Part shown: piece by piece, positions 1-64,000 of the stretch | How positions within the stretch are numbered: position 1 is the first letter of the stretch | Layout of the letters: every line of letters begins with the position of its first letter | NCBI GenBank assembly: GCA_009924135.1 | Contig: RFSE01000009.1 | Location: 1-64,000, forward strand | Source: Pseudomonadota bacterium | GTDB lineage: Bacteria > Verrucomicrobiota > Verrucomicrobiia > Limisphaerales > SXTU01 | DNA length: 64,000 bases | Direction: 5' to 3' | Notes under the pieces: model-generated | What the model was told of the DNA's origin: nothing | The model's input: only the letters and a program-made list of their open reading frames with translations | Database searches by the model: none | Program-made: the position numbers and the translations under genes

Positions 1-1
1 C

Positions 2-988
2 CTCCTGCCGTGGTTTGCGTCGTCCCAGTGCCATGCTCACCATGGACGCGCCGCATTGTTCGCGCGTTACAGGAGGAAACGATTTTTAACAGGCTGCTAC
101 GCCTTGTTCGATCTCGGCGAGCATGACGAATATGCCCGGTTATTCCAGCGCGCCTTCCGCCTGCAGCCGGCCATGATGCACCCGTCCCCGACGGACTGGC
201 CGGTTTCGGATGGCACGCGAGCCGCAGAGAACCTATGCGCCCGCGCCCAAGCGCTGGTGGACCGGGGCGTTGCCTACTCCCCGGTCCTGGCCGCACTAGC
301 TATCGGCGAGGCGGTCCTCGGCAATCGCGTGGCGGTGAGACGCCTGATGGACTACGACAGGTTCCTACGCTGCCTGACTGTTCCCGTGCCCGGAGATTTT
401 AGCGGCGAGGACTTTCACGCTGAGCTCGAAGCCGAGATACGCATGGACTTGAAATACCATGACCCTCAGGAAGGTGGGGTGATGCGGAAGTCGTGGCGCA
501 ATGACCACATCCTTGCTTCCGGGCAGCCCGCCAGCTGTGCGCTGGGGAAGGAGATCCACCGACGGGTTGAGCAATACATCGCCGCGCTTCCCTCTGGTAC
601 GGATCATCCGTTCGTGGTCGCCCGTCCCCATGACTATGTGATCGACGGCTGGGCGCTGATCACCAGCGGTCCGGGGCACCTTATCCCGCACATCCATTTG
701 CGGGCCTGGCTGAGCGGCGTTTACTACGTGCGCCGTCCGGAACCAGTGCGCACGTCGGGTGATTCTGGAGGGGCACTAAGACTCGCCGCCCCGGACAATC
801 TGGGGATTCCGCAGCCGGGCGGCTGGCCGGTACAGATGATAGAACCGGCTCCTGGGACTCTGGTGCTCATGCCAGGATACTTCTTCCACTCGACGATCCC
901 AACCCATGTTGATGAAGAAAGGATTTGCGTCGCGTTCAACGTCTATCCCCGCGAATTCGCTCACATGGCCAAGGTGATCTTGGCTTGA
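2..988 (+). CDS. TPR-linked 2OG-Fe(II) oxygenase-like protein, 5' end cut by window
   Basis: The frame is open back to the first base of the window, so the gene begins upstream; the first possible internal start is TTG at 56. The N-terminal part is helical and ends like a tetratricopeptide region (alternating Ala/Leu helices up to about residue 110 from position 56). The C-terminal third resembles the 2OG-Fe(II) oxygenase family 5 fold: HIH followed by SGVYYV, then an Arg/Leu strand, PGTLVLMPGYFFHS with the second metal His, and RICVAFNVYP at the end. Family members are thought to hydroxylate protein or small substrates using iron and 2-oxoglutarate; the substrate here is unknown. The HxD iron motif reads HIH, so activity is uncertain. 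No partner gene is visible on this side. Confidence 0.7.
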   Translation, partial: LLPWFASSQCHAHHGRAALFARYRRKRFLTGCYALFDLGEHDEYARLFQRAFRLQPAMMHPSPTDWPVSDGTRAAENLCARAQALVDRGVAYSPVLAALAIGEAVLGNRVAVRRLMDYDRFLRCLTVPVPGDFSGEDFHAELEAEIRMDLKYHDPQEGGVMRKSWRNDHILASGQPASCALGKEIHRRVEQYIAALPSGTDHPFVVARPHDYVIDGWALITSGPGHLIPHIHLRAWLSGVYYVRRPEPVRTSGDSGGALRLAAPDNLGIPQPGGWPVQMIEPAPGTLVLMPGYFFHSTIPTHVDEERICVAFNVYPREFAHMAKVILA

Positions 989-1137
989 AGACGATCCCAT
1001 AGGGAGGTTCGCAGCTCATCGGCGAGCATGCCGCGCCTCCCCTCAACGACTACCGTATACCTACAAGTACTGGCCGAAAGCCCCAACCCTTTTGGTCGCA
1101 AATCAGCCTGTGCCAGCAGGAGGTGGAACGCGTGTTA

Positions 1138-1478
1138 CGTTGCCGATCAAATCCACCAGGTCATCTTTCCGGTTGTGCGGGAAATCAATGTCGATGTCCG
1201 GCAGCTTGTTCGACGCCATCCGGTCCTAGTTGAGGAACCGTCGGAAGTAGAGATCGAACCGGATGGGCACACGTCGCTGATGCCGAGGCAGTAGCACACG
1301 AGCGAGTCAGCCGCACTGCCCCGGGTGTTCCATTCAATGCCTTTTCGACGGCACTCCTGCAGGATGTCCCAGACCACTAGGAAGTAATCCTCGGAGCCCA
1401 CGTCCGCGATGATGCCCAGTTTCTCATCGACTTGGCGCTGTATCACGGTGTGCTTCAGCGGGTAGCGTCGCCGCCGGA
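1138..1478 (-). pseudogene. relic of a DNA polymerase III alpha (DnaE-type) gene
   Basis: Read on the minus strand, one frame gives DEKLGIIADVGSEDYFLVVW, then RGSAADSLVCYCLGISDV, which is the DnaE palm region. After that a frameshift is needed: the next frame continues with IRFDLYFRRFLN, an in-frame TAG, then DRMASNKLPDIDIDFPHNRK near 1150-1190. PDIDIDF carries the catalytic aspartates of the family. Only about 110 residues of a protein of roughly 1000 remain. It ends near 1138 with no match beyond. The combination of a frameshift, a stop codon and loss of both ends makes this a dead fragment. It could derive from dnaE, dnaE2 or a mobile-element polymerase; the piece is too short to decide. 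Confidence 0.75.
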
Positions 1479-1881
1479 GATGCGGGCACACCCAGACGTT
1501 CTGAACCTCCGTTACAACGTCTACGCGGCGGCGAAGAAGTGGGAGATGGCTTTGGAAATCGCCGGCTTTCTCTATGAACAGCTCCCGGCGGAATCCTTTG
1601 GCGGGAATCAAAAGGCGATTGCCCTGCATAAGCTCGGGCGCACCAAGGAAGCCAAGGATCTCGCCCTTGGTCTGGTGTCACGATTTCCTGAGCAATGGGA
1701 TCTGCCCTACAACCTCGCTTGCTACTACGCCCAACTTGGCGAGTTGACGGAAGCGGAACATTGGTTCAAAGCCGCCATGGCGCTGAACGAGGACGACGCC
1801 AAACGAGCGGGCATTGAAGGCCCGGATCTTGTACCGCTTTGGGAGGGAATGAAGAAAACGACCTGGAAGCGGAGCGGGTAG
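1432..1881 (+). CDS. TPR-repeat protein, probably truncated at the 5' end
   Basis: The protein has about 149 residues and at least two clear TPR units: a helix pair around residues 20-50, a second around 58-85, and a third with PYNLACYYAQLGELTEAEHW around 93-118. The end, near DDPDL-like GPDLVPLW, is typical of short TPR proteins common in Verrucomicrobiota that run straight from AHPDVL to a LW tail. Recognisable similarity begins only at AHPDVLNLRYNVY (about position 1480). The 48 bases before it overlap, on the other strand, a dnaE relic, so the original 5' end was probably replaced there and the TTG start at 1432 may be accidental. Role unknown; TPR proteins bind other proteins. Confidence 0.5.
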   Translation: MALYHGVLQRVASPPEMRAHPDVLNLRYNVYAAAKKWEMALEIAGFLYEQLPAESFGGNQKAIALHKLGRTKEAKDLALGLVSRFPEQWDLPYNLACYYAQLGELTEAEHWFKAAMALNEDDAKRAGIEGPDLVPLWEGMKKTTWKRSG

Positions 1882-2539
1882 CCTGCTGTCCACCTTGAGT
1901 TCTACTCTTAATCGCTAACCCAGGCCACCATTGCGCCCATCGTCTCCAGCGCATTTCCCTCCAGCCGGCTGTTGACGCAGATGACCGCTTTTTCGCCCCA
2001 CAGCCTCGCCTTTGCCGCAGCGACCAGCTTCTGGCGAACCCACCTACTCGCTTCCGCGACCGAGCCTCCCGCACTTCCTCGCCAGGATTCGATTTAAGCC
2101 CTCGCTGCTGCAACGATTCCCGCGTTTCGGGCAGTCCAAAACGGCCTCTTTCGGTCAACTTTCAACACCCCTGACCATCGATGACACCAATGAACGCTTG
2201 GATCATCAAAACCGGCCAAAAACGAGCCCTGCCACGAGCCGATCGAGGAACCCAAACGCCTTAAATCGAATCGTAGCGCGTCGTCGGGAAGAGGCGGATT
2301 TTGCGACTTCCGCGACTGAGTTCCGTCACGATCTTTTTGGGGGGAAGTGCACCTGGAAGTGAACCGAGGCGTTTGAGTCCGAACCAGAAATCGTGGTCGA
2401 GCAGAGTTCCACGAGACTGAGCTTGAGCGAAATTCTGACACCGGTGAACAGGCGAAAACAGGGGTGACAGAGGTGAGTGCGTTGTAACTGGCTGTTGTAA
2501 GTTGCGGCTCTGTTTCTCGTAAGCCCTTGATAATAAGGA
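1882..2539. other. gene-poor stretch of about 660 bases
   Basis: No intact gene is supported here. On the minus strand a frame ending with TAA at 1908-1910 reads protein-like at its end (KAVICVNSRLEGNALETMG then AMVAWVSD, roughly 1911-2000) and may be the 3' remnant of a lost gene, but I do not recognise the family and see no start. The rest, 2160-2539, shows no coding signal, no clear repeat and only the upstream flank of the neighbouring tRNA gene. Together with the adjoining dnaE relic this suggests a decayed region. Confidence 0.35.
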
Positions 2540-2616
2540 TGGTCGGGACGGTGAGATTTGAACTCACGACCTTCTGAACCCCATTCAGACGCGCTACCAA
2601 GCTACGCTACGTCCCG
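2540..2616 (-). tRNA. tRNA-Pro, anticodon GGG
   Basis: The minus strand folds into a full cloverleaf. The acceptor stem CGGGACG pairs perfectly with CGTCCCG, followed by discriminator A and an encoded CCA (2540-2542). The D arm contains AGCTTGGTAGC, the T arm is GTGAG-TTCAAAT-CTCAC. The anticodon stem TCTGA/TCAGA encloses the loop ATGGGGT, giving anticodon GGG. A C1-G72 first pair is the usual proline identity feature. It stands alone between a gene-poor stretch and glpD. Confidence 0.95.
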
Positions 2617-2730
2617 AACCATCGTGCCCGGCCGCAAGCGACAGGGCTCGGCCATACTAGGTGCTTGCAGTCTCGATTCAACCCCTTTTTCTGAGATGCT
2701 TGCGCGCGGCCCCGGGTTTACCCTCCAGCC

Positions 2731-4260
2731 GTGAACCGCAGCCACGCCCTCGCCGCCCTGCAGGAAGGGCCATTTCGCTGGGATTTACTGGTCATCGGCG
2801 GGGGAGCGACGGGGCTCGGTGTGGCCGTGGACGCGGCGGCTCGCGGTTTGAAAACGGCGTTGGTCGAACAAAGCGATTTCGCGAAAGGGACTTCGAGTCG
2901 CAGCACCAAGCTCATCCACGGCGGCTTCCGCTACTTGAAGCAGGGGAACCTCGCCCTCGTGCGCGAGTCGTTGCGCGAACGCGGTCTGCTGCTGCGCAAT
3001 GCGCCGCACCTCGTCCACCCGCTGGACTTCGTGGTGCCCTGTTACCATTGGTGGGAAGCGCCCTATTACGGTATCGGACTGAAGCTATACGATTGGTTCG
3101 CGGGGGAACTGGGGCTGGTGCCGTCCGGCTACCTGTCGCGGACCGATGCCGTGGCAGCCCTGCCGAATGTGAACCCGGCCGGCCTGCGCGGCGGGATCCG
3201 CTATCAGGACGGGCAGTTCGATGATGCGCGGCTCGCCCTGGCACTCGCGCAAACCGCGACGAACCTCGGTGCGACCGTCGTCAATTACGTGCGGCTCGTG
3301 GCGTTGCTGAAGCAAGACGGTCGTGCATGCGGCGCGCGGGTGTGCGACGTCGAGTCTGGCCGGGAGTTTGATCTCCACGCCCGCGTGGTCATCAATGCCG
3401 CCGGCCCGTTCACCGATGCCGTACGCCGCATGGATGATGCCACGGCTCCGCCGATCATCGCGGCGAGCCAAGGGGTGCATATCGTGCTGCCGCGCGAATT
3501 CCTCGGCGGCCACACCGCGCTCATGGTGCCTCGGACGGAGGATGGCCGCGTGTTGTTCGTAATCCCGTGGCAGGACCGTGTGCTCGTCGGCACCACGGAC
3601 ACGCCGGTCGCGGAGACGCCGCTGGAGCCGCGTGCGCTCGCGACCGAAATCACCTTCCTCCTCGAACACGCCGCACAGTATCTCGCAAAGGCGCCCACCA
3701 AGAGCGACATCCTCAGCGTCACTGCGGGGTTGCGTCCCTTGGTGAAGCTGCCCGGCGCGAATTCCACCGCTGCCTTGCCGCGTGACCACGTCGTGCTCGT
3801 TTCCCCGGGCGGCCTCGTCACCATCACCGGCGGCAAGTGGACGACCTACCGCAAGATGGCTGCCGATGCCGTGGACCGGGCGATGGTAATCGCCGGTCTG
3901 CCGGAAAAGCCCTGTGCTACGGAGGCACTGCGCCTCGCTGGACCGAGTCAGCCCAGCGGCGAAGCCGGCGGGAGCCCGCTGTCCGTTCCAAGCGGTAGTT
4001 CAGCCGCGCCCCATCGCCTTCACCCTGGCTTGTCCGTGACGGCGGACGACGTGTTGCACGCGGCCCGCCACGAGATGGCGCGCACCGTCGAGGACGTGCT
4101 GGCCCGCCGCTCACGCTGCCTGCTGCTCGACGCCCGCGCCGCGCGGGCAGCCGCACCCGCCGTGGCGGCGTTGTTGTCTCAGGAGCTCGGTCGCGACCCG
4201 GTCTGGGAGGCGGAGCAGATAACGCGCTTCAACGAACTGGCCAACAACCACATCCCGTAG
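2731..4260 (+). CDS. glpD: FAD-dependent glycerol-3-phosphate dehydrogenase
   Basis: This flavoenzyme oxidises sn-glycerol 3-phosphate to dihydroxyacetone phosphate at the inner membrane and passes electrons to quinone. The 509-residue length is normal. Residues 17-40 form the FAD Rossmann motif (LLVIGGGATGLGVAVDAAAR), followed by the family block SSRSTKLIHGGFRYLKQG around 52-70, and INAAGPFTD and GTTDTP blocks further on; the C-terminal 120 residues match the helical DAO_C region. The start is GTG at 2731; no better upstream start is seen. It stands alone, with an SGNH hydrolase gene convergent to it. Glycerol phosphate from phospholipid breakdown could feed it, which fits the lipid operon nearby, but that link is inference. 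Confidence 0.95.
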   Translation: MNRSHALAALQEGPFRWDLLVIGGGATGLGVAVDAAARGLKTALVEQSDFAKGTSSRSTKLIHGGFRYLKQGNLALVRESLRERGLLLRNAPHLVHPLDFVVPCYHWWEAPYYGIGLKLYDWFAGELGLVPSGYLSRTDAVAALPNVNPAGLRGGIRYQDGQFDDARLALALAQTATNLGATVVNYVRLVALLKQDGRACGARVCDVESGREFDLHARVVINAAGPFTDAVRRMDDATAPPIIAASQGVHIVLPREFLGGHTALMVPRTEDGRVLFVIPWQDRVLVGTTDTPVAETPLEPRALATEITFLLEHAAQYLAKAPTKSDILSVTAGLRPLVKLPGANSTAALPRDHVVLVSPGGLVTITGGKWTTYRKMAADAVDRAMVIAGLPEKPCATEALRLAGPSQPSGEAGGSPLSVPSGSSAAPHRLHPGLSVTADDVLHAARHEMARTVEDVLARRSRCLLLDARAARAAAPAVAALLSQELGRDPVWEAEQITRFNELANNHIP

Positions 4261-4280
4261 TCGCAACCTTCAGGTTGCGA
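4261..4280. terminator. short hairpin directly after glpD
   Basis: TCGCAACC and GGTTGCGA form a perfect 8-bp stem around TTCA, starting at the base after the glpD stop codon and lying between convergent genes. There is no T-run, so it may be a weak terminator or simply a transcript-end stabiliser. Confidence 0.35.
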
Positions 4281-4347
4281 AACACACAACCGCTACATAC
4301 TTAGCGTTGACCGATTGACCACCGCAACGGCGGAACAATCGCGCGCG

Positions 4348-5646
4348 TCATTCGGCCGTGATCTGAATCGTGTGGGTGACCGGCGCGAAGGAAGTTTTGA
4401 TCGCCTCGGCCAGTGGCGCGCGCTCGGCTTCGGTGCGCTTCGCAACCGCTTCCATGTCAGCCTTGGCGTCGGCGCTGCGGAACTCCTTTTGAATCTGCTT
4501 CTGCTCGAACGCCTGCTTGGTTTTGACGGCCCGCTCGACTTTCCCGAACGCGTCCGAAAACGGATTCACCGCGAAGTCGTCGGCCAAATTCACGCCGCTC
4601 GTGAGCTGCGCTGCGGTGTAACTTTTCGACTCCGCGCCCCACGTCACCTTGTAGCTTTTTGCGCGCGCATTTTTGGCGATGAGCGTGAGCCGGTTCAGGT
4701 CTTTGTTAAAGGGAGCCAGCGCCATGCCGCAGCGCGCGCTGTTCTGACTGTCCAGCGGGCCGGTCGCGCAAAACGGAAAGCGTGAGCTTTTTACCGTCAC
4801 TTCGCCGGCTTTTGACGAGACGATCTCGTGGCCGTGTGAAGCCGTGGCCTGGCCGCCTGAGAGATCGACGGTGAACGTCCCGAGGTCCCCATCCAGTCCC
4901 ATTGCTTTCAGAAACGCGTGGGCCATCAGCAAGTGCCCCGCCCCTCCCGGATGCACGCCATCGGTGCCCGCGATGTCGAACGCCGCACCGAATTTTTTCT
5001 TCGCCACGAATTGCACGTTGAGCATCGGCCAGAACACGTCGGCAAACGGGAGGTGCTCCATCCGCGCGATGTCGATGTCGATGTTCCGCAGCTCGCACAG
5101 GTTCAGGTTCAAGTCCTCGACCGTCCCCTTCGCGGTCTTCACCCATGAGGGCATTTTGCCGACTATGCCCGCCGAGCCGACCACCACACGCACGCCGGCC
5201 TGCTGGAACTCCTTCACCACGGCGAGGGTGTTCGCGCGGTAGTCGTTGCCGATCCGCTCCTCGTAGGGTTTGTATTCGTGATCGTTCATCCCGTAGCAGG
5301 TCGTAGCAATGGTCGGGGAAAACCGGAGGCAGTCGTTCTTCATCCGTTTGAGAAACCCGCCCATGCGTTCGCCGCTCCAGCCGTATTGCCGCGCGGTGAT
5401 CTCCAGCTCCGGCACACACACGGTGAGATAGGTCTCCATCATCACCGAATAGATCTGCTGCTGCGTGATCGAGTCGCCGCAGATGGCCAGCCGGTCGCCC
5501 TTTTTCAAAATGAGCGCGCGGGTCGCCGGCGCCTCGACCGGCTGGAACTTTTCGAAAAACGGATCGGCCGGTTTGGTTTCCAGAGTCGCGGCGACGGCGC
5601 GGACGGCGAGCACGACGGCGACGACAAAGGCAGTGAAGAATTTCAT
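4348..5646 (-). CDS. exported SGNH/GDSL-family hydrolase
   Basis: A 432-residue protein with a signal peptide (MKFFTAFVVAVVLAVRAVAA, cleavage after residue 20). SGNH blocks are all visible: GDSIT with the nucleophile Ser59, a conserved Gly in block II (YGWSGER), Asn in YGMNDHE (block III), and DGVHPGGAGH with the Asp/His pair near residue 230. These enzymes hydrolyse esters, often acetyl groups on polysaccharides; the substrate here is unknown. After the hydrolase core there is a beta-rich part (about 265-360) and a Lys/Glu/Ala-rich helical tail to the end, similar to many Planctomycetes/Verrucomicrobia GDSL proteins. Transcribed towards glpD, apparently alone. Confidence 0.88.
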   Translation of the reverse strand: MKFFTAFVVAVVLAVRAVAATLETKPADPFFEKFQPVEAPATRALILKKGDRLAICGDSITQQQIYSVMMETYLTVCVPELEITARQYGWSGERMGGFLKRMKNDCLRFSPTIATTCYGMNDHEYKPYEERIGNDYRANTLAVVKEFQQAGVRVVVGSAGIVGKMPSWVKTAKGTVEDLNLNLCELRNIDIDIARMEHLPFADVFWPMLNVQFVAKKKFGAAFDIAGTDGVHPGGAGHLLMAHAFLKAMGLDGDLGTFTVDLSGGQATASHGHEIVSSKAGEVTVKSSRFPFCATGPLDSQNSARCGMALAPFNKDLNRLTLIAKNARAKSYKVTWGAESKSYTAAQLTSGVNLADDFAVNPFSDAFGKVERAVKTKQAFEQKQIQKEFRSADAKADMEAVAKRTEAERAPLAEAIKTSFAPVTHTIQITAE

Positions 5647-5748
5647 GAGCGAGCACTGTTCAACCCGCGCCCCCGCCGGTCAAGCGCGCAGGCAATGCGC
5701 AGAGGCGCATCTTGCCACTGCTCCACCGGAAGCGGTGCAGGTGGAGAT

Positions 5749-5848
5749 GGCCCGCGAATCAAGCGAATCAGGCAAATCACCGAGCTGACTCCCAGACTTC
5801 CCCGCGAAGCGGTTTCTCATTCGCGTCCATTCGCATCATTCGCGGGCC
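5749..5848. repeat. inverted-repeat element (GGCCCGCGAAT family)
   Basis: GGCCCGCGAATCAAGCGAAT at 5749-5768 reappears inverted at 5829-5848 as ATTCGCATCATTCGCGGGCC, with two mismatches over 20 bases. The spacer is about 60 bp. It is the only structure seen in the 380-base gap 5647-6028, which otherwise holds no gene. It is one of several small palindromic elements in this window and looks like a non-autonomous element. Confidence 0.6.
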
Positions 5849-6028
5849 AATCTTCGGTTGGCTGGAGACCCGCGCTCTACGGGGCCAGCCAAGTCCGGGG
5901 CAGTGTCGAGATGCGCCCATGTCCCAGGGAAAAACGTGCACCTCAGGTTCAACCCCATGCGATGCCACAGGATACAATCGCACAACCGCTCCACGCGCAG
6001 GCTGAAGCGTGCGACTACAAAATGAGAA

Positions 6029-6063
6029 ACCCGGCCGCAGGGGGACAGAGAATGCGACCGGGT
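6029..6063 (-). terminator. terminator of the lipid-degradation operon
   Basis: Read on the minus strand downstream of the acyl-CoA dehydrogenase gene: an 11-bp stem, ACCCGGTCGCA with TGCGGCCGGGT (one T-G wobble), loop of 13 bases, followed by TTCTCATTTTG. This is placed 28 bases after the last stop codon of the operon. Confidence 0.6.
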
Positions 6064-6091
6064 GCCGGGCTAGCCGCTCGGCTAGGCTCGC

Positions 6092-8026
6092 TCACGACTT
6101 GTGGGCGACAATTCCGTCTTCGAGCCAGTCGAGCCGGCCCGCGAGCACGCTCTGCGCAAGCTTGTAGCCCGCGCGATCGGCGTTGTGATGGAGGCCGGCA
6201 AAGTGCCGCGCGATGCGCAGGCGGGATTGCTGGCAGAAACAGTCCACGAGCTGGAGCAGCGATTCCTTTTCTTCGAGGCTCTTCGCCGCTTTCAACTTTG
6301 CCTCAGCGCGGGCGCACGTCGCCGTGAGCGCGAAGACTTCGGTGCCGATGTCCACGAAGCGGCCGAGCAGGACCTGCTGCTTCTCGAGCTTCGGACCGTT
6401 CAACGCCATGGCGTGGAAGAGGGAGCGCGCCAGCTTTCGCGCGGTGCGGCGGGCGAACTTGAGGTGCTTCGCCAGCGGCGCGCGGGCGGCCACGGAGCCG
6501 AAGGACGGCAGCCATTGGCGCGGATACCAGCCGGCGTAAAAGAGTCCTGCTTTCATGGCGGCCCCGGCGCGCACGCCCAGGGGCAGTTGCGAATTAAGCA
6601 CCGCGCCTGCCACTTTCAAATGCGGGTCCAGCGCTTCCCGCGCGATGAAGAGCCGCATGATCTCACTGCTGCCTTCGAAGATCGTGTTGATGCGGCAGTC
6701 GCGCAGGAAGCGCTCGACGGCGATCGGTTCCTCGCCGCGTTCCTTGAGCGACTGCGCGGTCTCGTAGCCGCGGCCGCCGCGAATTTGCATCGTGTCATCC
6801 ACGATCTCCCACGCCCGCTCGCTGCCCCAGAGCTTGCACATGGCGGCTTCGAGGCGGATGTCGGCCTTCTTGTCCTTGTCCACGAGGCTCGCGGTGTAGA
6901 GCGTCATCGCCTCCATGGCAAAGATGTTCGCGGCCATGCGCCCGAGCTTGTCGGCGATGGCGGCGTGCTTGCCAATGGGCGCACCCCACTGCACGCGTTC
7001 GGCGGACCACTTGCGGCTGACCTCCAGGCAGCGTTTCGCCAGGCCCGTGCAGGCGGCGGGCAGCGTGAGGCGGCCGGTGTTCAGCGTGGAGAGGGCGACC
7101 TTCAAGCCCTTGCCTTCGCCGAGAATGATGTTCGCGCGCGGCACCTTCACGTCATGGAAGCGGACCACTCCGTTGTAGAGCGCCCGCAAACCCATGAACC
7201 GGCAGCGGTGTGCGATCTCGATGCCCGGCGTGTCCATGTCCACGATGAAAGCCGTGACCTGCTTGCGTTCCTTGCCCTTGACGAGTTTCGGCGGCGTCTG
7301 CGCCATGACGACGAGCACACCGGCCTTCAATCCGTTCGTGCACCAGAGTTTCTCGCCATTGATGACGAAGTGTTCGCCGTCGGGCGTGGGATCGGCGCGG
7401 GTCTGGAGCGTCGCGGGATCGGAGCCAACACCGGGCTCGGTGAGAGCGAAGGCGGAAATCTCACCCTGCGCACAGCGGGGCAGCCATTTTTTCTTCTGCT
7501 CGTCCGTGCCGAAGAGAATGAGCGGCTGCGGCACGCCGATGCTCTGATGGGCAGAAACGAGCGCGGCGAGATTGCCACAATAACTGCCAAGCAATACGGC
7601 GGCGCGGCAGTAGTTGGTTTGGGACAATCCGAGCCCGCCCAGCTGGGGCGAAATCTTGATGCCAAACGCACCGAGCTTCGCGAGACCTTCGATGACTTCG
7701 TCGGGAATCTCGCCGGTGCGGTCGGTCTCATCCGGGTCCACATTCGCGCGCAGGAACGCTTCGAGCCGCGCGAGAAAGGCATCGCCCTGGTCGCGGTCTT
7801 CGTGAGACTGCGCGGGATAGGGCAGCAGGCGGTCCAGTTCGTAGCGGCCCATGAACAGGTTCGCGGCGAAGCTGCCGTGTTCGGACGCGGCGTCGCGGGC
7901 GGACTCGGTCATTTCCAGCGCGGCCCGCTGGCCGGCGTTCATCTTTGAGGTGTCGATCACCTGAGCGGCGTCATCAGCAGGAGGCGTGGGGCGTGGTTCC
8001 ATGGTGGGAGGTGCGAGCGTTTTCAT
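6092..8026 (-). CDS. acyl-CoA dehydrogenase (long-chain/VLCAD-like)
   Basis: This FAD enzyme introduces the trans-2 double bond in acyl-CoA, the first step of beta-oxidation. At 644 residues it is longer than the 380-residue family minimum and matches the large VLCAD/ACAD9-like group, which has an extra C-terminal helical domain. Visible: ALTEPGVGSDPATLQTRA (FAD/substrate lid), LWCTNG and NGEKLWCTN region, QIRGGRGYE, and NTIFEGSSEIMRLFIA carrying the expected catalytic Glu near residue 450. A good ribosome site, AAAGGAG, stands before the ATG. The start codon overlaps the end of the hydratase/dehydrogenase gene by 4 bases, so translation is probably coupled. Last gene of the operon. Confidence 0.93.
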   Translation of the reverse strand: MKTLAPPTMEPRPTPPADDAAQVIDTSKMNAGQRAALEMTESARDAASEHGSFAANLFMGRYELDRLLPYPAQSHEDRDQGDAFLARLEAFLRANVDPDETDRTGEIPDEVIEGLAKLGAFGIKISPQLGGLGLSQTNYCRAAVLLGSYCGNLAALVSAHQSIGVPQPLILFGTDEQKKKWLPRCAQGEISAFALTEPGVGSDPATLQTRADPTPDGEHFVINGEKLWCTNGLKAGVLVVMAQTPPKLVKGKERKQVTAFIVDMDTPGIEIAHRCRFMGLRALYNGVVRFHDVKVPRANIILGEGKGLKVALSTLNTGRLTLPAACTGLAKRCLEVSRKWSAERVQWGAPIGKHAAIADKLGRMAANIFAMEAMTLYTASLVDKDKKADIRLEAAMCKLWGSERAWEIVDDTMQIRGGRGYETAQSLKERGEEPIAVERFLRDCRINTIFEGSSEIMRLFIAREALDPHLKVAGAVLNSQLPLGVRAGAAMKAGLFYAGWYPRQWLPSFGSVAARAPLAKHLKFARRTARKLARSLFHAMALNGPKLEKQQVLLGRFVDIGTEVFALTATCARAEAKLKAAKSLEEKESLLQLVDCFCQQSRLRIARHFAGLHHNADRAGYKLAQSVLAGRLDWLEDGIVAHKS

Positions 8027-10227
8027 AACAACACTCCTTTCTCGGGATAAAGTTTACCGTCGTTGACCGCCAAATCCTTCAGCAGGGCACAGGGGGTGAA
8101 GCGATCCTCGCCATCGTCCACCAGTTTGTTCATGGCCCGTACGAGGTTCGCCACTCCGACCATGTCCGCGTGGCGCAACGGGCCACCCCGGAACGGGGCG
8201 AAGCCCGCGCCCATGATCATCGCGAAATCCACATCCTCCGGACCGCTCACGATGCCTTCCTCCACGCAGCGCGCAGCCTCATTGACCATGAGCAGCACCA
8301 TGCGCAGCTCGAGTTCCACGCGGTCAAGATTCGCGGCGGAATCGTCCTTCACGAAACGCGCTGCCTCTTCACTCACCACCGCCTCCTTGCCCTGATGCCG
8401 GTAAAAGCCTTCGCCTGATTTGCGCCCCAGCAGGCCGTTTTTGACGAGCCGTGTGAGCACTTCCGGCACGGCCATCCGCCGGTGGTAATGGCTCGCCAGT
8501 GTCTCGGCGACATGCAGGGAAACGTCCGTGCCGACCTCGTCCACGAGCCGCAACGGACCCATCGGCATTCCGAAATCGAGCATGGCCTCGTCCAGGTCCG
8601 TCACCTCCGCGCCCATCTCGAACAGCCGCGCCGCCTCGACGAGGTACGGCATCAGCACGCGGTTCACGACGAAGCCGGGACTGTCCTTCACCAGCACCGG
8701 GAGCTTGCCCATCTGCTGCACAAACTTGAGCGCCCGGCGCACCACCTCCGCGTCGGTGCGCGGTGTGTGGATGACTTCGACGAGCTGCATCCGGTGCACC
8801 GGGTTGAAGAAGTGGATGCCCACCACCCGCTCACGGGCGACGAGACTGTCGGCCAGTTCCGTGACGGAGAGCGCGGAGGTGTTCGTCGCGAGAATCGTAT
8901 CCGGTCCGGCGAGCTGCTCGAGTTTGCGGAAGATGTCCTTCTTCAACTCCATCTTCTCCACGGCGGCCTCGATGATGACATCGCAGCGCCGGAGGGAAGG
9001 CAGTTCGACGACCGGAGAAATTTTGTCCATGGCCGTGCGGGCCTCCACGTCCGTGAAGGTGCGGCGTTTCACGCCCTCGGCGAAGAGCTTGCTGATGCCT
9101 GCCATGCCGCGACCGACGGCGTCGGTGTTGACGTCGCGCAGCAGCACGGAGACACCGCGTGCAGCGAGCCATTGGGCGATGCCTCCGCCCATCACGCCCG
9201 CCCCGATGACGGCCGCGCGTTCGATGGGCTGCGGGCGGGCAGCCCGCTCGCCGAAGCCAATCTTCTTCGCCCGCTCCTGGAGGAAGAAGACGCGGATCAG
9301 ATTCTTCGCGGCCTCGGTTTGCGCGAGCTGGCAAAACGCGTCGGCTTCGAGCTTGAAGGAGTTTGCTTCCGAGCCACCCACCCCGCTCGTAATGACTTCG
9401 AGCGCCTTGAGCACGGCGGGATAATGGCCGCGGGTCTTGGTGAGCAACTTCGGCCGCGTGAACATGTTGATGAAGTTGCCGGCGAGCGCGTTGTTTGTGG
9501 CCAGCAACGCGACGGGGGTGGCGCGGTGCGGCTTGAGGCCGGCTTTGGCAACCTTGGCCAGAGTGACCGCCAGGAGTTTCTCATGGGGCACGAGGTCATC
9601 CACCAGGCCGAGCTTGAGCGCCTGTTTCGCCACGACCGTTTTGCCGGCGAGGATGAGATCAAGCGCCTTCGGCAGACCGATGAGGCGCGGGAGCCGGGTG
9701 CTGCCGCCCCACGCGGGCAGGATGCCGAGCTGCACCTCGGGCAGGCCGAGTTTTGTGGCCTTGTCCGGGGTGGCGAAACGGAAGTCGCACGCCAGACAAA
9801 CTTCAAAGCCGCCGCCGAGACTGGCCCCGTGAATCGCCGCCGCCGTCGGGAGCGGAAGCGCGGCGAGTCGGCTGAAAACCCGCTGGCCGAACTCAACCAT
9901 CTCCCGCAGCGCGTTCATCGGCGCGGTGGCGAGCGCATGCAAGTCCGCTCCAGCGATGAAGATGCCGGGCTTTGCACTGGTGAGCACCACCCCGCGCACG
10001 GTGGCATCCCGTTCGATGGCCTCGAGGTGGGCGTTCAATTCCTCCAGCGTCGCACGATCGAAGATGTTCGCGGCGGAGTCCGGCCGGTCAAAGGTCAGGA
10101 CGACGATGGCGGCCTCGGTGACTTCGCGCCGGAGGTTCTTGAATTCGCGGGAAGCGGGGGCGGGCTGGAGGGGTTTCATCACGGGAAGATCGAAAGACGG
10201 AGCAAGTGACAGGGTGGCGGAGTTCAT
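8023..10227 (-). CDS. fadB: fused enoyl-CoA hydratase / 3-hydroxyacyl-CoA dehydrogenase
   Basis: A 734-residue bifunctional protein that hydrates 2-enoyl-CoA and then oxidises the 3-hydroxyacyl-CoA with NAD. The N-terminal crotonase domain (about 35-290) shows FIAGADLHAL (oxyanion hole), GASLGGGFEVCLACD and GLPEVQLGILPAWGG with both active-site glutamates. The dehydrogenase part has the NAD motif AAVIGAGVMGGGIAQ near 337-352, NTSALSVTELAD and the catalytic-His block HFFNPVHRMQLVEVI near 470, then the two C-terminal helical domains. Length and order match FadB/FadJ/HADHA. A GGAGG site precedes the ATG. It sits between thiolase and acyl-CoA dehydrogenase genes. Confidence 0.94.
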   Translation of the reverse strand: MNSATLSLAPSFDLPVMKPLQPAPASREFKNLRREVTEAAIVVLTFDRPDSAANIFDRATLEELNAHLEAIERDATVRGVVLTSAKPGIFIAGADLHALATAPMNALREMVEFGQRVFSRLAALPLPTAAAIHGASLGGGFEVCLACDFRFATPDKATKLGLPEVQLGILPAWGGSTRLPRLIGLPKALDLILAGKTVVAKQALKLGLVDDLVPHEKLLAVTLAKVAKAGLKPHRATPVALLATNNALAGNFINMFTRPKLLTKTRGHYPAVLKALEVITSGVGGSEANSFKLEADAFCQLAQTEAAKNLIRVFFLQERAKKIGFGERAARPQPIERAAVIGAGVMGGGIAQWLAARGVSVLLRDVNTDAVGRGMAGISKLFAEGVKRRTFTDVEARTAMDKISPVVELPSLRRCDVIIEAAVEKMELKKDIFRKLEQLAGPDTILATNTSALSVTELADSLVARERVVGIHFFNPVHRMQLVEVIHTPRTDAEVVRRALKFVQQMGKLPVLVKDSPGFVVNRVLMPYLVEAARLFEMGAEVTDLDEAMLDFGMPMGPLRLVDEVGTDVSLHVAETLASHYHRRMAVPEVLTRLVKNGLLGRKSGEGFYRHQGKEAVVSEEAARFVKDDSAANLDRVELELRMVLLMVNEAARCVEEGIVSGPEDVDFAMIMGAGFAPFRGGPLRHADMVGVANLVRAMNKLVDDGEDRFTPCALLKDLAVNDGKLYPEKGVLL

Positions 10228-10252
10228 AACCAGTCCTCCGGTTGAGGGTTTT

Positions 10253-10326
10253 GCACCGCAGAGGCGGGACGGGCGCCGAGGGAAACGAGAACTGTCTTCT
10301 CTGCGTCCGTCCCGCCTCTGCGGTGC
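10253..10326. repeat. 74-bp inverted repeat with 20-bp perfect arms
   Basis: GCACCGCAGAGGCGGGACGG at 10253-10272 is repeated exactly inverted at 10307-10326. The 34-base loop contains a smaller hairpin, GAGAA/TTCTC. It lies in the 121-base gap between the thiolase and hydratase genes of one operon, so a transcript would form a strong hairpin there. It has no T-run. Confidence 0.8.
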
Positions 10327-10348
10327 GTTCCAAAATTGTACTCGGTAT

Positions 10349-11638
10349 TCATAACGCCTCCAGCCAGAGGGCCGCGCCTTGGCCGCCGCCGACGCAGACG
10401 GTCACCAGCGCGCGCTTCAGGTTTTGCCGTTTGAGCTCCTTCAGGCTTGTCAGTACGAGGCGGGCACCACTCGCACCGACCGGATGGCCGAGGGCGATGG
10501 CCCCGCCGTTGACGTTGAGCCGGTCGCGGCGGATTTCACCGACCGGATACGCACGGCCCAGCATCTTCTTGGCGAACTTCTCCGACTCGCAACATTTGAG
10601 CACGGCAAGCGTCTGTGCGGCGAAGGCTTCGTTAATTTCCACGAGGTCGGCGTAGTTGACGGCCAGACCGGTCTTCTCCTCGGCCTTCGCGATGGCAAAC
10701 ACGGGACCAAGGCCCATGCGGGAGGGATCGCAGCCAGCATACGCATATCCGAGCAACGCCCCGATCGGCGTGAAGCCTAGTTCTTCAGCGCGTTGTTCAG
10801 TCATTACGAGCAAGGCGACCGCGCCGTCCGTTATTTGCGATGCATTGCCGGCGGTGACCGTGCCGTGGTGGCGGTCGAAGACGGGTTTTAGTTTGGCGAG
10901 CGCCTCCATGGTCTGCGCTTCACGCACCCCATTGTCGGCGACGATGGGTTTCGCGTTTTTGAGTTCCGCATTGAAGACCGGGCAAATCTCCTCGGCCAGC
11001 TTGGCCTTCGCCGCTGCGGCCCGTTTATGAGATTCGAGGGCAAAGGCGTCCTGCTCTTCGCGGGTGAGGCCGGATTCCCGGGCCAGCAGCTCGGCGGTGT
11101 CGCCCATGCCCATGCCACAGACGGGGTCGGTGAGCCCGAGTTGAAGCGTGATGCGCGGTTTGAAGTCGGCGAGCCGGAACGCGGTGAGCGCGGAGACTTT
11201 TTGGCCAAAGGTTTTCGCGCGTCCCAGTTTGCCGAGCTTCTCCGCCGCGGTCTTCGTGTAGAGCAACGGGTAGTTGCTCATGCTTTCCGTGCCGCCGACC
11301 AGAAAGATGGAGCCGCGTCCGGCGGTCATCTTTTCGTAGGCCTGCGTAAGTGATTCCATGCCCGAAGCGCAGTTGCGGTGCACGGTGATGGCCGGGACCT
11401 GTTCCGGGATGCCGGCGCGCAGGGCGATGACCCGGGCGACGTTCGCCGCATCAGCCGGCTGGCCGACACAGCCGAAGATCACTTCATCGATCAGCGCGGG
11501 ATCTAGGCCGGTGCGGGTGAGGAGGGCCTGGGTGGCGATGCGCCCGAGTTCATCCGCGCCCAGCGCGGCGAGATCAGTGCCCATTTTGCAGAACGGCGTG
11601 CGGAGGCCGTCCACGATGACAAGTCTAGGAGTGCTCAT
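10349..11638 (-). CDS. acetyl-CoA acyltransferase (3-ketoacyl-CoA thiolase)
   Basis: Cleaves 3-ketoacyl-CoA with CoA to acetyl-CoA and a shortened acyl-CoA, the last step of beta-oxidation. The 429 residues match the FadI/HADHB-like length. The nucleophilic Cys is in HRNCASGMESL (about residue 90), the His in GGAIALGHPVGASGAR (about 384) and the second Cys in VCVGGGQGAAL (about 415). NEAFAAQ is also present. The start is supported by GGGAGGT a few bases before ATG. It belongs to the same minus-strand run as the ligase, hydratase and dehydrogenase genes. Confidence 0.95.
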   Translation of the reverse strand: MSTPRLVIVDGLRTPFCKMGTDLAALGADELGRIATQALLTRTGLDPALIDEVIFGCVGQPADAANVARVIALRAGIPEQVPAITVHRNCASGMESLTQAYEKMTAGRGSIFLVGGTESMSNYPLLYTKTAAEKLGKLGRAKTFGQKVSALTAFRLADFKPRITLQLGLTDPVCGMGMGDTAELLARESGLTREEQDAFALESHKRAAAAKAKLAEEICPVFNAELKNAKPIVADNGVREAQTMEALAKLKPVFDRHHGTVTAGNASQITDGAVALLVMTEQRAEELGFTPIGALLGYAYAGCDPSRMGLGPVFAIAKAEEKTGLAVNYADLVEINEAFAAQTLAVLKCCESEKFAKKMLGRAYPVGEIRRDRLNVNGGAIALGHPVGASGARLVLTSLKELKRQNLKRALVTVCVGGGQGAALWLEAL

Positions 11639-11748
11639 GTGACCTCCCTAGTCTGGGGGTATTGGGGCAAAGCTCCAAATCCCAAGTGACAAGTTTCATT
11701 TGCGGAGACGGCATGTTGGAACGCGAGTTGTAAGTCGTGGCACCCGTT

Positions 11749-11882
11749 CTCCCTCACCCTGGCCCTTTCCCGCTGGGAGAGGGAGAAAGTCAGCCCGCAT
11801 TCGAAGTGCCGGTTCGCTTTTGCACCCAGAACACGGTCGGAGTGGCTCCCTCTCCCAGAGGGGGAGGGCCGGGGTGAGGGGG
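11749..11882. repeat. inverted pair of REP-like palindromes
   Basis: A CCCTCACCCTGGCCCTTTCC unit followed by GCTGGGAGAGGGAG (11749-11785) is mirrored by CTCCCTCTCCCAGAGGGGGA followed by GGGCCGGGGTGAGGG (11846-11882). Each unit is itself a hairpin and the two face each other over 60 bp, as in BIME/REP elements of many GC-rich bacteria. It fills most of the 310-base gap 11639-11948 between the ligase and thiolase genes; nothing else is seen there. Confidence 0.75.
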
Positions 11883-11948
11883 AAGGATCCGCAATGAAAC
11901 CTACCGGTTCCAACATCCCAAGTCCGCCAGGGCGTATTTCAAGTGCAC

Positions 11949-13481
11949 TCATGCAACCCCCTTGTGCAACGCACCGTTCACCACCGGGCCGGCGGGCGGC
12001 GCGCCCGTCTTCGGGCGATGATCCACGAGCTTCTGTTCCTTGAGCTGCACGCCCACGCCTTGCAGGTCGCGCATTTGCTCGGCGGAATGAAACTCGATGC
12101 GGTTCGGCGTGATTTCGCAATGCGTCATCAGGCGCGTGCGCAGATCGTGGATGAGATGATCGTCGTCTGCGCCGTTCGTCTTCTGCACGTGGAGCACCAG
12201 CTCGTCCACCTCGTGCGGATCGTCGTGGAGCTTGCGCAGCTCAATCTGCCACGCACCGACGTTCGCTGCGTCGTCCAGGACGTGCTCCAACTCATTGAAA
12301 TCCACCAAGGTGCCCTTGATCTTGTCGAGCTGCACTTCCTTGAAGGCGGAACTGCGCGAGATCTTGCCCAGCAGACGCGGCATCTGCCGACCACAGTGCG
12401 GGCAGCGCTCGTACGTCAGACCACCGTCGATGTAATCGCCGGTGCGGTAGCGGAGCACCACGGTCCCGCGCGAGTCGAGCGGCGTGAACACAATCTCGCC
12501 CGGCTGGCCGTTCGCAACCGCCTCCCCGGTCTTCGGGTCCACGACTTCGACAATGCCCAGGTCGGGATACAGGTGATAACCGGAGGGCGTTTGATCCACC
12601 GGCACCGGGCATTCGGCAAAGGCCATCTTCGCCTCGGTGAAACCGTAGGTCGTCACCACGTCCACCTCACGCGCGCCGAGTTCCAGGGCGAGATTGCGGA
12701 GTTTCAGCCGCATGCCGTCGGGCACCTTCTCGCCGCCGAGCACGATGCGCCGGAGGTTTTCGCAGCGCACGCCTTCCTCCGCCGCCTGATGTAACACGTG
12801 ATAGACGAACGTCGGCATTCCAATCAGCACGTCCGGACGAATCTTGCGGAGGAAACGAAGCTGGCCTTCGGTGCCCATGACCTTGCCGCCGCCGGTGCTC
12901 GCGGTGAACACCCCGAACGTCGTGCTGCCATAGTGCGTGAGCCAGAACGCCAGGTGCGGCGCGTAGGGAAACATGTTCAACAGCTTGTCCTCGCGCCGCG
13001 CTCCACACACGCCGAAGACGCGCTCGCCGGCGAGTTGGAGATTCGCGATATCGTGATTCGTGTAGAGGAACGGCACCGGATCGGCGCTGCGGCCCGTGGT
13101 GTTGGTGAGGAAGATGGGGCGGAACTCGGACTCAAACCCCTGGGCCACCTGTTCGCGGCCATGGAGCATGGCCCGCAGGATGGTCGAGGGCCGGCGGGAC
13201 AGGACGTTGCGATCCGGGACGAGCAGAAAGGCGCGTACTTTGGCGGGGTTGTCGGGCGTGTTGAGCAGGTCGGCCTTGCTCGTGAACGGCAGCCGGCGCA
13301 GGTCTTCAATCGAATGAAAGTCCTCGGCGGTGAGCTTCAACTGGCGGAACAACTCGCGGTAGTATGCTGAGAAGGGCAGGACGGTGTCGCGCAGCCAGCG
13401 GCGGAGCTTGTCCGCTTGCAGCGCGCGGATGGTGGCCTCAGGCAGCTGCTGCCAGTTCGTGGTGAGCAGTTTCGGGTTCAT
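11949..13481 (-). CDS. phenylacetate-CoA ligase-like acyl-CoA/adenylate-forming ligase
   Basis: A 510-residue member of the PaaK/CapK branch of AMP-forming ligases, which activate carboxylic acids with ATP and usually CoA. Visible: the start of the fold (FSAYYRELFRQL), LPFTSKADLL, a phosphate-loop position reading TNTTGRSADPVPF, VTTYGFTEAKMAF (motif for AMP), LRYRTGDYI and a zinc-like CPHCGRQMPR. The phosphate loop departs from the usual SSGTTGxPK, so activity needs proof. In this operon its likely job is to activate fatty acids released by the upstream lipase-like protein; this is inferred from context. AAAGGAG precedes the ATG. The gene start overlaps the patatin gene end by 44 bases. Confidence 0.85.
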   Translation of the reverse strand: MNPKLLTTNWQQLPEATIRALQADKLRRWLRDTVLPFSAYYRELFRQLKLTAEDFHSIEDLRRLPFTSKADLLNTPDNPAKVRAFLLVPDRNVLSRRPSTILRAMLHGREQVAQGFESEFRPIFLTNTTGRSADPVPFLYTNHDIANLQLAGERVFGVCGARREDKLLNMFPYAPHLAFWLTHYGSTTFGVFTASTGGGKVMGTEGQLRFLRKIRPDVLIGMPTFVYHVLHQAAEEGVRCENLRRIVLGGEKVPDGMRLKLRNLALELGAREVDVVTTYGFTEAKMAFAECPVPVDQTPSGYHLYPDLGIVEVVDPKTGEAVANGQPGEIVFTPLDSRGTVVLRYRTGDYIDGGLTYERCPHCGRQMPRLLGKISRSSAFKEVQLDKIKGTLVDFNELEHVLDDAANVGAWQIELRKLHDDPHEVDELVLHVQKTNGADDDHLIHDLRTRLMTHCEITPNRIEFHSAEQMRDLQGVGVQLKEQKLVDHRPKTGAPPAGPVVNGALHKGVA

Positions 13482-15219
13482 GGGTTTGCTCCTTTCGGTT
13501 CACGAGTTGCTTGATGTCCGCAAGGTTCTCCTCGGCCACACGGCGGCCGAGGGAAATGTATTTGGCCGGGTTGGAAAAATCGTGCCACCGCGAGTCACAC
13601 ACCAGCGGCCGGAGAACCACGTCTGCCTGACGGCAGGCATCCTCGGCAGCCCGGATCTGCCCGCCAATAACGGCGCGCTGGGTGACGTCGAGGATGTTGC
13701 CGTAGGCGAAATAGTTGACCTGCTGGTTCAACAGGTTCAGGAAGCTGAACCCGTGCCGTTTCAACTGACCCTGCTCGCGCTCGTGCTCCCGCGCGCAGCG
13801 CAGGAAGGCCGGCGTGGGAATGATGTTCACCGCAATGACGCGCTCGACCCCCGCCTCGCGCAGCACGTCCACCGGCAACGGGTCCGAGACCCCGCCGTCG
13901 ATGTACGTTTCACCCTCCAGCTGCACCGGGACGAAGACGCTGGGTATCGCGCAGCTCGCCAGCACGCGGGCGGCGACTTCCCCCGTGCCGAACACCTCGC
14001 GCTCCAGCGTGTCAAAGTGCGTCGCCACGACCCGCAACGGCCGGGCGAGCTGCTCGAAGCGCACCTCTCCGATGCTGTCTTCCAGCCGGCTCTGGATCGC
14101 GCGCCCGTGGATGAACCCGCGCCGCGGCGGGAACGCGGGATCAATCAGCTTGAGCAAGCCCCACTTGCCCTCCAGCTCGCGGGCCTTGTTCTCAATGTAC
14201 TTGCCGTCGTGCCCGAACGCCCACAGCGCGCCGATGTACGCCCCCATACTCGTCCCGGCGACGATGTCCACCTCGATGCCGTTCTCCTCCAGCACCTGCA
14301 ACACGCCGATGTGCGCGAGCCCCTTCGCTCCACCACTGGACAACGCGAGCCCCACGCGACAGTGGCCGATCTCACGCGCGAGCCGACGCAGGTCGAACTT
14401 GAACGCCACCGGCCACACGCCGCCGCAGTGCGAATGCAGCGCATCCATCGTCGCGGGCGACTCGTGCAGGTTCAGGTGGGCGGGCTGACCGATCTGCTTC
14501 ATGAAATCCTCCGCCGGCTGCGGCACCTCGTCGTGTTCGAGACAGAGCACCAGCTTCAAGTCCGTCTTCACCCCGTCGCGCGCCGATTGCAGCTCGCGTT
14601 CGAGCTGGTTGAACTCGAACAGACTCTCCACCGTTTGCCGCGTCAGCACGTACGTGCCGGAGGACCGGCCCACGGCCTCGGCCAACGCCTGGCGCGGCGC
14701 ATCCGCATCCAGCAGCAGCAGCACCTGACCGAAGTGACGCGCACAATGGCCAAACACGGCGGAAAGAAAGGGCCGCTCCGCCGGCTGGTTCGTCACGCGG
14801 AGGGTCAACCGGTCGAAACTGCCGAGATGCTCGAGCTGGTCCGCAAAGGCAAACCCGTTGTTAGGCATTGAATGAAGCGGGTTCCAGACCTTGGCCGCCG
14901 TGCCGGCCTCGGACGGAGCGACTTGGACCAGCAGCACATGCTGGCCGGTGACGGAGTTGAGCATCTGCGCCAGGGACTCGGCGATGAGCCGGTCCGGGAC
15001 GCGACGCGAGGCGGAGGCGAGGGTGGTGAGACGGCCGGGGCGGAAGTTCGAGGCTTGCGGGGGGCGGGCGAGCGAAGTCAGCAGGTTCGCCTTTCGCAGA
15101 TCCCAGATGGACCCTTCAGTTGGATGCGACGCAGGCATTTCCGTCTTTCTGAGCGACGGCCGCCGCGGAAACCATCCACGTTTAACCCACCGGATTCCCC
15201 GGCTGACGGTCGCTGCCAT
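13438..15219 (-). CDS. patatin-like phospholipase with N-terminal P-loop-like domain
   Basis: The C-terminal half (about 290-480) is a patatin domain: GLALSSGGAKGLAHIGVLQV (oxyanion loop), GTSMG with the nucleophilic Ser near 321, ASCAIPSVF and DGGVSDPLP with the Asp of the dyad near 440. Such enzymes release fatty acids from phospholipids. Residues about 80-270 resemble the MinD-like segment found before patatin domains in NTE-type proteins, without a clear Walker A. No signal peptide is seen. The start at 15219 is the longest; ATG at 15138 is equally possible. First gene of the minus-strand lipid operon, and its last 44 bases overlap the ligase gene, so the two are tightly coupled. Confidence 0.88.
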   Translation of the reverse strand: MAATVSRGIRWVKRGWFPRRPSLRKTEMPASHPTEGSIWDLRKANLLTSLARPPQASNFRPGRLTTLASASRRVPDRLIAESLAQMLNSVTGQHVLLVQVAPSEAGTAAKVWNPLHSMPNNGFAFADQLEHLGSFDRLTLRVTNQPAERPFLSAVFGHCARHFGQVLLLLDADAPRQALAEAVGRSSGTYVLTRQTVESLFEFNQLERELQSARDGVKTDLKLVLCLEHDEVPQPAEDFMKQIGQPAHLNLHESPATMDALHSHCGGVWPVAFKFDLRRLAREIGHCRVGLALSSGGAKGLAHIGVLQVLEENGIEVDIVAGTSMGAYIGALWAFGHDGKYIENKARELEGKWGLLKLIDPAFPPRRGFIHGRAIQSRLEDSIGEVRFEQLARPLRVVATHFDTLEREVFGTGEVAARVLASCAIPSVFVPVQLEGETYIDGGVSDPLPVDVLREAGVERVIAVNIIPTPAFLRCAREHEREQGQLKRHGFSFLNLLNQQVNYFAYGNILDVTQRAVIGGQIRAAEDACRQADVVLRPLVCDSRWHDFSNPAKYISLGRRVAEENLADIKQLVNRKEQTHEPETAHHELAAAA

Positions 15220-15329
15220 TCAAGGCTTGATTATGCTCTCTTACCATTTTGCTTCTCTGTCTTAATGCAACATACTGCAAATCCCGTGCCCGTCAAATTT
15301 GAGAATGTCAGGCAAACACCTTAATCGTA

Positions 15330-15487
15330 AGTCAATGTCTTGTGTCCAATGTCTTGCGTCGATTGAAGTGCGACCTTGGACCTTGGACCTTGGACCTTGG
15401 ACCTTGGACTTTGGACTTTGGACCTTGGACTTTGGACCTTGGACCTTGGACCTTGGACCTTGGACCTTGGACCTTGGACCTTGGACT
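15330..15487. repeat. 7-bp repeat array, TTGGACC type, with inverted leader
   Basis: From 15373 to 15487 about sixteen copies of TTGGACC/TTGGACT follow each other without gaps. Before them, 15330-15364, five imperfect 7-bp units of opposite sense (GTCCAAT, GTCTTGT, GTCTTGC) occur, so the array is an unequal inverted repeat. The same 7-bp periodicity returns at 27752, 37556, 39447 and 43664. It lies between the DCC-protein gene, whose stop is 4 bases away, and the patatin operon; the operon promoter should lie in 15220-15330, which is AT-richer. Confidence 0.9.
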
Positions 15488-15490
15488 CGG

Positions 15491-15898
15491 TTATTCCGAC
15501 CGCCGTCGTGCCGGCAGGATCGCACACGCATCCTTGCAGCCAAAAACTTTGCTGAGCAGGTAACGATTGCGGCTGATCCACTGGTAAACGCGCTCCGCAA
15601 TCCAGATCACGCCCGGAAACCACAGCACCAACGCCAGCGGCACCAGCAGCGGCATCCGCAGGCCGACAAACCGCAACGCCCGCGCGCCGCGATGGATCGT
15701 GCCGTCTGTGGCGACGCAGTGGATGGCTTCGAGAAGCGCCTCCTGCGTGAGCGTGGGCGCGACGCGCGCCGTCTCCGGGTCCGCGATGGGCAGCAGCCGC
15801 ACCACATGGCACCAGTCCAGCCACGTGAGCAGCTTCATCTGGAACGTGCAGAGCGAACACTCGCCGTCGTAGAGGACGATATGACGGGCAGCCGACAT
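15491..15898 (-). CDS. DCC-family thiol-disulfide oxidoreductase-like protein (DUF393)
   Basis: A 135-residue protein with the family hallmark YDGECSLC at residues 10-17 (two Cys as in CxxC-type DCC proteins), the FVGLRMPLLVPLALVL hydrophobic stretch and a basic Cys-containing tail (SKVFGCKDAC). DUF393 proteins are thioredoxin-fold proteins of unsettled function. I chose the ATG at 15898 because the family begins a few residues before the YDG motif; a longer frame to 15970 would run into the repeat beside it. The stop codon directly abuts a 7-bp repeat array, so the array may have trimmed the C-terminus. Confidence 0.85.
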   Translation of the reverse strand: MSAARHIVLYDGECSLCTFQMKLLTWLDWCHVVRLLPIADPETARVAPTLTQEALLEAIHCVATDGTIHRGARALRFVGLRMPLLVPLALVLWFPGVIWIAERVYQWISRNRYLLSKVFGCKDACAILPARRRSE

Positions 15899-15956
15899 GC
15901 GGGGAGTTAACGCCATCCAGCCCCCAGAGTCAAACGACCCGGCGTGCGCCCCGCAA

Positions 15957-16139
15957 GTGGCGGCAGGCATCCTGCCTGCCGTAGAGCCGTGGCTTCCAGC
16001 CCGGCGGATGGGGACGCAGCTGCCAACTGATGCTTCCTTTCAACCCCGCATCGTGAAACGGCCCAGTCTTATACTCCGCACGCCAATTCCGGGCGGCAAG
16101 ATGCCTGCCCTCTACGGCAGGCAAGATGCCCGCCGCTAC
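15957..16139. repeat. 183-bp element with 30-bp terminal inverted repeats, copy 1
   Basis: Left end GTGGCGGCAGGCATCCTGCC and right end (inverted) GTAGCGGCGGGCATCTTGCC continue for 30 bp with about three mismatches. The inner parts (GTAGAGCCGTGGCTTCCAGC and TACTCCGCACGCCA) recur in copy 2 at 20238. No gene is inside, so it is a MITE-like non-autonomous element. It takes up half of the 357-base gap 15899-16255. Confidence 0.85.
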
Positions 16140-16183
16140 AGGCTGCAAGCCCCACAACCGCCACCACGCCGCAGCCCACCGGA

Positions 16184-16221
16184 CAAAAAAAGAACGGGCG
16201 CCTAACGCCCGTTCCCTTTTT
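16184..16221. terminator. bidirectional Rho-independent terminator
   Basis: GAACGGGCG and CGCCCGTTC form a perfect 9-bp stem around CCTAA. On the plus strand CCTTTTT follows; on the minus strand a run of seven T follows (AAAAAAA at 16184-16190 on the plus strand). It stands 42 bases after the stop of the minus-strand DUF1549-DUF1501 operon and would end it. Confidence 0.85.
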
Positions 16222-16255
16222 GCCTTTTACCTTTTTACTTTTGCCTTCCGCCAGG

Positions 16256-17521
16256 TCAGGCGAAGAGTTCTTTCACCGGCTTGGCCCCTTCCTTGACCAG
16301 CTTCATCGGCCGGCCGAGCGGGGTGGTGAGTTCGCGGGTGAAGTCGATGCCCAGGGCGTGGCAGACGCTGGCGTGGAGGTCGGCGACCTGCACGGGGCGG
16401 TCCGCCGGTTCCATGCCGTCCTTGTCGGACGAGCCGATGACCTGGCCGCCCTTGATGCCGCCACCGGCCATGAAGCAACTGAAGACGCGGGCGTGGTGGT
16501 CACGACCGGCGTCCTTGTTGATCTTGGGCGTGCGGCCGAATTCGCTCATCATGATGACGAGCGTCTTCTCCAACCGGCCCGAGGCGTGGAGGTCTTCGAT
16601 GAGCGAGGCCACGGCGGGGTCCATGACGGAACCGTGGTTGCGCATGGCCGGGAAGACATCCATGTGGTTGTCGAACCCGCCGCGGTTGACCTGCACGAAG
16701 CGCACGCCGGTTTCGATGAGCTTGCGGGCGAGCAACGTGCCGCGACCGAACTCGGTCAGTCCGTAGCGTTCGAGGGTCTTCGGGTTTTCCTTGTCGAGGT
16801 CGAAGCTGGAGAGCGCGGGGCTCTTCATCAGGGCGACGGCGTCCTTGAGGGCCACATCCGTCTCCTTGAGGTCGCGCGCGGCGATCTTGTTGGAGGCGCG
16901 GAGATTCATCTTGGCGAGAATCTCGAGGCGGCGTTCGCCCTGCGCGTGGTGGATGCCGTCGGGGAAGGCGAGATACGGATCACGCTCGCCGGGCAGGCCG
17001 ATGTAGTAGGCCTCGCAACGCTGGCCGAGGTAACCGGCGCGCGGCGCCATGCCACCGATGCTGATGTAGGCCGGCAGATCGCCGTTCTTCTGGCTCTCGT
17101 TCACGACGAACGAGCCCATGCCCGGATGCACGAGGGCGGGGTTCTGCGGGTAGCTGGTCTGGAGCTCGTAGGTCGCGCGGCCGTGGTCGCCGTTCGTGCC
17201 GGCGATGGAGCGGATGATCGAGCAGTGGTGCATCTGCTTGGCGAGCTGCGGGAAGATCTCGCTGATCTGGATGCCATCGGCGCTGGTCTTGATGGGCTCG
17301 AACTCGCCGCCCGACTCGCGGCCCGGCTTCGGATCCCAGGTGTCGATGTGGCTCATGCCGCCACCGTTCCAGAAGAGGACCACGGCCTCGGCCTTCGGCG
17401 CGTGGGCGGAGCCAATCGCGGCGACGAGACGGTTGATGGGCATGCCAAGCAACGCCGCCGTGCCGGCGGTCTGCGCAAGGAATCGGCGACGGGACGTGTA
17501 GTAGTCAGTGCAGGAGCTCAT
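16256..17521 (-). CDS. exported DUF1501 protein
   Basis: A 421-residue member of the DUF1501 family, related in fold to sulfatases/alkaline phosphatases and very abundant in Planctomycetes and Verrucomicrobiota. A Tat signal is present (SRRRFLAQTAGTAALLG). Family blocks: VVLFWNGGGMSHIDTWDPKP, GDHGRATYEL, YISIGGMAPRAGYLG, FVQVNRGGFDNHMDVF, MMSEFGRTPKIN and GRDHHARVFSCFMAGGGIKGG. Asp/His metal-like residues are kept, but no reaction is proven for the family. It follows a DUF1549/DUF1553 gene by 23 bases and is the usual partner of such genes; they are thought to act together in the periplasm on complex substrates. Confidence 0.93.
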   Translation of the reverse strand: MSSCTDYYTSRRRFLAQTAGTAALLGMPINRLVAAIGSAHAPKAEAVVLFWNGGGMSHIDTWDPKPGRESGGEFEPIKTSADGIQISEIFPQLAKQMHHCSIIRSIAGTNGDHGRATYELQTSYPQNPALVHPGMGSFVVNESQKNGDLPAYISIGGMAPRAGYLGQRCEAYYIGLPGERDPYLAFPDGIHHAQGERRLEILAKMNLRASNKIAARDLKETDVALKDAVALMKSPALSSFDLDKENPKTLERYGLTEFGRGTLLARKLIETGVRFVQVNRGGFDNHMDVFPAMRNHGSVMDPAVASLIEDLHASGRLEKTLVIMMSEFGRTPKINKDAGRDHHARVFSCFMAGGGIKGGQVIGSSDKDGMEPADRPVQVADLHASVCHALGIDFTRELTTPLGRPMKLVKEGAKPVKELFA

Positions 17522-17544
17522 GGGTATTTAATGTTGAACAGACT

Positions 17545-20094
17545 TCAGGGGAGATAACGGAATTCGTGAGAATTTAGCATGGCCCAACGGAGGTCGGCCA
17601 GGCCTTCGAGCGGCGTCTTGCCCGCCGCGACGACTTCACGGCCCTCGGCCAATTCCTCGGCGGTGGGATGACGCGTGAAGATTTCGAGATAAACGAACTC
17701 AACGGCCTTGGCCGGGTTCGCATTCGGACCGGCGATCAGCGAGTGCACCGGCTCCATCGGGCCAACGCGGGAGGCTTCGTGCGTGGCCTTGCCATTGAGC
17801 ATCATCAGCTCCTGGCGCAGCGAGGGGGACTCGTCGCGGAACTCGCCGAGGTTGTCGCGGGCGGGCTGGCCGAAGACGCGCAGGAAGTGCGAGGGCGGCG
17901 CCGGGGTGGCCATGCGCAAGGTGGAATCAAACTTCGGGTTGTCGTCCACGATCGCGGTGACGGTCTCGAGCCGGAAGCGCTCGGCATTACCGGACTGGAG
18001 CAGGCGGATGCGCGCCTGGCGGACGGCCTCGATTTGGTCGTCTTCCATCTTCTTGTTCATGGCGAGGTCCTGCTTGGACTCGGTGAGCACGTCGGAGAAC
18101 TTGTCTTCGTCCTTCTTCATCTTCTCGGGCTTGAGCAGCGCGTCGAAGTCGAGGCTGGCACCCTTTTCCAGGTCATACGGGGCCGGGGCCTGCACGGGCT
18201 TGATCATGGCCATCATTCCGGGCTGGTTGGTGGACTTGTCCTCGGCGGCGGCCACCATGGCGGCGGGCGCGAGCGGGATGCGGATCTGGCGCTTCACTTC
18301 GCGGACGTTGGCACCTTCGGGCCACTTGTGGGAGAGCAGATGGCCGGCGACCGCCACACTGTCGAAGAGGGCCTCGCCCAGCATGCGGCGGGGGCGCGTG
18401 GCCGTGAAGGCCTCGCTCGCGCGGTTGACCTGCGCCACATCCGCCCCGGCGGCCAGATGCCCGCGCTGGTAGGTCTGGGTGAGCATGATCGTCTTCACCA
18501 GCGACCGGAGGTCGAACCCGCCGGCGGTGAATTCCTGCGCCAGGAACTGCAGGGTCTGCGGATGGCGGATCTCGTTGTAGGCAGAGAAGTTATCGAGCGG
18601 CTCGACGAACCCGTGCCCGACCAGTTCGGCCCAGACGCGGTTGACGAAGGCGCGGGCGAAGTACGGGTTGCGCGGGTCGGTGATCATCGTGGCCAGCTTC
18701 TTACGCGCCTCGCTCTGGCGGTAGATGCTCTTGCCGTCGTCCAGCTTCTTCGCGGCGGCCTTGGCCTCGGCGAGGATTTCCGCCTCGGACTTCGAGTCGC
18801 GCAGGGCCTTGTTCACGTCGAAACCGTCCACGAGGTCATCCAGCGCCTTCTTGGCGGCGACACTGGTGAGGGCGGTGGGGTTCGGCTTGCGACGTTCTTC
18901 CAGGCGGGCGATGTAGCTGGGCTTGTCCTTTTCCGTGAAATTGACCAGCTCGAAGGGGAACTTGGGAGCGACGCCGTCGCGCTTGGGCGGCTGCTCGCGC
19001 TCGGGGGGCCACTTCACGGCGGTTTCGTCACCTTCCGTGGTGTAGATGCGCTTGATGTTCTTGCCCTGCTCGACGCGCTTGATGGTGCCGAAGAAGGCGG
19101 CCAGCTCGTAAAACTCCTTCTGTTTCCAGTCATCGAACGGGTGGTCATGGCACTCGGCGCACTGGATGCGGACGCCGAGGAAGATCTGCGAGGTAGCACC
19201 GGCCAGGGCCATGGGATTCGCGGCATCACCCAGCGCAAAACCGGCGGCCGGGGCGCTCTCGGGCCGCCCATTGGTCCCGATCAACTCACGGACCATCTGA
19301 TCGTAGGGCTTGGACTCGGACAGGCAGCGGTTCACGTAGGCGAGCAACTGCGGGCCACCTTCGCTCTGGGAGCGGATGCGCAGCATGTCGGCATAGAAAA
19401 CCGTCCACCGTTCGGCAAAGCGCGGGTGGGCGATCAGGCGGTCAATGAGCTTCTCACGGCGTTCCGAGGCGCTGTCACGCTGGTACTGCTTGATTTCCTC
19501 TTCGGCCGGGATGCGGCCGATGAGATCAACCGTCGCGCGGCGGAGGAACGAGAGATCGTCAATCACCGGGGCCACCGGGGCAGCGGGGCCCTTGGCGACG
19601 GCGTTTTCCTGGGTCAGAATCTTGTCCGCGATGGCGGCCGTCTCCTGAATCGAGGCCGGAGCCTTCTCGGGGATGAGTTCCTTGTCGGCCAGGCCGGGGA
19701 TTTCCTTCTTCCGGGTCTTGAGGACCACGCCGGTGGGCCAGTTGGCGCCGGTGCGGACCCAGTCGGTGAGCCAGTTCCGATGCGGGCCGGAGAGGGGTTC
19801 GGTCTCCTGCGGCATGATGTCCTCATGGTCGCGGGGGAGCTTGATGCGGCGGAGGAGTTCGCTCTTCTCCCATTCCTTCGCGTTGATCAGGGGGCCGCTC
19901 TTGCCGCCCTTGAGGAAGCCGGCCTTGGTATCGAGGCGGAGGTCACCCTTGACCTTCTCCGCGCCGTGGCAGCGGATGCAGGCGTTTTCGAAGATGGGCT
20001 GGATTTGCGTGCGGAAATCCACGTCGGCTCCGGCGAGCTGGGCGGAGGCGAGCAGCAACAACGAGTAGCGGAGCGTGCTGGACTTCATGATCAA
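17545..20094 (-). CDS. exported cytochrome-c/DUF1549/DUF1553 protein
   Basis: An 849-residue exported protein. A signal peptide is followed by a small cytochrome-c-like domain (PSCyt1 type) with haem site NACIRCHG near residue 38 and DIMPQE supplying a possible axial Met. DUF1549 covers about 180-385, with a second CAECHDHPFDDW site, and DUF1553 about 470-840 (YFARAFVNRVWAELVGHGFV, RRMLGEALFDSV, EIFTRHPTAEE). The family is typical of Planctomycetes/Verrucomicrobiota and is often next to sulfatases or DUF1501 proteins; an electron-transfer-linked oxidative role is suspected, not shown. First gene of a two-gene operon. Confidence 0.93.
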   Translation of the reverse strand: MIMKSSTLRYSLLLLASAQLAGADVDFRTQIQPIFENACIRCHGAEKVKGDLRLDTKAGFLKGGKSGPLINAKEWEKSELLRRIKLPRDHEDIMPQETEPLSGPHRNWLTDWVRTGANWPTGVVLKTRKKEIPGLADKELIPEKAPASIQETAAIADKILTQENAVAKGPAAPVAPVIDDLSFLRRATVDLIGRIPAEEEIKQYQRDSASERREKLIDRLIAHPRFAERWTVFYADMLRIRSQSEGGPQLLAYVNRCLSESKPYDQMVRELIGTNGRPESAPAAGFALGDAANPMALAGATSQIFLGVRIQCAECHDHPFDDWKQKEFYELAAFFGTIKRVEQGKNIKRIYTTEGDETAVKWPPEREQPPKRDGVAPKFPFELVNFTEKDKPSYIARLEERRKPNPTALTSVAAKKALDDLVDGFDVNKALRDSKSEAEILAEAKAAAKKLDDGKSIYRQSEARKKLATMITDPRNPYFARAFVNRVWAELVGHGFVEPLDNFSAYNEIRHPQTLQFLAQEFTAGGFDLRSLVKTIMLTQTYQRGHLAAGADVAQVNRASEAFTATRPRRMLGEALFDSVAVAGHLLSHKWPEGANVREVKRQIRIPLAPAAMVAAAEDKSTNQPGMMAMIKPVQAPAPYDLEKGASLDFDALLKPEKMKKDEDKFSDVLTESKQDLAMNKKMEDDQIEAVRQARIRLLQSGNAERFRLETVTAIVDDNPKFDSTLRMATPAPPSHFLRVFGQPARDNLGEFRDESPSLRQELMMLNGKATHEASRVGPMEPVHSLIAGPNANPAKAVEFVYLEIFTRHPTAEELAEGREVVAAGKTPLEGLADLRWAMLNSHEFRYLP

Positions 20095-20237
20095 AATTCT
20101 GGTCGAGACTAACGTGCTGGAAGTGTCTGATGCTAATCGCCGTCATTTGATTCAAAGAGATTCTTGACTTGGTGAAAAAACCGGCGAGGTGAGCGAGTGG
20201 GGAGCGGCCCGGTCCGGGCGGGAGGCTTTTGGCGAAG

Positions 20238-20627
20238 GTGGCGGCAGGCATCCTGCCTGCCGTAGAGCCGTGGCTTCCAGCCCGGCGGATGGGGACGCTC
20301 TTGGCACCTGTGCGCATCCTTAACCAGGACGATGCAGTTGAGCCACGGATGGAACCCGGATTAAACACGGAGCCAACGGTGCCGGGGCCGCCTGGCCTCG
20401 TTGCTTGACCCGCACCGTTTGGTCCAGGCAGGTAACTTCGACATAACGCGTGCTCCGCTCGTCCCCATCTGTGTTCCGTCCGTGTTTCATCCGTGGCTAA
20501 TGAATCGGTCTGGCTTGTAGTCGTTGGTCGTGCCCGCCTCGTGAAACATTAAGCTGAAATACTCCGCACGCCATTTCCGGGCGGCAAGATGCCGGCCCTC
20601 TACGGAAGGCAGGATGCCTGCCGCCAC
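20238..20627. repeat. element with 30-bp inverted ends, copy 2, interrupted
   Basis: The first 60 bases are nearly identical to copy 1 at 15957 and the right end (ATGCCTGCCGCCAC) matches its inverted end. Here the element is 390 bp because the middle holds about 200 extra bases that include a different inverted repeat (20341-20498). It explains most of the 550-base gap 20095-20644; the remaining 20095-20237 is the upstream region of the DUF1549 operon, with no promoter I can name. Confidence 0.8.
20341..20498. repeat. CCACGGATG-family inverted repeat nested in another element
   Basis: AGCCACGGATGGAACCCGGA continuing TTAAACACGGA at 20341-20371 is answered inverted at about 20478-20498 by CCGTGTTTCATCCGTGGCT. 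A related string (CCACAGATGAACACAGATGA) occurs at about 43596, outside any gene. It sits inside copy 2 of the 30-bp-ended element, so it entered later. Confidence 0.65.
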
Positions 20628-20644
20628 AGCCAGCTACCGCCTAG

Positions 20645-21649
20645 TCACGGCCCCGGTGGCGTCCGTACGAATTTCTGCACCCGGTGACCCGAGGCGTCTG
20701 CCACGTACACCGCCCCGTCCGGTCCCACGGCAATGTCATGACCCAGCTGAAACTGCCCCGGCCCGGTACCGTAACCGCCGAAACGGTCCACCACCCGGCC
20801 CTCGGCGTCCAATTCCACCGCCTTCGACCGGTCCGGCTGCTTCAGCGGGGCATCACCTCCGTCGATCGCGTAAATGTGCCCGTCCGGGCCGACGCTCACG
20901 CCATAAGGACGCCCGATCTGCGGGCTTTTCCACTCGGCGACGAATTTCCCCTTTGGATCGAAGACCTGGAGCCGGGCGTTGGACCGGTCGCACACGATTA
21001 CCCGCCCGGCGGGGTCCACCGCGACGCCGTGCGGCAGGTTGAACTGCCCCGGTCCGGCGCCCTTGCCGCCCCACTCGAAGTCGTAGCGGCCCTCCGCTGT
21101 GAACTTGATCACGCGCGTGTTCCGGTAGCCGTCGCTGACGTAGAACGAGCCGTCCTTCAGCACCGCCACGTCAGTCGGCAGGTTGAAATGCGTGGCATCC
21201 GCCCCGGCCACACCGCGCTCGCCGAGCGTGAGCAGCAATTTGCCCTCGGGCGTGTACTTAAACACCTGTTGCCGCCCGACATCGGTGAGCCAGACGTTGT
21301 CCGCGCGGTCGAGGGTGAGCCCGTGCGGCATGATGAACTCACCCGCGCCCCAGCTCGACAACAGCTTGCCGGTTGCGGCGTCGAGCACGCTCACCGTCGG
21401 CGCGGTCACCGGCTCGGTGGGGAACGGCGTCGACCACGTGCGCCCGCTGCGATGGAACACGAACACGCGGTTCCGCGAGTCTACGCCCACGCCGGTGCAC
21501 TGGCCGAGGATGTGCGAAGCGGGCAACGCCGGCCAGTTGGTCACGACGACGTGCCGGGGAGGTGCGGGGTCGGCGGCTTGGGCCCATGGGGTGAGCAAGG
21601 CCAGGAGGAGGGCGAGGAGAAGGGGTTTGGGCATGAGGCGGCTGTGCAT
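20645..21649 (-). CDS. exported NHL-repeat protein, PAL-like beta-propeller
   Basis: About 334 residues with a signal peptide (LLLALLLALLTPWAQA). NHL repeats form a six-bladed propeller: PHGLTLDRADNVWLTDVGRQ, NLPTDVAVLKDGSFYVSDGY, NLPHGVAVDPAGRVIVCDRS, PYGVSVGPDGHIYAIDGG and LGHDIAVGPDGAVYVADASG. The order and GQCTGVGVDSRNRVFVFHRS start resemble peptidyl-alpha-hydroxyglycine lyase-like bacterial proteins, but enzyme activity is not assured. I chose the ATG at 21649 because a signal peptide follows; a longer frame adds 87 residues from the neighbouring membrane-protein gene. The gene begins 3 bases after that gene ends. Confidence 0.85.
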   Translation of the reverse strand: MHSRLMPKPLLLALLLALLTPWAQAADPAPPRHVVVTNWPALPASHILGQCTGVGVDSRNRVFVFHRSGRTWSTPFPTEPVTAPTVSVLDAATGKLLSSWGAGEFIMPHGLTLDRADNVWLTDVGRQQVFKYTPEGKLLLTLGERGVAGADATHFNLPTDVAVLKDGSFYVSDGYRNTRVIKFTAEGRYDFEWGGKGAGPGQFNLPHGVAVDPAGRVIVCDRSNARLQVFDPKGKFVAEWKSPQIGRPYGVSVGPDGHIYAIDGGDAPLKQPDRSKAVELDAEGRVVDRFGGYGTGPGQFQLGHDIAVGPDGAVYVADASGHRVQKFVRTPPGP

Positions 21650-21651
21650 GG

Positions 21652-21963
21652 TCAATGTCTCCAATACTCCAGCACCGCAATAACGGCCCAACCGCAAAGT
21701 GATATGGCTCCAACAATGCAAATCTCGCGCCTTCGTCCGAGAGGAAACAGCCCGAATTGCCATGGACGAATCACAAACCAGGCAACTACCGCGATGCAGG
21801 CTGTGACCACTGCCCAACCGCGACCGAAAAAGTGCCCGACCACAAATCGGCTCATGCTTAGGACCATGAAGATTGGAAAAATAGGCCAGGCGGACTTCAT
21901 CTCGGCCCATTCTTGTCTGTCCTTTGCTGTGAATCTAAGTGGCATGTGGTTTACTGTAGCCAT
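21652..21963 (-). CDS. small three-helix membrane protein of unknown function
   Basis: A 103-residue protein with three hydrophobic segments: about 28-42 (WPIFPIFMVLSMS), 50-66 (WAVVTACIAVVAWFVI) and 84-99 (ICIVGAISLCGWAVIAVL), separated by basic loops (GLFPLGRRRE). I recognise no family. It ends 3 bases before the start of the NHL-repeat gene on the same strand, which suggests co-transcription. A real gene is likely from the membrane pattern, but no homologue is known to me. Confidence 0.55.
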   Translation of the reverse strand: MATVNHMPLRFTAKDRQEWAEMKSAWPIFPIFMVLSMSRFVVGHFFGRGWAVVTACIAVVAWFVIRPWQFGLFPLGRRREICIVGAISLCGWAVIAVLEYWRH

Positions 21964-22217
21964 CTACACGTCCAGACTCAGGCCTCAGATGGCAAAGTGT
22001 GGACATAAAGTTTCTGGGCCGACTCGCGAAGGTCGAGAAAATGGCGCTCCTCGCAGCCTTTGCACTCTGTGGGGTGCTGTTTTGGCCGGTTGCCCATTGT
22101 TTTCCATCTTGGTGGCCATGGTCAGACCGTATTTTGCCCCTTCCCGCTGGTCAAGCGGGAGTCACGCGGGGAACGGGTCGGATGCATCACTGTTTGCACC
22201 GCGTCTTGAAGCGGAGT

Positions 22218-22311
22218 GAATCCCAAAGGGATTCCGGCCTTCAGCCCAGGGTTGCGAGGGACGAGCTACCCTGGGTCAGCGTCCCACGCAGCCTGTAACC
22301 CCAACGGGGTT
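22218..22311. repeat. three-hairpin repeat block
   Basis: Three perfect small hairpins follow each other: GAATCCC-AAA-GGGATTC (22218-22234), CCCAGGGT...ACCCTGGG (22245-22275) and AACCCC-AAC-GGGGTT (22297-22311). I recall similar strings as dispersed repeats in Planctomycetes and Verrucomicrobiota genomes; this needs a search. It is the only structure noted in the 414-base gap 21964-22377. Confidence 0.55.
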
Positions 22312-22377
22312 GTGGCCTTTTCGATGCGTCTCGCCTACGCCCACTGCTTGCAACGGGACATGGTGTACCAAAATTTT

Positions 22378-24186
22378 TTACTGATACTCGTACCCGATGT
22401 GGAAGGTAATCCGGCCATCCGGATGGCGGCGGATGTTCGTGAGGTGGACGGGCAGGCCGCCGCCGAGCATCGAGCGGCTGCTGGGCGTGGTGTAGGGCGT
22501 GTAGGCGTCGTTGGCCACGCTGGGGTAGGGCACCAGCGGCAGGAAGACGCGCGGGCCGCTGGGGCCTTCCACGCCGTGGCTTTCCTCCAGAATGACGCGG
22601 TTTCCGACGACCCGCCAGATCAGCAGGCCTTCGCCCGGCAGGCTGCCGTCGAAGCCGGTTTTGCGCCGGTTTTCCAGCAGCAGGTATTCGCTGCCGTCAG
22701 GGCGGATGAGCACCTTGAAGCATTCGTTGGTCGTGCCTTCGACCGGGGCGAGGACGAGCTTCTGTTTCACCGTGGGATCGATCACCGCCGGATGGAGCCA
22801 GCCGAGCTGTTCCTTGGCCCACGCGCCGAAGTGCTGCGGGCGGCCGTAGGGGGTCTGGTTCGACATCGCGCACCAGTTGCCCAAGCCCTCGGAGCCGGGG
22901 TTTTCCGGCCGGGCGTAGAGGTCCGGCAGGCCGAGCATGTGGCCGAACTCGTGGCAATAAACGCTGATGTTGCCCATCCGCCGTCCACCCTCCGCGCAGA
23001 TGAAGTAGGACCAGGTGCGGCCCTTGTGCTTGAAGGTGGCCCGGTGCGGCCAGTACAGGCTGGCCCGGTTCACGTTCGGATAACGGTCCCCGGCGTAGAT
23101 GAACACCACGCCGTCAAAGTCCTGCAAGGCTTTCTCCCCCTCGCGTTTGAGCACGAGGTCCAGCGCCTCGGTGAGAAACGGGGTCTTGGCCGAGGCCCCG
23201 GCTGCCTGCGAGTAATCACCGCGCTTTTTGCTCATCTCGACCCAGGGAAACACGCGGCCGTCCACGCGGAGCCGGCCGCAGGATTGTTCGAGGTAGTAAT
23301 CGCGCAGGCTGCCGAAAACGGTTTGGCCGGTGGCATTGGTGCCGGTGTAGGTCCCGGTGCTGAACATGGCCCGCTCCCAGTCACTGCTGTCCACGGCGGG
23401 GTTGTGCCGGGTGTCGGGGAATTCCACGCCGATGATGGCGAGCTTGTAGGCGGGTTTCTTCCACAGGAATTTCGGTTCCTCGCCGGGCGCTGAGGAAGCG
23501 TCCGCCGCGAGCGTGATCTTGAATTCCTTCTCCGCTCCGCCGCGCCGGATCACCACGACCACCTGATCGCCGGGGGAACGTTCCGCGAGCAGCTCGCTGA
23601 CGGACTGTCCGGCGCTCAAGGCGGTGCCGCCGACCTTGACAATGACATCCTCGGCCTTGAGGCCGGCCTGGTCGGCGGGCAGGCCGCTGGTGATGGAGCT
23701 GATCGGGGCTCCCTGGTCAGTCACCTCGCCGACGCGGATGCCCATGACGGCGCGTTGCTCGCCGAACTTGCGCGGCCGGCTGACCGCCGTGAGGGTGGCG
23801 AGCAGGTCGAGCGTGCGCCGGTCGCGTTGGACGGAGAAGAGCACGAAGTCGCCGGGGGCCTTGCGCTGGAGGAGGTCGCGCAAGGCGTCAATGGTGGGGA
23901 GCGGTTGCCGGTCGAGTTTCAGCAGCACGTCCCCGACCCGCGCCCCGGCCTTCTCGGCCGGAGAATTCTCGGCCACCTCGCCGATGATGAGCCGGCCTTT
24001 CAAATCCGGGGCCACGTGCAGGCCCAGGTAGCCGGACTGGCCGGTGGCGACCCCGTTCGTCCGGGCGGGCTGGGTCGTGATGGCCGTGGCGACGGTGCGG
24101 TAGCCGTCGAACTCGCCCGGTGACGCGGCCGCCAGCCGGATCAACGAGGCAATGACTGCGGCAGTGACAAAGAAGGACAAGCGCAT
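22378..24186 (-). CDS. exported M6-type metalloprotease with two N-terminal PDZ domains
   Basis: A 602-residue protein starting with a signal peptide (MRLSFFVTAAVIASLIRLAA). PDZ 1 spans about 52-133 (YLGLHVAP, GEVAENSPAEKAGARVGDVL) and PDZ 2 about 143-225 (ISSITSGLPADQAGLKAEDV). The catalytic part from about 245 carries CHEFGHMLGLPDLYA, with the zinc ligands His411 and His415 and Glu412, as in immune inhibitor A-like M6 peptidases. Family M6 enzymes cleave extracellular proteins; PDZ domains could bind substrate C-termini. The combination is unusual. The ATG at 24186 was chosen for the signal peptide; an 87-residue longer frame reads through an inverted repeat upstream. Confidence 0.88.
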   Translation of the reverse strand: MRLSFFVTAAVIASLIRLAAASPGEFDGYRTVATAITTQPARTNGVATGQSGYLGLHVAPDLKGRLIIGEVAENSPAEKAGARVGDVLLKLDRQPLPTIDALRDLLQRKAPGDFVLFSVQRDRRTLDLLATLTAVSRPRKFGEQRAVMGIRVGEVTDQGAPISSITSGLPADQAGLKAEDVIVKVGGTALSAGQSVSELLAERSPGDQVVVVIRRGGAEKEFKITLAADASSAPGEEPKFLWKKPAYKLAIIGVEFPDTRHNPAVDSSDWERAMFSTGTYTGTNATGQTVFGSLRDYYLEQSCGRLRVDGRVFPWVEMSKKRGDYSQAAGASAKTPFLTEALDLVLKREGEKALQDFDGVVFIYAGDRYPNVNRASLYWPHRATFKHKGRTWSYFICAEGGRRMGNISVYCHEFGHMLGLPDLYARPENPGSEGLGNWCAMSNQTPYGRPQHFGAWAKEQLGWLHPAVIDPTVKQKLVLAPVEGTTNECFKVLIRPDGSEYLLLENRRKTGFDGSLPGEGLLIWRVVGNRVILEESHGVEGPSGPRVFLPLVPYPSVANDAYTPYTTPSSRSMLGGGLPVHLTNIRRHPDGRITFHIGYEYQ

Positions 24187-24273
24187 AAGCACGGCGATTT
24201 CCCGGCTGTGTAGGGGAAAAACCGGCGGACGGCAACCGTGGGATGGAAGAGCGATCGGGCTGGGGTGCATCCC

Positions 24274-24445
24274 GGCACTGCCCCGAGGAACGAAAACTTC
24301 CGGAGCGCGGCTGTGTCGCGGAGACCAGCCGCAGCGGCTTCGCCTGGCAGGAAGCGTCGCGGCGTTCCGCTCCCCCTCACAACTCCGACGTTGCTGCGGC
24401 TGATCCCGCGCCAAGCGGGACACAGCCGCGCTCCAGGGCAGTGCC
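24274..24445. repeat. 172-bp inverted-repeat element (GGAGCGCGGCTGTGTC family)
   Basis: GGCACTGCCC and GGAGCGCGGCTGTGTC (24274-24317) reappear inverted as GACACAGCCGCGCTCC and GGGCAGTGCC (24419-24445). Inner parts CAGCCGCAGC also pair. The ends match with one extra 14-base piece on the left. The element lies between the transporter stop and the protease start on the same strand, and may carry the protease promoter. Confidence 0.7.
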
Positions 24446-24465
24446 AAGTTGCCCCCACTAGGTCG

Positions 24466-26334
24466 TCAGTGCCCGAACAGCCGGGGCAGCCAGGTCGTGA
24501 GCGGCGGGAAGTAGGTGATCAGCAGCACGCCGATGATCAGCACGCCCTGCATCGGCAGGACGGCGCGGGAGACTTCCATCACGGGTTTTTTGAAGCGGTA
24601 GGAGGCGAGGAAGATGTTGATGCCCATGGTCGGCGCGAGCAGGCCCAGCTCCATGTTCGCCAGGAAGATGATGCCCAGGTGCAACGGGTCGATGCCATAG
24701 GCCGAACCGAGCGGCACCAGCAGCGGCACGACCACCACAATGGCCGAAATCGTGTCCATGAAACAGCCGACCAGCAACAGCAGCACGTTCAGCACGAGGA
24801 GGAAGAGGAGTTTCGAGTGGATGGTGCTCGTGACCCATGTGGAAATTTTGTCCGGCACCTGGGCATCGACCAGATAGTTGGTCAGGCCCAGCGCCACGCC
24901 CAGGATCATCAACACGCCGCCCACCAGCAGGCCGCACTCGGTCAGCACCCGTGGGATGTCCGTGGTCAGTTTCAAGTCCCGGTGGACGAACACGGTGGTG
25001 ATGAAGACATAAAGCGCCGTGACGGCCGCCGCTTCCACCGGCGTGGCAAACCCGCCGAACAGCGCGATCAATGCGACCAACGGCACGGCGAGTTCCCACT
25101 TGGCCTCCCACAGCGCCGCGCGGGCGGCGGCGAGGTTGAACTTGGGCCGGTCGGCAGCGTCCTTCGGTCCCCGGCTCACGCCCCACCAGGCCGTCAGGGC
25201 GACCAGCAGCAGGCCGGGCCCGAAACCGGCCAGGAACATCTTCTGGATGGTCACGCCCGCCGATTGGGCCATGCGCCCGGCGATGATCGCGTAGATGATC
25301 ACGGGCAGCGACGGCGGGAAGAGCAGCCCCAAGGCGCCGGAGCCGGTGAGCAGGCCCAGTGCGTTGCGCTCCGAGTAGCGCGCCGCGAGCATCACCGGCA
25401 TCAGCAGGCCGCCCATCGCGAGGATGGTCACGCCGCTTGCGCCGGTGAACGAGGTGAAGAACGCACAGACCAGCGCCGTGACGATGGCCGGGCCGCCGCG
25501 CATCGAACCGAACAAGGTCTGGAACACGCCGACGAGCCGTTTCGACGCGCCCCCTTCGGCGAGCAGATAGCCGGCCATGGTGAAGAGCGGGATCGTGGGC
25601 AGCGAGGCGTTGGTGACGAGCCGGTAGTGATCGACCGGGATGGAGTTGATCGTTTGATCTTCGCCCCAGAACAGGAGCATCGCCGCGCCGCCGAGCGTTA
25701 CGAAGATTGGTGCGCCCAGCACGGTTGCGGCCAGCAGCGTGGCAATCGCCGGCCAGACCAGCTTCGCCGGGTCCATGGGAGGATGAGAGGCCAGCCACAC
25801 CAGCAGGCCGCTGGCGACCAGGACCACGGCACGGCCGCCCCACTTCGGCGAGGCGTTCCACAGCAGCCGCAACGTCACCAGGGCGAAGCCGATGGGCATG
25901 ACGGTTTGCACCCACCAGATGGGCATCGTGCCAACGAGGAAGTTCCCGCCTTCCCGCTCGGACTTGACGAACGCGATGCCCGCGACCGTGAGGAAGAACG
26001 CGACGGTGGTGGCCGCCGTGCCGCTGAAGAGGGCTGCGACGACCTTCCACTTGGGCGGCAGGATCGCGGGCAGCGCGGACATCGCGAGCAACCGGCTGTC
26101 GCGCGCCGCGAGCGCACCGCCGAGCATGCCGATGATGAGGGTGCAATGCTGGACGATCGCGGTGGCGCCGGGAATGCCGGCGGGGGGAAATGCCTTGCGC
26201 AGAAACGCCTCCAGCAAGGGCAGCGTCATCAGGGCGACGAGCACCAGGCCGAGCAGGACGTTCTCACCCTGGCGCAGCCACGCGCGGAGGCCGTAGGCGG
26301 GAATGGGTTCGAGGTTGACTGGAAGGGGGTTCAT
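24466..26334 (-). CDS. fused TRAP transporter membrane subunit (DctQ-DctM)
   Basis: About 622 residues with some sixteen hydrophobic helices. The first part (to about 190) is the small DctQ-like four-helix subunit (HCTLIIGMLGGALAARDSRL), and the rest is the large DctM-like subunit with GGPAIVTALVCAFFTSFTGASG, GSGALGLLFPPSLPVIIYAI and VVPLLVPLGSAYGIDPLHLG. These use the sodium or proton gradient to import organic acids delivered by a binding protein. The start ATG at 26334 begins the DctQ-like part. The binding-protein and TatT genes lie upstream on the same strand, separated by 430 bp with repeats, so all three likely work together. Confidence 0.9.
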   Translation of the reverse strand: MNPLPVNLEPIPAYGLRAWLRQGENVLLGLVLVALMTLPLLEAFLRKAFPPAGIPGATAIVQHCTLIIGMLGGALAARDSRLLAMSALPAILPPKWKVVAALFSGTAATTVAFFLTVAGIAFVKSEREGGNFLVGTMPIWWVQTVMPIGFALVTLRLLWNASPKWGGRAVVLVASGLLVWLASHPPMDPAKLVWPAIATLLAATVLGAPIFVTLGGAAMLLFWGEDQTINSIPVDHYRLVTNASLPTIPLFTMAGYLLAEGGASKRLVGVFQTLFGSMRGGPAIVTALVCAFFTSFTGASGVTILAMGGLLMPVMLAARYSERNALGLLTGSGALGLLFPPSLPVIIYAIIAGRMAQSAGVTIQKMFLAGFGPGLLLVALTAWWGVSRGPKDAADRPKFNLAAARAALWEAKWELAVPLVALIALFGGFATPVEAAAVTALYVFITTVFVHRDLKLTTDIPRVLTECGLLVGGVLMILGVALGLTNYLVDAQVPDKISTWVTSTIHSKLLFLLVLNVLLLLVGCFMDTISAIVVVVPLLVPLGSAYGIDPLHLGIIFLANMELGLLAPTMGINIFLASYRFKKPVMEVSRAVLPMQGVLIIGVLLITYFPPLTTWLPRLFGH

Positions 26335-26405
26335 GTGATGGCACAGGAGGCGAAGCGGCGTGTCTTCTCCCGGCGCGAAGCGAGGGGGAGCACGACCCAA
26401 CGCCG

Positions 26406-26469
26406 GGTCAGGGGACCCGGCCTACAGGGGCAGTGCTGTAGGCCCGGTGACCTCACCGGGCGTAACGCG
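26406..26469. repeat. small palindromes between TRAP genes
   Basis: CCCGGCCTACAG (26416-26427) faces CTGTAGGCCCGG across 8 bases, and CGGTGACCTCACCG follows as a second palindrome. It lies in the 430-base gap 26335-26764 between dctP and dctQM, where I see no gene. A GCGGGCGTCCCGCCCGC palindrome follows at about 26521-26538. These could end or attenuate dctP transcription. Confidence 0.5.
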
Positions 26470-26764
26470 CGGATACACTCGGCATACAAGAGAAGTCGAT
26501 CCGCCGCTACGAACCGGATCGCGGGCGTCCCGCCCGCAGCAGCCGCGCCGATGCCGGTTGGGTGTGAAATCCAGTTAGTCCCGCAGCGCAAGTTGCCACT
26601 GGGGCCCGGAGGGCTGCGATCCGGTTCAGGGGCTGAAAATGCGGAAGTTTGCCGACCGTGGATTCCCTTCCCTTGGTCCGGAAATGGAGTGGGAGAAGAA
26701 ACGTGGAGCTGTGTGGCCTGCGGAGACTCCTCACATCGTCTCCAGCGAGATGAGGAGGAGCCGT

Positions 26765-27865
26765 TCATTTGCCGGCCTTTGCCCGGTATTCCTTCACGAG
26801 CTTCACCACCTCGTCGAACATCTCGGCGGGAACCAGTTTGCCACGGATGGTCGCGTAGGCCTCGTCGGTGAAGCGCACCCAGTCGGCGATGTCCTCGGGC
26901 GTGGGCTTGATGACTTTCATCCCGCGCTTCTCCATCGCGGCGACGGCTTCGTCACTCTCCTTGCGGCCCAGATTGCGGATGTCCTTGCCGGCCAATTCGG
27001 CCGCCTTCATCAAGTCGGCCCGCTTGGCGGCGGGCGTGGCGTCCCAGGTTTTCTTCAACACGATGGTGGCTCCGACAAGCGGCACCCAGTTCAGTTCGAG
27101 CATGTTCGGGGCCGGGTTGTAGAACTGCCCCGCAAGCGCATAGATCGGCACGCTTGGCACCATGTCGAAGAGGCCGGTCTGGAGGCCGGGCAACACATCG
27201 GTCTGCTCGGCCGGCACGGGGTTTACCCGCAGGGCGCGCATCACCTCGGCGGAGCGTCCGTCACCGGACCAGACGAAGACCTTCATCTTGCGATAGTCGT
27301 CGATGCGGTGGCCGGGTTGCTTGGAGAACAAGCGCACCCAGCCGAGGTCGCCCCAGCAGAGGACTTCAAAGCCCTTGTCGCGAAACTTCTTTTCGAGACC
27401 GGGGCGGAGCTTCTCGAAGGCGTAATCAAACTCGTCGAGCGAGCGGAACATCATCGGCATGAACTGCAGGGCGCCGACGGAATCCTCGATTTGCGAAAGG
27501 CCGGGGACGGTGAGCATCGCGGCCTGGATCTGGCCGATGCGCATGCGCCGGACCATGTCGGCCTCGCCGCCCATGGTGCCGTCGGTGTAAATGGTGAGCT
27601 GGACCTGGTCGGCGCTGGCCTTGCGCCACGCTTCGCCCATCTGCTGGAGGGCTTTGTGGGGCGAAGTGTCCTTGGGCGCGAGCGTGGCGAGACGGATCTT
27701 CACCGGCGCGGCGGCGTCCGCGAGAACCGCCGTGCCCAGTAATAATAAGAGGGTCCAAAGTCCAAGGTCCAAAGTCCAAAGTCGGGCCGCAGTACGGATG
27801 CGCCCGTGGTCAGACTGACATTGGACATTGGACATGGGACATTGGACTAAAGTTAGGTCGTTCAC
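26765..27865 (-). CDS. dctP: TRAP transporter periplasmic binding protein, repeat-altered signal peptide
   Basis: A 366-residue DctP-family solute receptor: KIRLATLAPKDTSPHKALQQMGEAW, YTDGTMGGEADMVRRMRIGQI, CWGDLGWVRLFSKQP with the conserved Arg of the acid-binding site, and ALAGQFYNPAPNM. It hands a carboxylated solute to the membrane unit. The start is GTG at 27865, overlapping the TatT stop as GTGA, so translation is coupled; ATG at 27835 is possible. A 7-bp inverted-repeat element (27752-27847) lies inside the N-terminal coding part and encodes residues 7-15 and 29-38, including LWTLDLGLWT, which now forms the hydrophobic core of the signal peptide ending near LADA-AA. Confidence 0.92.
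   Translation of the reverse strand: MNDLTLVQCPMSNVQCQSDHGRIRTAARLWTLDLGLWTLLLLLGTAVLADAAAPVKIRLATLAPKDTSPHKALQQMGEAWRKASADQVQLTIYTDGTMGGEADMVRRMRIGQIQAAMLTVPGLSQIEDSVGALQFMPMMFRSLDEFDYAFEKLRPGLEKKFRDKGFEVLCWGDLGWVRLFSKQPGHRIDDYRKMKVFVWSGDGRSAEVMRALRVNPVPAEQTDVLPGLQTGLFDMVPSVPIYALAGQFYNPAPNMLELNWVPLVGATIVLKKTWDATPAAKRADLMKAAELAGKDIRNLGRKESDEAVAAMEKRGMKVIKPTPEDIADWVRFTDEAYATIRGKLVPAEMFDEVVKLVKEYRAKAGK
27752..27847. repeat. 4+4 heptamer palindromic element inside dctP
   Basis: Four 7-bp units of the form GGTCCAA/AGTCCAA (27752-27779), a 40-base spacer, then four inverted units ATTGGAC/ATGGGAC (27820-27847). The right arm supplies an ATG in frame with dctP. Family members occur at 15330, 37556, 39447 and 43664. 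Confidence 0.88.
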
Positions 27866-28851
27866 GGTTTCTTCGTCGGTTCCGCCGGGAGCGCCGGCAA
27901 TATCAGGTCATCCACCCGCCCGAGCAACCATTTCGCACGGCGCTGCATGATGGTGTTCACCAGCCGCCATTCGGGGCGGGCGTCCACCTTAACGGCCAGC
28001 GCCTTGTCGAGCAACGCTTTGAACTCGGCGGCGTTCTGTTGCTTCACACAAACATTCTCGGCCAGCGCGACGTACGGGCCTGCCTGCTGCCCGCCGCCCA
28101 GCTCGATGGCCCGCGCGAAATGCTGCCGCGCCTTGGCCACCGCGTCCGGTCCGGCCCCGGGCCGCGACACTTCGAAGGTGATGAGAAAGGAGTGCAGCGC
28201 ACCGTGGTCGTATGTCTCGTCCAGCACCAACGCGCGGTCGATCAACGCCGCTGCGAGGGGCAGGTCGGCGATCGCATCGGGGTTGTCCTTGGCCAGCGAG
28301 ATGCTCCCGGCCCAGGCGGCGGCGGTCCAGTAGAGCAGGGGCACTTCGGCCTTCTTCACGACCCGGACGGCGGCGACGGGATCGGCCCGCAGCATTTTCT
28401 CGAAGCCGGGATGGTTCAACTCCAGCCCGCGCAAGCCGTAATTCCGCGCCCGGCGATAAAGGTGCTGGGCCCGGACATGGCCGGCATTGGCGGCAGCCAG
28501 GTCCTTGTCTTCCGCTTCGTCCGCCGCCTGGTCCACGAACGCGAAGGAGTATTGCGTGAAGCCGCTGGTCAGCGCCAGGAGGAGTCCCCGGTGCTGGGGG
28601 GATTCGGCCAGCAACGATTCCATCAGCTTGAGACTGAACGGGGCCGCATCGCGCACGAGGTCCGGATCTTCGTCGCTGCCAAAGCCGCCGCCGCTGCCCG
28701 CCAGGGCGTTGCCGAGCTGGTTGACCGCCGCGCGTTTGATCGAGCAACCGGTGCTGCCAAACAGCAGGCCGGCCATCACCACGAGTGACAGGCCACGCAA
28801 AACGCGGGTGGCGGCACCCGGGGCCGGCAGAGGACAATGATGGCTTTTCAT
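27862..28851 (-). CDS. TatT-type TRAP-associated TPR lipoprotein
   Basis: A 329-residue lipoprotein: hydrophobic segment VVMAGLLFGS then TGC, a lipobox-like site with Cys36. The rest is all-helical, with TSGFTQYSFAFVDQAADEAE and LYRRARNYGLRGLELNHPGF typical of the TatT family (T. pallidum Tp0956 is the known example), which forms a trimer that docks the TRAP receptor in the periplasm. Helix repeats (about 170-300) are TPR-like. It overlaps dctP by 4 bases and precedes it, the expected order for a TatT-TatP pair. The solute is unknown; a lipid-like or hydrophobic ligand was proposed for the treponemal system. Confidence 0.88.
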   Translation of the reverse strand: MKSHHCPLPAPGAATRVLRGLSLVVMAGLLFGSTGCSIKRAAVNQLGNALAGSGGGFGSDEDPDLVRDAAPFSLKLMESLLAESPQHRGLLLALTSGFTQYSFAFVDQAADEAEDKDLAAANAGHVRAQHLYRRARNYGLRGLELNHPGFEKMLRADPVAAVRVVKKAEVPLLYWTAAAWAGSISLAKDNPDAIADLPLAAALIDRALVLDETYDHGALHSFLITFEVSRPGAGPDAVAKARQHFARAIELGGGQQAGPYVALAENVCVKQQNAAEFKALLDKALAVKVDARPEWRLVNTIMQRRAKWLLGRVDDLILPALPAEPTKKP

Positions 28852-28983
28852 TTACAAAAGACCCGGAAATCAGTGCGCGTTTCTACACGCGCACCGGAAC
28901 CGAGGCAAAGGAATTTGGGTCACACTTTGGTGTCAAAGCGGCCGCCCCTCTCTCCGGCGGAGCCACGAGGAGTGTTTGCGGGC

Positions 28984-29862
28984 TCAGGCCCGCACCAATT
29001 GCGCCTTCAGCGGTTCCAGAAACACGACGGCTCCCGGTGACAGCGCGTGGCCGGTGCTCCAGATCAAACCGATCTGCCGTTCGAGGGTGGGCCTGACGAG
29101 GGGCACGGTGACCACCGAGCGGGCCAGGGTTCTGGCGCCAAGCTGCGGTACGATGGCCAGCCCGAGCCCGGCCGCCACCAGCGCCCGCACGGTTTCCAGT
29201 TCGCCGGTTTCGCACGCCACCCGTGGCTCGAAGCCCGCCTCGCGACAGGCCGCGAGCGCGGAGTCCCGCGCCCGGCCCTTATAAAAGACGAACGGTTCCG
29301 CTGCCAGATCCCGCAGCCGGATGCCGCGTTGACGAGCCAGCCGGTGTGACGCCGGCAGCAGCAGGACAAACCGTTCGGTCAACACCACTCGTTGTTCAAA
29401 CTGGTCCTGGCTGACGGGAAGCTGTATGAAGCCAAGCTCCGCCTGCTGGGTCCCGACCAGTTCCGCCACGCCTTCCGAGCTCCGTTCCAGCAGGCGGATT
29501 TCCACCGCCGGGTGCAGTCTGAGAAAACGCTGGATCAAGTCGGGCAGCCAGCTCGAACTGACCGTGGGGATGCTTGCCACGGTCAACCGGCCGCCGCGCA
29601 GTCCCGCCACCTCGGCCACCGCGTGCCGGGCGGCCTCGGCCTGCGCGATCAGGCCAGCCGCCCGGGGCAGCAGCGTCTCACCGGCCGGGGTCAACCGGGT
29701 CCCCTTGCGCCCGCGCACGAAGAGCGGCGTGCCCAGCTCGGCTTCCAGATTCTTCATCTGCTGGCTCAACGCCGGCTGGGCCAGGTTCAGGCGTTCGGCC
29801 GCCCGCGTGAAATTCTTCTGCCGGGCAACTTCGAGAAAGTAGGTCAGTTGGTAGAGTTCCAT
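28984..29862 (-). CDS. LysR-family transcriptional regulator
   Basis: A 292-residue regulator with the classical N-terminal winged [43 protein letters not shown] and [20 protein letters not shown], and a periplasmic-binding-like effector domain from about 90 ([32 protein letters not shown]). Start ATG at 29862 was chosen because the family begins with MELYQL; a longer frame adds 14 residues. It is divergent from the aldolase gene and lies upstream of the TRAP genes on their strand, so it may control either or both. The effector is unknown. Confidence 0.93.
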
Positions 29863-30040
29863 GGCTGAGGTCGGGTTATCAACGCGAGCCTGTGTCATGC
29901 TCAACGAAGCGGAGTCCGCCGTTCCGCTGCCGGGCTGGCTGTGGCATCGGTTCCAACCGTTTAAGCATCATAAATACCTATCATCATCATCCGAAAATAA
30001 TCTTTTTCCGATCATCTGGCCACCGCTAACCTCGCCGTCA
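29863..30040. promoter_or_regulatory. AT-rich divergent regulatory region, LysR gene / aldolase gene
   Basis: 178 bases between divergent starts. The stretch 29960-30010 (AAGCATCATAAATACCTATC and AAAATAATCTTTTTCCGATC) is strikingly AT-rich for this genome, as expected for promoters and a LysR binding site. No clean T-N11-A dyad could be fixed by eye. Confidence 0.45.
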
Positions 30041-30985
30041 ATGAATCAACCCGTGCTTGATCCCGTGGCGATGCTTCGTCCGCGCCGGCGCATTGAAGGT
30101 TTCTCCGCCATTCTCCTGCCATTCCTCGCCAATGGCGACGTGGACTGGCCCGGCTTCACCGCCCACGTGCGCCGCACCGTGCAGGCCGGTCTCGGGCCGG
30201 CGGTGAACATGGACACGGGCTTCGGCAATCTTATCGACGACGCCACCAAACGCCGCGCGCTCGAACTTACGCAGGCCGAATGCGGGGGGCGCAGCTATGT
30301 CGCCGGGGCGTTCGTGGGGGATCAGCCGGGCGTGGCCTTCAACTTCGAGGCCTACGCGCGGCAGATGGAAATGATCCAGCAGTTCGGCGGCACGCCGGTC
30401 ATTTTCCAGAGCTACGGGCTCACCCAGCAGGACGATGCCGGCATTGTGGCCGCCTATGCGAAACTCGGCACGGTGGCGGAGCGCTTCGTGGGCTTCGAGC
30501 TGGGCACCATGTTCGCGCCTTTCGGAAAGATTTACTCGCTGGAGGTTTATCGCGGCCTGATGGGCGTGAAGCAGTGCATCGGCGCGAAGCACTCCTCGCT
30601 GCGACGCGACTTGGAATGGCAACGCCTCCAGCTCCGCGACGCCACGCGCCCCGACTTCCGCGTTTACACCGGCAACGACCTCGCCATCGACATGGTCATG
30701 TACGGCAGCGACTACCTGCTCGGGCTCAGCACGTTCGCCCCGGACGTCTTTGCCAAGCGCGACGCCGCGTGGGCGGCGGGTGACCCGGCGTTCTACGAAC
30801 TGAACGACCTGCTCCAGTACCTGGGCTTCCTCACGTTCCGCCCGCCCGTGCCCGCCTACAAGCACAGCGCCGCCATGTTCCTCAAACTCCGCGGCTGGAT
30901 CGGCTGCGACGACACGCACCCGAAATCTGCCAAGCGGCCGGAGTCGGACCGGGAAATCTTGGCGGACATTCTGAAGCGATTTTAG
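30041..30985 (+). CDS. DHDPS/N-acetylneuraminate-lyase family aldolase
   Basis: A 314-residue TIM-barrel class I aldolase of the dihydrodipicolinate synthase family (pyruvate-type aldolases and dehydratases). The Schiff-base Lys is in [16 protein letters not shown] (about Lys183) and the Tyr in IFQSYGLT (about 125); the N-terminal [20 protein letters not shown] is typical. The GTT pair of true DapA is not clear, so lysine synthesis is unlikely; a sugar-acid or keto-acid substrate fits the neighbouring TRAP transporter, but that is inference. Start ATG at 30041 follows the divergent LysR region. Confidence 0.85.
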
Positions 30986-31085
30986 CCCGCATCAAACCAA
31001 GCGTGATGACTTGAATGATGAATGTGTCCGTTACTCTCCTGGTGACTGGCAGTCTCGCCGAAGCGCGAGCGTTGAAGCCTCCAAA

Positions 31086-31110
31086 TTTCTGGAACAACCT
31101 GTTCCAGAAA
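31086..31110. promoter_or_regulatory. 25-bp perfect dyad, possible operator
   Basis: TTTCTGGAACA and TGTTCCAGAAA are exact inverted copies separated by ACC. There is no T-run after it. It lies 60 bases upstream of the first gene of the plus-strand exported-protein run (start at 31171), a good position for a repressor or activator site; a hairpin ending the aldolase transcript is the alternative. Confidence 0.5.
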
Positions 31111-31170
31111 GACTGTTACAACCGGTGATGGAATTGGCCACTACCCGCACCAGACTCTGGCTTTCACTGA

Positions 31171-32604
31171 ATGAGATCTTCCCGACGCACCTTCGTTAAG
31201 ACGGCAGTCGCTGCCTCTTGCCTCACGGCGGCACCGCGCTGGACGCGCGCGGCGGGTGATGGCGACACAGTGACAGTCACGCCCAAGGTCTCGACGAAGC
31301 CCGTCGTCAATCCCGGCAAAGGATGGTCGGCGCATGATTGGCCAAAGTGGCAGGCGCAGGAGGTGCTCGATTTCGTGGGCATGGGCGTGCGGCGGTTTGA
31401 CTGGGCCAAATTGGAGCCACGCGAGGGCGAGTATGACTGGAGTCCGGTGGAAGAGACACTCGCCGCCTGGGGCGACCTGGGCCGCGTGTGCAACCTCGGA
31501 GTGATGTGTGCCAACTCCCACAGCCAGTTGCCGGGCGGCCTGGTCACGCCGCAATGGGTCTTTGATGCCGGAGCGAAGCGGCATGAAATGGACCTCACGC
31601 CGGCGATGGCCACGCAAGGCACGGCGGGACACAAGATTGCGCCCGTTTTCGATGATCCGGTCTTCCTGGCAAAGCTCCGAGCGTTCCTGCAGGCCTTTGC
31701 GCAACGCTTCGATGGCGATCCCCGCCTCGCCGTGCTCGACATCCGTTCTTATGGCAACTGGGGCGAGTGCCACATGCATCCCTTCAAGGTACCGGACATC
31801 GCCCCGGAGAAGTTCCGCGAGCATGTGCAGATGCACCTCGACGCCTTCAAGAAGACACAGCTCTGCCTCTCGCGAAACAGCCACCTCGGCAAATTCGGGC
31901 CGCTCAAGGAAGTCTTCGACTGGGCCGTGCTGGAAAAGCACCTCGCCCCGCGTCGTGACGGCATCTGCGGCAACAGCGATGGCAAAGAAACCGCCCTCGG
32001 CCTCGGGATCGCTCCCGGGGTGTTCGAGCTTTACGCCGACTACGACACGCTCAAGCGGCTCGGCTGGTGGGCTGGCACCAAGGACCAGCACGGTCAGGGG
32101 TTCCGCCTCGAAGACTGCATTGAAAACGGCCACCCGACCTGGGTCGATCTCGGTGGGGGAAAGCCGGGGCTCCGTTTGCTGCAAGAGAACCGCGCGCTTG
32201 TCGAACGGCTCACCAACCGCATCGGCTATCACTTCGTCCTCAAGGAAGCGAAGTATCCGAAGACACTGCCATCCGGAGCGGCCCGGACGCTCTCGCTCAC
32301 CTGGGAAAACCAGGGCGTCGCGACGCTCTTCATTCCCGCCAAGGTGTCCTTTGCGCTCCTCTCGCCCGATGGAAAAGTTGCCGCCGTTTGTGAGGCATCC
32401 GCATCCAAGCCCGCAGACTGGAAACCCGGCACCCCGGTGACGGTGATCGACACGCTGGCCTTCAAGCATGCGGCGAGCGGCAATTACACCCTGGCCATTG
32501 GCCTCCTTCAGCCGAAGGACGATTTGAAGCCGTCCATCAAGCTGGGAAACGACCTGCCAGCTGTGACTGGCTGGTTTGAACTTGGACCCGTTCGTGTAGT
32601 ATAG
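31171..32604 (+). CDS. Tat-exported glycoside-hydrolase-like protein (DUF4832-type)
   Basis: 477 residues with a Tat signal (SRRTFVKTAVAASCL). The domain starts with NPGKGWSAHDW, typical of DUF4874/DUF4832 proteins, which combine a TIM-barrel-like domain with a C-terminal beta domain. Residues about 60-330 look like the barrel (RRFDWAKLEPREGEYDWSPV, IRSYGNWGECHMHPF with Glu in GEW/GNWGE), and 365-477 like a beta-sandwich. A hydrolase acting on glycans is suspected, without a known substrate. It opens a run of four exported proteins and an FMN oxidoreductase on this strand. Confidence 0.75.
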   Translation: MRSSRRTFVKTAVAASCLTAAPRWTRAAGDGDTVTVTPKVSTKPVVNPGKGWSAHDWPKWQAQEVLDFVGMGVRRFDWAKLEPREGEYDWSPVEETLAAWGDLGRVCNLGVMCANSHSQLPGGLVTPQWVFDAGAKRHEMDLTPAMATQGTAGHKIAPVFDDPVFLAKLRAFLQAFAQRFDGDPRLAVLDIRSYGNWGECHMHPFKVPDIAPEKFREHVQMHLDAFKKTQLCLSRNSHLGKFGPLKEVFDWAVLEKHLAPRRDGICGNSDGKETALGLGIAPGVFELYADYDTLKRLGWWAGTKDQHGQGFRLEDCIENGHPTWVDLGGGKPGLRLLQENRALVERLTNRIGYHFVLKEAKYPKTLPSGAARTLSLTWENQGVATLFIPAKVSFALLSPDGKVAAVCEASASKPADWKPGTPVTVIDTLAFKHAASGNYTLAIGLLQPKDDLKPSIKLGNDLPAVTGWFELGPVRVV

Positions 32605-32640
32605 CAGGAAGCGACTGCCGAAGTGACCTCTAAACAATCT

Positions 32641-33888
32641 ATGAACCAATCCCTCACATCCCTGTTCAGCGCCGTCCTGCTCGCGGTTGCAGGCGCAATT
32701 TCCACCACTGGTGCGGCGGACGATCCGCTCGCGCCGTGGCGCAGCGGGGTGAAGATCAGCGTCGTTGCTCCGAAAGAGGGGCGGCACACGATCCATTCGT
32801 ATTTCAACACCTGCCCCGAGAGTCCGGACGGTCGCTACGTGTTGTTCTATTCCTCGACCGCACCCGATGGGCACCGGGGCGAAGTTGTCGTGCGGGATCG
32901 GAAGACGGGCGAGGAAAAGGTGCTCGCGACCAATCTCAATGCCGAGGACGCCCACCGCGCCGCGTGCCAGCAGTGGGTTTCCGGCGGCCGGCGCGTGGTC
33001 TTTCACGGTGAGCGCGACGGCGAATGGTTCACCGGCTGCGTGGACCTGGACACGCTGAAGGAGCGCGTCCTGGCCCGGGGCCAGCTCGCCGGCTGGGGGC
33101 AGCCGAATCAGGATTTCGTCCCGCTTTACAGCCCGCACTGGAATCCTGGCGAGCACCGCGACCTTGATCTGATCAACGTCCTGACCGGCGAGAAGCAGAC
33201 GCCCGTGACCGTGGCCGCGCTGAAACAAGCTTACCCCGAGTGGTTCACGAAAACTTTCGGCGAGCAAAAGCCCTCCATCTTTTTCCCGATCCTCAGCCCC
33301 GATCTGAAGCGCGTCTTTTTCAAGATGGCGCTGAAGACGGGCGAAGACCCGCGCAGCAAGAGCGCTAGCGCGCGGGAGGGGTTGATCTGTTACAGCCTCG
33401 CCGAGAAAAAGTTCCTCTACATGAATCCGAAGTGGGGCCATCCGTCGTGGCAGCCGGATTCGCGGCACATCACCGAGATGCACTACACCGTCTTTGACAG
33501 CAACGACGGCAGTGTGAAGGCCAATCCCGGCATGCCCACCAAGGCCGCCCGTGCCAAGGCCGCCGCCGAGGGCAAACCCGCGCCCGAATTTCCCCTGCGC
33601 GACGTGAGCGGCGATCATCCTTCCGTAAGTCCCGATGGCCGGCTCGTCGTCACCGACACCATCATGACCAGTTTCGGCGGCGCGCGGAATGAATGGGGCG
33701 TGGTGCTCGCCGATGCGAATGGCACGGGGCAGCTCATGCTGCATCATTTCGACAATTCCCACGGGGCCAAATCCTGGCGCGTGTCGCATCCGCATCCGGT
33801 CTTCAGCGCGGACGGCAAACGCATTTACTTCAACGTGAGCGACGGCCAGTTCACCCGTCTCCACGTGGCCGAACGTACCCAACCCTGA
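32641..33888 (+). CDS. exported PD40/TolB-like beta-propeller protein
   Basis: About 415 residues with a signal peptide (FSAVLLAVAGAISTTGA). The repeated strand pattern SPDGRYVLFYSS, VSGGRRVVFHGERDGEWF, SPDLKRVFFKMAL, SPDGRLVVTDTI and SADGKRIYFNVSDG is that of PD40 propeller blades. Its layout recalls oligogalacturonate-lyase-like propellers (family PL22), including a His in SHPHPVFSADG, but I see no proof of lyase activity. ATG at 32641 gives a normal signal peptide; a GTG six codons earlier is possible. Close behind the DUF4832-like gene (36 bases). Confidence 0.75.
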   Translation: MNQSLTSLFSAVLLAVAGAISTTGAADDPLAPWRSGVKISVVAPKEGRHTIHSYFNTCPESPDGRYVLFYSSTAPDGHRGEVVVRDRKTGEEKVLATNLNAEDAHRAACQQWVSGGRRVVFHGERDGEWFTGCVDLDTLKERVLARGQLAGWGQPNQDFVPLYSPHWNPGEHRDLDLINVLTGEKQTPVTVAALKQAYPEWFTKTFGEQKPSIFFPILSPDLKRVFFKMALKTGEDPRSKSASAREGLICYSLAEKKFLYMNPKWGHPSWQPDSRHITEMHYTVFDSNDGSVKANPGMPTKAARAKAAAEGKPAPEFPLRDVSGDHPSVSPDGRLVVTDTIMTSFGGARNEWGVVLADANGTGQLMLHHFDNSHGAKSWRVSHPHPVFSADGKRIYFNVSDGQFTRLHVAERTQP

Positions 33889-33903
33889 GCCTGACTAACT
33901 GCC

Positions 33904-34059
33904 ATGCCCGAACCCATCAAACTCACCCGCATCCCATCCCTCAAGACGGTCGCTGACTTCCGCGCCCATTGTGCCGGACTGGGCATCAAGCTGCCGGGCG
34001 AAGCCATCATCGCGATGCACACCGCCCCGAGAGCAAGCGGTTCCGATTGTTGTTCGTGA
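33904..34059 (+). pseudogene. truncated duplicate of the 5' end of the FMN oxidoreductase gene
   Basis: A 51-codon frame (MPEPIKLTRIPSLKTVADFR then AHCAGLGIKLPGE) that matches the first 35 or so codons of the gene at 36395 almost base for base through about 114 bases, then diverges and stops. A shorter third copy of the first 12 codons starts the NHL gene at 35320. It cannot make an oxidoreductase. Confidence 0.8.
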
Positions 34060-34088
34060 AATAGAGCTGGGATAACCGAAACGTCGCG

Positions 34089-35300
34089 ATGAGCGATCCG
34101 TCCGGGTTCATCAATCGAAGAGAGTTCACGCAGCGACTGGTCGCGGCTGCGGCTGCCCGTGGCGTGGCAGGGGCCTATGCCGCCGAGACCTCTCCCGCGA
34201 ACGGTGAACTGCTCGCGCGCCTGGCCGCCGCGCGTCCCAGTCAATTGGCACAGTTGCCTGCTGATTTCAACGACCGCTTCGGCTCGGCGCATGTGGGTGG
34301 AAAATACTCCCTCACCGCGAAACCTTTCCTCCTCGAAGGGGCCGAAAAACTCCTCTCGCTCGGCACCCGGCTGGGCAAATTCTGGTTTGAGCCGGGCAGC
34401 CCCCGGCGGTCGTATCCCTTCCACAGCACGTGGGGCAGTTATCGCACGTTGCTCGAGCTGGCGCGCTCGGAATATTACACCCGGCTCTGGGAGATGCCGT
34501 TCACCACCTTCGTTCTGGAGGCTTCGTCACCGGTGGAGGAAGGCTGGAAGCAGACCGGGTTGACGGCGGATTTCTATGCGGCCGTCACCGGCGAATACTT
34601 CGAAGTTGCCGCGCACTTCTACCGGCTGTTCCGCGACCGCCGGGTGACGGTGGTGCTGCAAAACTGGGAAGGCGACTGGCTGTTGCGGGGCGAGGGGCAG
34701 ACCTGGAATCCGCCGCCGCCGGACTGGAGGGAGCGTTGCGAACGGATGCAAAGCTGGCTCGCCGCCCGGCAGGCGGGCATCGCGAAGGCGCGGGCGGAAT
34801 TCGGTGCGCGAGCGAAATGCGTGGTCGCCCATGCTGCCGAGGTGAATCGCGTGGACGACGCTTTCCAAGGCATCCCGACGATGACGCGCCATGTGCTGCC
34901 CGGCGTGGAAGTGGATCTGGTTTCCTATAGCGCCTACGACGGGATGAATGGCGGCCCGCTGCATTTCTGGAAGTGCCTGGAGGAAATCCGAGCGCACGCC
35001 CGCACCGGTCCGCTTTACGGCCCCGGCGCGCTGGCCATTGGAGAATTCGGCATTCCGGAAAATGCGTCCCCCAAACGTATCACCGATCGTTACGACGAAG
35101 CCCTCGGCGTCATGTTCGCCGCCAACGTCCGTTACGCTGCGCACTGGGAACTTTACTGCAACGAATTCTCCGCCGAGGGCAAACCTTCCACGCCCGTGAC
35201 TGACCCCAAACTCATGCGCGGCTTCTGGCTCGTAAAGCCCGATGGATCCTTGAGCGAAAGCGGCAACTATTTTTCCGCGCTCTGGCAACGGGCAAAATGA
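34089..35300 (+). CDS. Tat-exported TIM-barrel-like protein, possibly a glycosidase
   Basis: 403 residues with a Tat-type leader (NRREFTQRLVAAAAARGVAG). The rest alternates as in (beta/alpha)8 proteins: RVTVVLQNWEGDWLLRGEG, CVVAHAAEVNRVDDAF and ALAIGEFGIPENASP have Glu at strand ends, the positions of acid/base and nucleophile in clan-A glycosidases. I do not recognise a named family. C-terminal GFWLVKPDGSLSESGNYFSAL also fits such enzymes. It lies between the duplicated 5' fragment and the NHL gene, in the same direction and with short gaps, so probably in one transcript. Confidence 0.65.
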   Translation: MSDPSGFINRREFTQRLVAAAAARGVAGAYAAETSPANGELLARLAAARPSQLAQLPADFNDRFGSAHVGGKYSLTAKPFLLEGAEKLLSLGTRLGKFWFEPGSPRRSYPFHSTWGSYRTLLELARSEYYTRLWEMPFTTFVLEASSPVEEGWKQTGLTADFYAAVTGEYFEVAAHFYRLFRDRRVTVVLQNWEGDWLLRGEGQTWNPPPPDWRERCERMQSWLAARQAGIAKARAEFGARAKCVVAHAAEVNRVDDAFQGIPTMTRHVLPGVEVDLVSYSAYDGMNGGPLHFWKCLEEIRAHARTGPLYGPGALAIGEFGIPENASPKRITDRYDEALGVMFAANVRYAAHWELYCNEFSAEGKPSTPVTDPKLMRGFWLVKPDGSLSESGNYFSALWQRAK

Positions 35301-35319
35301 AAGCAACTGACAAAACTTT

Positions 35320-36390
35320 ATGACGGAACCCTTCAAACTCACCCGCATCCCGTCACCAAAGGTGGTTGCCCGCCTGACTGAGTTCATCACTGCCAAATTG
35401 AAGGTGGTTTGTCTCCTGAGCCTGTTCCTCCCTGGCTGGGCCTGTTGCATTGCCGCGGCAGCGGAGATTGAGCTCGTCGCCGGGGGCGGCACCGCCGTCG
35501 AGGGTGCGCCGGCGCGGCAGTGCAAGATCAGCCAGCCCTTCGGCGTCGCCTTCGATGCGCAGGACAACATGTTCATTTGCGAGGAAACCCATCGATTGCT
35601 GCGCGTGGATGCCAGGACGGGGGTCCTCACCGTCGTCTCGGACGCGAAGAAAAAGGACGCGCCGCCCGGCGATGGTGGACCGGTCCCGCAGGCTAGTTTT
35701 GCTGCGCCTCACAACCTCGTCGCCGACGCTCAGGGGAATCTTTTCATCGCCGACACCTATCACTACGCCGTGCGCCGCGTGGATGCCAGAACCGGCCTCG
35801 TCACGACGTTGGCCGGCACCGGAGCCAAGGAACTCGGCGGCGACGGCGGTCCGGCGACGAACGCGGCCCTTGATGGCCTCGCCTGCCTTTGCTTCAACCA
35901 CGATTTCACGAAGCTCTATCTCGGCGGTTTCAGCAAGGTCATCCGCGTGGTGGACATGCGCACCGGCGTCATCAACACCGTGAAGGGCATCGGCGGCAGC
36001 CGGGCGATGGCGGTGGATTCCAAGGGTAACATTTTCACCGCCACGCGGCTCGGCGTGCGCAAGTGCGGCCCGGATGGGCAGGCGGTTTCGCTCGAAGACC
36101 CGACCGCCGCGCCGCCGCTTAATGGCGTGAAACACATCTGGGCCGATCGCGATGACAATCTTCTCATTGCCGATGCGAGCAACCATCTCATTCGCAAGTT
36201 TGTCGTCGCGCAAAAGAAGCTCATCACTCTGGCCGGCACGGGAACGAAGGGCGCGGCAGGTGTTCCCGGCCCCGCGTTGCAAGCCCAGTTGGGCGAGCCG
36301 CACGGAGTCACGGCCCACCCGCGCACCGGAGATATTTACATTGCCGACTCGCGCAACCACCGCGTGCTGCGCATCAAAGCCACGGAGTAA
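35320..36390 (+). CDS. NHL-repeat exported protein with a foreign N-terminal header
   Basis: 356 residues. The first 12 (MTEPFKLTRIPS) copy the start of the neighbouring FMN oxidoreductase; a hydrophobic signal (VVCLLSLFLPGWACCIAAAA) follows only from about residue 29. NHL blades: SQPFGVAFDAQDNMFICEET, APHNLVADAQGNLFIADTYH, GVKHIWADRDDNLLIADASN and GEPHGVTAHPRTGDIYIADS. The long n-region suggests the original start lay further in (TTG near 35398) and the header was added by duplication. Function of the propeller is unknown. It ends 4 bases before the oxidoreductase start, so they are likely translated together. Confidence 0.8.
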   Translation: MTEPFKLTRIPSPKVVARLTEFITAKLKVVCLLSLFLPGWACCIAAAAEIELVAGGGTAVEGAPARQCKISQPFGVAFDAQDNMFICEETHRLLRVDARTGVLTVVSDAKKKDAPPGDGGPVPQASFAAPHNLVADAQGNLFIADTYHYAVRRVDARTGLVTTLAGTGAKELGGDGGPATNAALDGLACLCFNHDFTKLYLGGFSKVIRVVDMRTGVINTVKGIGGSRAMAVDSKGNIFTATRLGVRKCGPDGQAVSLEDPTAAPPLNGVKHIWADRDDNLLIADASNHLIRKFVVAQKKLITLAGTGTKGAAGVPGPALQAQLGEPHGVTAHPRTGDIYIADSRNHRVLRIKATE

Positions 36391-36394
36391 TTTT

Positions 36395-37948
36395 ATGCCT
36401 GAACCCTTCAAACTCACCCGCATCCCATCCCTCAAGACGGTCGCTGACTTCCGCGCCCATTGTGCCGCCCTCGGCATCGAGCTGCCGTGCGAGGACGCCA
36501 TCGTCACGGGCAATTCCCCGCTCGCCGAGCCGGTGCCCAATGTCCTCATCAACGGCAAGCGCATCGGCAACCGAATTGCCATCCATCCGATGGAAGGCTG
36601 GGACGGCACGACGACCGGCGGCTTGAGCGACGAGATGCGCCGGCGCTGGCAACGGTTCGGCGAGAGCGGCGCGAAATTGATCTGCGGCGCGGAGGCAATG
36701 GCCGTGCGGCCGGACGGCCGGGCGAACCCGAACCAGCTCATCATCATCGAGCAGAACAAGGCCGGGCTGGCGGAGTTGATGGGCCTGTTGAAGCAGGCGC
36801 ATCTGGCGCGTTACGGCACGACGGATGATTTGGTGATCGGCTTCCAGCTCACGCACTCGGGACGCTTCTGCAAGCCGAACGGGAAGACGACCTACGAACC
36901 GCGCGTGGCTTTCCGGCACCCGATCCTCGACCCGAAGTTCAAGGTCACGAGCGATGCGCAGGTGTTCACCGATGACGAGATCGACCAGTTGATCCAGGAC
37001 TACATCAAGGCCGCGCAGATCGCCTGGGACGTGGGCGCGGACTTCGTGGACCTCAAGCATTGTCACGGCTACCTGCTGCACGAGTTCCTCGGCGCGCACA
37101 CGCGGCCCGGCAAGTTCGGAGGCAGCTTCGCGAACCGCACGCGCATCCTGCGCGAGATCATCGCCGGCATCCGAGCGAACGGGAACCCGATCGAGTTCGG
37201 CGTGCGCCTGAGCACGTTTGACAAGGTGCCGCACCGGCCCGATCCCGCGCTGTCCGTGCCGGGCAAGCTCGGTCCCGGCATCCCGGAGGAGCACGCGCAC
37301 GCACTGCCGTATCGCTACGGCTTCGGCGTGAACCAAAACGACCCGACGCAGATCGACCTTACGGAGACTTTCCAGTTCGTCGAACTGTGCACGCAACTCG
37401 GCGTGAAAATTCTCAACACCACCGCCGGCTCGCCCTATTACACCCCGCACCTGCAACGCCCCGCTGCATATCCCCCGAGCGACGGCTACCAGCCCGCCTA
37501 CGATCCGCTGATCGATCTCGAGCGGCAGGTGCAAGTCGTGCGGAAGCTGAAGGAAGGTCGAGGGTCGAGAGTCGAGAGTCGAGCGCCAGAGGCGCCCGGC
37601 AACTCCACGCCCTCGACCCTCGACCCTCGACCCTCGGCTCCCCTGTTCATCGCTTCCGGCCTGAGCTACCTGCAGGAGTTTCTCCCGCACGTCTCGCAGT
37701 ACCTGCTGCGCCACGGCTGGGCGGACATGGTGGGCATTGGTCGCGCCGTCCTGAGCTATCCGAACATGCTCGCGGACGCCGCGACGAAGGGGGAGATCGA
37801 GAAGCGTTTCATCTGCCGCACGTTCAGCGACTGCACCACCGCCCCGCGCAACGGCCTCATCAGCGGCTGCTACCCGCTGGACAAATATTACACTGCCAAA
37901 CCCGAGGCCGCGCAGTTGAAGGAAATCAAGAAGCGCGTCGGGGCGTAA
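36395..37948 (+). CDS. NADH:flavin oxidoreductase (old yellow enzyme family) with repeat insertion
   Basis: 517 residues of an FMN TIM-barrel oxidoreductase: RIAIHPMEGWDGTTTG, GGEA-like ICGAEAMAVRPDGRANPNQL, FQLTHSGRFCKP and the substrate-binding DLKHCHGYLLHEFLGAHTR near 218-236, then LSYLQEFLPHVSQYLLRHG and GIGRAVLSYPNM. It reduces activated double bonds with NAD(P)H; the substrate is unknown. A 7-bp palindromic element (37556-37637) adds about 27 residues (GRGSRVESRAPE and on) near residue 388, just before IASGLSYL, where relatives run straight from a helix into this strand. The true start ATG at 36395 is 4 bases after the NHL gene. Confidence 0.88.
   Translation: MPEPFKLTRIPSLKTVADFRAHCAALGIELPCEDAIVTGNSPLAEPVPNVLINGKRIGNRIAIHPMEGWDGTTTGGLSDEMRRRWQRFGESGAKLICGAEAMAVRPDGRANPNQLIIIEQNKAGLAELMGLLKQAHLARYGTTDDLVIGFQLTHSGRFCKPNGKTTYEPRVAFRHPILDPKFKVTSDAQVFTDDEIDQLIQDYIKAAQIAWDVGADFVDLKHCHGYLLHEFLGAHTRPGKFGGSFANRTRILREIIAGIRANGNPIEFGVRLSTFDKVPHRPDPALSVPGKLGPGIPEEHAHALPYRYGFGVNQNDPTQIDLTETFQFVELCTQLGVKILNTTAGSPYYTPHLQRPAAYPPSDGYQPAYDPLIDLERQVQVVRKLKEGRGSRVESRAPEAPGNSTPSTLDPRPSAPLFIASGLSYLQEFLPHVSQYLLRHGWADMVGIGRAVLSYPNMLADAATKGEIEKRFICRTFSDCTTAPRNGLISGCYPLDKYYTAKPEAAQLKEIKKRVGA
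37556..37637. repeat. 4+4 heptamer palindromic element inside the FMN oxidoreductase
   Basis: Left arm GGTCGAG, GGTCGAG, AGTCGAG, AGTCGAG (37556-37583); spacer 28 bases; right arm CTCGACC three times and CTCGGCT (37612-37637). The frame is kept open. The same unit occurs at 39447. Confidence 0.9.
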
Positions 37949-38037
37949 TACTGGGCTGGGCAACGTCCGGCGCGCTTCCGCACTCCGGCAAAGAAAGTTG
38001 CCACAGTGCGAAGTTTTTTTGCGTCGAACTGCGGCTG

Positions 38038-40083
38038 ATGGTTCCGGGTTTGCGATTAACTTTATGCCTGCTGGCGGCGATGGTCCACGGTGTCACCGTG
38101 GGCCAGGCGGCGGCGTTGGGCGCTGGCGCGGCCACAAACGCGGCCCCGCCGCAGACGCATTGGTCGTTCCAGCCGGTGCGCAAGCCGGCCGTCCCCGCAG
38201 TGAAGGATGCGCGCTGGGTGCAGTCGCCGGTGGACGCGTTCATTCTTGCGAAGCTCGAAGCGCGGAAGTGGCAGCCCGCCACCCCGGCCCGTCCGGCTGA
38301 TTGGTTGCGGCGCGTTTACTTTGACCTCACCGGTTTGCCGCCGACCCCGGAAGAAGTTGCCGCATTCGTGGCCGACACTTCACCCAAGGCCCGCGAAGCC
38401 GTCGTGGACCGACTGCTGGCGAGTGAGCGTTACGGCGAGCGCTGGGCGCAGCACTGGCTGGATGTGGTGCGGTTCGCGGAGTCCGAGGGCTTTGAGTACG
38501 ACCGCCCCGTGCCGGATGCCTGGCGGTTTCGGGATTACGTCGTCGCCTCGCTGAACGCCGACAAGCCGTTCGACCGCTTCATTACCGAGCAACTGGCCGG
38601 TGACGAGCTGGACCCGGAGAACCGCGATTACCAAGCCGCCTCCATCTTCCACCGCCTTGGCGCGGTGCGGCGCAACGCCGGCAATGCGGAAATCGCCTTG
38701 AGCCGCAACGAGGTGCTCACTGAGCGCACGGACATCATTGGCACGGCGTTTCTCGGGCTCACGGTGGGTTGCGCCCGCTGCCATGATCACAAGCTCGATC
38801 CAATCGCGCAGAAGGATTACTACCGGTTGCAGGCCTACTTCGCCGCGACCGAGGAGCACAACCTGGTGCTGGCCACGGCGGAGGAGAAGCAGGCGTGGGA
38901 CGCGCGGACCAAGGCCGGGCAGGCCGAGATCGCTGCCGTGAAGGAAAAAGCCCGGCAGGCCACGGGTGCGGAAAAAGAGCGCTTGAACGCGCAGCTCGAA
39001 GCCCTTGAAGCCAAGCTCCCCGCTCCGCTCGCCACCATCGCCGGCACCTGGAACGACCCGAAAAAGCGCACCCTCATCACCGTGCTCCGGCGCGGCGTGT
39101 GGGAGCAGAAGGGCGAACCGGTCGGACCGCGTCCGCCGGAGGTGCTCATCGCCGATGCGCGACCTGAACTGCCCGCCGATGTGGCGAACCCGCGCACCCA
39201 GCTCGCGCGCTGGATCACAGACCCCTGGAACCCGCTCACCGCCCGCGTCCTGGCGAACCGCATCTGGCAGCACCACTTCGGCGCAGGCTTGGTGAAAACT
39301 CCCAATGACTTCGGTCTGCACGGCGACCGCCCGAGCCATCCCGAGCTGCTCGACTGGCTGGCCACCGCGCTGGTGGAAGGCGGGTGGAGGTTGAAGCCGG
39401 TGCATCGGATGTTGGTTCTGAGTGCGACTTACCAGCAGGCCAGCGAGGTCGAGGGTCGAGGGTCGAGGGTCGAGAGCCCGAGACTGCGGCCTGCCCTCGA
39501 CCTTCGACCCTCGACCCTCGACCCAGATAACCGCCTCCTCTCCCATTTCAACCGCCGCCGGCTCTCCGCCGAGGAAATCCGTGATGCGATGCTGGCGGTC
39601 TCCGGGCGGCTGAAACTCCGCACCGGCGGTCCGAGCGTGATGGTCCCCGTGGACGCCGAGCTGGTGAAACTCCTCTACAAGCCCACGCAATGGCAGCCCA
39701 CGGCGGATGTCACGGAACACAACCGCCGCTCGCTCTACCTCTTCGCCAAGCGCAACCTGCGGCTCCCCTTCATGGAAGCCTTCGACGCACCGGCGTTGCA
39801 GACCACTTGTGCGCGTCGCGAGTCCAGCACGCACGCTCCGCAGGCGTTGGAATTGTTGAACGGCCGGCTTGCCAACGAACTGGCCGCTGCCTTCGCCCAA
39901 CGGCTTGAAACCGAGGGCGGCGGTGATTCGCAGCGGGTCGTCGAGCGCGCTTTTCAACTCGCCACTGGCCGGGCCCCGACGGAGTCGGAGCGCACGCTGG
40001 CCTTGGCCTTCCTCCGCGAGCAGCCGCTGCGCGAGTTCGCGCTGGCCACGTTCAGTCTCAACGCGTTTCTCTATGTTCCCTGA
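38038..40083 (+). CDS. exported DUF1549/DUF1553 protein without cytochrome domain
   Basis: 681 residues with a signal peptide (LRLTLCLLAAMVHGVTVG). DUF1549 spans about 55-260 (PVDAFILAKLEARKW, FDLTGLPPTPEEVAAF, one CARCHDH site), a coiled-coil-like Lys/Glu stretch lies about 285-325, and DUF1553 spans 375-680 (NPLTARVLANRIWQHHFGAG, RRLSAEEIRDAMLAVSG). Unlike the gene at 17545 there is no leading PSCyt1 haem domain. A 7-bp palindromic element adds about 25 residues near 470-495 (EGRGSRVESPRL). It overlaps the next gene by 11 bases. Role as for the other pair: unknown, periplasmic. Confidence 0.92.
   Translation: MVPGLRLTLCLLAAMVHGVTVGQAAALGAGAATNAAPPQTHWSFQPVRKPAVPAVKDARWVQSPVDAFILAKLEARKWQPATPARPADWLRRVYFDLTGLPPTPEEVAAFVADTSPKAREAVVDRLLASERYGERWAQHWLDVVRFAESEGFEYDRPVPDAWRFRDYVVASLNADKPFDRFITEQLAGDELDPENRDYQAASIFHRLGAVRRNAGNAEIALSRNEVLTERTDIIGTAFLGLTVGCARCHDHKLDPIAQKDYYRLQAYFAATEEHNLVLATAEEKQAWDARTKAGQAEIAAVKEKARQATGAEKERLNAQLEALEAKLPAPLATIAGTWNDPKKRTLITVLRRGVWEQKGEPVGPRPPEVLIADARPELPADVANPRTQLARWITDPWNPLTARVLANRIWQHHFGAGLVKTPNDFGLHGDRPSHPELLDWLATALVEGGWRLKPVHRMLVLSATYQQASEVEGRGSRVESPRLRPALDLRPSTLDPDNRLLSHFNRRRLSAEEIRDAMLAVSGRLKLRTGGPSVMVPVDAELVKLLYKPTQWQPTADVTEHNRRSLYLFAKRNLRLPFMEAFDAPALQTTCARRESSTHAPQALELLNGRLANELAAAFAQRLETEGGGDSQRVVERAFQLATGRAPTESERTLALAFLREQPLREFALATFSLNAFLYVP
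39447..39523. repeat. 4+4 heptamer palindromic element inside the DUF1553 gene
   Basis: GGTCGAG four times (39447-39474), a 21-base spacer, then CTCGACC four times with one variant TTCGACC (39496-39523). The 77-bp insert keeps the reading frame and lies in a loop just before DPDNRLL. Confidence 0.92.
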
Positions 40084-41503
40084 ACCGCCCGTCCATTCGC
40101 GCCTGACGCGCACGCGCCGCGAATTCGTCCGCGATGCCTGTTGCGGCTTTGGCGGGCTCGCGCTGGCCACGTTGTTCCACGAGGAACAAGTCCGCGCCGG
40201 CGCGGTGAACCCGCTCACGGACCGGCCGGCGCACCGGGCGGCCAAGGCCCGCTCGGTCATCTTCCTCTTCATGGCGGGCGGACCCAGCCACATCGAGACC
40301 TTCGACCCGAAGCCCTTGCTGAACGAACTCTCCGGCCAGCCGCGTCCGAAGGAATTCGGTGATGCGAAATACCAGTTCATCAAAAGCGGTGCGAAGCTGC
40401 TGGGCACGCGGCGCAAGTTCGACCATCACGGCAGGAGCGGCCTCGAGATCAGCGATCTTTTCCCGCACCTCGCGACGTGCGCGGACGACCTCGCGGTCAT
40501 CCGTTCCTGCCAGGGCGATGCCGTGGTCCACTCCGCCGCGCAGTACGAGTTGCTCACGGGCCGCGTGGTGCCCGGCTACCCGAACATGGGCGCGTGGATG
40601 CTTTATGGCCTCGGCGCGGAAAGCCGGTCGCTGCCCGGTTACGTGGTGATGCCGGACCCGGCGGGCGCGCTGGAAGGTGGCCAGCCAATGTTCATGCACG
40701 GCTTTTTGCCGGCGGCCTATCAGCCCACGATGTTCCGGCCCGGAGGACAACCGGTCTTGAACTTGAACCTGCCCGCCGGAGTTTCGCAGACGCAACGCGA
40801 ACGCACGCTGCGACTGATTCGCGACTTGAACCAGGCGACGCTGCCGAAGGAAGACCTGGAGTTCGATGCCCGCATCAACGCCTACGACCTCGCCTTCAAG
40901 ATGCAGACCGAGGCTCCGGCGGTGCTCGATGTTTCGCGCGAGCCGCAGGAGACGCTGGACCTCTACGGCATTGGCCAGCCGCGCACGAACGATTACGGAC
41001 GCCGCTGCCTGCTGGCGCGCCGGCTCGTCGAGAACGGCGTGCGGTTTGTGACCGTCGTGGCCGGCGGTGGGGCGGGCAACCTCCAGTGGGATGCCCATGG
41101 TGACATCGAAGAAAACCACCTGCGCAAGGCAGGCGAAACCGACCGGCCCATCGCTGGATTGTTAATGGACCTGAAACGACGCGGCCTCCTCGACAGCACG
41201 CTCGTGGTGTGGGGCGGCGAATTTGGCCGGTCACCGGAGGCGGAGTCCGGGAAGGGCCGCGATCATCATAATCTGGGCTTCTCGATGTGGATGGCCGGCG
41301 GCGGCGTGAAGGGCGGCAAAGTCGTCGGCGCGACGGACCCCATCGGCCTGCGCGCGGTCGAAGAGCCGCACCACTTCCGCGACATCCACGCCACGATCCT
41401 ACATCAGCTTGGCCTGGACCAGCGTCAGCTCACCTACCCGCACCTCGGCCGCGACGAACGCCTGACCTTCATCGAAGGCAATGTGATCGAGGGAATTGTC
41501 TGA
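40073..41503 (+). CDS. exported DUF1501 protein
   Basis: 476 residues. The leader has an RRE-F Tat-like motif (TRTRREFVRDACCGFGGLAL). Family blocks: VIFLFMAGGPSHIETFDPKP, VIRSCQGDAVVHSAAQYELL, GYPNMGAWMLYGLG, GVRFVTVVAGGGAGNLQWDA and VVWGGEFGRSPEAESGKGRD followed by HHNLGFSMWMAGGGVKGG. The start ATG at 40073 overlaps the DUF1549/1553 gene by 11 bases, confirming the pair as one unit. It is longer than the other DUF1501 protein (421) and includes a loop absent there. Confidence 0.93.
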   Translation: MFPEPPVHSRLTRTRREFVRDACCGFGGLALATLFHEEQVRAGAVNPLTDRPAHRAAKARSVIFLFMAGGPSHIETFDPKPLLNELSGQPRPKEFGDAKYQFIKSGAKLLGTRRKFDHHGRSGLEISDLFPHLATCADDLAVIRSCQGDAVVHSAAQYELLTGRVVPGYPNMGAWMLYGLGAESRSLPGYVVMPDPAGALEGGQPMFMHGFLPAAYQPTMFRPGGQPVLNLNLPAGVSQTQRERTLRLIRDLNQATLPKEDLEFDARINAYDLAFKMQTEAPAVLDVSREPQETLDLYGIGQPRTNDYGRRCLLARRLVENGVRFVTVVAGGGAGNLQWDAHGDIEENHLRKAGETDRPIAGLLMDLKRRGLLDSTLVVWGGEFGRSPEAESGKGRDHHNLGFSMWMAGGGVKGGKVVGATDPIGLRAVEEPHHFRDIHATILHQLGLDQRQLTYPHLGRDERLTFIEGNVIEGIV

Positions 41504-41602
41504 GGGCTTGCGGCGCAACCGTGACGAGGGTGGGCAGAGAGGCTGGGTCTTCGTGGAGGAGTGGTGTTTTCGCGCGTTTGGTTGGGAAGTTCGCAGCTAC
41601 TC

Positions 41603-41790
41603 TCCCTCCCCATGAACCGGACCGCGACCGTCCCGGTCGCAGCGGCCACCCTGCCATGTACCGCAGGCGTCCTCGCCTGCGAGTTACCGGGGCGTCCCGC
41701 CCCGAGTACCGGCAGGCGGCGAGACGCCGCCCGAACTCGCAGGCGAGGACGCCTGCGGTACAGAGCCAACCGCCGGTTCATGAGGAGGGA
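41603..41790. repeat. 188-bp nested inverted-repeat element
   Basis: Outer arms CTCCCTCCCCATGAACCGG (41603-41621) and its inverted copy (41772-41790) differ at one base. Inside, a 28-bp arm beginning GTACCGCAGGCGTCCTCGCC (41658-41685) has an exact inverted copy at 41734-41761, and the centre has further GC palindromes. It lies in the 414-base gap 41504-41917, the only gap before the secretion operon; no gene and no clear promoter are seen in the remaining bases. Confidence 0.85.
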
Positions 41791-41917
41791 GAACGGCCAC
41801 CCACTTCAATGAATCTCCCAAGGAAAATGGCATTCAGCCTCACGGTTTTACTCACCCCGTATCGATTCCGCGTAATTCCTTGAAGACAAGGCCCCGCTCC
41901 GAATCCAATCTCCGCTC

Positions 41918-43585
41918 ATGACCATTGCCGAAATACTTACGCGGAAGGGGCTGCTCAACGCCGAGCAGCTCGCCGACGCCCAAAGCCTGACCCAGGCCGA
42001 GGGCCTGCGGCTGGACCGCGCCGTGGTGCAAAAGGGCTGGCTCACCGAGCGCCAGTTGCTTGATGTCTTTGGCGAGCAGTTGCACCTGCCGGTCGTCGAT
42101 CTGGAGGACCGTGCGTTCGATGGCGAGCTGTTGCGGTCGTTGCCCGCGCGCGTGGTTTACCGTCAGCGGCTGGTGCCGGTCGGGCGCGTGGATGGCATCT
42201 TGCAGGTGGCCACCAGCGATCCGTTTGACTTGTATGCGTTCGATGACCTGCGTTTGCTCACCGGGCTGAACATCCAGCCGGTGCTCGCCACGCGCGAAGA
42301 CATCGAGAAGGTCATCAAGACCCACTACGGCCTGGGCGGCGACACGCTGGATGAAATGGTGGGCGAAGACGACGCGCCCGCCGTCACGCACGAGGCCGGC
42401 AGTGAGGACCTGCTCGAAGCCGCGCAGGAGGCCAGCGTCATCAAGCTCGTCAACGAGATCATCCTCGAAGCCGTCAAAGAGCGGGCGAGCGACATTCATG
42501 TGGAGCCCTACGAGCACCACATGGCCATCCGCTACCGCATTGACGGCGTGTTGCAGGAAGCCCCGGTGCCGCCGCAGATGCACCGCTTCGCCGCCGCCAT
42601 CATCAGCCGCATCAAGATTCTCGCGAACCTCAACATCGCCGAACGCCGCATCCCGCAGGACGGGCGCATCAAGTTCAACGTCGGCGGCCGGCAGATCGAC
42701 GTGCGCGTTAGCGTGATTCCGATGCTCTTCGGTGAAGGCGTCGTCATGCGTCTGCTCGACAAGGCGAACGTGCTCTTCACCCTGCCCCAGCTCGGCATGG
42801 ATGAACGGTCGTTCGGACTGTTCAAGGGCCTTATTGACCGGCCGCACGGCATCTTCCTCGTCACCGGCCCCACCGGCGCGGGCAAGACCACGACGCTCTA
42901 CGCTGCGCTCAATGCCATCGTCGGCCCCGGGCTGAAGGTGCTCACGGTTGAGGACCCGGTGGAATACAACCTGACCGGCGTGAACCAAATTCCCGTCAAC
43001 GCGGCGGTGGGCATGACGTTCGAAAAGGGCCTGCGCGCCATCCTGCGTCACGACCCGGATGTGGTGATGATCGGTGAAATTCGCGATCTCGAGACCGCCA
43101 GCGCCGCCATTCAGGCCGCACTCACCGGCCACCTGGTGCTCTCGACGCTGCACACGAACGATGCCGCGTCCGCGCCGATGCGTCTCATTGACATGGGCGT
43201 GGAGCCGTTCCTCATCAGCAGCACAATGATTGGCTCGATGGCCCAGCGCCTCGTGCGCCGCATCTGCTCGAAGTGCAAGACCGACTACGAACCGGACCGC
43301 GCGCACCTGCCCCTCGACCTCGTGCTTGCGCCCGGTGACAAGCTCTGGCGCGGGACGGGTTGCCCGAACTGCCGTAACACCGGTTACCGCGGCCGCAGCG
43401 GCCTCTACGAACTCATGGTGATGAGCGACGCCATCTCCGAGAAAATCATCGAGCGCGCTCCATCCTATCAGATCGTGGCCGTCGCCAAACAGGGCGGGCT
43501 GCGGCTCCTGCGCGAGGACGGCTGGGACAAGGTGCGGGCCGGTCTCACCACGCCGGATGAAGTGGTGCTGTGCACGGCGGGGTGA
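41918..43585 (+). CDS. gspE: type II secretion ATPase
   Basis: 555 residues of a GspE/PilB AAA-like hexameric ATPase that drives pseudopilus assembly from the cytoplasm. N-terminal GspE-II domain about 1-150 (EILTRKGLLNAEQLADA), then the core with ASDIHVEPYEHHMAIRYRID, Walker A GPTGAGKTTTLY near 317, Asp box TVEDPVEYNLTGVNQ, Walker B DVVMIGEIRDLETASAA and the His box LSTLHTNDAASA. A tetracysteine zinc site (CSKCKTDYEP near 449 and CPNCRNTGYRGR near 483) is kept. First gene of the secretion operon; its start has no strong ribosome site. Confidence 0.96.
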   Translation: MTIAEILTRKGLLNAEQLADAQSLTQAEGLRLDRAVVQKGWLTERQLLDVFGEQLHLPVVDLEDRAFDGELLRSLPARVVYRQRLVPVGRVDGILQVATSDPFDLYAFDDLRLLTGLNIQPVLATREDIEKVIKTHYGLGGDTLDEMVGEDDAPAVTHEAGSEDLLEAAQEASVIKLVNEIILEAVKERASDIHVEPYEHHMAIRYRIDGVLQEAPVPPQMHRFAAAIISRIKILANLNIAERRIPQDGRIKFNVGGRQIDVRVSVIPMLFGEGVVMRLLDKANVLFTLPQLGMDERSFGLFKGLIDRPHGIFLVTGPTGAGKTTTLYAALNAIVGPGLKVLTVEDPVEYNLTGVNQIPVNAAVGMTFEKGLRAILRHDPDVVMIGEIRDLETASAAIQAALTGHLVLSTLHTNDAASAPMRLIDMGVEPFLISSTMIGSMAQRLVRRICSKCKTDYEPDRAHLPLDLVLAPGDKLWRGTGCPNCRNTGYRGRSGLYELMVMSDAISEKIIERAPSYQIVAVAKQGGLRLLREDGWDKVRAGLTTPDEVVLCTAG

Positions 43586-43663
43586 GATTTCTTGGCCACA
43601 GATGAACACAGATGAAACACAGATTGGGAGTGCCCGTTGCGGCAGTGCGCGGGGGGTGAACAA

Positions 43664-43838
43664 GCTCCAAATCCCAAGTTCCAAATCCCAAAAAAGCTCC
43701 AAGTTCCAAGCTCCAAAGAACGTCGGCCACTTTTTGTTCGGCGTAGCGGGATGGCTGCTTTCGGTCACAACTTCGGTACGCCCATTATGCCCCGAACCGC
43801 GCCTTGAGATTTGGAGCTTGGGATTTGGAACTTGGAGC
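43664..43838. repeat. 7-bp inverted-repeat element between gspE and gspF
   Basis: Seven units GCTCCAA, ATCCCAA or GTTCCAA (43664-43716) and five inverted units TTGGAGC, TTGGGAT, TTGGAAC (43804-43838) with an 87-base spacer. It fills most of the 310-base gap 43586-43895; 43596-43625 also holds a CCACAGATGAACACAGATGA string related to the 20341 repeat. Confidence 0.85.
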
Positions 43839-43895
43839 CCATTCAACGTAAACCAGCGACCCCAAGTCCCATCCCCCATCTGTGGCTAAAACCTC

Positions 43896-45098
43896 ATGCC
43901 CCAATTCACCTACACCGCAATGACTGAGGCCGGCCAGCGCGTCACCGGCGCGCTGGAGGCCGAGAGCGAGGCGGCGGCGATGCGGGCCTTGGAGGAGAAA
44001 CACCTCTTCCCCGTCAGCGTCGAGGGCGGCGCGTCGGCAGACGGTGGTAAACCGGCGCGGCGACGGGTCAAATCGCGCGATCTGGGCACGCTTTACGGCC
44101 AGCTCGCGGACCTGCTCGGCTCCGGCGTGCCGTTGTTGCGCGCGCTGGATTCGCTCATCCGCTCGACGCCCGCCGTCGGCCTGCGCGAACTGTTGAAGGA
44201 AATCCGTGCGGCCGTGTCCGAGGGGAAGACGCTCACCGATGCGTTGCGGCCTTACCCGGAAGTTTTTCCCACGCTGCACCTCGCGATGATCCAGGCCGGC
44301 GAACGCGCCGCGTTTCTGGAGGAAGTGCTGCGGAACCTGGCGGGCTTTCTGGAGCGGTTCGAGGAATTGCGCAGCAAGGTGATGGGTGCGCTCATTTACC
44401 CGGCGCTGCTCTCGATCCTTGGTTCGCTGGTGATGGTGGGTGCGCTGGTATTCTTCGTGCCGCGGTTCGAGCCGTTGCTGGCTGCGGCGAAGAAACCGTT
44501 GCCGACGGAAATCCTTTTCGGCGCGAGCAAGCTGGTGCGCGGTTACTGGTGGCTGCTGCTGCTGGGCGGTGCGGGTGGGGGATTCTTCCTCTGGCTCAAC
44601 CTCCAGACCGAGGCCGCGCGTCGCAAGGTGGAGGCCTGGCAGTTGAAAATCCCCGTGGTCGGCAACGCGCTGCGCCTGCTGGCCATCACGCGCTTTTGCC
44701 GCATCCTTGGCACCATGCTGGCCAACGGCGTGCCCCTGCTCACCGCACTCAAGATCGCCCAGAACGCCACCGGCTCGACCATCCTCGCCGACCGCATCGC
44801 CGAGTGCGCGGAGTCCGTGCGCGATGGCAAACGGCTTTCCGAACCGCTGGCCAAGGGTGGTTTCTTCCCGGACCAGATTCTGGCGATGATCACCGTGGCC
44901 GAGGAATCCAACAAACTGGACAAGGTGCTCGTGCAGATTTCCGACACGGTCGAGCGGCGTACCAACCGCTCGGTGGATCAGGCAGTCCGGCTCATCGAGC
45001 CCCTGATTCTGTGTGTGGTGGCGGCGGGCATCGGCTTTCTCGCGCTTGGCCTGTTGCTGCCCATTTTCACCATGGCCAGCTCGCTGGGGTCGAAGTAA
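43896..45098 (+). CDS. gspF: type II secretion inner-membrane platform protein
   Basis: 400 residues, normal for GspF/PilC. FTYTAMTEAGQRVTGALEAE is the usual start, followed by two repeated cytoplasmic helical domains (LADLLGSGVPLLRALDSL near 70-87 and ILGTMLANGVPLLTALKIAQ near 270-290) and three membrane segments near 170-195, 215-235 and 370-395. It forms the inner-membrane core on which GspE acts. A repeat-filled gap separates it from gspE, but direction and order point to one locus. Confidence 0.95.
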   Translation: MPQFTYTAMTEAGQRVTGALEAESEAAAMRALEEKHLFPVSVEGGASADGGKPARRRVKSRDLGTLYGQLADLLGSGVPLLRALDSLIRSTPAVGLRELLKEIRAAVSEGKTLTDALRPYPEVFPTLHLAMIQAGERAAFLEEVLRNLAGFLERFEELRSKVMGALIYPALLSILGSLVMVGALVFFVPRFEPLLAAAKKPLPTEILFGASKLVRGYWWLLLLGGAGGGFFLWLNLQTEAARRKVEAWQLKIPVVGNALRLLAITRFCRILGTMLANGVPLLTALKIAQNATGSTILADRIAECAESVRDGKRLSEPLAKGGFFPDQILAMITVAEESNKLDKVLVQISDTVERRTNRSVDQAVRLIEPLILCVVAAGIGFLALGLLLPIFTMASSLGSK

Positions 45099-45205
45099 CC
45101 GGGTTCCGGGGGAGGGCTCTCTGTGTCGAGAAGGTGAACTTTTTTAACTTTGCCGCACTTGCATTGAATCTTACACGAATCTTCCCGTCGCACTTTAAGC
45201 AAGAC

Positions 45206-45724
45206 ATGAAGTTTACGAACTCAAACGTTTCAAAAAGGCTGCCCCGTCACGCGGCAGGTTTCACGCTCATCGAGATCCTTCTCGTCATCGTGGTCATCTT
45301 GATGCTCGCGGCGGCGATGGTGGTGTTTGTGCTCCCGCAGCAAAAGGGTGCGGAGAAGAACACGACTAAGCTCATGCTCGCGCAGGTCGCCACCGCGCTG
45401 GACACCTACCGCTTGAACATCGGCCACTATCCGAACGAGCAGGAGGGCGGGCTGGAGGCGCTGACCAAGAAGCCCACGTTCGAAAACGAACGCATGGGTG
45501 AAAAATGGCAGGGGCCGTATCTCAAGCCCGGCACCACGCTGGATGATCCCTGGGGCAACAAGCTGCGTTATGAGCTCGTGGCCGCCGGTGCCGGTGGTGA
45601 TGGCGACAACAAGAACGCCCTGCCGTACAAGCTCTTCTCCGTGGGCCCCGATGGCCAGCCGGACACCGACGACGACATCAAGTACGGGGCCGAAGCGGCC
45701 ACGGCGGAAAACACCGGACGATAA
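45206..45724 (+). CDS. gspG: major pseudopilin
   Basis: 172 residues with a prepilin leader: AAGFTLIEILLVIVVILMLA, cleavage after Gly18 and the conserved Glu5 of the mature protein. NIGHYPNEQEGGLEAL, WQGPYLKPGTTLDDPWGNKL and a C-terminal SVGPDGQPDTDDDIKYG, the calcium-binding signature of GspG, are all present. It polymerises into the pseudopilus. The ATG at 45206 is 107 bases after gspF; no strong ribosome site. Confidence 0.96.
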   Translation: MKFTNSNVSKRLPRHAAGFTLIEILLVIVVILMLAAAMVVFVLPQQKGAEKNTTKLMLAQVATALDTYRLNIGHYPNEQEGGLEALTKKPTFENERMGEKWQGPYLKPGTTLDDPWGNKLRYELVAAGAGGDGDNKNALPYKLFSVGPDGQPDTDDDIKYGAEAATAENTGR

Positions 45725-45729
45725 TCCAC

Positions 45730-46437
45730 ATGATCCTGCGTCCCACCACCTCCCGCGTCCACGGTTACACGCTCGTTGAGCTGATGCTGACCGTGGTGCT
45801 GGTTGTGTTGATGCTGGGCGCGGTGGTCTATAACTTCTCCTCGACCGGCCGCAATGCCCGGCTCGACGAGGGCGCGACCCAGGTCGAGGCCTTGTTCCGC
45901 TTCGCCCGCGCACACGCCGCCAGCACCGGCAAACAGGTGCGGATACTGTTCCCGGAGGCGGAGACCGGGGATAACGCCGAATCGTTGCAGGCGGAGGCGC
46001 CCGGGGCCACCGTGCGCGTCACCTTTGAAATGGACCCCGTCGGTGCCCCTGGTGTGTTTCAAGAACTGCCCGAGGCGGCACTCTACGTGCAGAACATCAG
46101 CGATCTCGTCAGCATCCAGCAGGTTCAGCCGGGTGACGAGAGCACGAACCTCACGGCGGACACGACCGCTCCGGCCCCGGAGCCAGCCGCAGCAGCGGCC
46201 CCGGTGGACGAAACGGCTCGCAGTCCGTTTTCATCGGTGACGTTTTATCCCGATGGCACCGGTGACTCGGTGTCGGTGGTTTTGACCTCGCGCACCGAGG
46301 AAGACGCCCGCCGCATGTCCGTGCGTGTCGTCGGGCTTACGGGCTCGATCCGCCGTCAGGTGGTCAACGACCCGTCCGATCCCGAAACCACACCTCCCGC
46401 CTCGGCCACGGAGGCCGCTGCGGAGGGCGCGAAATGA
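45730..46437 (+). CDS. gspH: minor pseudopilin GspH
   Basis: 235 residues with a prepilin leader VHGYTLVELMLTVVLVVLML and a GspH-like body (ALFRFARAHAASTGKQVRIL, SSVTFYPDGTGDSVSVVLTS). An Ala/Pro-rich insertion (TTAPAPEPAAAAAPVDET) near 160 and an Ala-rich tail lengthen it beyond the usual 170-190. It begins 5 bases after gspG and overlaps gspI by 4. Confidence 0.88.
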   Translation: MILRPTTSRVHGYTLVELMLTVVLVVLMLGAVVYNFSSTGRNARLDEGATQVEALFRFARAHAASTGKQVRILFPEAETGDNAESLQAEAPGATVRVTFEMDPVGAPGVFQELPEAALYVQNISDLVSIQQVQPGDESTNLTADTTAPAPEPAAAAAPVDETARSPFSSVTFYPDGTGDSVSVVLTSRTEEDARRMSVRVVGLTGSIRRQVVNDPSDPETTPPASATEAAAEGAK

Positions 46438-46853
46438 GGTTTGGTCCGGTCCCCTCAACCGCCCCGCGCCAGGGCACTGTTCTGCTGGAAGTCCTCCTCG
46501 CTCTGGCCTTGTTCGTCAGTGCTGCCGCCATCGTCACCAGCGGCATGAACGCCTCGTCCGACAATCTCGAACGCCAGCGGCTCAACACGCACGCCGCCAA
46601 TCTTGCCGCGACCGTACTGGCCGAAATTCAGCTTGGCATCCGTCCCACCACGGAGGCGGGCGAGCAGCCGTTTTTGCCCCCGTTTGAATTGTGGACCTCG
46701 GAACTGGTCGTTTCGCCGACGGAGACCGAGTCTGGCGAAGCCAGCGGGTTGCTGCGCGTCGAGGTCATCATCCGGCACAAGGAAGCCACGCTGGTCCGCC
46801 GGCTCGCGCAGGTCATCCGCATTCCGGACACTTCCGCCCGGACCACCTTCTGA
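46434..46853 (+). CDS. gspI: minor pseudopilin GspI
   Basis: 139 residues, the usual GspI length. The leader is RQGTVLLEVLLALALFVSAA, with Glu5 after the Gly cleavage site. LAATVLAEIQLGI fits the family helix. The start ATG overlaps the gspH stop (ATGA) and GGAGG stands before it, so translation is coupled. Confidence 0.88.
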   Translation: MRFGPVPSTAPRQGTVLLEVLLALALFVSAAAIVTSGMNASSDNLERQRLNTHAANLAATVLAEIQLGIRPTTEAGEQPFLPPFELWTSELVVSPTETESGEASGLLRVEVIIRHKEATLVRRLAQVIRIPDTSARTTF

Positions 46854-46854
46854 T

Positions 46855-47622
46855 ATGCGCATCTCCCGCCATTATTCAGAAGCGTTGATGCCGGGAGCCG
46901 CTGCGGCTGGCTCACCGATTCGCCATTCGCCGGCCTTCACGCTGCTGGAAGTCGTGCTGGCCATCACCATTGCCATCGCGATCCTCGTTGTGGCGCTTGC
47001 GTTCCACCAGCAGGCCACGACGCTGCGGGGCGCGTTGCTCGAAGAGTCTGAGCGCCTGGCTGCGGTGCGGCAGGTCATGGACCGGCTCTCCGCCGATTTG
47101 CGTGTTGCTCCGGTGCATTTACAATTCGGCTTTACGGGCAGCTCCAATTCCCTGCGGTTCATCTCCACCGGCCTGCCGCTTCCCCCGGGCATCGGAACTG
47201 ATCTCAAGCGCATCAGTTACCAGGCCACGGTCTCCAACGACGGCACCAATATTTCCGTCAGTGGCCTGTTGCGCAGCGAAGAACCGGCCGTGGACCTGAT
47301 CACCTCGAAAATCGCACCTGCGCTCGTGACGGCGACGGGTGACACCAACGCCCCGGCCACCAACGGCCCCACCGCCGTACCGCTCACGGAACTGATCCGG
47401 TTTCTGAGCTTCCGCTTCTGGGATGGTACGGCGTGGCGCGACAGTTGGAGCGGCACCACGCCCCCGCCGGGCGTGGAAATCAGCCTCGGCTTCGAACCGC
47501 TGCCGGCGGATGTCGCGCCCGAGGAATATCCCGCTGAGATTTTCCGCCGCGTCATTTATCTCCCCGCCGGCCAGCCGCTGGCCCCGTCCACCAACCTGGT
47601 CGCGCGACTTCATCGACGGTGA
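46855..47622 (+). CDS. gspJ: minor pseudopilin GspJ
   Basis: 255 residues. The leader is long (27) and ends HSPA-FTLLEVVLAITIAIAI: the residue before the cut is Ala instead of Gly, which prepilin peptidases usually tolerate less well. The body has ESERLAAVRQVMDRLSADLR and LSFRFWDGTAWRDSWSG as in GspJ. It starts 1 base after gspI. It caps the pseudopilus tip together with GspI and GspK. Confidence 0.88.
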   Translation: MRISRHYSEALMPGAAAAGSPIRHSPAFTLLEVVLAITIAIAILVVALAFHQQATTLRGALLEESERLAAVRQVMDRLSADLRVAPVHLQFGFTGSSNSLRFISTGLPLPPGIGTDLKRISYQATVSNDGTNISVSGLLRSEEPAVDLITSKIAPALVTATGDTNAPATNGPTAVPLTELIRFLSFRFWDGTAWRDSWSGTTPPPGVEISLGFEPLPADVAPEEYPAEIFRRVIYLPAGQPLAPSTNLVARLHRR

Positions 47623-47670
47623 ACTTTTGCTTACAACGCCAACGGACGAATTTCCCTTCGCTCACCGCGA

Positions 47671-47675
47671 GGGAG
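47671..47675 (+). promoter_or_regulatory. ribosome binding site deciding the gspK start
   Basis: GGGAG lies 6 bases before ATG 47682. The longer frame from GTG 47619 has no such site. Confidence 0.5.
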
Positions 47676-47681
47676 ATCGGA

Positions 47682-49142
47682 ATGCTCCCGACGAGCAGTC
47701 CGCGCTGTGAACGCCGGCCCGGGTTCATGGGACAGGAGAAGTCGCGCACCGTTGACCACCGCGCCTTCGTCCTCATCGCGATTCTCGTGCTGGTCATGCT
47801 GCTTTCCATGCTCGTGGTCAGCCTGCTCTTCCGCTTCAAGGCGGAGGACGCCGCCGCGCACGCCAGCGTCGGCACCGAGCAGTCCTGGGCGGCAGCGTTG
47901 AGTGGCGTGGAAGAAGCCCTGCGCGTTGCCGCTGCGGCGGTGCCCGGCGCGACGGACTGGCAGGAGAATCCCGGGGCGTTCCGGGACCGGCTCGTGTTTG
48001 AGGATGGCGGCGAGAACTGGTACTTCACCGTTTTTTCGCCCGATGGCGGCGAGTCCCTGAGCACCGTCCGTTACGGTCTCACCGACGAGGCGTCGAAGCT
48101 GAACATCAACGCCACCACCAATTTCAACCTGGAAAAGCTGCCCCGCATGACGCCGCAAATGGCGGCCGCCTTGTTTGACTTCATCGACAATGACGATGTT
48201 CCCCGGCCCGAGGGTGCGGAGCAGGATTATTACAGTGCGTTGCCGCGTCCCTACACGATTCGCAACGGGCCGCTGGCCTCACTCGACGAGCTGCTGCTGG
48301 TGCGGGGGTTCACCGACGAACTGCTGCACGGAACCGCGGCGGTACGCGACCCCGGCACGAACAGCGATTCCCCGCCTCCCACCAGCAACGACACGCGACC
48401 GGTGCGCGGGCTGAGCCAGTTCCTTACCGTCTCCACGCACGAACCGGACGTGGCGAATGACGGCACGGCCCGCGTGAATTTCAACAGTCCGGACGCCGAA
48501 CTGCCGGCGGTCGAACTGCCGCCTGCCTTCACGAATTTTATCACCGCGTTGCGCACCAACGGCCTGGTCCTGCCCCATGCCGCCTACCTGCTGGAGGCGA
48601 CCCTGCCGCTGAAGGGGCCCAAGGGGGCCAACGTGGAAATCGCTTCCGGCATCGGCAAGGCCGAGCTGCCCATCGTGCTGGAACGATTCACGGCCTCGGC
48701 GACCGCCCAGCTCCCCGGTCTCGTCAACGTGAACACGGCCAGTGCCACCGTGCTCGCCGCCCTGCCGGGCATCGATGAACCGCTGGCGGAATCCATCGTC
48801 TCCGCCCGGCGCGGCCTCAGCCCGGAACGGCGCAACACCATCGCATGGCTTTATCAGGAGGGTGTGGTGGACGCCGCGAAGTTTCAGGAGCTGGCCCCGT
48901 TGCTGACCGCGCGGAGTTATCAGTTCTCGTTCCTGGTCATCGGCTACGGCCTGCCCTCGGGGCGGTTCCGCATGCTCGAAGCGGGCATCGACGTCGCCCC
49001 GGGCACGCGGCGCATCACCTATCTCCGCGATGTGACCCGGCGGGGCTTGCCCTTCAACCTCGGCACCGACCCGGACGGTGCCCCGGCCAAGTCCGCGCAG
49101 GTTCGCCCGACCAAATCTGGAAAGGAGCCCCACCGTGGCTGA
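47682..49142 (+). CDS. gspK: minor pseudopilin GspK
   Basis: 486 residues from the ATG at 47682. A hydrophobic leader helix (AFVLIAILVLVMLLSMLVVS) replaces a canonical prepilin motif, as is common in GspK. GLTDEASKLNINATTNFNLE is the GspK core, LDELLLVRGFTDELLHG follows, and a helix-hairpin-helix-like LVNVNTASATVLAALPGIDE lies near 365. It is longer than typical (about 330). It sits at the pseudopilus tip. A GTG start at 47619 overlapping gspJ by 4 bases cannot be excluded. The C-terminal end overlaps gspL by 8 bases. Confidence 0.9.
   Translation: MLPTSSPRCERRPGFMGQEKSRTVDHRAFVLIAILVLVMLLSMLVVSLLFRFKAEDAAAHASVGTEQSWAAALSGVEEALRVAAAAVPGATDWQENPGAFRDRLVFEDGGENWYFTVFSPDGGESLSTVRYGLTDEASKLNINATTNFNLEKLPRMTPQMAAALFDFIDNDDVPRPEGAEQDYYSALPRPYTIRNGPLASLDELLLVRGFTDELLHGTAAVRDPGTNSDSPPPTSNDTRPVRGLSQFLTVSTHEPDVANDGTARVNFNSPDAELPAVELPPAFTNFITALRTNGLVLPHAAYLLEATLPLKGPKGANVEIASGIGKAELPIVLERFTASATAQLPGLVNVNTASATVLAALPGIDEPLAESIVSARRGLSPERRNTIAWLYQEGVVDAAKFQELAPLLTARSYQFSFLVIGYGLPSGRFRMLEAGIDVAPGTRRITYLRDVTRRGLPFNLGTDPDGAPAKSAQVRPTKSGKEPHRG
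49121..49127 (+). promoter_or_regulatory. ribosome binding site deciding the gspL start
   Basis: AAAGGAG is 7 bases before GTG 49135, which supports this start over ATG 49162. It is the clearest such site in the secretion operon. Confidence 0.65.
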
Positions 49143-50796
49143 CCGTGATTCGCTACCCGCCATGGCCTTGAAGAAACTTTCGCTCAAACGCGAGCAGCGG
49201 CCCCGTTTGCCGGCACAGGCCACGGCACTGGACATTGATGGCCGTTCTCTGCGGGTGGTGCAAACGACCACGCGCGGCGGCCAGCCGGCCGTGAGCCGGG
49301 TCGTGGTTGCGCCGCTCAATCTGCCGGCGGACGCCGATCGTACGGACGCCGCCGTGCTGGGCGGGGCCATCGCCAAGTCGCTCGAACAGCTCAAGCTCAA
49401 GCCCGGGCCCGTCGTCATGGGCATACCCCGCGCGCAAGTGGTGTTGCGCACGCTGTTGCTGCCGGTGATTGCGGATGTGCGCGAGCTGGCGTCCATCGTC
49501 CATTTGCAAGTGGGCAAGGACCTGCCCTTCCGGCTCACTGAAGCGGTGGTTGATTTCCAGATCCACCGCCAGATCAACCCGCCGCCGCCCAAACTCGAGG
49601 CGAACGCCAAGCCCGGCCAGCCGGCCGAAGCCGCCCCCGCGCCGCCGCCGAAGCTCGAAGTGCTCGTCGCCGTGGCGAAGCGCGAGGTGGTGGACTTCTA
49701 CCAGCGTGCCGCCGAGGCGGCGGGCGTGAAGCTCGTGGCGCTCGGGTTGTTGCCCAGCGCCAGTGCGCGCTGTGTGCACGCCTGCCAGTCAGTGGAACGC
49801 GGTCAGGCCTATGGCTTGATCTCGCTGCGGCCGGACGAGGTGGGCATCGACATCGTGGCGGATGAGGCCGTGCCCTTCAGCCGGGGGGCCAGCGTGAAGC
49901 CGCCCACCGAGCCTGGCGCGGCGGACCCCTACATCAGCGCGGCGACCATCGAGGTCGTCCGCAGCCTGCACAGTTACAGTGGGCTGGGCGCAACCGCTTC
50001 GCTGGCCAAACTGCTCGTCGCCGGCGCGACCGGGCATGAGGCCGCCGTGGTCGCGGCCCTCGCCACGCGCGTCAGCACGCCGGTGGCGTTGCTCGATTCG
50101 GCGGCGTTGGAACTGCCGGAGGATTCGCGTGGCCCGGCGGGGGGGGCGACCGCAGGCATCGGTCTGGCGCTGGGTTTTGCGGACCCCGGCGGCCTGCCGT
50201 TCGATTTCCTTAATCCCAAGCGGCCCGCTGTCCAGCGTGACCTGCGGCGGATCAAGATTCTGGCGGGCCTGGCGGCGGTCTCGGTTGTGTTCCTGGTGCT
50301 GGCCGGCGTGCGCGCCTGGATGATGAACCAGCGGCAGGCCGTGCTCGACGCGGTGACCCTCGAAGCCACCACGGCCGAGAAGCACCGGCCGGTTTACCGG
50401 CAGATGATTGCGCAGGCGGGCGTGGTGAACGAATGGGTGCGCGGCGAACGCGACTGGCTCCTGCACTACGCCTACCTCACCGCCGTGCTGCCACGCAGCG
50501 AGGAGGTCTTCCTCACCAGCCTGTCCGTCAGCGGTCCCGGGGCCTTGCGCCTGGGCGTGCGCGCCCGGAGCGGTGAAATTCTTGCCAAAGTCGAGAAGCA
50601 GTTGCGCGCCGCCGGTTATGATGTGAAGCCGCTGGCCATCACGCCCGGCTCCGACAAAAACGGGTATGAATTCCAATCCACCGTCGAGCTGGCCGTGCCG
50701 GACAAGCTCAAGATCGACCTCGCCAAGGTGAAACCGCCCCCTCGTCCGGAGGATGACGCGTCGCTCGACCCGCCGCGCCGAAAGGGGGGTGGATGA
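49135..50796 (+). CDS. gspL: GspL-like assembly protein (actin-fold plus membrane anchor)
   Basis: 553 residues. An actin/PilM-like cytoplasmic part (ATALDIDGRSLRVVQTTTRG, LVAVAKREVVDFYQRAAEAA, LGLLPSASA) runs to about 360, followed by a membrane segment near 380-400 (ILAGLAAVSVVFLVLAGVRA) and a periplasmic ferredoxin-like end (FLTSLSVSGPGALRLGVRAR). A Pro/Ala insertion (near 145-180) interrupts the first part. GspL links GspE to GspM. The layout is like PilM and PilN fused. It overlaps gspK by 8 bases and gspM by 4. Confidence 0.85.
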   Translation: MADRDSLPAMALKKLSLKREQRPRLPAQATALDIDGRSLRVVQTTTRGGQPAVSRVVVAPLNLPADADRTDAAVLGGAIAKSLEQLKLKPGPVVMGIPRAQVVLRTLLLPVIADVRELASIVHLQVGKDLPFRLTEAVVDFQIHRQINPPPPKLEANAKPGQPAEAAPAPPPKLEVLVAVAKREVVDFYQRAAEAAGVKLVALGLLPSASARCVHACQSVERGQAYGLISLRPDEVGIDIVADEAVPFSRGASVKPPTEPGAADPYISAATIEVVRSLHSYSGLGATASLAKLLVAGATGHEAAVVAALATRVSTPVALLDSAALELPEDSRGPAGGATAGIGLALGFADPGGLPFDFLNPKRPAVQRDLRRIKILAGLAAVSVVFLVLAGVRAWMMNQRQAVLDAVTLEATTAEKHRPVYRQMIAQAGVVNEWVRGERDWLLHYAYLTAVLPRSEEVFLTSLSVSGPGALRLGVRARSGEILAKVEKQLRAAGYDVKPLAITPGSDKNGYEFQSTVELAVPDKLKIDLAKVKPPPRPEDDASLDPPRRKGGG

Positions 50797-51836
50797 ACCA
50801 ACGCGAGAAAGTTCTGGCCAGCCTGGTCATCGGCACTGCCGTCCTCTTCGGGGGCGGCCTGGGCATCCGCGCCTTCTTCTCCAAGCCGCTCGCCGAGATG
50901 GACAAGAAGATCCTCGCTGCGCGGGAGCGGCTCGAGAAAATCAATACCGAGCGCCGCAACTACTTTGCTGCTGAGGACCGCCTGAAAGGGCAGACCAAGC
51001 TGGCTTACGCCGACTCGGTGGACGAGGCCAGCGCCTTGTCCGGCGAGGTGCTCACGAAGCTGATTCTCAAGGCCGGTTTGAAGGAAGCGAACTTCACCCG
51101 CCTGCCGGTTGGTCCCCGCAAAATGCGCGGGGCCAATGAAATCGGCTGGAACGTCCAGGGCGACGGCCTGCTGCCCAGCGTGGTGAATCTGCTCTTTCTG
51201 CTCGAACAGTCCCCGTATCTTGAACGGCTCGACGGGTTGGTGGTTTCGACCGGCGACGTGCCCGGCCAGGTGCGCGTGCGTTTCCGCATCCTCTCGCTGG
51301 TGATCGATCCTGCGCCCGAAGTGAAGCGCGTGCCGCTGACCACGCTGGTCGGGCTCGATTCCCCGGAGCGTCGTTCGTTCGACGGCATCGTGTCGCGCGA
51401 CATCCTGCGGCCCTACATCAAGCGCCCACCGCCGCCGCCCGTGCCGCCCGCCAAGGGTGGTTCCGGATCGCCCACGAGCACGCCCGCCATTCCGGGTGCA
51501 CCGCCTGGACCGGAGACGTTCCGCATCGTGTCCTTGTCCGAATGGCAGGGGCAACCCGAGGTCCACGTGCGGAACCTGACCACGCAGAAGACCGACCGTT
51601 ACAAGCCTGGCGATGAACTGGCCGGTGGCACGATTGCGGTGGTGGACTATCGTTCGATGCCATTACCGGGCGGCAACGGTTTGCTGTCCTTCAGCCGCGT
51701 CATTGTGAAGGTGAAGGAGGAATTCTTCGCCGTCGAACACGGCCAGACGCTGGCCGACCTGCGCAAACTCGAACCGGAAAAACTTCCTCCCGGCCTGATA
51801 AAACCCGCCGCCGAAACCCCGCGTGGTCAGCCGTAA
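50793..51836 (+). CDS. gspM: GspM/PilO-like protein with GspC/PilP-like C-terminus
   Basis: 347 residues. A short cytoplasmic start, one membrane helix (LASLVIGTAVLFGGGLGIRA), a coiled coil about 35-65 and a ferredoxin-like domain (VNLLFLLEQSPYLERLDGLV) make the GspM/PilO part. A proline linker (KRPPPPPVPPAKGG) leads to a beta-rich end (FRIVSLSEWQGQPEVHVRNL, KPGDELAGGTIAVVDYRSM) that resembles the HR domain of GspC or PilP, the part that touches the secretin N0. No separate gspC is seen, so this fusion may do both jobs. Starts ATGA overlapping gspL. Confidence 0.75.
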   Translation: MNQREKVLASLVIGTAVLFGGGLGIRAFFSKPLAEMDKKILAARERLEKINTERRNYFAAEDRLKGQTKLAYADSVDEASALSGEVLTKLILKAGLKEANFTRLPVGPRKMRGANEIGWNVQGDGLLPSVVNLLFLLEQSPYLERLDGLVVSTGDVPGQVRVRFRILSLVIDPAPEVKRVPLTTLVGLDSPERRSFDGIVSRDILRPYIKRPPPPPVPPAKGGSGSPTSTPAIPGAPPGPETFRIVSLSEWQGQPEVHVRNLTTQKTDRYKPGDELAGGTIAVVDYRSMPLPGGNGLLSFSRVIVKVKEEFFAVEHGQTLADLRKLEPEKLPPGLIKPAAETPRGQP

Positions 51837-51848
51837 TTACTTTCCCCT

Positions 51849-54800
51849 ATGAACCGAACGCTTCAATCGCTCCTCGCCCTGGCCCTCGCCGGCGGCACGT
51901 TCACACTCGCGGCGCAGGACGCGCCCAAGCCCGCCGCGCCGGCCGCGCCCGCCGCCACTCCCGTTCCCGCTGCGCCCGCGAAGACTGTGACCATTGCCGC
52001 GCCCGCCGGTCCCGCCGCGTCCGCGCGTAACATCCGGTTTCAATTCGACGGCATCCCTTACGCCGATGTCATCGAGCGGTTCGCGCAGATGGCCAACAAG
52101 CCGCTGCTGGCCGGCACGAAGCCTGAGGGCACGCTCACTTACAACGACGCCAACGCCTACACTTACGCCGAGGCCCTCGACACGCTCAATGTCATCCTTT
52201 CGATGAAGGGGGTCATGCTCGTGGAGAACGCGAACTACCTCCAGCTCGTCCCGTTCAAGGAGCTGCCCTCCACGCCGCTGAAACTCCTGCGCGGTGCCAT
52301 GCCCAATGGTGACGTGCGGCCCGGTGAGGTCGTCACCGCCGTGCTCGATGCGAAGAACGTGGATTCGAAGGAAATCACCGAGTCGCTCACCGCCATGTTG
52401 TCCAACGCCGGCTCCCTCGCCGTGCTGCCGCGCGGACGCGGGCTGATCATCACCGACCGGTTGGGGAACATCCAACGCATCAAGACCCTGCTCGCGGCCA
52501 TCGAGACCGATGCCCCGGCCGAACGGCAGATGAAAACCTTCGCGTTGCAGCACACGTCCGGGGCGATTGTCGCCGACCTGCTGAACCGCACGTTCGGCGT
52601 CGCCACCGCGCCGAAGCGGCAGGAGTTCAACCCGACGACCAAGGCGATGGTGGTCTTGCCGCCCGACCCCAACGAATACATCACCGCCGTCTTCGACGAT
52701 GCCTCGCGCACGATGGTGCTTTTCGGGCCGCGTGAACGCATTGCGCTGGCCGAGGAACTGATCGCGAAGTTCGAGGAACGCGAAGGTCCGGCGGGCGACG
52801 TGCGCATCTACATGCTGCAAAGCACCCGGGCCGATGAACTGGCCACCATCATCCGCCAGGCCATTCCGGGCATCGCCGAGCCGAAGGAAACCGGCAGTGC
52901 CGCCGCCACGAAAGCGCGCGTCATCGCGGATGAGAAACAGAACCGCCTCATCGTCGCTTCGCCGGTCGCCGCGCTGTTGGAACAGATCGACCTGCTCATC
53001 AACCGCGTGGACAAGGGCATCACCGGCAATTTCGGCGGCACCAACAACGTCCCGTTCCGTACGCAGACCGTGCTGATGACGAAAGTGTTCCGCCCGCGCG
53101 CAACTGAGCCGAAGGACTTTGCGGCCATCGTCACCCAGGCCCTGACCCGCCGCGAACCCGGTGGCAAGGCCGGCACCACGGCCAGCGTCACGTTCGATGC
53201 CGGCAGCAAGAGCGTCGTCATCTCCGGTTCGCCTGGGGATCTTCAGACGGCGGCGGAAATCCTGACGCAGTTGGAGACCGGCACCTCGCAGCCGCAGGCG
53301 ATGCAGACGCGCTTCATCGAGGTCGGCACGGCGGCGGATGCCAAGCGGCTGCTGCCGTTGGTGGACGAGCTTTACCGCAACCAGATGAGCGGGGCGGGCT
53401 CGCTCGACATCGGAGCCCACGCGAAGCTGATGAGCGACGACAACGGCCGGCTGATCGTGACCGCGAGCGAGGCGCATTTGCTGCGCATTGAAGAACTGGT
53501 GAAGCAATTGCGCGGCAAAAACGGCGCGCCGATGAACCGCCAGCTTCAGATCGTCACGCTCAAAAACACCCGGCTCGAAACCGTCTTCCCTGGCTTTGAG
53601 AAGCTGCTCACGGACCGCATGGCCGACCGCCGCTATGAAGGCCAGCCAAAGCCCTCGGTGGTCCCTGACAACGCGAACAACCGGATGCTCGTCACGGCCA
53701 CGCCCGAGCAGCTCACCGAGATCGAGCAGCTCGTGCAGGTGGTGGACCTCGCCCCGACCACGCAACGCCGCGAGATGGTCGTCCTGCCGGTGCGCGCGAA
53801 GGCTCCGACCGAAATCATCACGCTCGCCACGCAACTGCTCGCGCAGATGGGCGGCCCCGGTACGGACCCGCAGATGGAGCCGAAGCTCATTCCCGATGCG
53901 AGCGGCAAGCAGATCATCGTGCTCGCCACGGCGAAGGACTTGACCCGCGTGCGCGAACTCGTGACGCAGCTCGACACGGCCACGACGGTGAACCTCGTCC
54001 GGCAGTTCCGTTCCATCGATTTGAACGCGCGTTCGGCGGTCGAACTCACCCCGCTGGTCACCCAGCTTTATGCGGAGCACCTCAAGGGTCAGAACGAACC
54101 GCCCGGTGGTGCGGCCACGTTGATCGCCGACCCGAAAAACAACCGCATCATGGTCAGCGGTGCGGATGCGGAGATCACCCGCGTGGAGGCCATCATCCGC
54201 CAGCTTGATCCCGCTGGCAAAAAGCCCGCGCGCGACGAGACGCGCGTCGTCCGCCTCAAGTCCGCCGTTGCCGCCGACCTCGCCGGGCTCGTCGAGAAAA
54301 GTCTCAACGCCCAGTCGCAGTCGGTGAAGGTCTTGGTCGACACGCGTAGTAACAGCCTTGTTCTCAGTGGCGAGCCGGACGCCGTCGAAGCTGCGTCCAA
54401 GGTCATCCAGCAGCTCGATACCTCGTCGGACGCGCAGCCGCGCGAGATGCGCGTCGTGGAGTTGAAGCAGGGCGACGCCACCAGCATCGCGGCCCTGGCC
54501 ACGCCGCTCGTCACGGAACTCCTCAAGAGCCAGCGCGGACCGGAATATGCGCCCTCCGTGAAGATCGTTGCCGATGCGACTTCCAACCGCCTCATCCTCA
54601 GCGGCCCGCACAATGAACTCACCGCCGTGAGCACCATCGTCGAGCAGCTCGACCAGGCTCCCGAGGGCGCGGGCGGGGCCAAGGTTTTCAAGCTCAACAA
54701 CGCCACTGCGAGCAAGGTGGTGAACGTCGTGTCGAACGCGATGGTCAAGTTTGACGCCCGCAACCAGCCCATCCGCCGCGTGACCGTCTCCGCTGATCCC

Positions 54801-57800
54801 GAGTCCAACAGCATTGTCGTCGCGGGTACGCGCGCGGACCTGAAGGATGCCGAGAACATCATCCAGCGCCTCGACAACGAAGGCATTGATCCGTCGAGCA
54901 TGGAGAAACCCAAGGCGATGAAGATCGTCGAGGTGCGCGGGGACGCGGATGCCCTGGCGACCCTGGCCACGAAGGTCTTTCTGGCCCAGAGCGGCGGCAG
55001 CCACCTCGCGACGAATTTGGTCAGCATCACCCCCAACGGCCGTCGCATCATCGTGCTTGCCCCGCCCGCCGTGCTGCCGCAGGTCGAGTCGCTCCTCAAC
55101 TCGCTGGACGCGCAGCCGGACCAGACCCAGCGCGAGCTGCACGCCGTCCAATTGAAGAACGCTTCAGCAACGGAGCTGCTGCCCAAGGTCACGGCGGTCT
55201 ATACGGAACAGTCCGCCGGCAAGACGCAGAAGCCCGCGACCATTTACGCGGACCCGAGCGGTGTGCGTTTGACGGTGTATGGCACCAAGCAACAGGCCGA
55301 GTCCATCCAGCAGATCGCCGACACGCTCGCGGGTGATGCCCCGGCGGCGCGCGAGACGAAGGTCATCGATCTGGGCAAGCTCGCCGAAGCGAAGCGCGTG
55401 ATGGCGCTGGCCCAGCAGGTGTACAAGGACCAGTTGGCCGCCACGCCGCAGTTGGGTGCTGCGGACGCACAGATGATCAGCGATGGTGTTTCCGGCCGCG
55501 TCATCATCAATGCCCGGGCCGAGCACCTGAAGACCATCGAGGATATCTTCGCCCGTTTTCAGCCCAACCTCACGGCCACTCCGACCCGCGAAACCAAGAC
55601 CATCGACGTCGGCACGGCCAATGACGTGGAACGCCTCTTGCCGCTCGTGCAGAAGCTCTATCTTGAGCAGTGGAAGGACAAGCCGGAGACCGATCCTGCC
55701 GATGCGCAAATGGTGGCGGATCCGCAGGGCGGACGGGTGATCGTCACGGGCCGGCCGGAGCACGTGAAGGAAATCGAGGCGTTGTTCCAGAAGCTCGGCA
55801 CGGGCAAGGCCCGCTCCTCGGTGCGCGACACGCGCATCTTCGACCTCACCGCTGCGAGCGCCGTCGAACTGGCCGCCACGGTGAAGCTGCTTTACCTCGA
55901 ACAGGCCAAGGCCCGCTTCGGTGCGCGTGTCCCTGACACCCTCATCACCCCGGACACCGGGGCGAACCGCCTGATTGTGGTGGGTGAAAAGGAGGAAGTC
56001 GAAGCGGTGGCTGAGCTCATCAAGAAGCTCGACACCACCGCCGGGCAAAGCGCCACGGCGCGCGTGTTCAAAATCAAGTCTGCTGATCCCGCCAAGGTCG
56101 CCGAGGTCCTCGGCACCGCGCTGGTGCGCTTCGATGCCGCCGGGCGGGCGCAGAAACGCGTGACCGTTTCCGTGGACGCCAAGACCCGGACGCTCATCGT
56201 GACCGGCGATGCGAAGGAGTTGCAGGCCGTGCCCGCGATCATCGAGCAGCTCGACCAGTCGCTCGGCGAGCAGCCGTCCCGGCGGATGCAGGTGGTCGCG
56301 CTCAAGCCCGGCGTGTCCACGGACGTGGCGGCGAAGGCCCGCAAGTTTTACGACGACCAGCTCAAGAGCCAGCCCGAGCTGGCATTGACCGAGCTGTTGG
56401 TCATGGAGGACGCCGCCAGCAACCAGTTGATTCTCGCGGGCAGCGACGAGCAGTTGAAACTCTATGGCAAGATTCTCGATGACTTGCAGGCCATGCAGGC
56501 CGTGCCGGGTGAGCGGGTGACGCGTTTCGTGGAACTGGGCCAGCCCGAGGAAGTGCTGCGCGTGCTGCCGCTCCTGCGCTCGCTCTACGAGGAACGCTGG
56601 AAGAACCGGTCGCTCACCGATCCGGCCGACGCGACGATCATGCCCGACAGCAAGAACAGCCGGATCATCCTGAGCGGGCGGACCAACCACCTCGCCGAAC
56701 TCGAAGCCATCATCGCCCAGGTGCGCGGCAAATCCGCCAACGACCCGCGCGAAACACGCTTTTTCGATCTGGTCAGCAGTGATGTCACCACCCTGGCTGC
56801 GACCTTGCGCCCGCTCTATCTGGAGCAGGCCCGCTCGCGTCCCGGCGGAACGTCCCGCGATACGTTGATCATTGCCGAGACGAATTCCAACCGCCTGATT
56901 GTTACGGCCACGACGAATGAACTGGATGCCGTGGCCGGGCTGGTCAAGGAACTGGACAAGAGCAGCACGCAGAACGCGGGGGCCCGCATCTTCCGCCTCA
57001 AAATCGCCGATCCCGCCCAGATCACGGAAATCCTCACCAACGCTTTCGTGACGGTGGACCGGCTGGGCCGGCCGACCCGGCGGATCAGCGTGGTGGTGGA
57101 TGCGAAGAATCGCAGCCTCATCGCCACCGGCGAGGCCAAGGATTTGCAGGCCGCCGCCCAGATCATCGAGCAGTTGGATGTGCCGGCTGGCACGGACACC
57201 CCGCGTACCATGCGCATCTTTTCCCTCAAAGGCCGCCGGGCCACCGAGACCGCGCCCAAAATCAAACAGGTTTTTGAGGAGCGCGCCCGCACGCTGCCAG
57301 ACGTGGGGACCGCCGGGGCCTTGATCATCGAGGACATCCCCGGCAACCAGCTCATTTTTGTCGGCACGGAGAAGCAGCTCGCCCTCATGCAGGATGTGGC
57401 CGACGTGATGGACAAGGCCGGCAATGCGCTGGGCCGCGAAGTGCGCGTGATTCAGTTGCAGCGCAATTCCGCCGCCGCCGTCGCCGCGACCCTGGCGCGG
57501 CTCTATCCGCGCCAGACCGGCACGGTGGACCGCGAGGACCGGATGCTCATCAGCACCGGCGGCGATGACAACACCCTGATCGTGGATGCGAACCGCACGA
57601 CGCTGGAACAGGTCGAGCAACTGGTGCGCGTAATGGAATCCGAGCCGACCGCCGAGAAAACGAGCTTCCAGACGGTGCAGTTGACCAAGGGCCGGGCCGA
57701 AGAGGTCGCGACCGCCGTCATGGCGTCCTACAGCGCCAAGCTGACCAAGGGCAAGCTCCCGCGCACGACCGTCACCCCGGTCAGTGGCGCCAACACGCTG

Positions 57801-60800
57801 CTCATCAACGGCCCGAGCACCGAGGTGGACGAGGTGATGAAGGTCATCCAGAACCTTGATGTGGAGAGCAAGGCCAATGAGATTGAAATCCGCATTTACA
57901 AGCTGGAGAACGGCAAGGCCAAGGAAGTCTCCGAAATCATCCAGCAGTTGCTGCAAACGGTTTCGCGCGGCAAGGGCAAGGGCGTTGGTGGAGCTGCGAA
58001 TGTGGTTGTGGATGAGCGGGCCAATTCGCTCCTCATTTCCGGCACGCAACAACACTTCAAAGTCGTGGAGAAAATCCTGCCGACGCTCGACAAGGCCCCG
58101 GAGCGCTCGGAGCGCGATGTCCAGTTCGTCTGGCTGAAGAAGGCGAAGGCGCTCGACGTGGTATCGAAACTGGAAGGGATGTTCACCGACCGCCCCAAAG
58201 TGGAGCAGCCCGTCATCGAAGCGGACAGTCAGAACAATTCCATCACCATCATCGCCCGGCGCAATGACCTGGCACAAATTCAGGACCTCATCAACCGCCT
58301 CGACGAGCAGAGCAAGGACAACAGCCTCCAGGTCCGCCTGCGCCCGCTCGACCGCGTGGTGGCCGAGCAGATGGCCAAGATGTTGCAGAACATCTACCCA
58401 CAGATGTCGCGTGGCACCGTGCGCGTCGTGGAGAAGCTGGATCCGCCCAAGGCAGGGTTGACGAACGCACCCACGGCGACGCCGGCCACCAACTCGCCGG
58501 CCCTCCGCCCGCTGACCCCGGTGCAGTCCGTCCCCGCGGACACCAACGCGCCGCTTGAGGTGGTCATTGCCGTGGACAAGAGCGCGAACTCGCTGATCCT
58601 CTCCGGCCCGAGTGCGGAACTGGATAACATCGACCGTATCATCAACGACCTCTCGTTGAACTTCTACAGCAACGAGGCCGAGTTCCGCCTGTTTCCGCTG
58701 AAGGACGCGGACCCGGTGGTGGTGGCCCGCACGCTCAATGAACTGCTGCATGTCCCGCCGGTCACGATTCCGCCCACTCTTCCGGGGCATCCCCACACCG
58801 TCGTGCCGCAGCAGCCGCGCATCACCGTGGTGGCCGAGCAGCGCACCCGCAGCGTGATCGTGCGGGCGCGCCCGACGGATTTCACGCTGATGGAGTCGCT
58901 CATCAAGCAGCTCGATGAAAACGGCCAGACCACCCAGTTGGAGTTCCGCGTGGTGCCCCTCACGAACGCTCCGCCCGACAAGGTGCTGCCGCTCGTGCAG
59001 CAGATGATCACGCAGCTCAACGTCAACCGCCCCGGTGAACCAGTCACCGTCGCCATTGATCCCCGTTCGCGCGGTTTGCTGCTGGTGGGCCGCGACTCCG
59101 TCCTCAAGCAGGTCGAAAAGATGATCCAGTCGCTCGACAAGCCCGCGCAACACGTCGAGGCCGAGGTGATGGTCTATTCACTCAAGAAGGCCAGCGCCAC
59201 GCAGCTCGCGCTGGTGTTGCAGAACATGATCCGGCCCGGGTTGCAGGGCACCCAGACTCCCGAGGCCCGCGAGTTGCAGGAGCAAGTCCGCCGGCTGCGC
59301 GTGCTGGGCGACAGCGGCGAGGCCGTGATGCTGGATCTGACCAAGCCCATCAAGATCGTTCCGGACGGCACGGGTGGCGGCAACCGGCTGTTGCTCACCT
59401 CCACGCCGGACAACCTCAAGGCACTCGTCGCCGTGGTCGAACTGATGGACACGCCGCAGGTCGTCGAGGGCGTGAACGTCCGCATCATCAAGCTTCAGCA
59501 CGCGGATGCCGCCACCGTTTCGACGACGTTGCAGAGCATCTTCACGCAGGGCAAGCAGCTCGCCATCGGCCCCAGCGGCCCCGGCGCGCAGCCCGAGGGT
59601 CTGACCGGCAAGGCGTTGGTCAACCCGGTGGGCATCGGCGTGGACGCCCGGTCGAACACGCTCATCCTCAGCGGCCAGAACGAGTCCATCGAACTGGCCT
59701 CGAAGTTGATCGAAGACCTCGACAAGCCGGTCGAGCGGTTTGTGACGGAGGTGAAACTGTTCCGCCTCAAGCACGCCTCGGCCCTGCGCCTCGTGCCGTT
59801 GCTGCAATCCGTCTTTGCCGAAGGGCCGGTCGTGCCGGGTACCGAGGGCTTGAATACGCAGATCACCCGGATGCGCACGCTCAAGGATGCCGGCACCCCG
59901 AGCACCACCGAACGTGCCAAGGCCCGCGCCGCGCTCATCATCCAGGCCGACGACCTCTCCAACATCCTGATCGTCGCCGCCCGCAGCGACATGGTGCCGC
60001 TCATTGGCGATGTGGTGGAACAGCTCGACATTCCGTCCGCCTCCGGACTGGAAACGGTGCGCATCTTCCCGCTCGCCCACGCCGAGCCGGCGGTGGTGCA
60101 AAAGATTCTGGCCGACCTCTACACGGCGCAGAAGCCCGGCAATGTCCGCAACGAGGACAAGCCGGTCATCACGGTGGACGAGCGCACCGGTGCGCTGATC
60201 GTCGCCGGCAATGCGAAGAGCTTCGCCATCATCGAGGGACTGCTGAAGCAGCTCGATCAGAAGCTGCCGTTTGATTTGCGCGACATCCGCATCCTGCCGC
60301 TGGAGCACGCGGATGCGACCGTCGTGGCCGGCACGTTGCAGAAGCTCATGGATGCGCGCCTCACCCAGCGCGTGACTTTGAACAAGGGCCAGTCGGACGC
60401 GCTCAAGGTGGTGATCCTCGCCGACAACCGCAGCAACTCGCTGCTCATTGGCGGTGGCCGCGACAGTTTCGAAATGGTGGAGACGCTGGCCAAGCAGCTG
60501 GACAACGCCGGCCCCGCGCTGAGCGGGCGCATCCGGCTGATCCCGCTCCAGTTTGCCGACGCCCGGCTGGTGGCGACCACGATGACGACGCTGTTCGATC
60601 AGCGTTACTCCGCTTTGCGCGCCACGGATGTCCAGCGCAACAAGCCGGTCATCCTGGCGGACCCGCGCAGCAACAGCCTGCTCATCACGGCGAATCAGGA
60701 CGACAACCGGGCCATTGACGAACTGCTCCTGAAGCTCGACAACCGGATGGACAATCCGTCGCTCCAGCTCACGGTCATCCCGCTCAAGCACAACGATGCC

Positions 60801-63707
60801 GCGCGGGTCGGCACGATGATCGAAAGCATCTTCACCGCGCGCCGGGCGGCGCAGACGCTGCCTGGCCAGCCGCCGCTGCCGAGTTCGCAGATCAAGTTGG
60901 AGCCGGATGCGCTCAACAACGCGCTGGTGGCTTCCGCCAGCAAGGAGAACCTGGAGTTGATCCAGGAGCTGATCAAGAAGCTCGATGCCGAGCCGGTCAT
61001 TGCGGGCGGCGTGCTCGAGGTGTTTACGCTCAAGTTCGCCGATGCCACCCGCGTCGGGGCGATGCTGACTTCGCTGGTGCAGCAGGGGCTTTACCGGCCG
61101 GGCCACCTGCCCAATGCGCCCAAAAATGCGGCAGCGGACAAGATTGCCGTGAGCGTGGATGCGCGCGCCAACCTGCTCTTCGTCAGCGCCAGCCCGGAAA
61201 CGATGGCCGTGGTCCGCGAGGTCGTGAAACGTCTGGATACGCAGGATCAGGGCCTGAACAGCGACGTGCGGCTCTACCAGCTCAAGCACGCGCGCGCCAG
61301 CACGCTGGCCGTGACCCTCACCTCGTTCTTCACCGCCAAGCAGGCGGCGGACAACCTCACCCTGAATGCCAACGTGAAACGCCTGCCCGCCACCGCGATC
61401 CCTGACGACCGCATCAACACCATCCTCATCACGGGTGGCAAGGAGGCCTTTGATTTCGTCGAGCGCATGCTGCCGCAGCTCGACGGCGAGAGCACGTTCT
61501 CCCGGTTGAACTTCCGTGTGTTCGCGATCAAGAAGGCCACGGCCGCCAAGCTGCAGACCACGTTGCAGCCCATCTTCGCGAACCGTCCGCCGCGTGTGAA
61601 GGGCGAGCCAAACGACCCGGTCACCATCATCGCGGATTCGTGGGTGAATGCGCTGCTCGTGGGGGCGAACGTCGAGGACCTGGGCACGGTTGAAACCCTC
61701 CTCAACCAGCTCGACACCGAGCCCGCCGTCAACGGCCTCGCCATCCACGTCTTCCCGCTGGCCAAGGCCGACGTGCGGAAAGTGGCGCTGACGATTCAAG
61801 GGCTCTTCCGCGACGGCCCTCCGGGTGCCGCCGCCCTGCCTGGCCAGCAGATGCCGGTGCAGGTCACCGCCGACGAACGGATCAACGCGCTCGTCGTTTC
61901 CTGCGGGGAAGTGGACGCCAAGCGCATCGGTGAACTGGTCAAGCGCCTCGATACCGAGCAGGTGGCGCGGGTCGCCGAAATCCGGGTCTTCCCGCTGAAG
62001 AACGCCAAGGCCGATCAGCTTTCCACCATCCTCAACTCGGCGTTGAACACCAAGCCCGTGGCGCTCAGCGACCAGCAGAATCCGAACGCGCAGTCGGTGC
62101 TCCAGTTCATCACGCGTACGGAGGCGGGCCGCGAACTGATCACGGCGGGCTTGAAGGAAGCCGTGTTGATCACGGCGGATGCCCGGATGAACTCGCTGAT
62201 CGTCAGCGGTCCGGTGGATTACATGGGCCTCATCGAGCAGATCATCAACCGGTTGGATGCCAGTTCCCCGCAGGAGGCGAAGATCAAGGTCTTCGCCCTC
62301 AAGAACGCCTCGGCGCGTGCGATGGCGGACATCCTCACGCAGATGTTCCGCATGACCACCACCGCCACGACCGGCAACCAGCGCACGATCCAATACACCC
62401 TCGTCCGGCCCGGCGGTACGAATGACGCCGCCAGCGCCACGCTCGGCACTGCCGAGCAGGCGGCCCTCACGGTGACCGTGGACCCGCGCACGAACAGCCT
62501 GCTCGTCGGCGGCACGGATCATTACGTGCAGATGGTGGAGCAGATCATCGAGTCGCTGGATGGCATCAACGCCAATGACCGGCGGGCCGAAGTGGTCCGC
62601 CTCAAGAACACACAGGCTGGCGATGTGGCCGTCGCCGTCCGCACGTTCCTTGATCAGGAACGATTGCGGGTCACGCAGGTCCTGGGCGCGGACGCCGTCG
62701 GGGCCGCGCAGCAAATGCTCGAGCGCGAGGTGTCCGTGGTGGGCGAGACCAACAGCAACACGCTCCTGCTTTCCGCCAGCCCGCGCTATTTCCTCCAGAT
62801 TCAGCAGCTCATCACTGAGTTGGACATGGCCCGGCCGCAGGTGATGATCCAGTTGCTCCTCGCGGAAGTGACCCTGGACGACAATACGGATGTCGGCCTG
62901 ACTTGGAGCCTCACGGGCGGATCGCCCTATTCGGCCGGCCTCAATCTGGGCTTGTCCTCCCTCGTCAAGAACGGCCTCACGACGGCACTGACCGGCGGTG
63001 ACACGAGTTTCATCCTGAACGCCTTGAAGGAGCATCAGAAGGTGCAGGTGCTCAGCCGGCCGCAGATCGTGACGGCGGACAACAAGCCTGCGAGCATCAA
63101 CGTCGGCCAACGCGTGCCGCTCATCACCAGCAGCCAGATCACCCCGCAGGGCGGCACCGTCAACGCCTTCACCTACGAGGACATCGGCGTGAACCTGACC
63201 GTGACCCCGAAAATCAGCCCCGATGGTTTTGTGCGGCTCGAGCTGGGCACGACCAACTCATCGCTGGCCAGCTCCTCCGTGCAGATCAACTCCTCGGCCA
63301 CCGTGCCCATCATCAACCAGCGCCGCGCGAACACCACCGTGAGCGTGCAGAGCGGGCAGACCATCATCATCGGCGGCCTCATTGGTACGCAGGAGGACCG
63401 CAACGTGCGGAAGGTTCCTTTCTTCGGAGACATCCCGTATCTCGGCAGCGCCTTCCGGCACACGACCATCAGCAAGGAAAAGAAGGAACTGCTTATTTTC
63501 CTCACGCCGCAGGTGCTGGCCAACGTCCAGGTCCCCGTGCCCTTGATGCTGCCCGGCGACGTCCTGCAGGACCAGTTGGAGCGCTCCAAGCTGAAAGAGC
63601 AGTTCAAACGGAACGACTTCAACCAGCAGTTGCTCGATCCGATCTTTCCGCCGCCGACGGCCACCCCGCCGGGAGTTTCGTCTGGCACCAAGCCCGCCGG
63701 CACCTGA
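51849..63707 (+). CDS. gspD: giant type II secretin with about 43 tandem N-domain modules
   Basis: 3952 residues; ordinary GspD has 650-750. A signal peptide ends near AAQ (residue 22), then an Ala/Pro linker to about 58. N0 is about 61-136 (FDGIPYADVIERFAQMANKP). From about 144 to 3660, roughly 43 modules of 75-110 residues repeat one N1/secretin_N pattern: a strand like RVFPLKNADA, a helix, then VVADxRSNSLIVSG, and a helix ending near LIKQLD. The outer-membrane secretin domain, about 3661-3892, is standard (MIQLLLAEVTLDDNTDVGLT, LNALKEHQKVQVLSRPQIVT, VPFFGDIPYLGSAF, ELLIFLTPQVL), with a short tail after it. It should form the outer-membrane gate of the type II system whose other genes precede it. 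The module count is by eye (plus or minus two). No stop or frameshift occurs across 11.9 kb. Confidence 0.93.
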   Translation: MNRTLQSLLALALAGGTFTLAAQDAPKPAAPAAPAATPVPAAPAKTVTIAAPAGPAASARNIRFQFDGIPYADVIERFAQMANKPLLAGTKPEGTLTYNDANAYTYAEALDTLNVILSMKGVMLVENANYLQLVPFKELPSTPLKLLRGAMPNGDVRPGEVVTAVLDAKNVDSKEITESLTAMLSNAGSLAVLPRGRGLIITDRLGNIQRIKTLLAAIETDAPAERQMKTFALQHTSGAIVADLLNRTFGVATAPKRQEFNPTTKAMVVLPPDPNEYITAVFDDASRTMVLFGPRERIALAEELIAKFEEREGPAGDVRIYMLQSTRADELATIIRQAIPGIAEPKETGSAAATKARVIADEKQNRLIVASPVAALLEQIDLLINRVDKGITGNFGGTNNVPFRTQTVLMTKVFRPRATEPKDFAAIVTQALTRREPGGKAGTTASVTFDAGSKSVVISGSPGDLQTAAEILTQLETGTSQPQAMQTRFIEVGTAADAKRLLPLVDELYRNQMSGAGSLDIGAHAKLMSDDNGRLIVTASEAHLLRIEELVKQLRGKNGAPMNRQLQIVTLKNTRLETVFPGFEKLLTDRMADRRYEGQPKPSVVPDNANNRMLVTATPEQLTEIEQLVQVVDLAPTTQRREMVVLPVRAKAPTEIITLATQLLAQMGGPGTDPQMEPKLIPDASGKQIIVLATAKDLTRVRELVTQLDTATTVNLVRQFRSIDLNARSAVELTPLVTQLYAEHLKGQNEPPGGAATLIADPKNNRIMVSGADAEITRVEAIIRQLDPAGKKPARDETRVVRLKSAVAADLAGLVEKSLNAQSQSVKVLVDTRSNSLVLSGEPDAVEAASKVIQQLDTSSDAQPREMRVVELKQGDATSIAALATPLVTELLKSQRGPEYAPSVKIVADATSNRLILSGPHNELTAVSTIVEQLDQAPEGAGGAKVFKLNNATASKVVNVVSNAMVKFDARNQPIRRVTVSADPESNSIVVAGTRADLKDAENIIQRLDNEGIDPSSMEKPKAMKIVEVRGDADALATLATKVFLAQSGGSHLATNLVSITPNGRRIIVLAPPAVLPQVESLLNSLDAQPDQTQRELHAVQLKNASATELLPKVTAVYTEQSAGKTQKPATIYADPSGVRLTVYGTKQQAESIQQIADTLAGDAPAARETKVIDLGKLAEAKRVMALAQQVYKDQLAATPQLGAADAQMISDGVSGRVIINARAEHLKTIEDIFARFQPNLTATPTRETKTIDVGTANDVERLLPLVQKLYLEQWKDKPETDPADAQMVADPQGGRVIVTGRPEHVKEIEALFQKLGTGKARSSVRDTRIFDLTAASAVELAATVKLLYLEQAKARFGARVPDTLITPDTGANRLIVVGEKEEVEAVAELIKKLDTTAGQSATARVFKIKSADPAKVAEVLGTALVRFDAAGRAQKRVTVSVDAKTRTLIVTGDAKELQAVPAIIEQLDQSLGEQPSRRMQVVALKPGVSTDVAAKARKFYDDQLKSQPELALTELLVMEDAASNQLILAGSDEQLKLYGKILDDLQAMQAVPGERVTRFVELGQPEEVLRVLPLLRSLYEERWKNRSLTDPADATIMPDSKNSRIILSGRTNHLAELEAIIAQVRGKSANDPRETRFFDLVSSDVTTLAATLRPLYLEQARSRPGGTSRDTLIIAETNSNRLIVTATTNELDAVAGLVKELDKSSTQNAGARIFRLKIADPAQITEILTNAFVTVDRLGRPTRRISVVVDAKNRSLIATGEAKDLQAAAQIIEQLDVPAGTDTPRTMRIFSLKGRRATETAPKIKQVFEERARTLPDVGTAGALIIEDIPGNQLIFVGTEKQLALMQDVADVMDKAGNALGREVRVIQLQRNSAAAVAATLARLYPRQTGTVDREDRMLISTGGDDNTLIVDANRTTLEQVEQLVRVMESEPTAEKTSFQTVQLTKGRAEEVATAVMASYSAKLTKGKLPRTTVTPVSGANTLLINGPSTEVDEVMKVIQNLDVESKANEIEIRIYKLENGKAKEVSEIIQQLLQTVSRGKGKGVGGAANVVVDERANSLLISGTQQHFKVVEKILPTLDKAPERSERDVQFVWLKKAKALDVVSKLEGMFTDRPKVEQPVIEADSQNNSITIIARRNDLAQIQDLINRLDEQSKDNSLQVRLRPLDRVVAEQMAKMLQNIYPQMSRGTVRVVEKLDPPKAGLTNAPTATPATNSPALRPLTPVQSVPADTNAPLEVVIAVDKSANSLILSGPSAELDNIDRIINDLSLNFYSNEAEFRLFPLKDADPVVVARTLNELLHVPPVTIPPTLPGHPHTVVPQQPRITVVAEQRTRSVIVRARPTDFTLMESLIKQLDENGQTTQLEFRVVPLTNAPPDKVLPLVQQMITQLNVNRPGEPVTVAIDPRSRGLLLVGRDSVLKQVEKMIQSLDKPAQHVEAEVMVYSLKKASATQLALVLQNMIRPGLQGTQTPEARELQEQVRRLRVLGDSGEAVMLDLTKPIKIVPDGTGGGNRLLLTSTPDNLKALVAVVELMDTPQVVEGVNVRIIKLQHADAATVSTTLQSIFTQGKQLAIGPSGPGAQPEGLTGKALVNPVGIGVDARSNTLILSGQNESIELASKLIEDLDKPVERFVTEVKLFRLKHASALRLVPLLQSVFAEGPVVPGTEGLNTQITRMRTLKDAGTPSTTERAKARAALIIQADDLSNILIVAARSDMVPLIGDVVEQLDIPSASGLETVRIFPLAHAEPAVVQKILADLYTAQKPGNVRNEDKPVITVDERTGALIVAGNAKSFAIIEGLLKQLDQKLPFDLRDIRILPLEHADATVVAGTLQKLMDARLTQRVTLNKGQSDALKVVILADNRSNSLLIGGGRDSFEMVETLAKQLDNAGPALSGRIRLIPLQFADARLVATTMTTLFDQRYSALRATDVQRNKPVILADPRSNSLLITANQDDNRAIDELLLKLDNRMDNPSLQLTVIPLKHNDAARVGTMIESIFTARRAAQTLPGQPPLPSSQIKLEPDALNNALVASASKENLELIQELIKKLDAEPVIAGGVLEVFTLKFADATRVGAMLTSLVQQGLYRPGHLPNAPKNAAADKIAVSVDARANLLFVSASPETMAVVREVVKRLDTQDQGLNSDVRLYQLKHARASTLAVTLTSFFTAKQAADNLTLNANVKRLPATAIPDDRINTILITGGKEAFDFVERMLPQLDGESTFSRLNFRVFAIKKATAAKLQTTLQPIFANRPPRVKGEPNDPVTIIADSWVNALLVGANVEDLGTVETLLNQLDTEPAVNGLAIHVFPLAKADVRKVALTIQGLFRDGPPGAAALPGQQMPVQVTADERINALVVSCGEVDAKRIGELVKRLDTEQVARVAEIRVFPLKNAKADQLSTILNSALNTKPVALSDQQNPNAQSVLQFITRTEAGRELITAGLKEAVLITADARMNSLIVSGPVDYMGLIEQIINRLDASSPQEAKIKVFALKNASARAMADILTQMFRMTTTATTGNQRTIQYTLVRPGGTNDAASATLGTAEQAALTVTVDPRTNSLLVGGTDHYVQMVEQIIESLDGINANDRRAEVVRLKNTQAGDVAVAVRTFLDQERLRVTQVLGADAVGAAQQMLEREVSVVGETNSNTLLLSASPRYFLQIQQLITELDMARPQVMIQLLLAEVTLDDNTDVGLTWSLTGGSPYSAGLNLGLSSLVKNGLTTALTGGDTSFILNALKEHQKVQVLSRPQIVTADNKPASINVGQRVPLITSSQITPQGGTVNAFTYEDIGVNLTVTPKISPDGFVRLELGTTNSSLASSSVQINSSATVPIINQRRANTTVSVQSGQTIIIGGLIGTQEDRNVRKVPFFGDIPYLGSAFRHTTISKEKKELLIFLTPQVLANVQVPVPLMLPGDVLQDQLERSKLKEQFKRNDFNQQLLDPIFPPPTATPPGVSSGTKPAGT
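55582..57430 (+). repeat. duplicated four-module block inside gspD
   Basis: Codons about 1245-1553 and 1554-1860 encode two successive sets of four modules that match module by module: ETDPADAQMVAD with LTDPADATIMPD, LYLEQAKAR with LYLEQARSR, RVFKIKSADPAKVAEVL with RIFRLKIADPAQITEIL, and RMQVVALKPG with TMRIFSLKGR. The blocks are of nearly the same length (927 and 922 bases). They have diverged well beyond a recent copy. Confidence 0.75.
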
Positions 63708-63726
63708 TGCTGTTGGCGCGTAACAC

Positions 63727-64000
63727 ATGAGACTCATTACTCGCCACCAATCGCCGACCGGACTGCCAACATGGGCGGTCAGCTTGCTTTCGGCGGTCGT
63801 GTTGCTCGGTCTCGTCGGCTGCTCCTCCACTTCAGGCGGCGGTCCTACCTTCGGTGGCGGCAGTTCCGTTCAGGAGTTGCACCTCTTCGTCATGCCCGTG
63901 CCGATTGCCTCCGTTGCCGGCGGTCCACCGGACGGTATCGCCGTGCGCGCGTTTGCCACGCCCAAGGGACGGGCCACCGGCGGCCTCATCCGCAACGGTA
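63727..64000 (+). CDS. lipoprotein, 3' end cut by window
   Basis: An open frame starting ATG at 63727, 19 bases after the secretin stop, and still open at the window end (91 codons visible). The N-terminus has a basic start, a hydrophobic stretch AVSLLSAVVLLGLVG and Cys32 (LVGC lipobox), then a Gly/Ser-rich linker (SSTSGGGPTFGGGSS). The visible body (VQELHLFVMPVPIASVAGGP) gives no family. Its place directly after gspD makes a secretin pilot (GspS-like) or assembly lipoprotein possible; that is inference only. Confidence 0.75.
   Translation, partial: MRLITRHQSPTGLPTWAVSLLSAVVLLGLVGCSSTSGGGPTFGGGSSVQELHLFVMPVPIASVAGGPPDGIAVRAFATPKGRATGGLIRNG

Follow-up and report, generated by a model that had tools for sequence, protein, structure and literature searches.

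The GspD secretin of type II secretion systems usually consists of three N modules (N1-N3) placed before the gate, in about 650 aa, and secretins in general ordinarily carry two to six copies of the ring-forming domain. A longer form is PilQ of Thermus thermophilus, which comprises N0-N5 and extends 35 nm within a periplasm of ~70 nm (PMC5745081, PMC4463427), while the periplasm of Deinococcus measures 121 nm (PMC9388160). In the literature searched, which mostly excluded subscription papers, we found no description of a giant or extended secretin in Verrucomicrobiota.

The window analyzed here, a stretch of 64,000 nucleotides containing no N letters, lies on a 68 kb contig of a 6.7 Mb genome in 490 contigs. 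It contains the single uninterrupted frame of 3952 residues that the preliminary description had reported; we confirmed both the coordinates and the absence of internal stops (Table 1).

Table 1. Features of the giant secretin gene and its operon, in window positions.
Feature	Position	Strand	Basis or remark
GspE/PilB-type ATPase	41918..43585	+	Pfam T2SSE E 1e-133, MshEN; TIGR02533 gspE 614 bits, slightly below cut-off 630
GspF inner-membrane platform	43896..45098	+	Pfam T2SSF x2, E 3e-55
GspG major pseudopilin	45221..45724	+	Start approximate, in ORF 44549-45724; Pfam T2SSG E 2e-20, N_methyl
GspH pseudopilin	45730..46437	+	Pfam GspH E 6e-7
GspI-position pseudopilin-like gene	46434..46853	+	No Pfam match; same operon position in relatives
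GspJ pseudopilin	46903..47622	+	Start approximate, in ORF 46603-47622; Pfam T2SSJ E 8.5e-5
GspK minor pseudopilin	47619..49142	+	Pfam T2SSK_1st E 2e-13, T2SSK E 1e-6
GspL/PilM-like assembly protein	49078..50796	+	Start probably somewhat later; Pfam PilM_2 E 8e-11
GspM-like protein with extra conserved C-terminal domain	50793..51836	+	NCBIfam GspM E 6e-4
Giant secretin gene	51849..63707	+	Single ATG-started frame, 3952 aa, 426 kDa
Sec-type signal peptide	51849..51914	+	~Residues 1-22, read from sequence MNRTLQSLLALALAGGTFTLAAQ
N0-type domain	52026..52253	+	~Residues 60-135; weak Pfam gspD_N0, predicted fold, PDB matches to XcpQ/GspD N0-N1-N2
43 N modules	52254..62825	+	~Residues 136-3659; each strand-helix-strand-strand-helix
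Four-module block N15-N18, first copy	55587..56486	+	Best partner of each module four positions on
Four-module block N19-N22, second copy	56514..57416	+	Expansion zone; more copies in relatives
Secretin gate/barrel domain	63021..63518	+	Pfam Secretin 168.5 bits; PDB GspD match E 1e-43
Downstream lipoprotein, start	63727..64000	+	Full length 178 aa, reaching contig position 64263, past the window

The protein runs from the signal peptide through the N0-type domain and N1 to N43 to the Secretin domain and a short tail. A Pfam scan placed Secretin_N on 40 stretches (summed 1125 bits), recognized one Secretin domain (PF00263, residues 3725-3890, E 1e-49) and gave a weak gspD_N0 match at residues 72-129 (12.7 bits against a cut-off of 27); it returned no AMIN domain, the PilQ-type feature that stands before N0. 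Given that a custom HMM detected 42 modules at E<0.01 and, more weakly, the first one, we count 43 N modules, and the earlier estimate of about 43 was thus accurate, with many Secretin_N matches rather than a few. A different fold for the repeats was considered and rejected, as the KH-type Pfam matches coincide with Secretin_N modules and score lower, reflecting fold resemblance. The modules follow one another with a median pitch of 79 aa, joined by linkers of 8 aa (median), and share a median of 26% identity; no tandem repeat is left at the DNA level in the gene, indicating that the module repeats are old. The whole protein contains one cysteine. Near the gate, module N41 (residues 3377-3470) harbors a conserved helical insertion, SVLQFITRTEAGRELITAGLKE, which is possibly a constriction of the lumen.

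In assigning the protein to a family we relied on both profile and structural comparisons. The giant scores 1121.8 bits with the TIGR02517 gspD equivalog against a cut-off of 351, a value inflated by 26 repeated stretches, and it likewise passes the PilQ and SctC models. The AlphaFold predictions, made for residues 58-640 and 3135-3905, contained the strand-helix-strand-strand-helix module over and over, together with N0 and a beta-rich gate, and their top Foldseek matches were GspD, PulD, XcpQ and ExeD (E 5e-12 and 3e-26); the predicted fold of N0 matched GspD/XcpQ N-terminal structures that begin with N0. By these models and predictions the giant is a GspD-type secretin of unprecedented scale, and, since its modules are of the fitting type but number 43 rather than three, it classes as a variant of plain GspD. 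Inter-domain confidence was low (pTM 0.30 and 0.34), and the models are therefore uninformative on stacking. Of the ring stack of ~100 nm that the preliminary description envisaged, the N-type module fold is upheld by prediction, but AlphaFold gave no reliable inter-domain geometry.

A gene of this size invites the suspicion that an assembly or annotation error has fused several genes or repeats, particularly as the named loci (among the best 80 of 127 matches) all come from draft metagenome assemblies and a few giant copies are interrupted, either by a stop or by frame shifts. Against this, we identified 52 orthologues in full length, which measure 2646-5155 aa and comprise 25-56 modules (median 43); they align colinearly with the window protein at 39-90% identity, and their modules have diverged. 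The gene has no DNA-level repeats to misassemble, and purifying selection extends along the entire frame. With 52 independent full-length orthologues, misassembly or chance origin is ruled out, and the probability that we assign to an artefact is vanishingly small.

These orthologues are all longer than 2000 residues, the size that the preliminary description had proposed to search for in Verrucomicrobiota, and they are widespread in one order of that phylum. All same-genus genomes with an intact locus hold a frame of 3951-4005 aa with a top Secretin match, and frames of similar size and with the same top match occur in numerous further families of that order. When the last N modules of the giant (348 aa) were used as query, strong matches (>200 bits) were obtained in 68 of 245 sampled genomes of the order, while the same query found no giant besides the window itself in 388 genomes sampled from the whole phylum. 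Named genomes, scanned with patterns specific to the giant family, yielded at least 65 giant loci among the 80 top-ranked of 127 confirmed matches; the titles of those listed read Verrucomicrobia, Verrucomicrobiales, Pedosphaera sp. or Limisphaerales, and lakes, groundwater and ponds are the source of many. Several Akkermansia- or Klebsiella-titled loci are probably mislabelled bins. In the sampled genomes the giants are confined to one order of Verrucomicrobiota (Limisphaerales/Pedosphaerales per record titles), and, because the conventional secretins in these surveys reach at most ~1300 aa, a gap separates the conventional from the giant sizes. One giant gene (L052) is split by a single in-frame TAG (15806-15808) into parts with 24 and 25 modules, and another, on a 1.07-Mb contig (L110, 2723-12789), has 35 modules in order across several frame shifts that look like sequencing error; such broken copies reflect either sequencing errors or decay.

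All modules of the giant are under purifying selection. For the whole gene dN/dS is ~0.1-0.2 between close relatives, and in the closest pair the value for a module is never above ~0.45; that pair also shows strong constraint on N0 (dN 0.013) and a Secretin domain that changes more quickly than the majority of the N modules. N15-N18 and N19-N22 are two copies of one four-module block; in this zone relatives with 47 modules possess one extra block of the kind, and the 56-module protein possesses one extra block plus a nearby eight-module expansion. Short giants are missing a large share of the N-terminal and central regions. Judged from these alignments, giants change length by duplication of four-module blocks.

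The uneven conservation along the N region bears on how much of it forms rings. In the C-terminal half most modules are conserved one to one, while conservation of the N region is lowest in its central zone, which varies by whole blocks, as might be expected if only the terminal modules (N0, the first few and the last few) formed rings and the central ones, especially in the variable four-module zone, were flexible arms or loops back around the machine, serving in a periplasm of normal width as envelope anchor, cargo binder or collar. The coexistence of conventional secretins in the same genome and the presence of a GspM-like partner that has not lengthened (see below) agree with such an arrangement. 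However, the central modules retain the signature, the short linkers and the purifying selection, and arms between two ring-forming ends would have to exit and re-enter the ring in every protomer; we consider this arrangement unlikely, although it deserves serious attention.

The genes upstream of the giant support the view that the gsp operon is whole, with gspE-F-G-H-I-J-K-L-M assigned by Pfam and NCBIfam models together with conserved position. This order, followed by the giant and a lipoprotein gene, is kept in most relatives in which the contig extends far enough. The GspM-like gene occurs in 73 of the order's 245 sampled genomes, for the most part those that also contain the giant; T2SSM matches to its product are weak and found in 5 of 35 orthologues, and its length is nearly constant (mostly ~340-375 aa) while the giant doubles. 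Its C-terminal domain, which follows a proline-rich linker and had no Pfam or PDB match, resembles by eye the HR domain of GspC/PilP, which in GspC is the partner of N0; a GspM-GspC fusion is possible. The lipoprotein is encoded directly 3' of the giant in nearly all loci, with the lipobox Cys at least 90% conserved; it matched no known family in Pfam or PDB, known pilotin families included, and is a candidate pilotin or accessory of the tube. Given the conservation of the operon and of the lipoprotein and the co-occurrence of the GspM-like gene, we conclude that one specific type II system has the giant as its secretin. PSCyt2/PSD1 and DUF1501 gene pairs flank the operon on both sides (window 37387-41503 and contig positions 64279-68205), and such pairs adjoin it in some relatives too (L020, L024, L030, L031, L068, L074).

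The affinities of GspE to PilB (TIGR02538, 573 bits) and of GspL to PilM (PilM_2) raise the question of whether the system exports enzymes at all, or whether its pseudopilus is instead a long surface or trans-periplasmic pilus-like fibre that the giant guides, as PilQ does in Thermus; there the closest known long secretin indeed serves type IV pili (PMC5745081). On the other hand, the operon encodes pseudopilins K, J, H and G of the type II kind and no retraction ATPase was seen in it, the giant matches the gspD equivalog, and a separate locus in the same genome combines a conventional secretin of 838 aa with GspE- and PilN-type genes. A role as filament sheath thus appears rather improbable to us.

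The same genome encodes further secretins of conventional length, with one to four N modules each, among them one of 599 aa. A split secretin on contig C81 (L101, 9974-12820, minus strand) has N0 and three N modules in a part of at least 483 aa that runs to the contig edge; 24 bases on, a separate gene encodes a Secretin-domain protein of 392 aa that begins with a signal-like sequence of its own. Judging from ORF sizes, many genomes of the order probably share this split. A second protein with N0 and three N modules (555 aa) is encoded on contig C224 (L103, 9382-11049, plus strand), where it stands alone, no Secretin domain being found in the next genes tested. A search for TonB as a gauge of periplasm width was uninformative, its single match being a 79-aa open frame.

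Taken together, the fold matches to GspD, XcpQ and PulD, the TIGR02517 match, the conserved operon and the 52 giants argue that the giant serves a complete machine of the type II secretion kind as its outer-membrane secretin (GspD), the ring-building periplasmic region having been expanded by repeated block duplication to N0 plus 43 N modules. Most likely ~12-15 copies would assemble. By analogy with GspD, their N0 ends would face the inner-membrane platform and their Secretin domains would lie in the outer membrane. Many or all N modules would stack as rings, their number setting the length, and the resulting very long channel would traverse an enlarged periplasm, guiding the pseudopilus with its cargo. 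Using Thermus PilQ as a yardstick (cap plus six rings, 35 nm), we estimate that all 44 N-type domains, if stacked at 2.5-4 nm each, would extend ~110-175 nm. The architecture suggests either such a very long export tube or a folded arrangement of a new kind.

Several observations favor stacking, namely the short linkers, the purifying selection on all modules, and the N modules being mostly better conserved than the Secretin domain. The precedent of Thermus PilQ fits as well, as does the cell plan of a relative. The periplasm can be greatly enlarged in Planctomycetes, and strain Ellin514 (now Pedosphaera parvula, order Pedosphaerales) has a wide ribosome-free outer compartment, the 'paryphoplasm' (PMC2647929), since reinterpreted as an enlarged periplasm (PMC3422733). 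The unusual periplasm proposed in the preliminary description is to that extent in keeping with reports on relatives, but the same genome encodes conventional secretins, so that short ones can span its envelope at least in places, and a uniformly wide periplasm is therefore an insufficient explanation. Nor does periplasm width alone force a secretin to extend, since Deinococcus crosses its 121 nm with a 740-aa secretin. Also unfavorable are the occurrence of a paryphoplasm in V. spinosum, Prosthecobacter and Chthoniobacter (PMC2647929), which belong to groups in which the phylum sample held no giant, the unchanged size of the GspM-like partner while the module number doubles, and the lack of reliable stacking geometry in the AlphaFold models. 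Given that the short secretins and Deinococcus weaken the argument from width, we judge the chances of a long stacked-ring tube to be about even. The fuller proposal, that the enlarged periplasm of Limisphaerales is spanned by a 44-ring tube of more than 100 nm, with a mass of ~6 MDa for a 15-mer, and that module number is an encoded length gauge, changed in four-ring evolutionary steps between families (25 to 56 modules), we offer more tentatively, at somewhat less than even.

A stacked arrangement would make the giant several-fold longer than any other known secretin channel and place it among the largest of trans-envelope machines, and module count would predict the distance from inner to outer membrane in each family; the host cell plan (paryphoplasm or enlarged periplasm) has long been disputed, and the module count would make that debate testable. 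Without stacking, the N domains of secretins would serve a second, new role. Either way, a widespread, uncultured group of Verrucomicrobiota with an otherwise normal-looking export operon provides a natural series of 25 to 56 modules in which ring number can be tested against channel length.

Among secretins, the split protein of contig C81 shares with the giant N modules of the same family, N0 and a Secretin domain of similar score, but has the conventional three modules and its two halves are separate adjacent genes. DR_0774 of Deinococcus radiodurans (PDB 8co1) belongs to a bacterium with a very wide periplasm and matches the giant in fold, yet comprises just 740 aa. GspD itself (PulD, XcpQ, EpsD, ExeD) resembles the giant in its signal peptide, N0-type domain, fold of the N modules, C-terminal Secretin domain and gsp operon, whereas the giant has 43 N modules against three and 3952 aa against about 650, and its system adds a C-terminal domain on the GspM-like protein and a downstream lipoprotein of an undescribed family. 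PilQ of Thermus thermophilus is likewise a secretin with an extended N region, which there is stacked as rings, but it has six rings in 757 aa against N0 plus 43 modules, and it serves the type IV pilus and DNA uptake, whereas the giant sits in a gsp operon.
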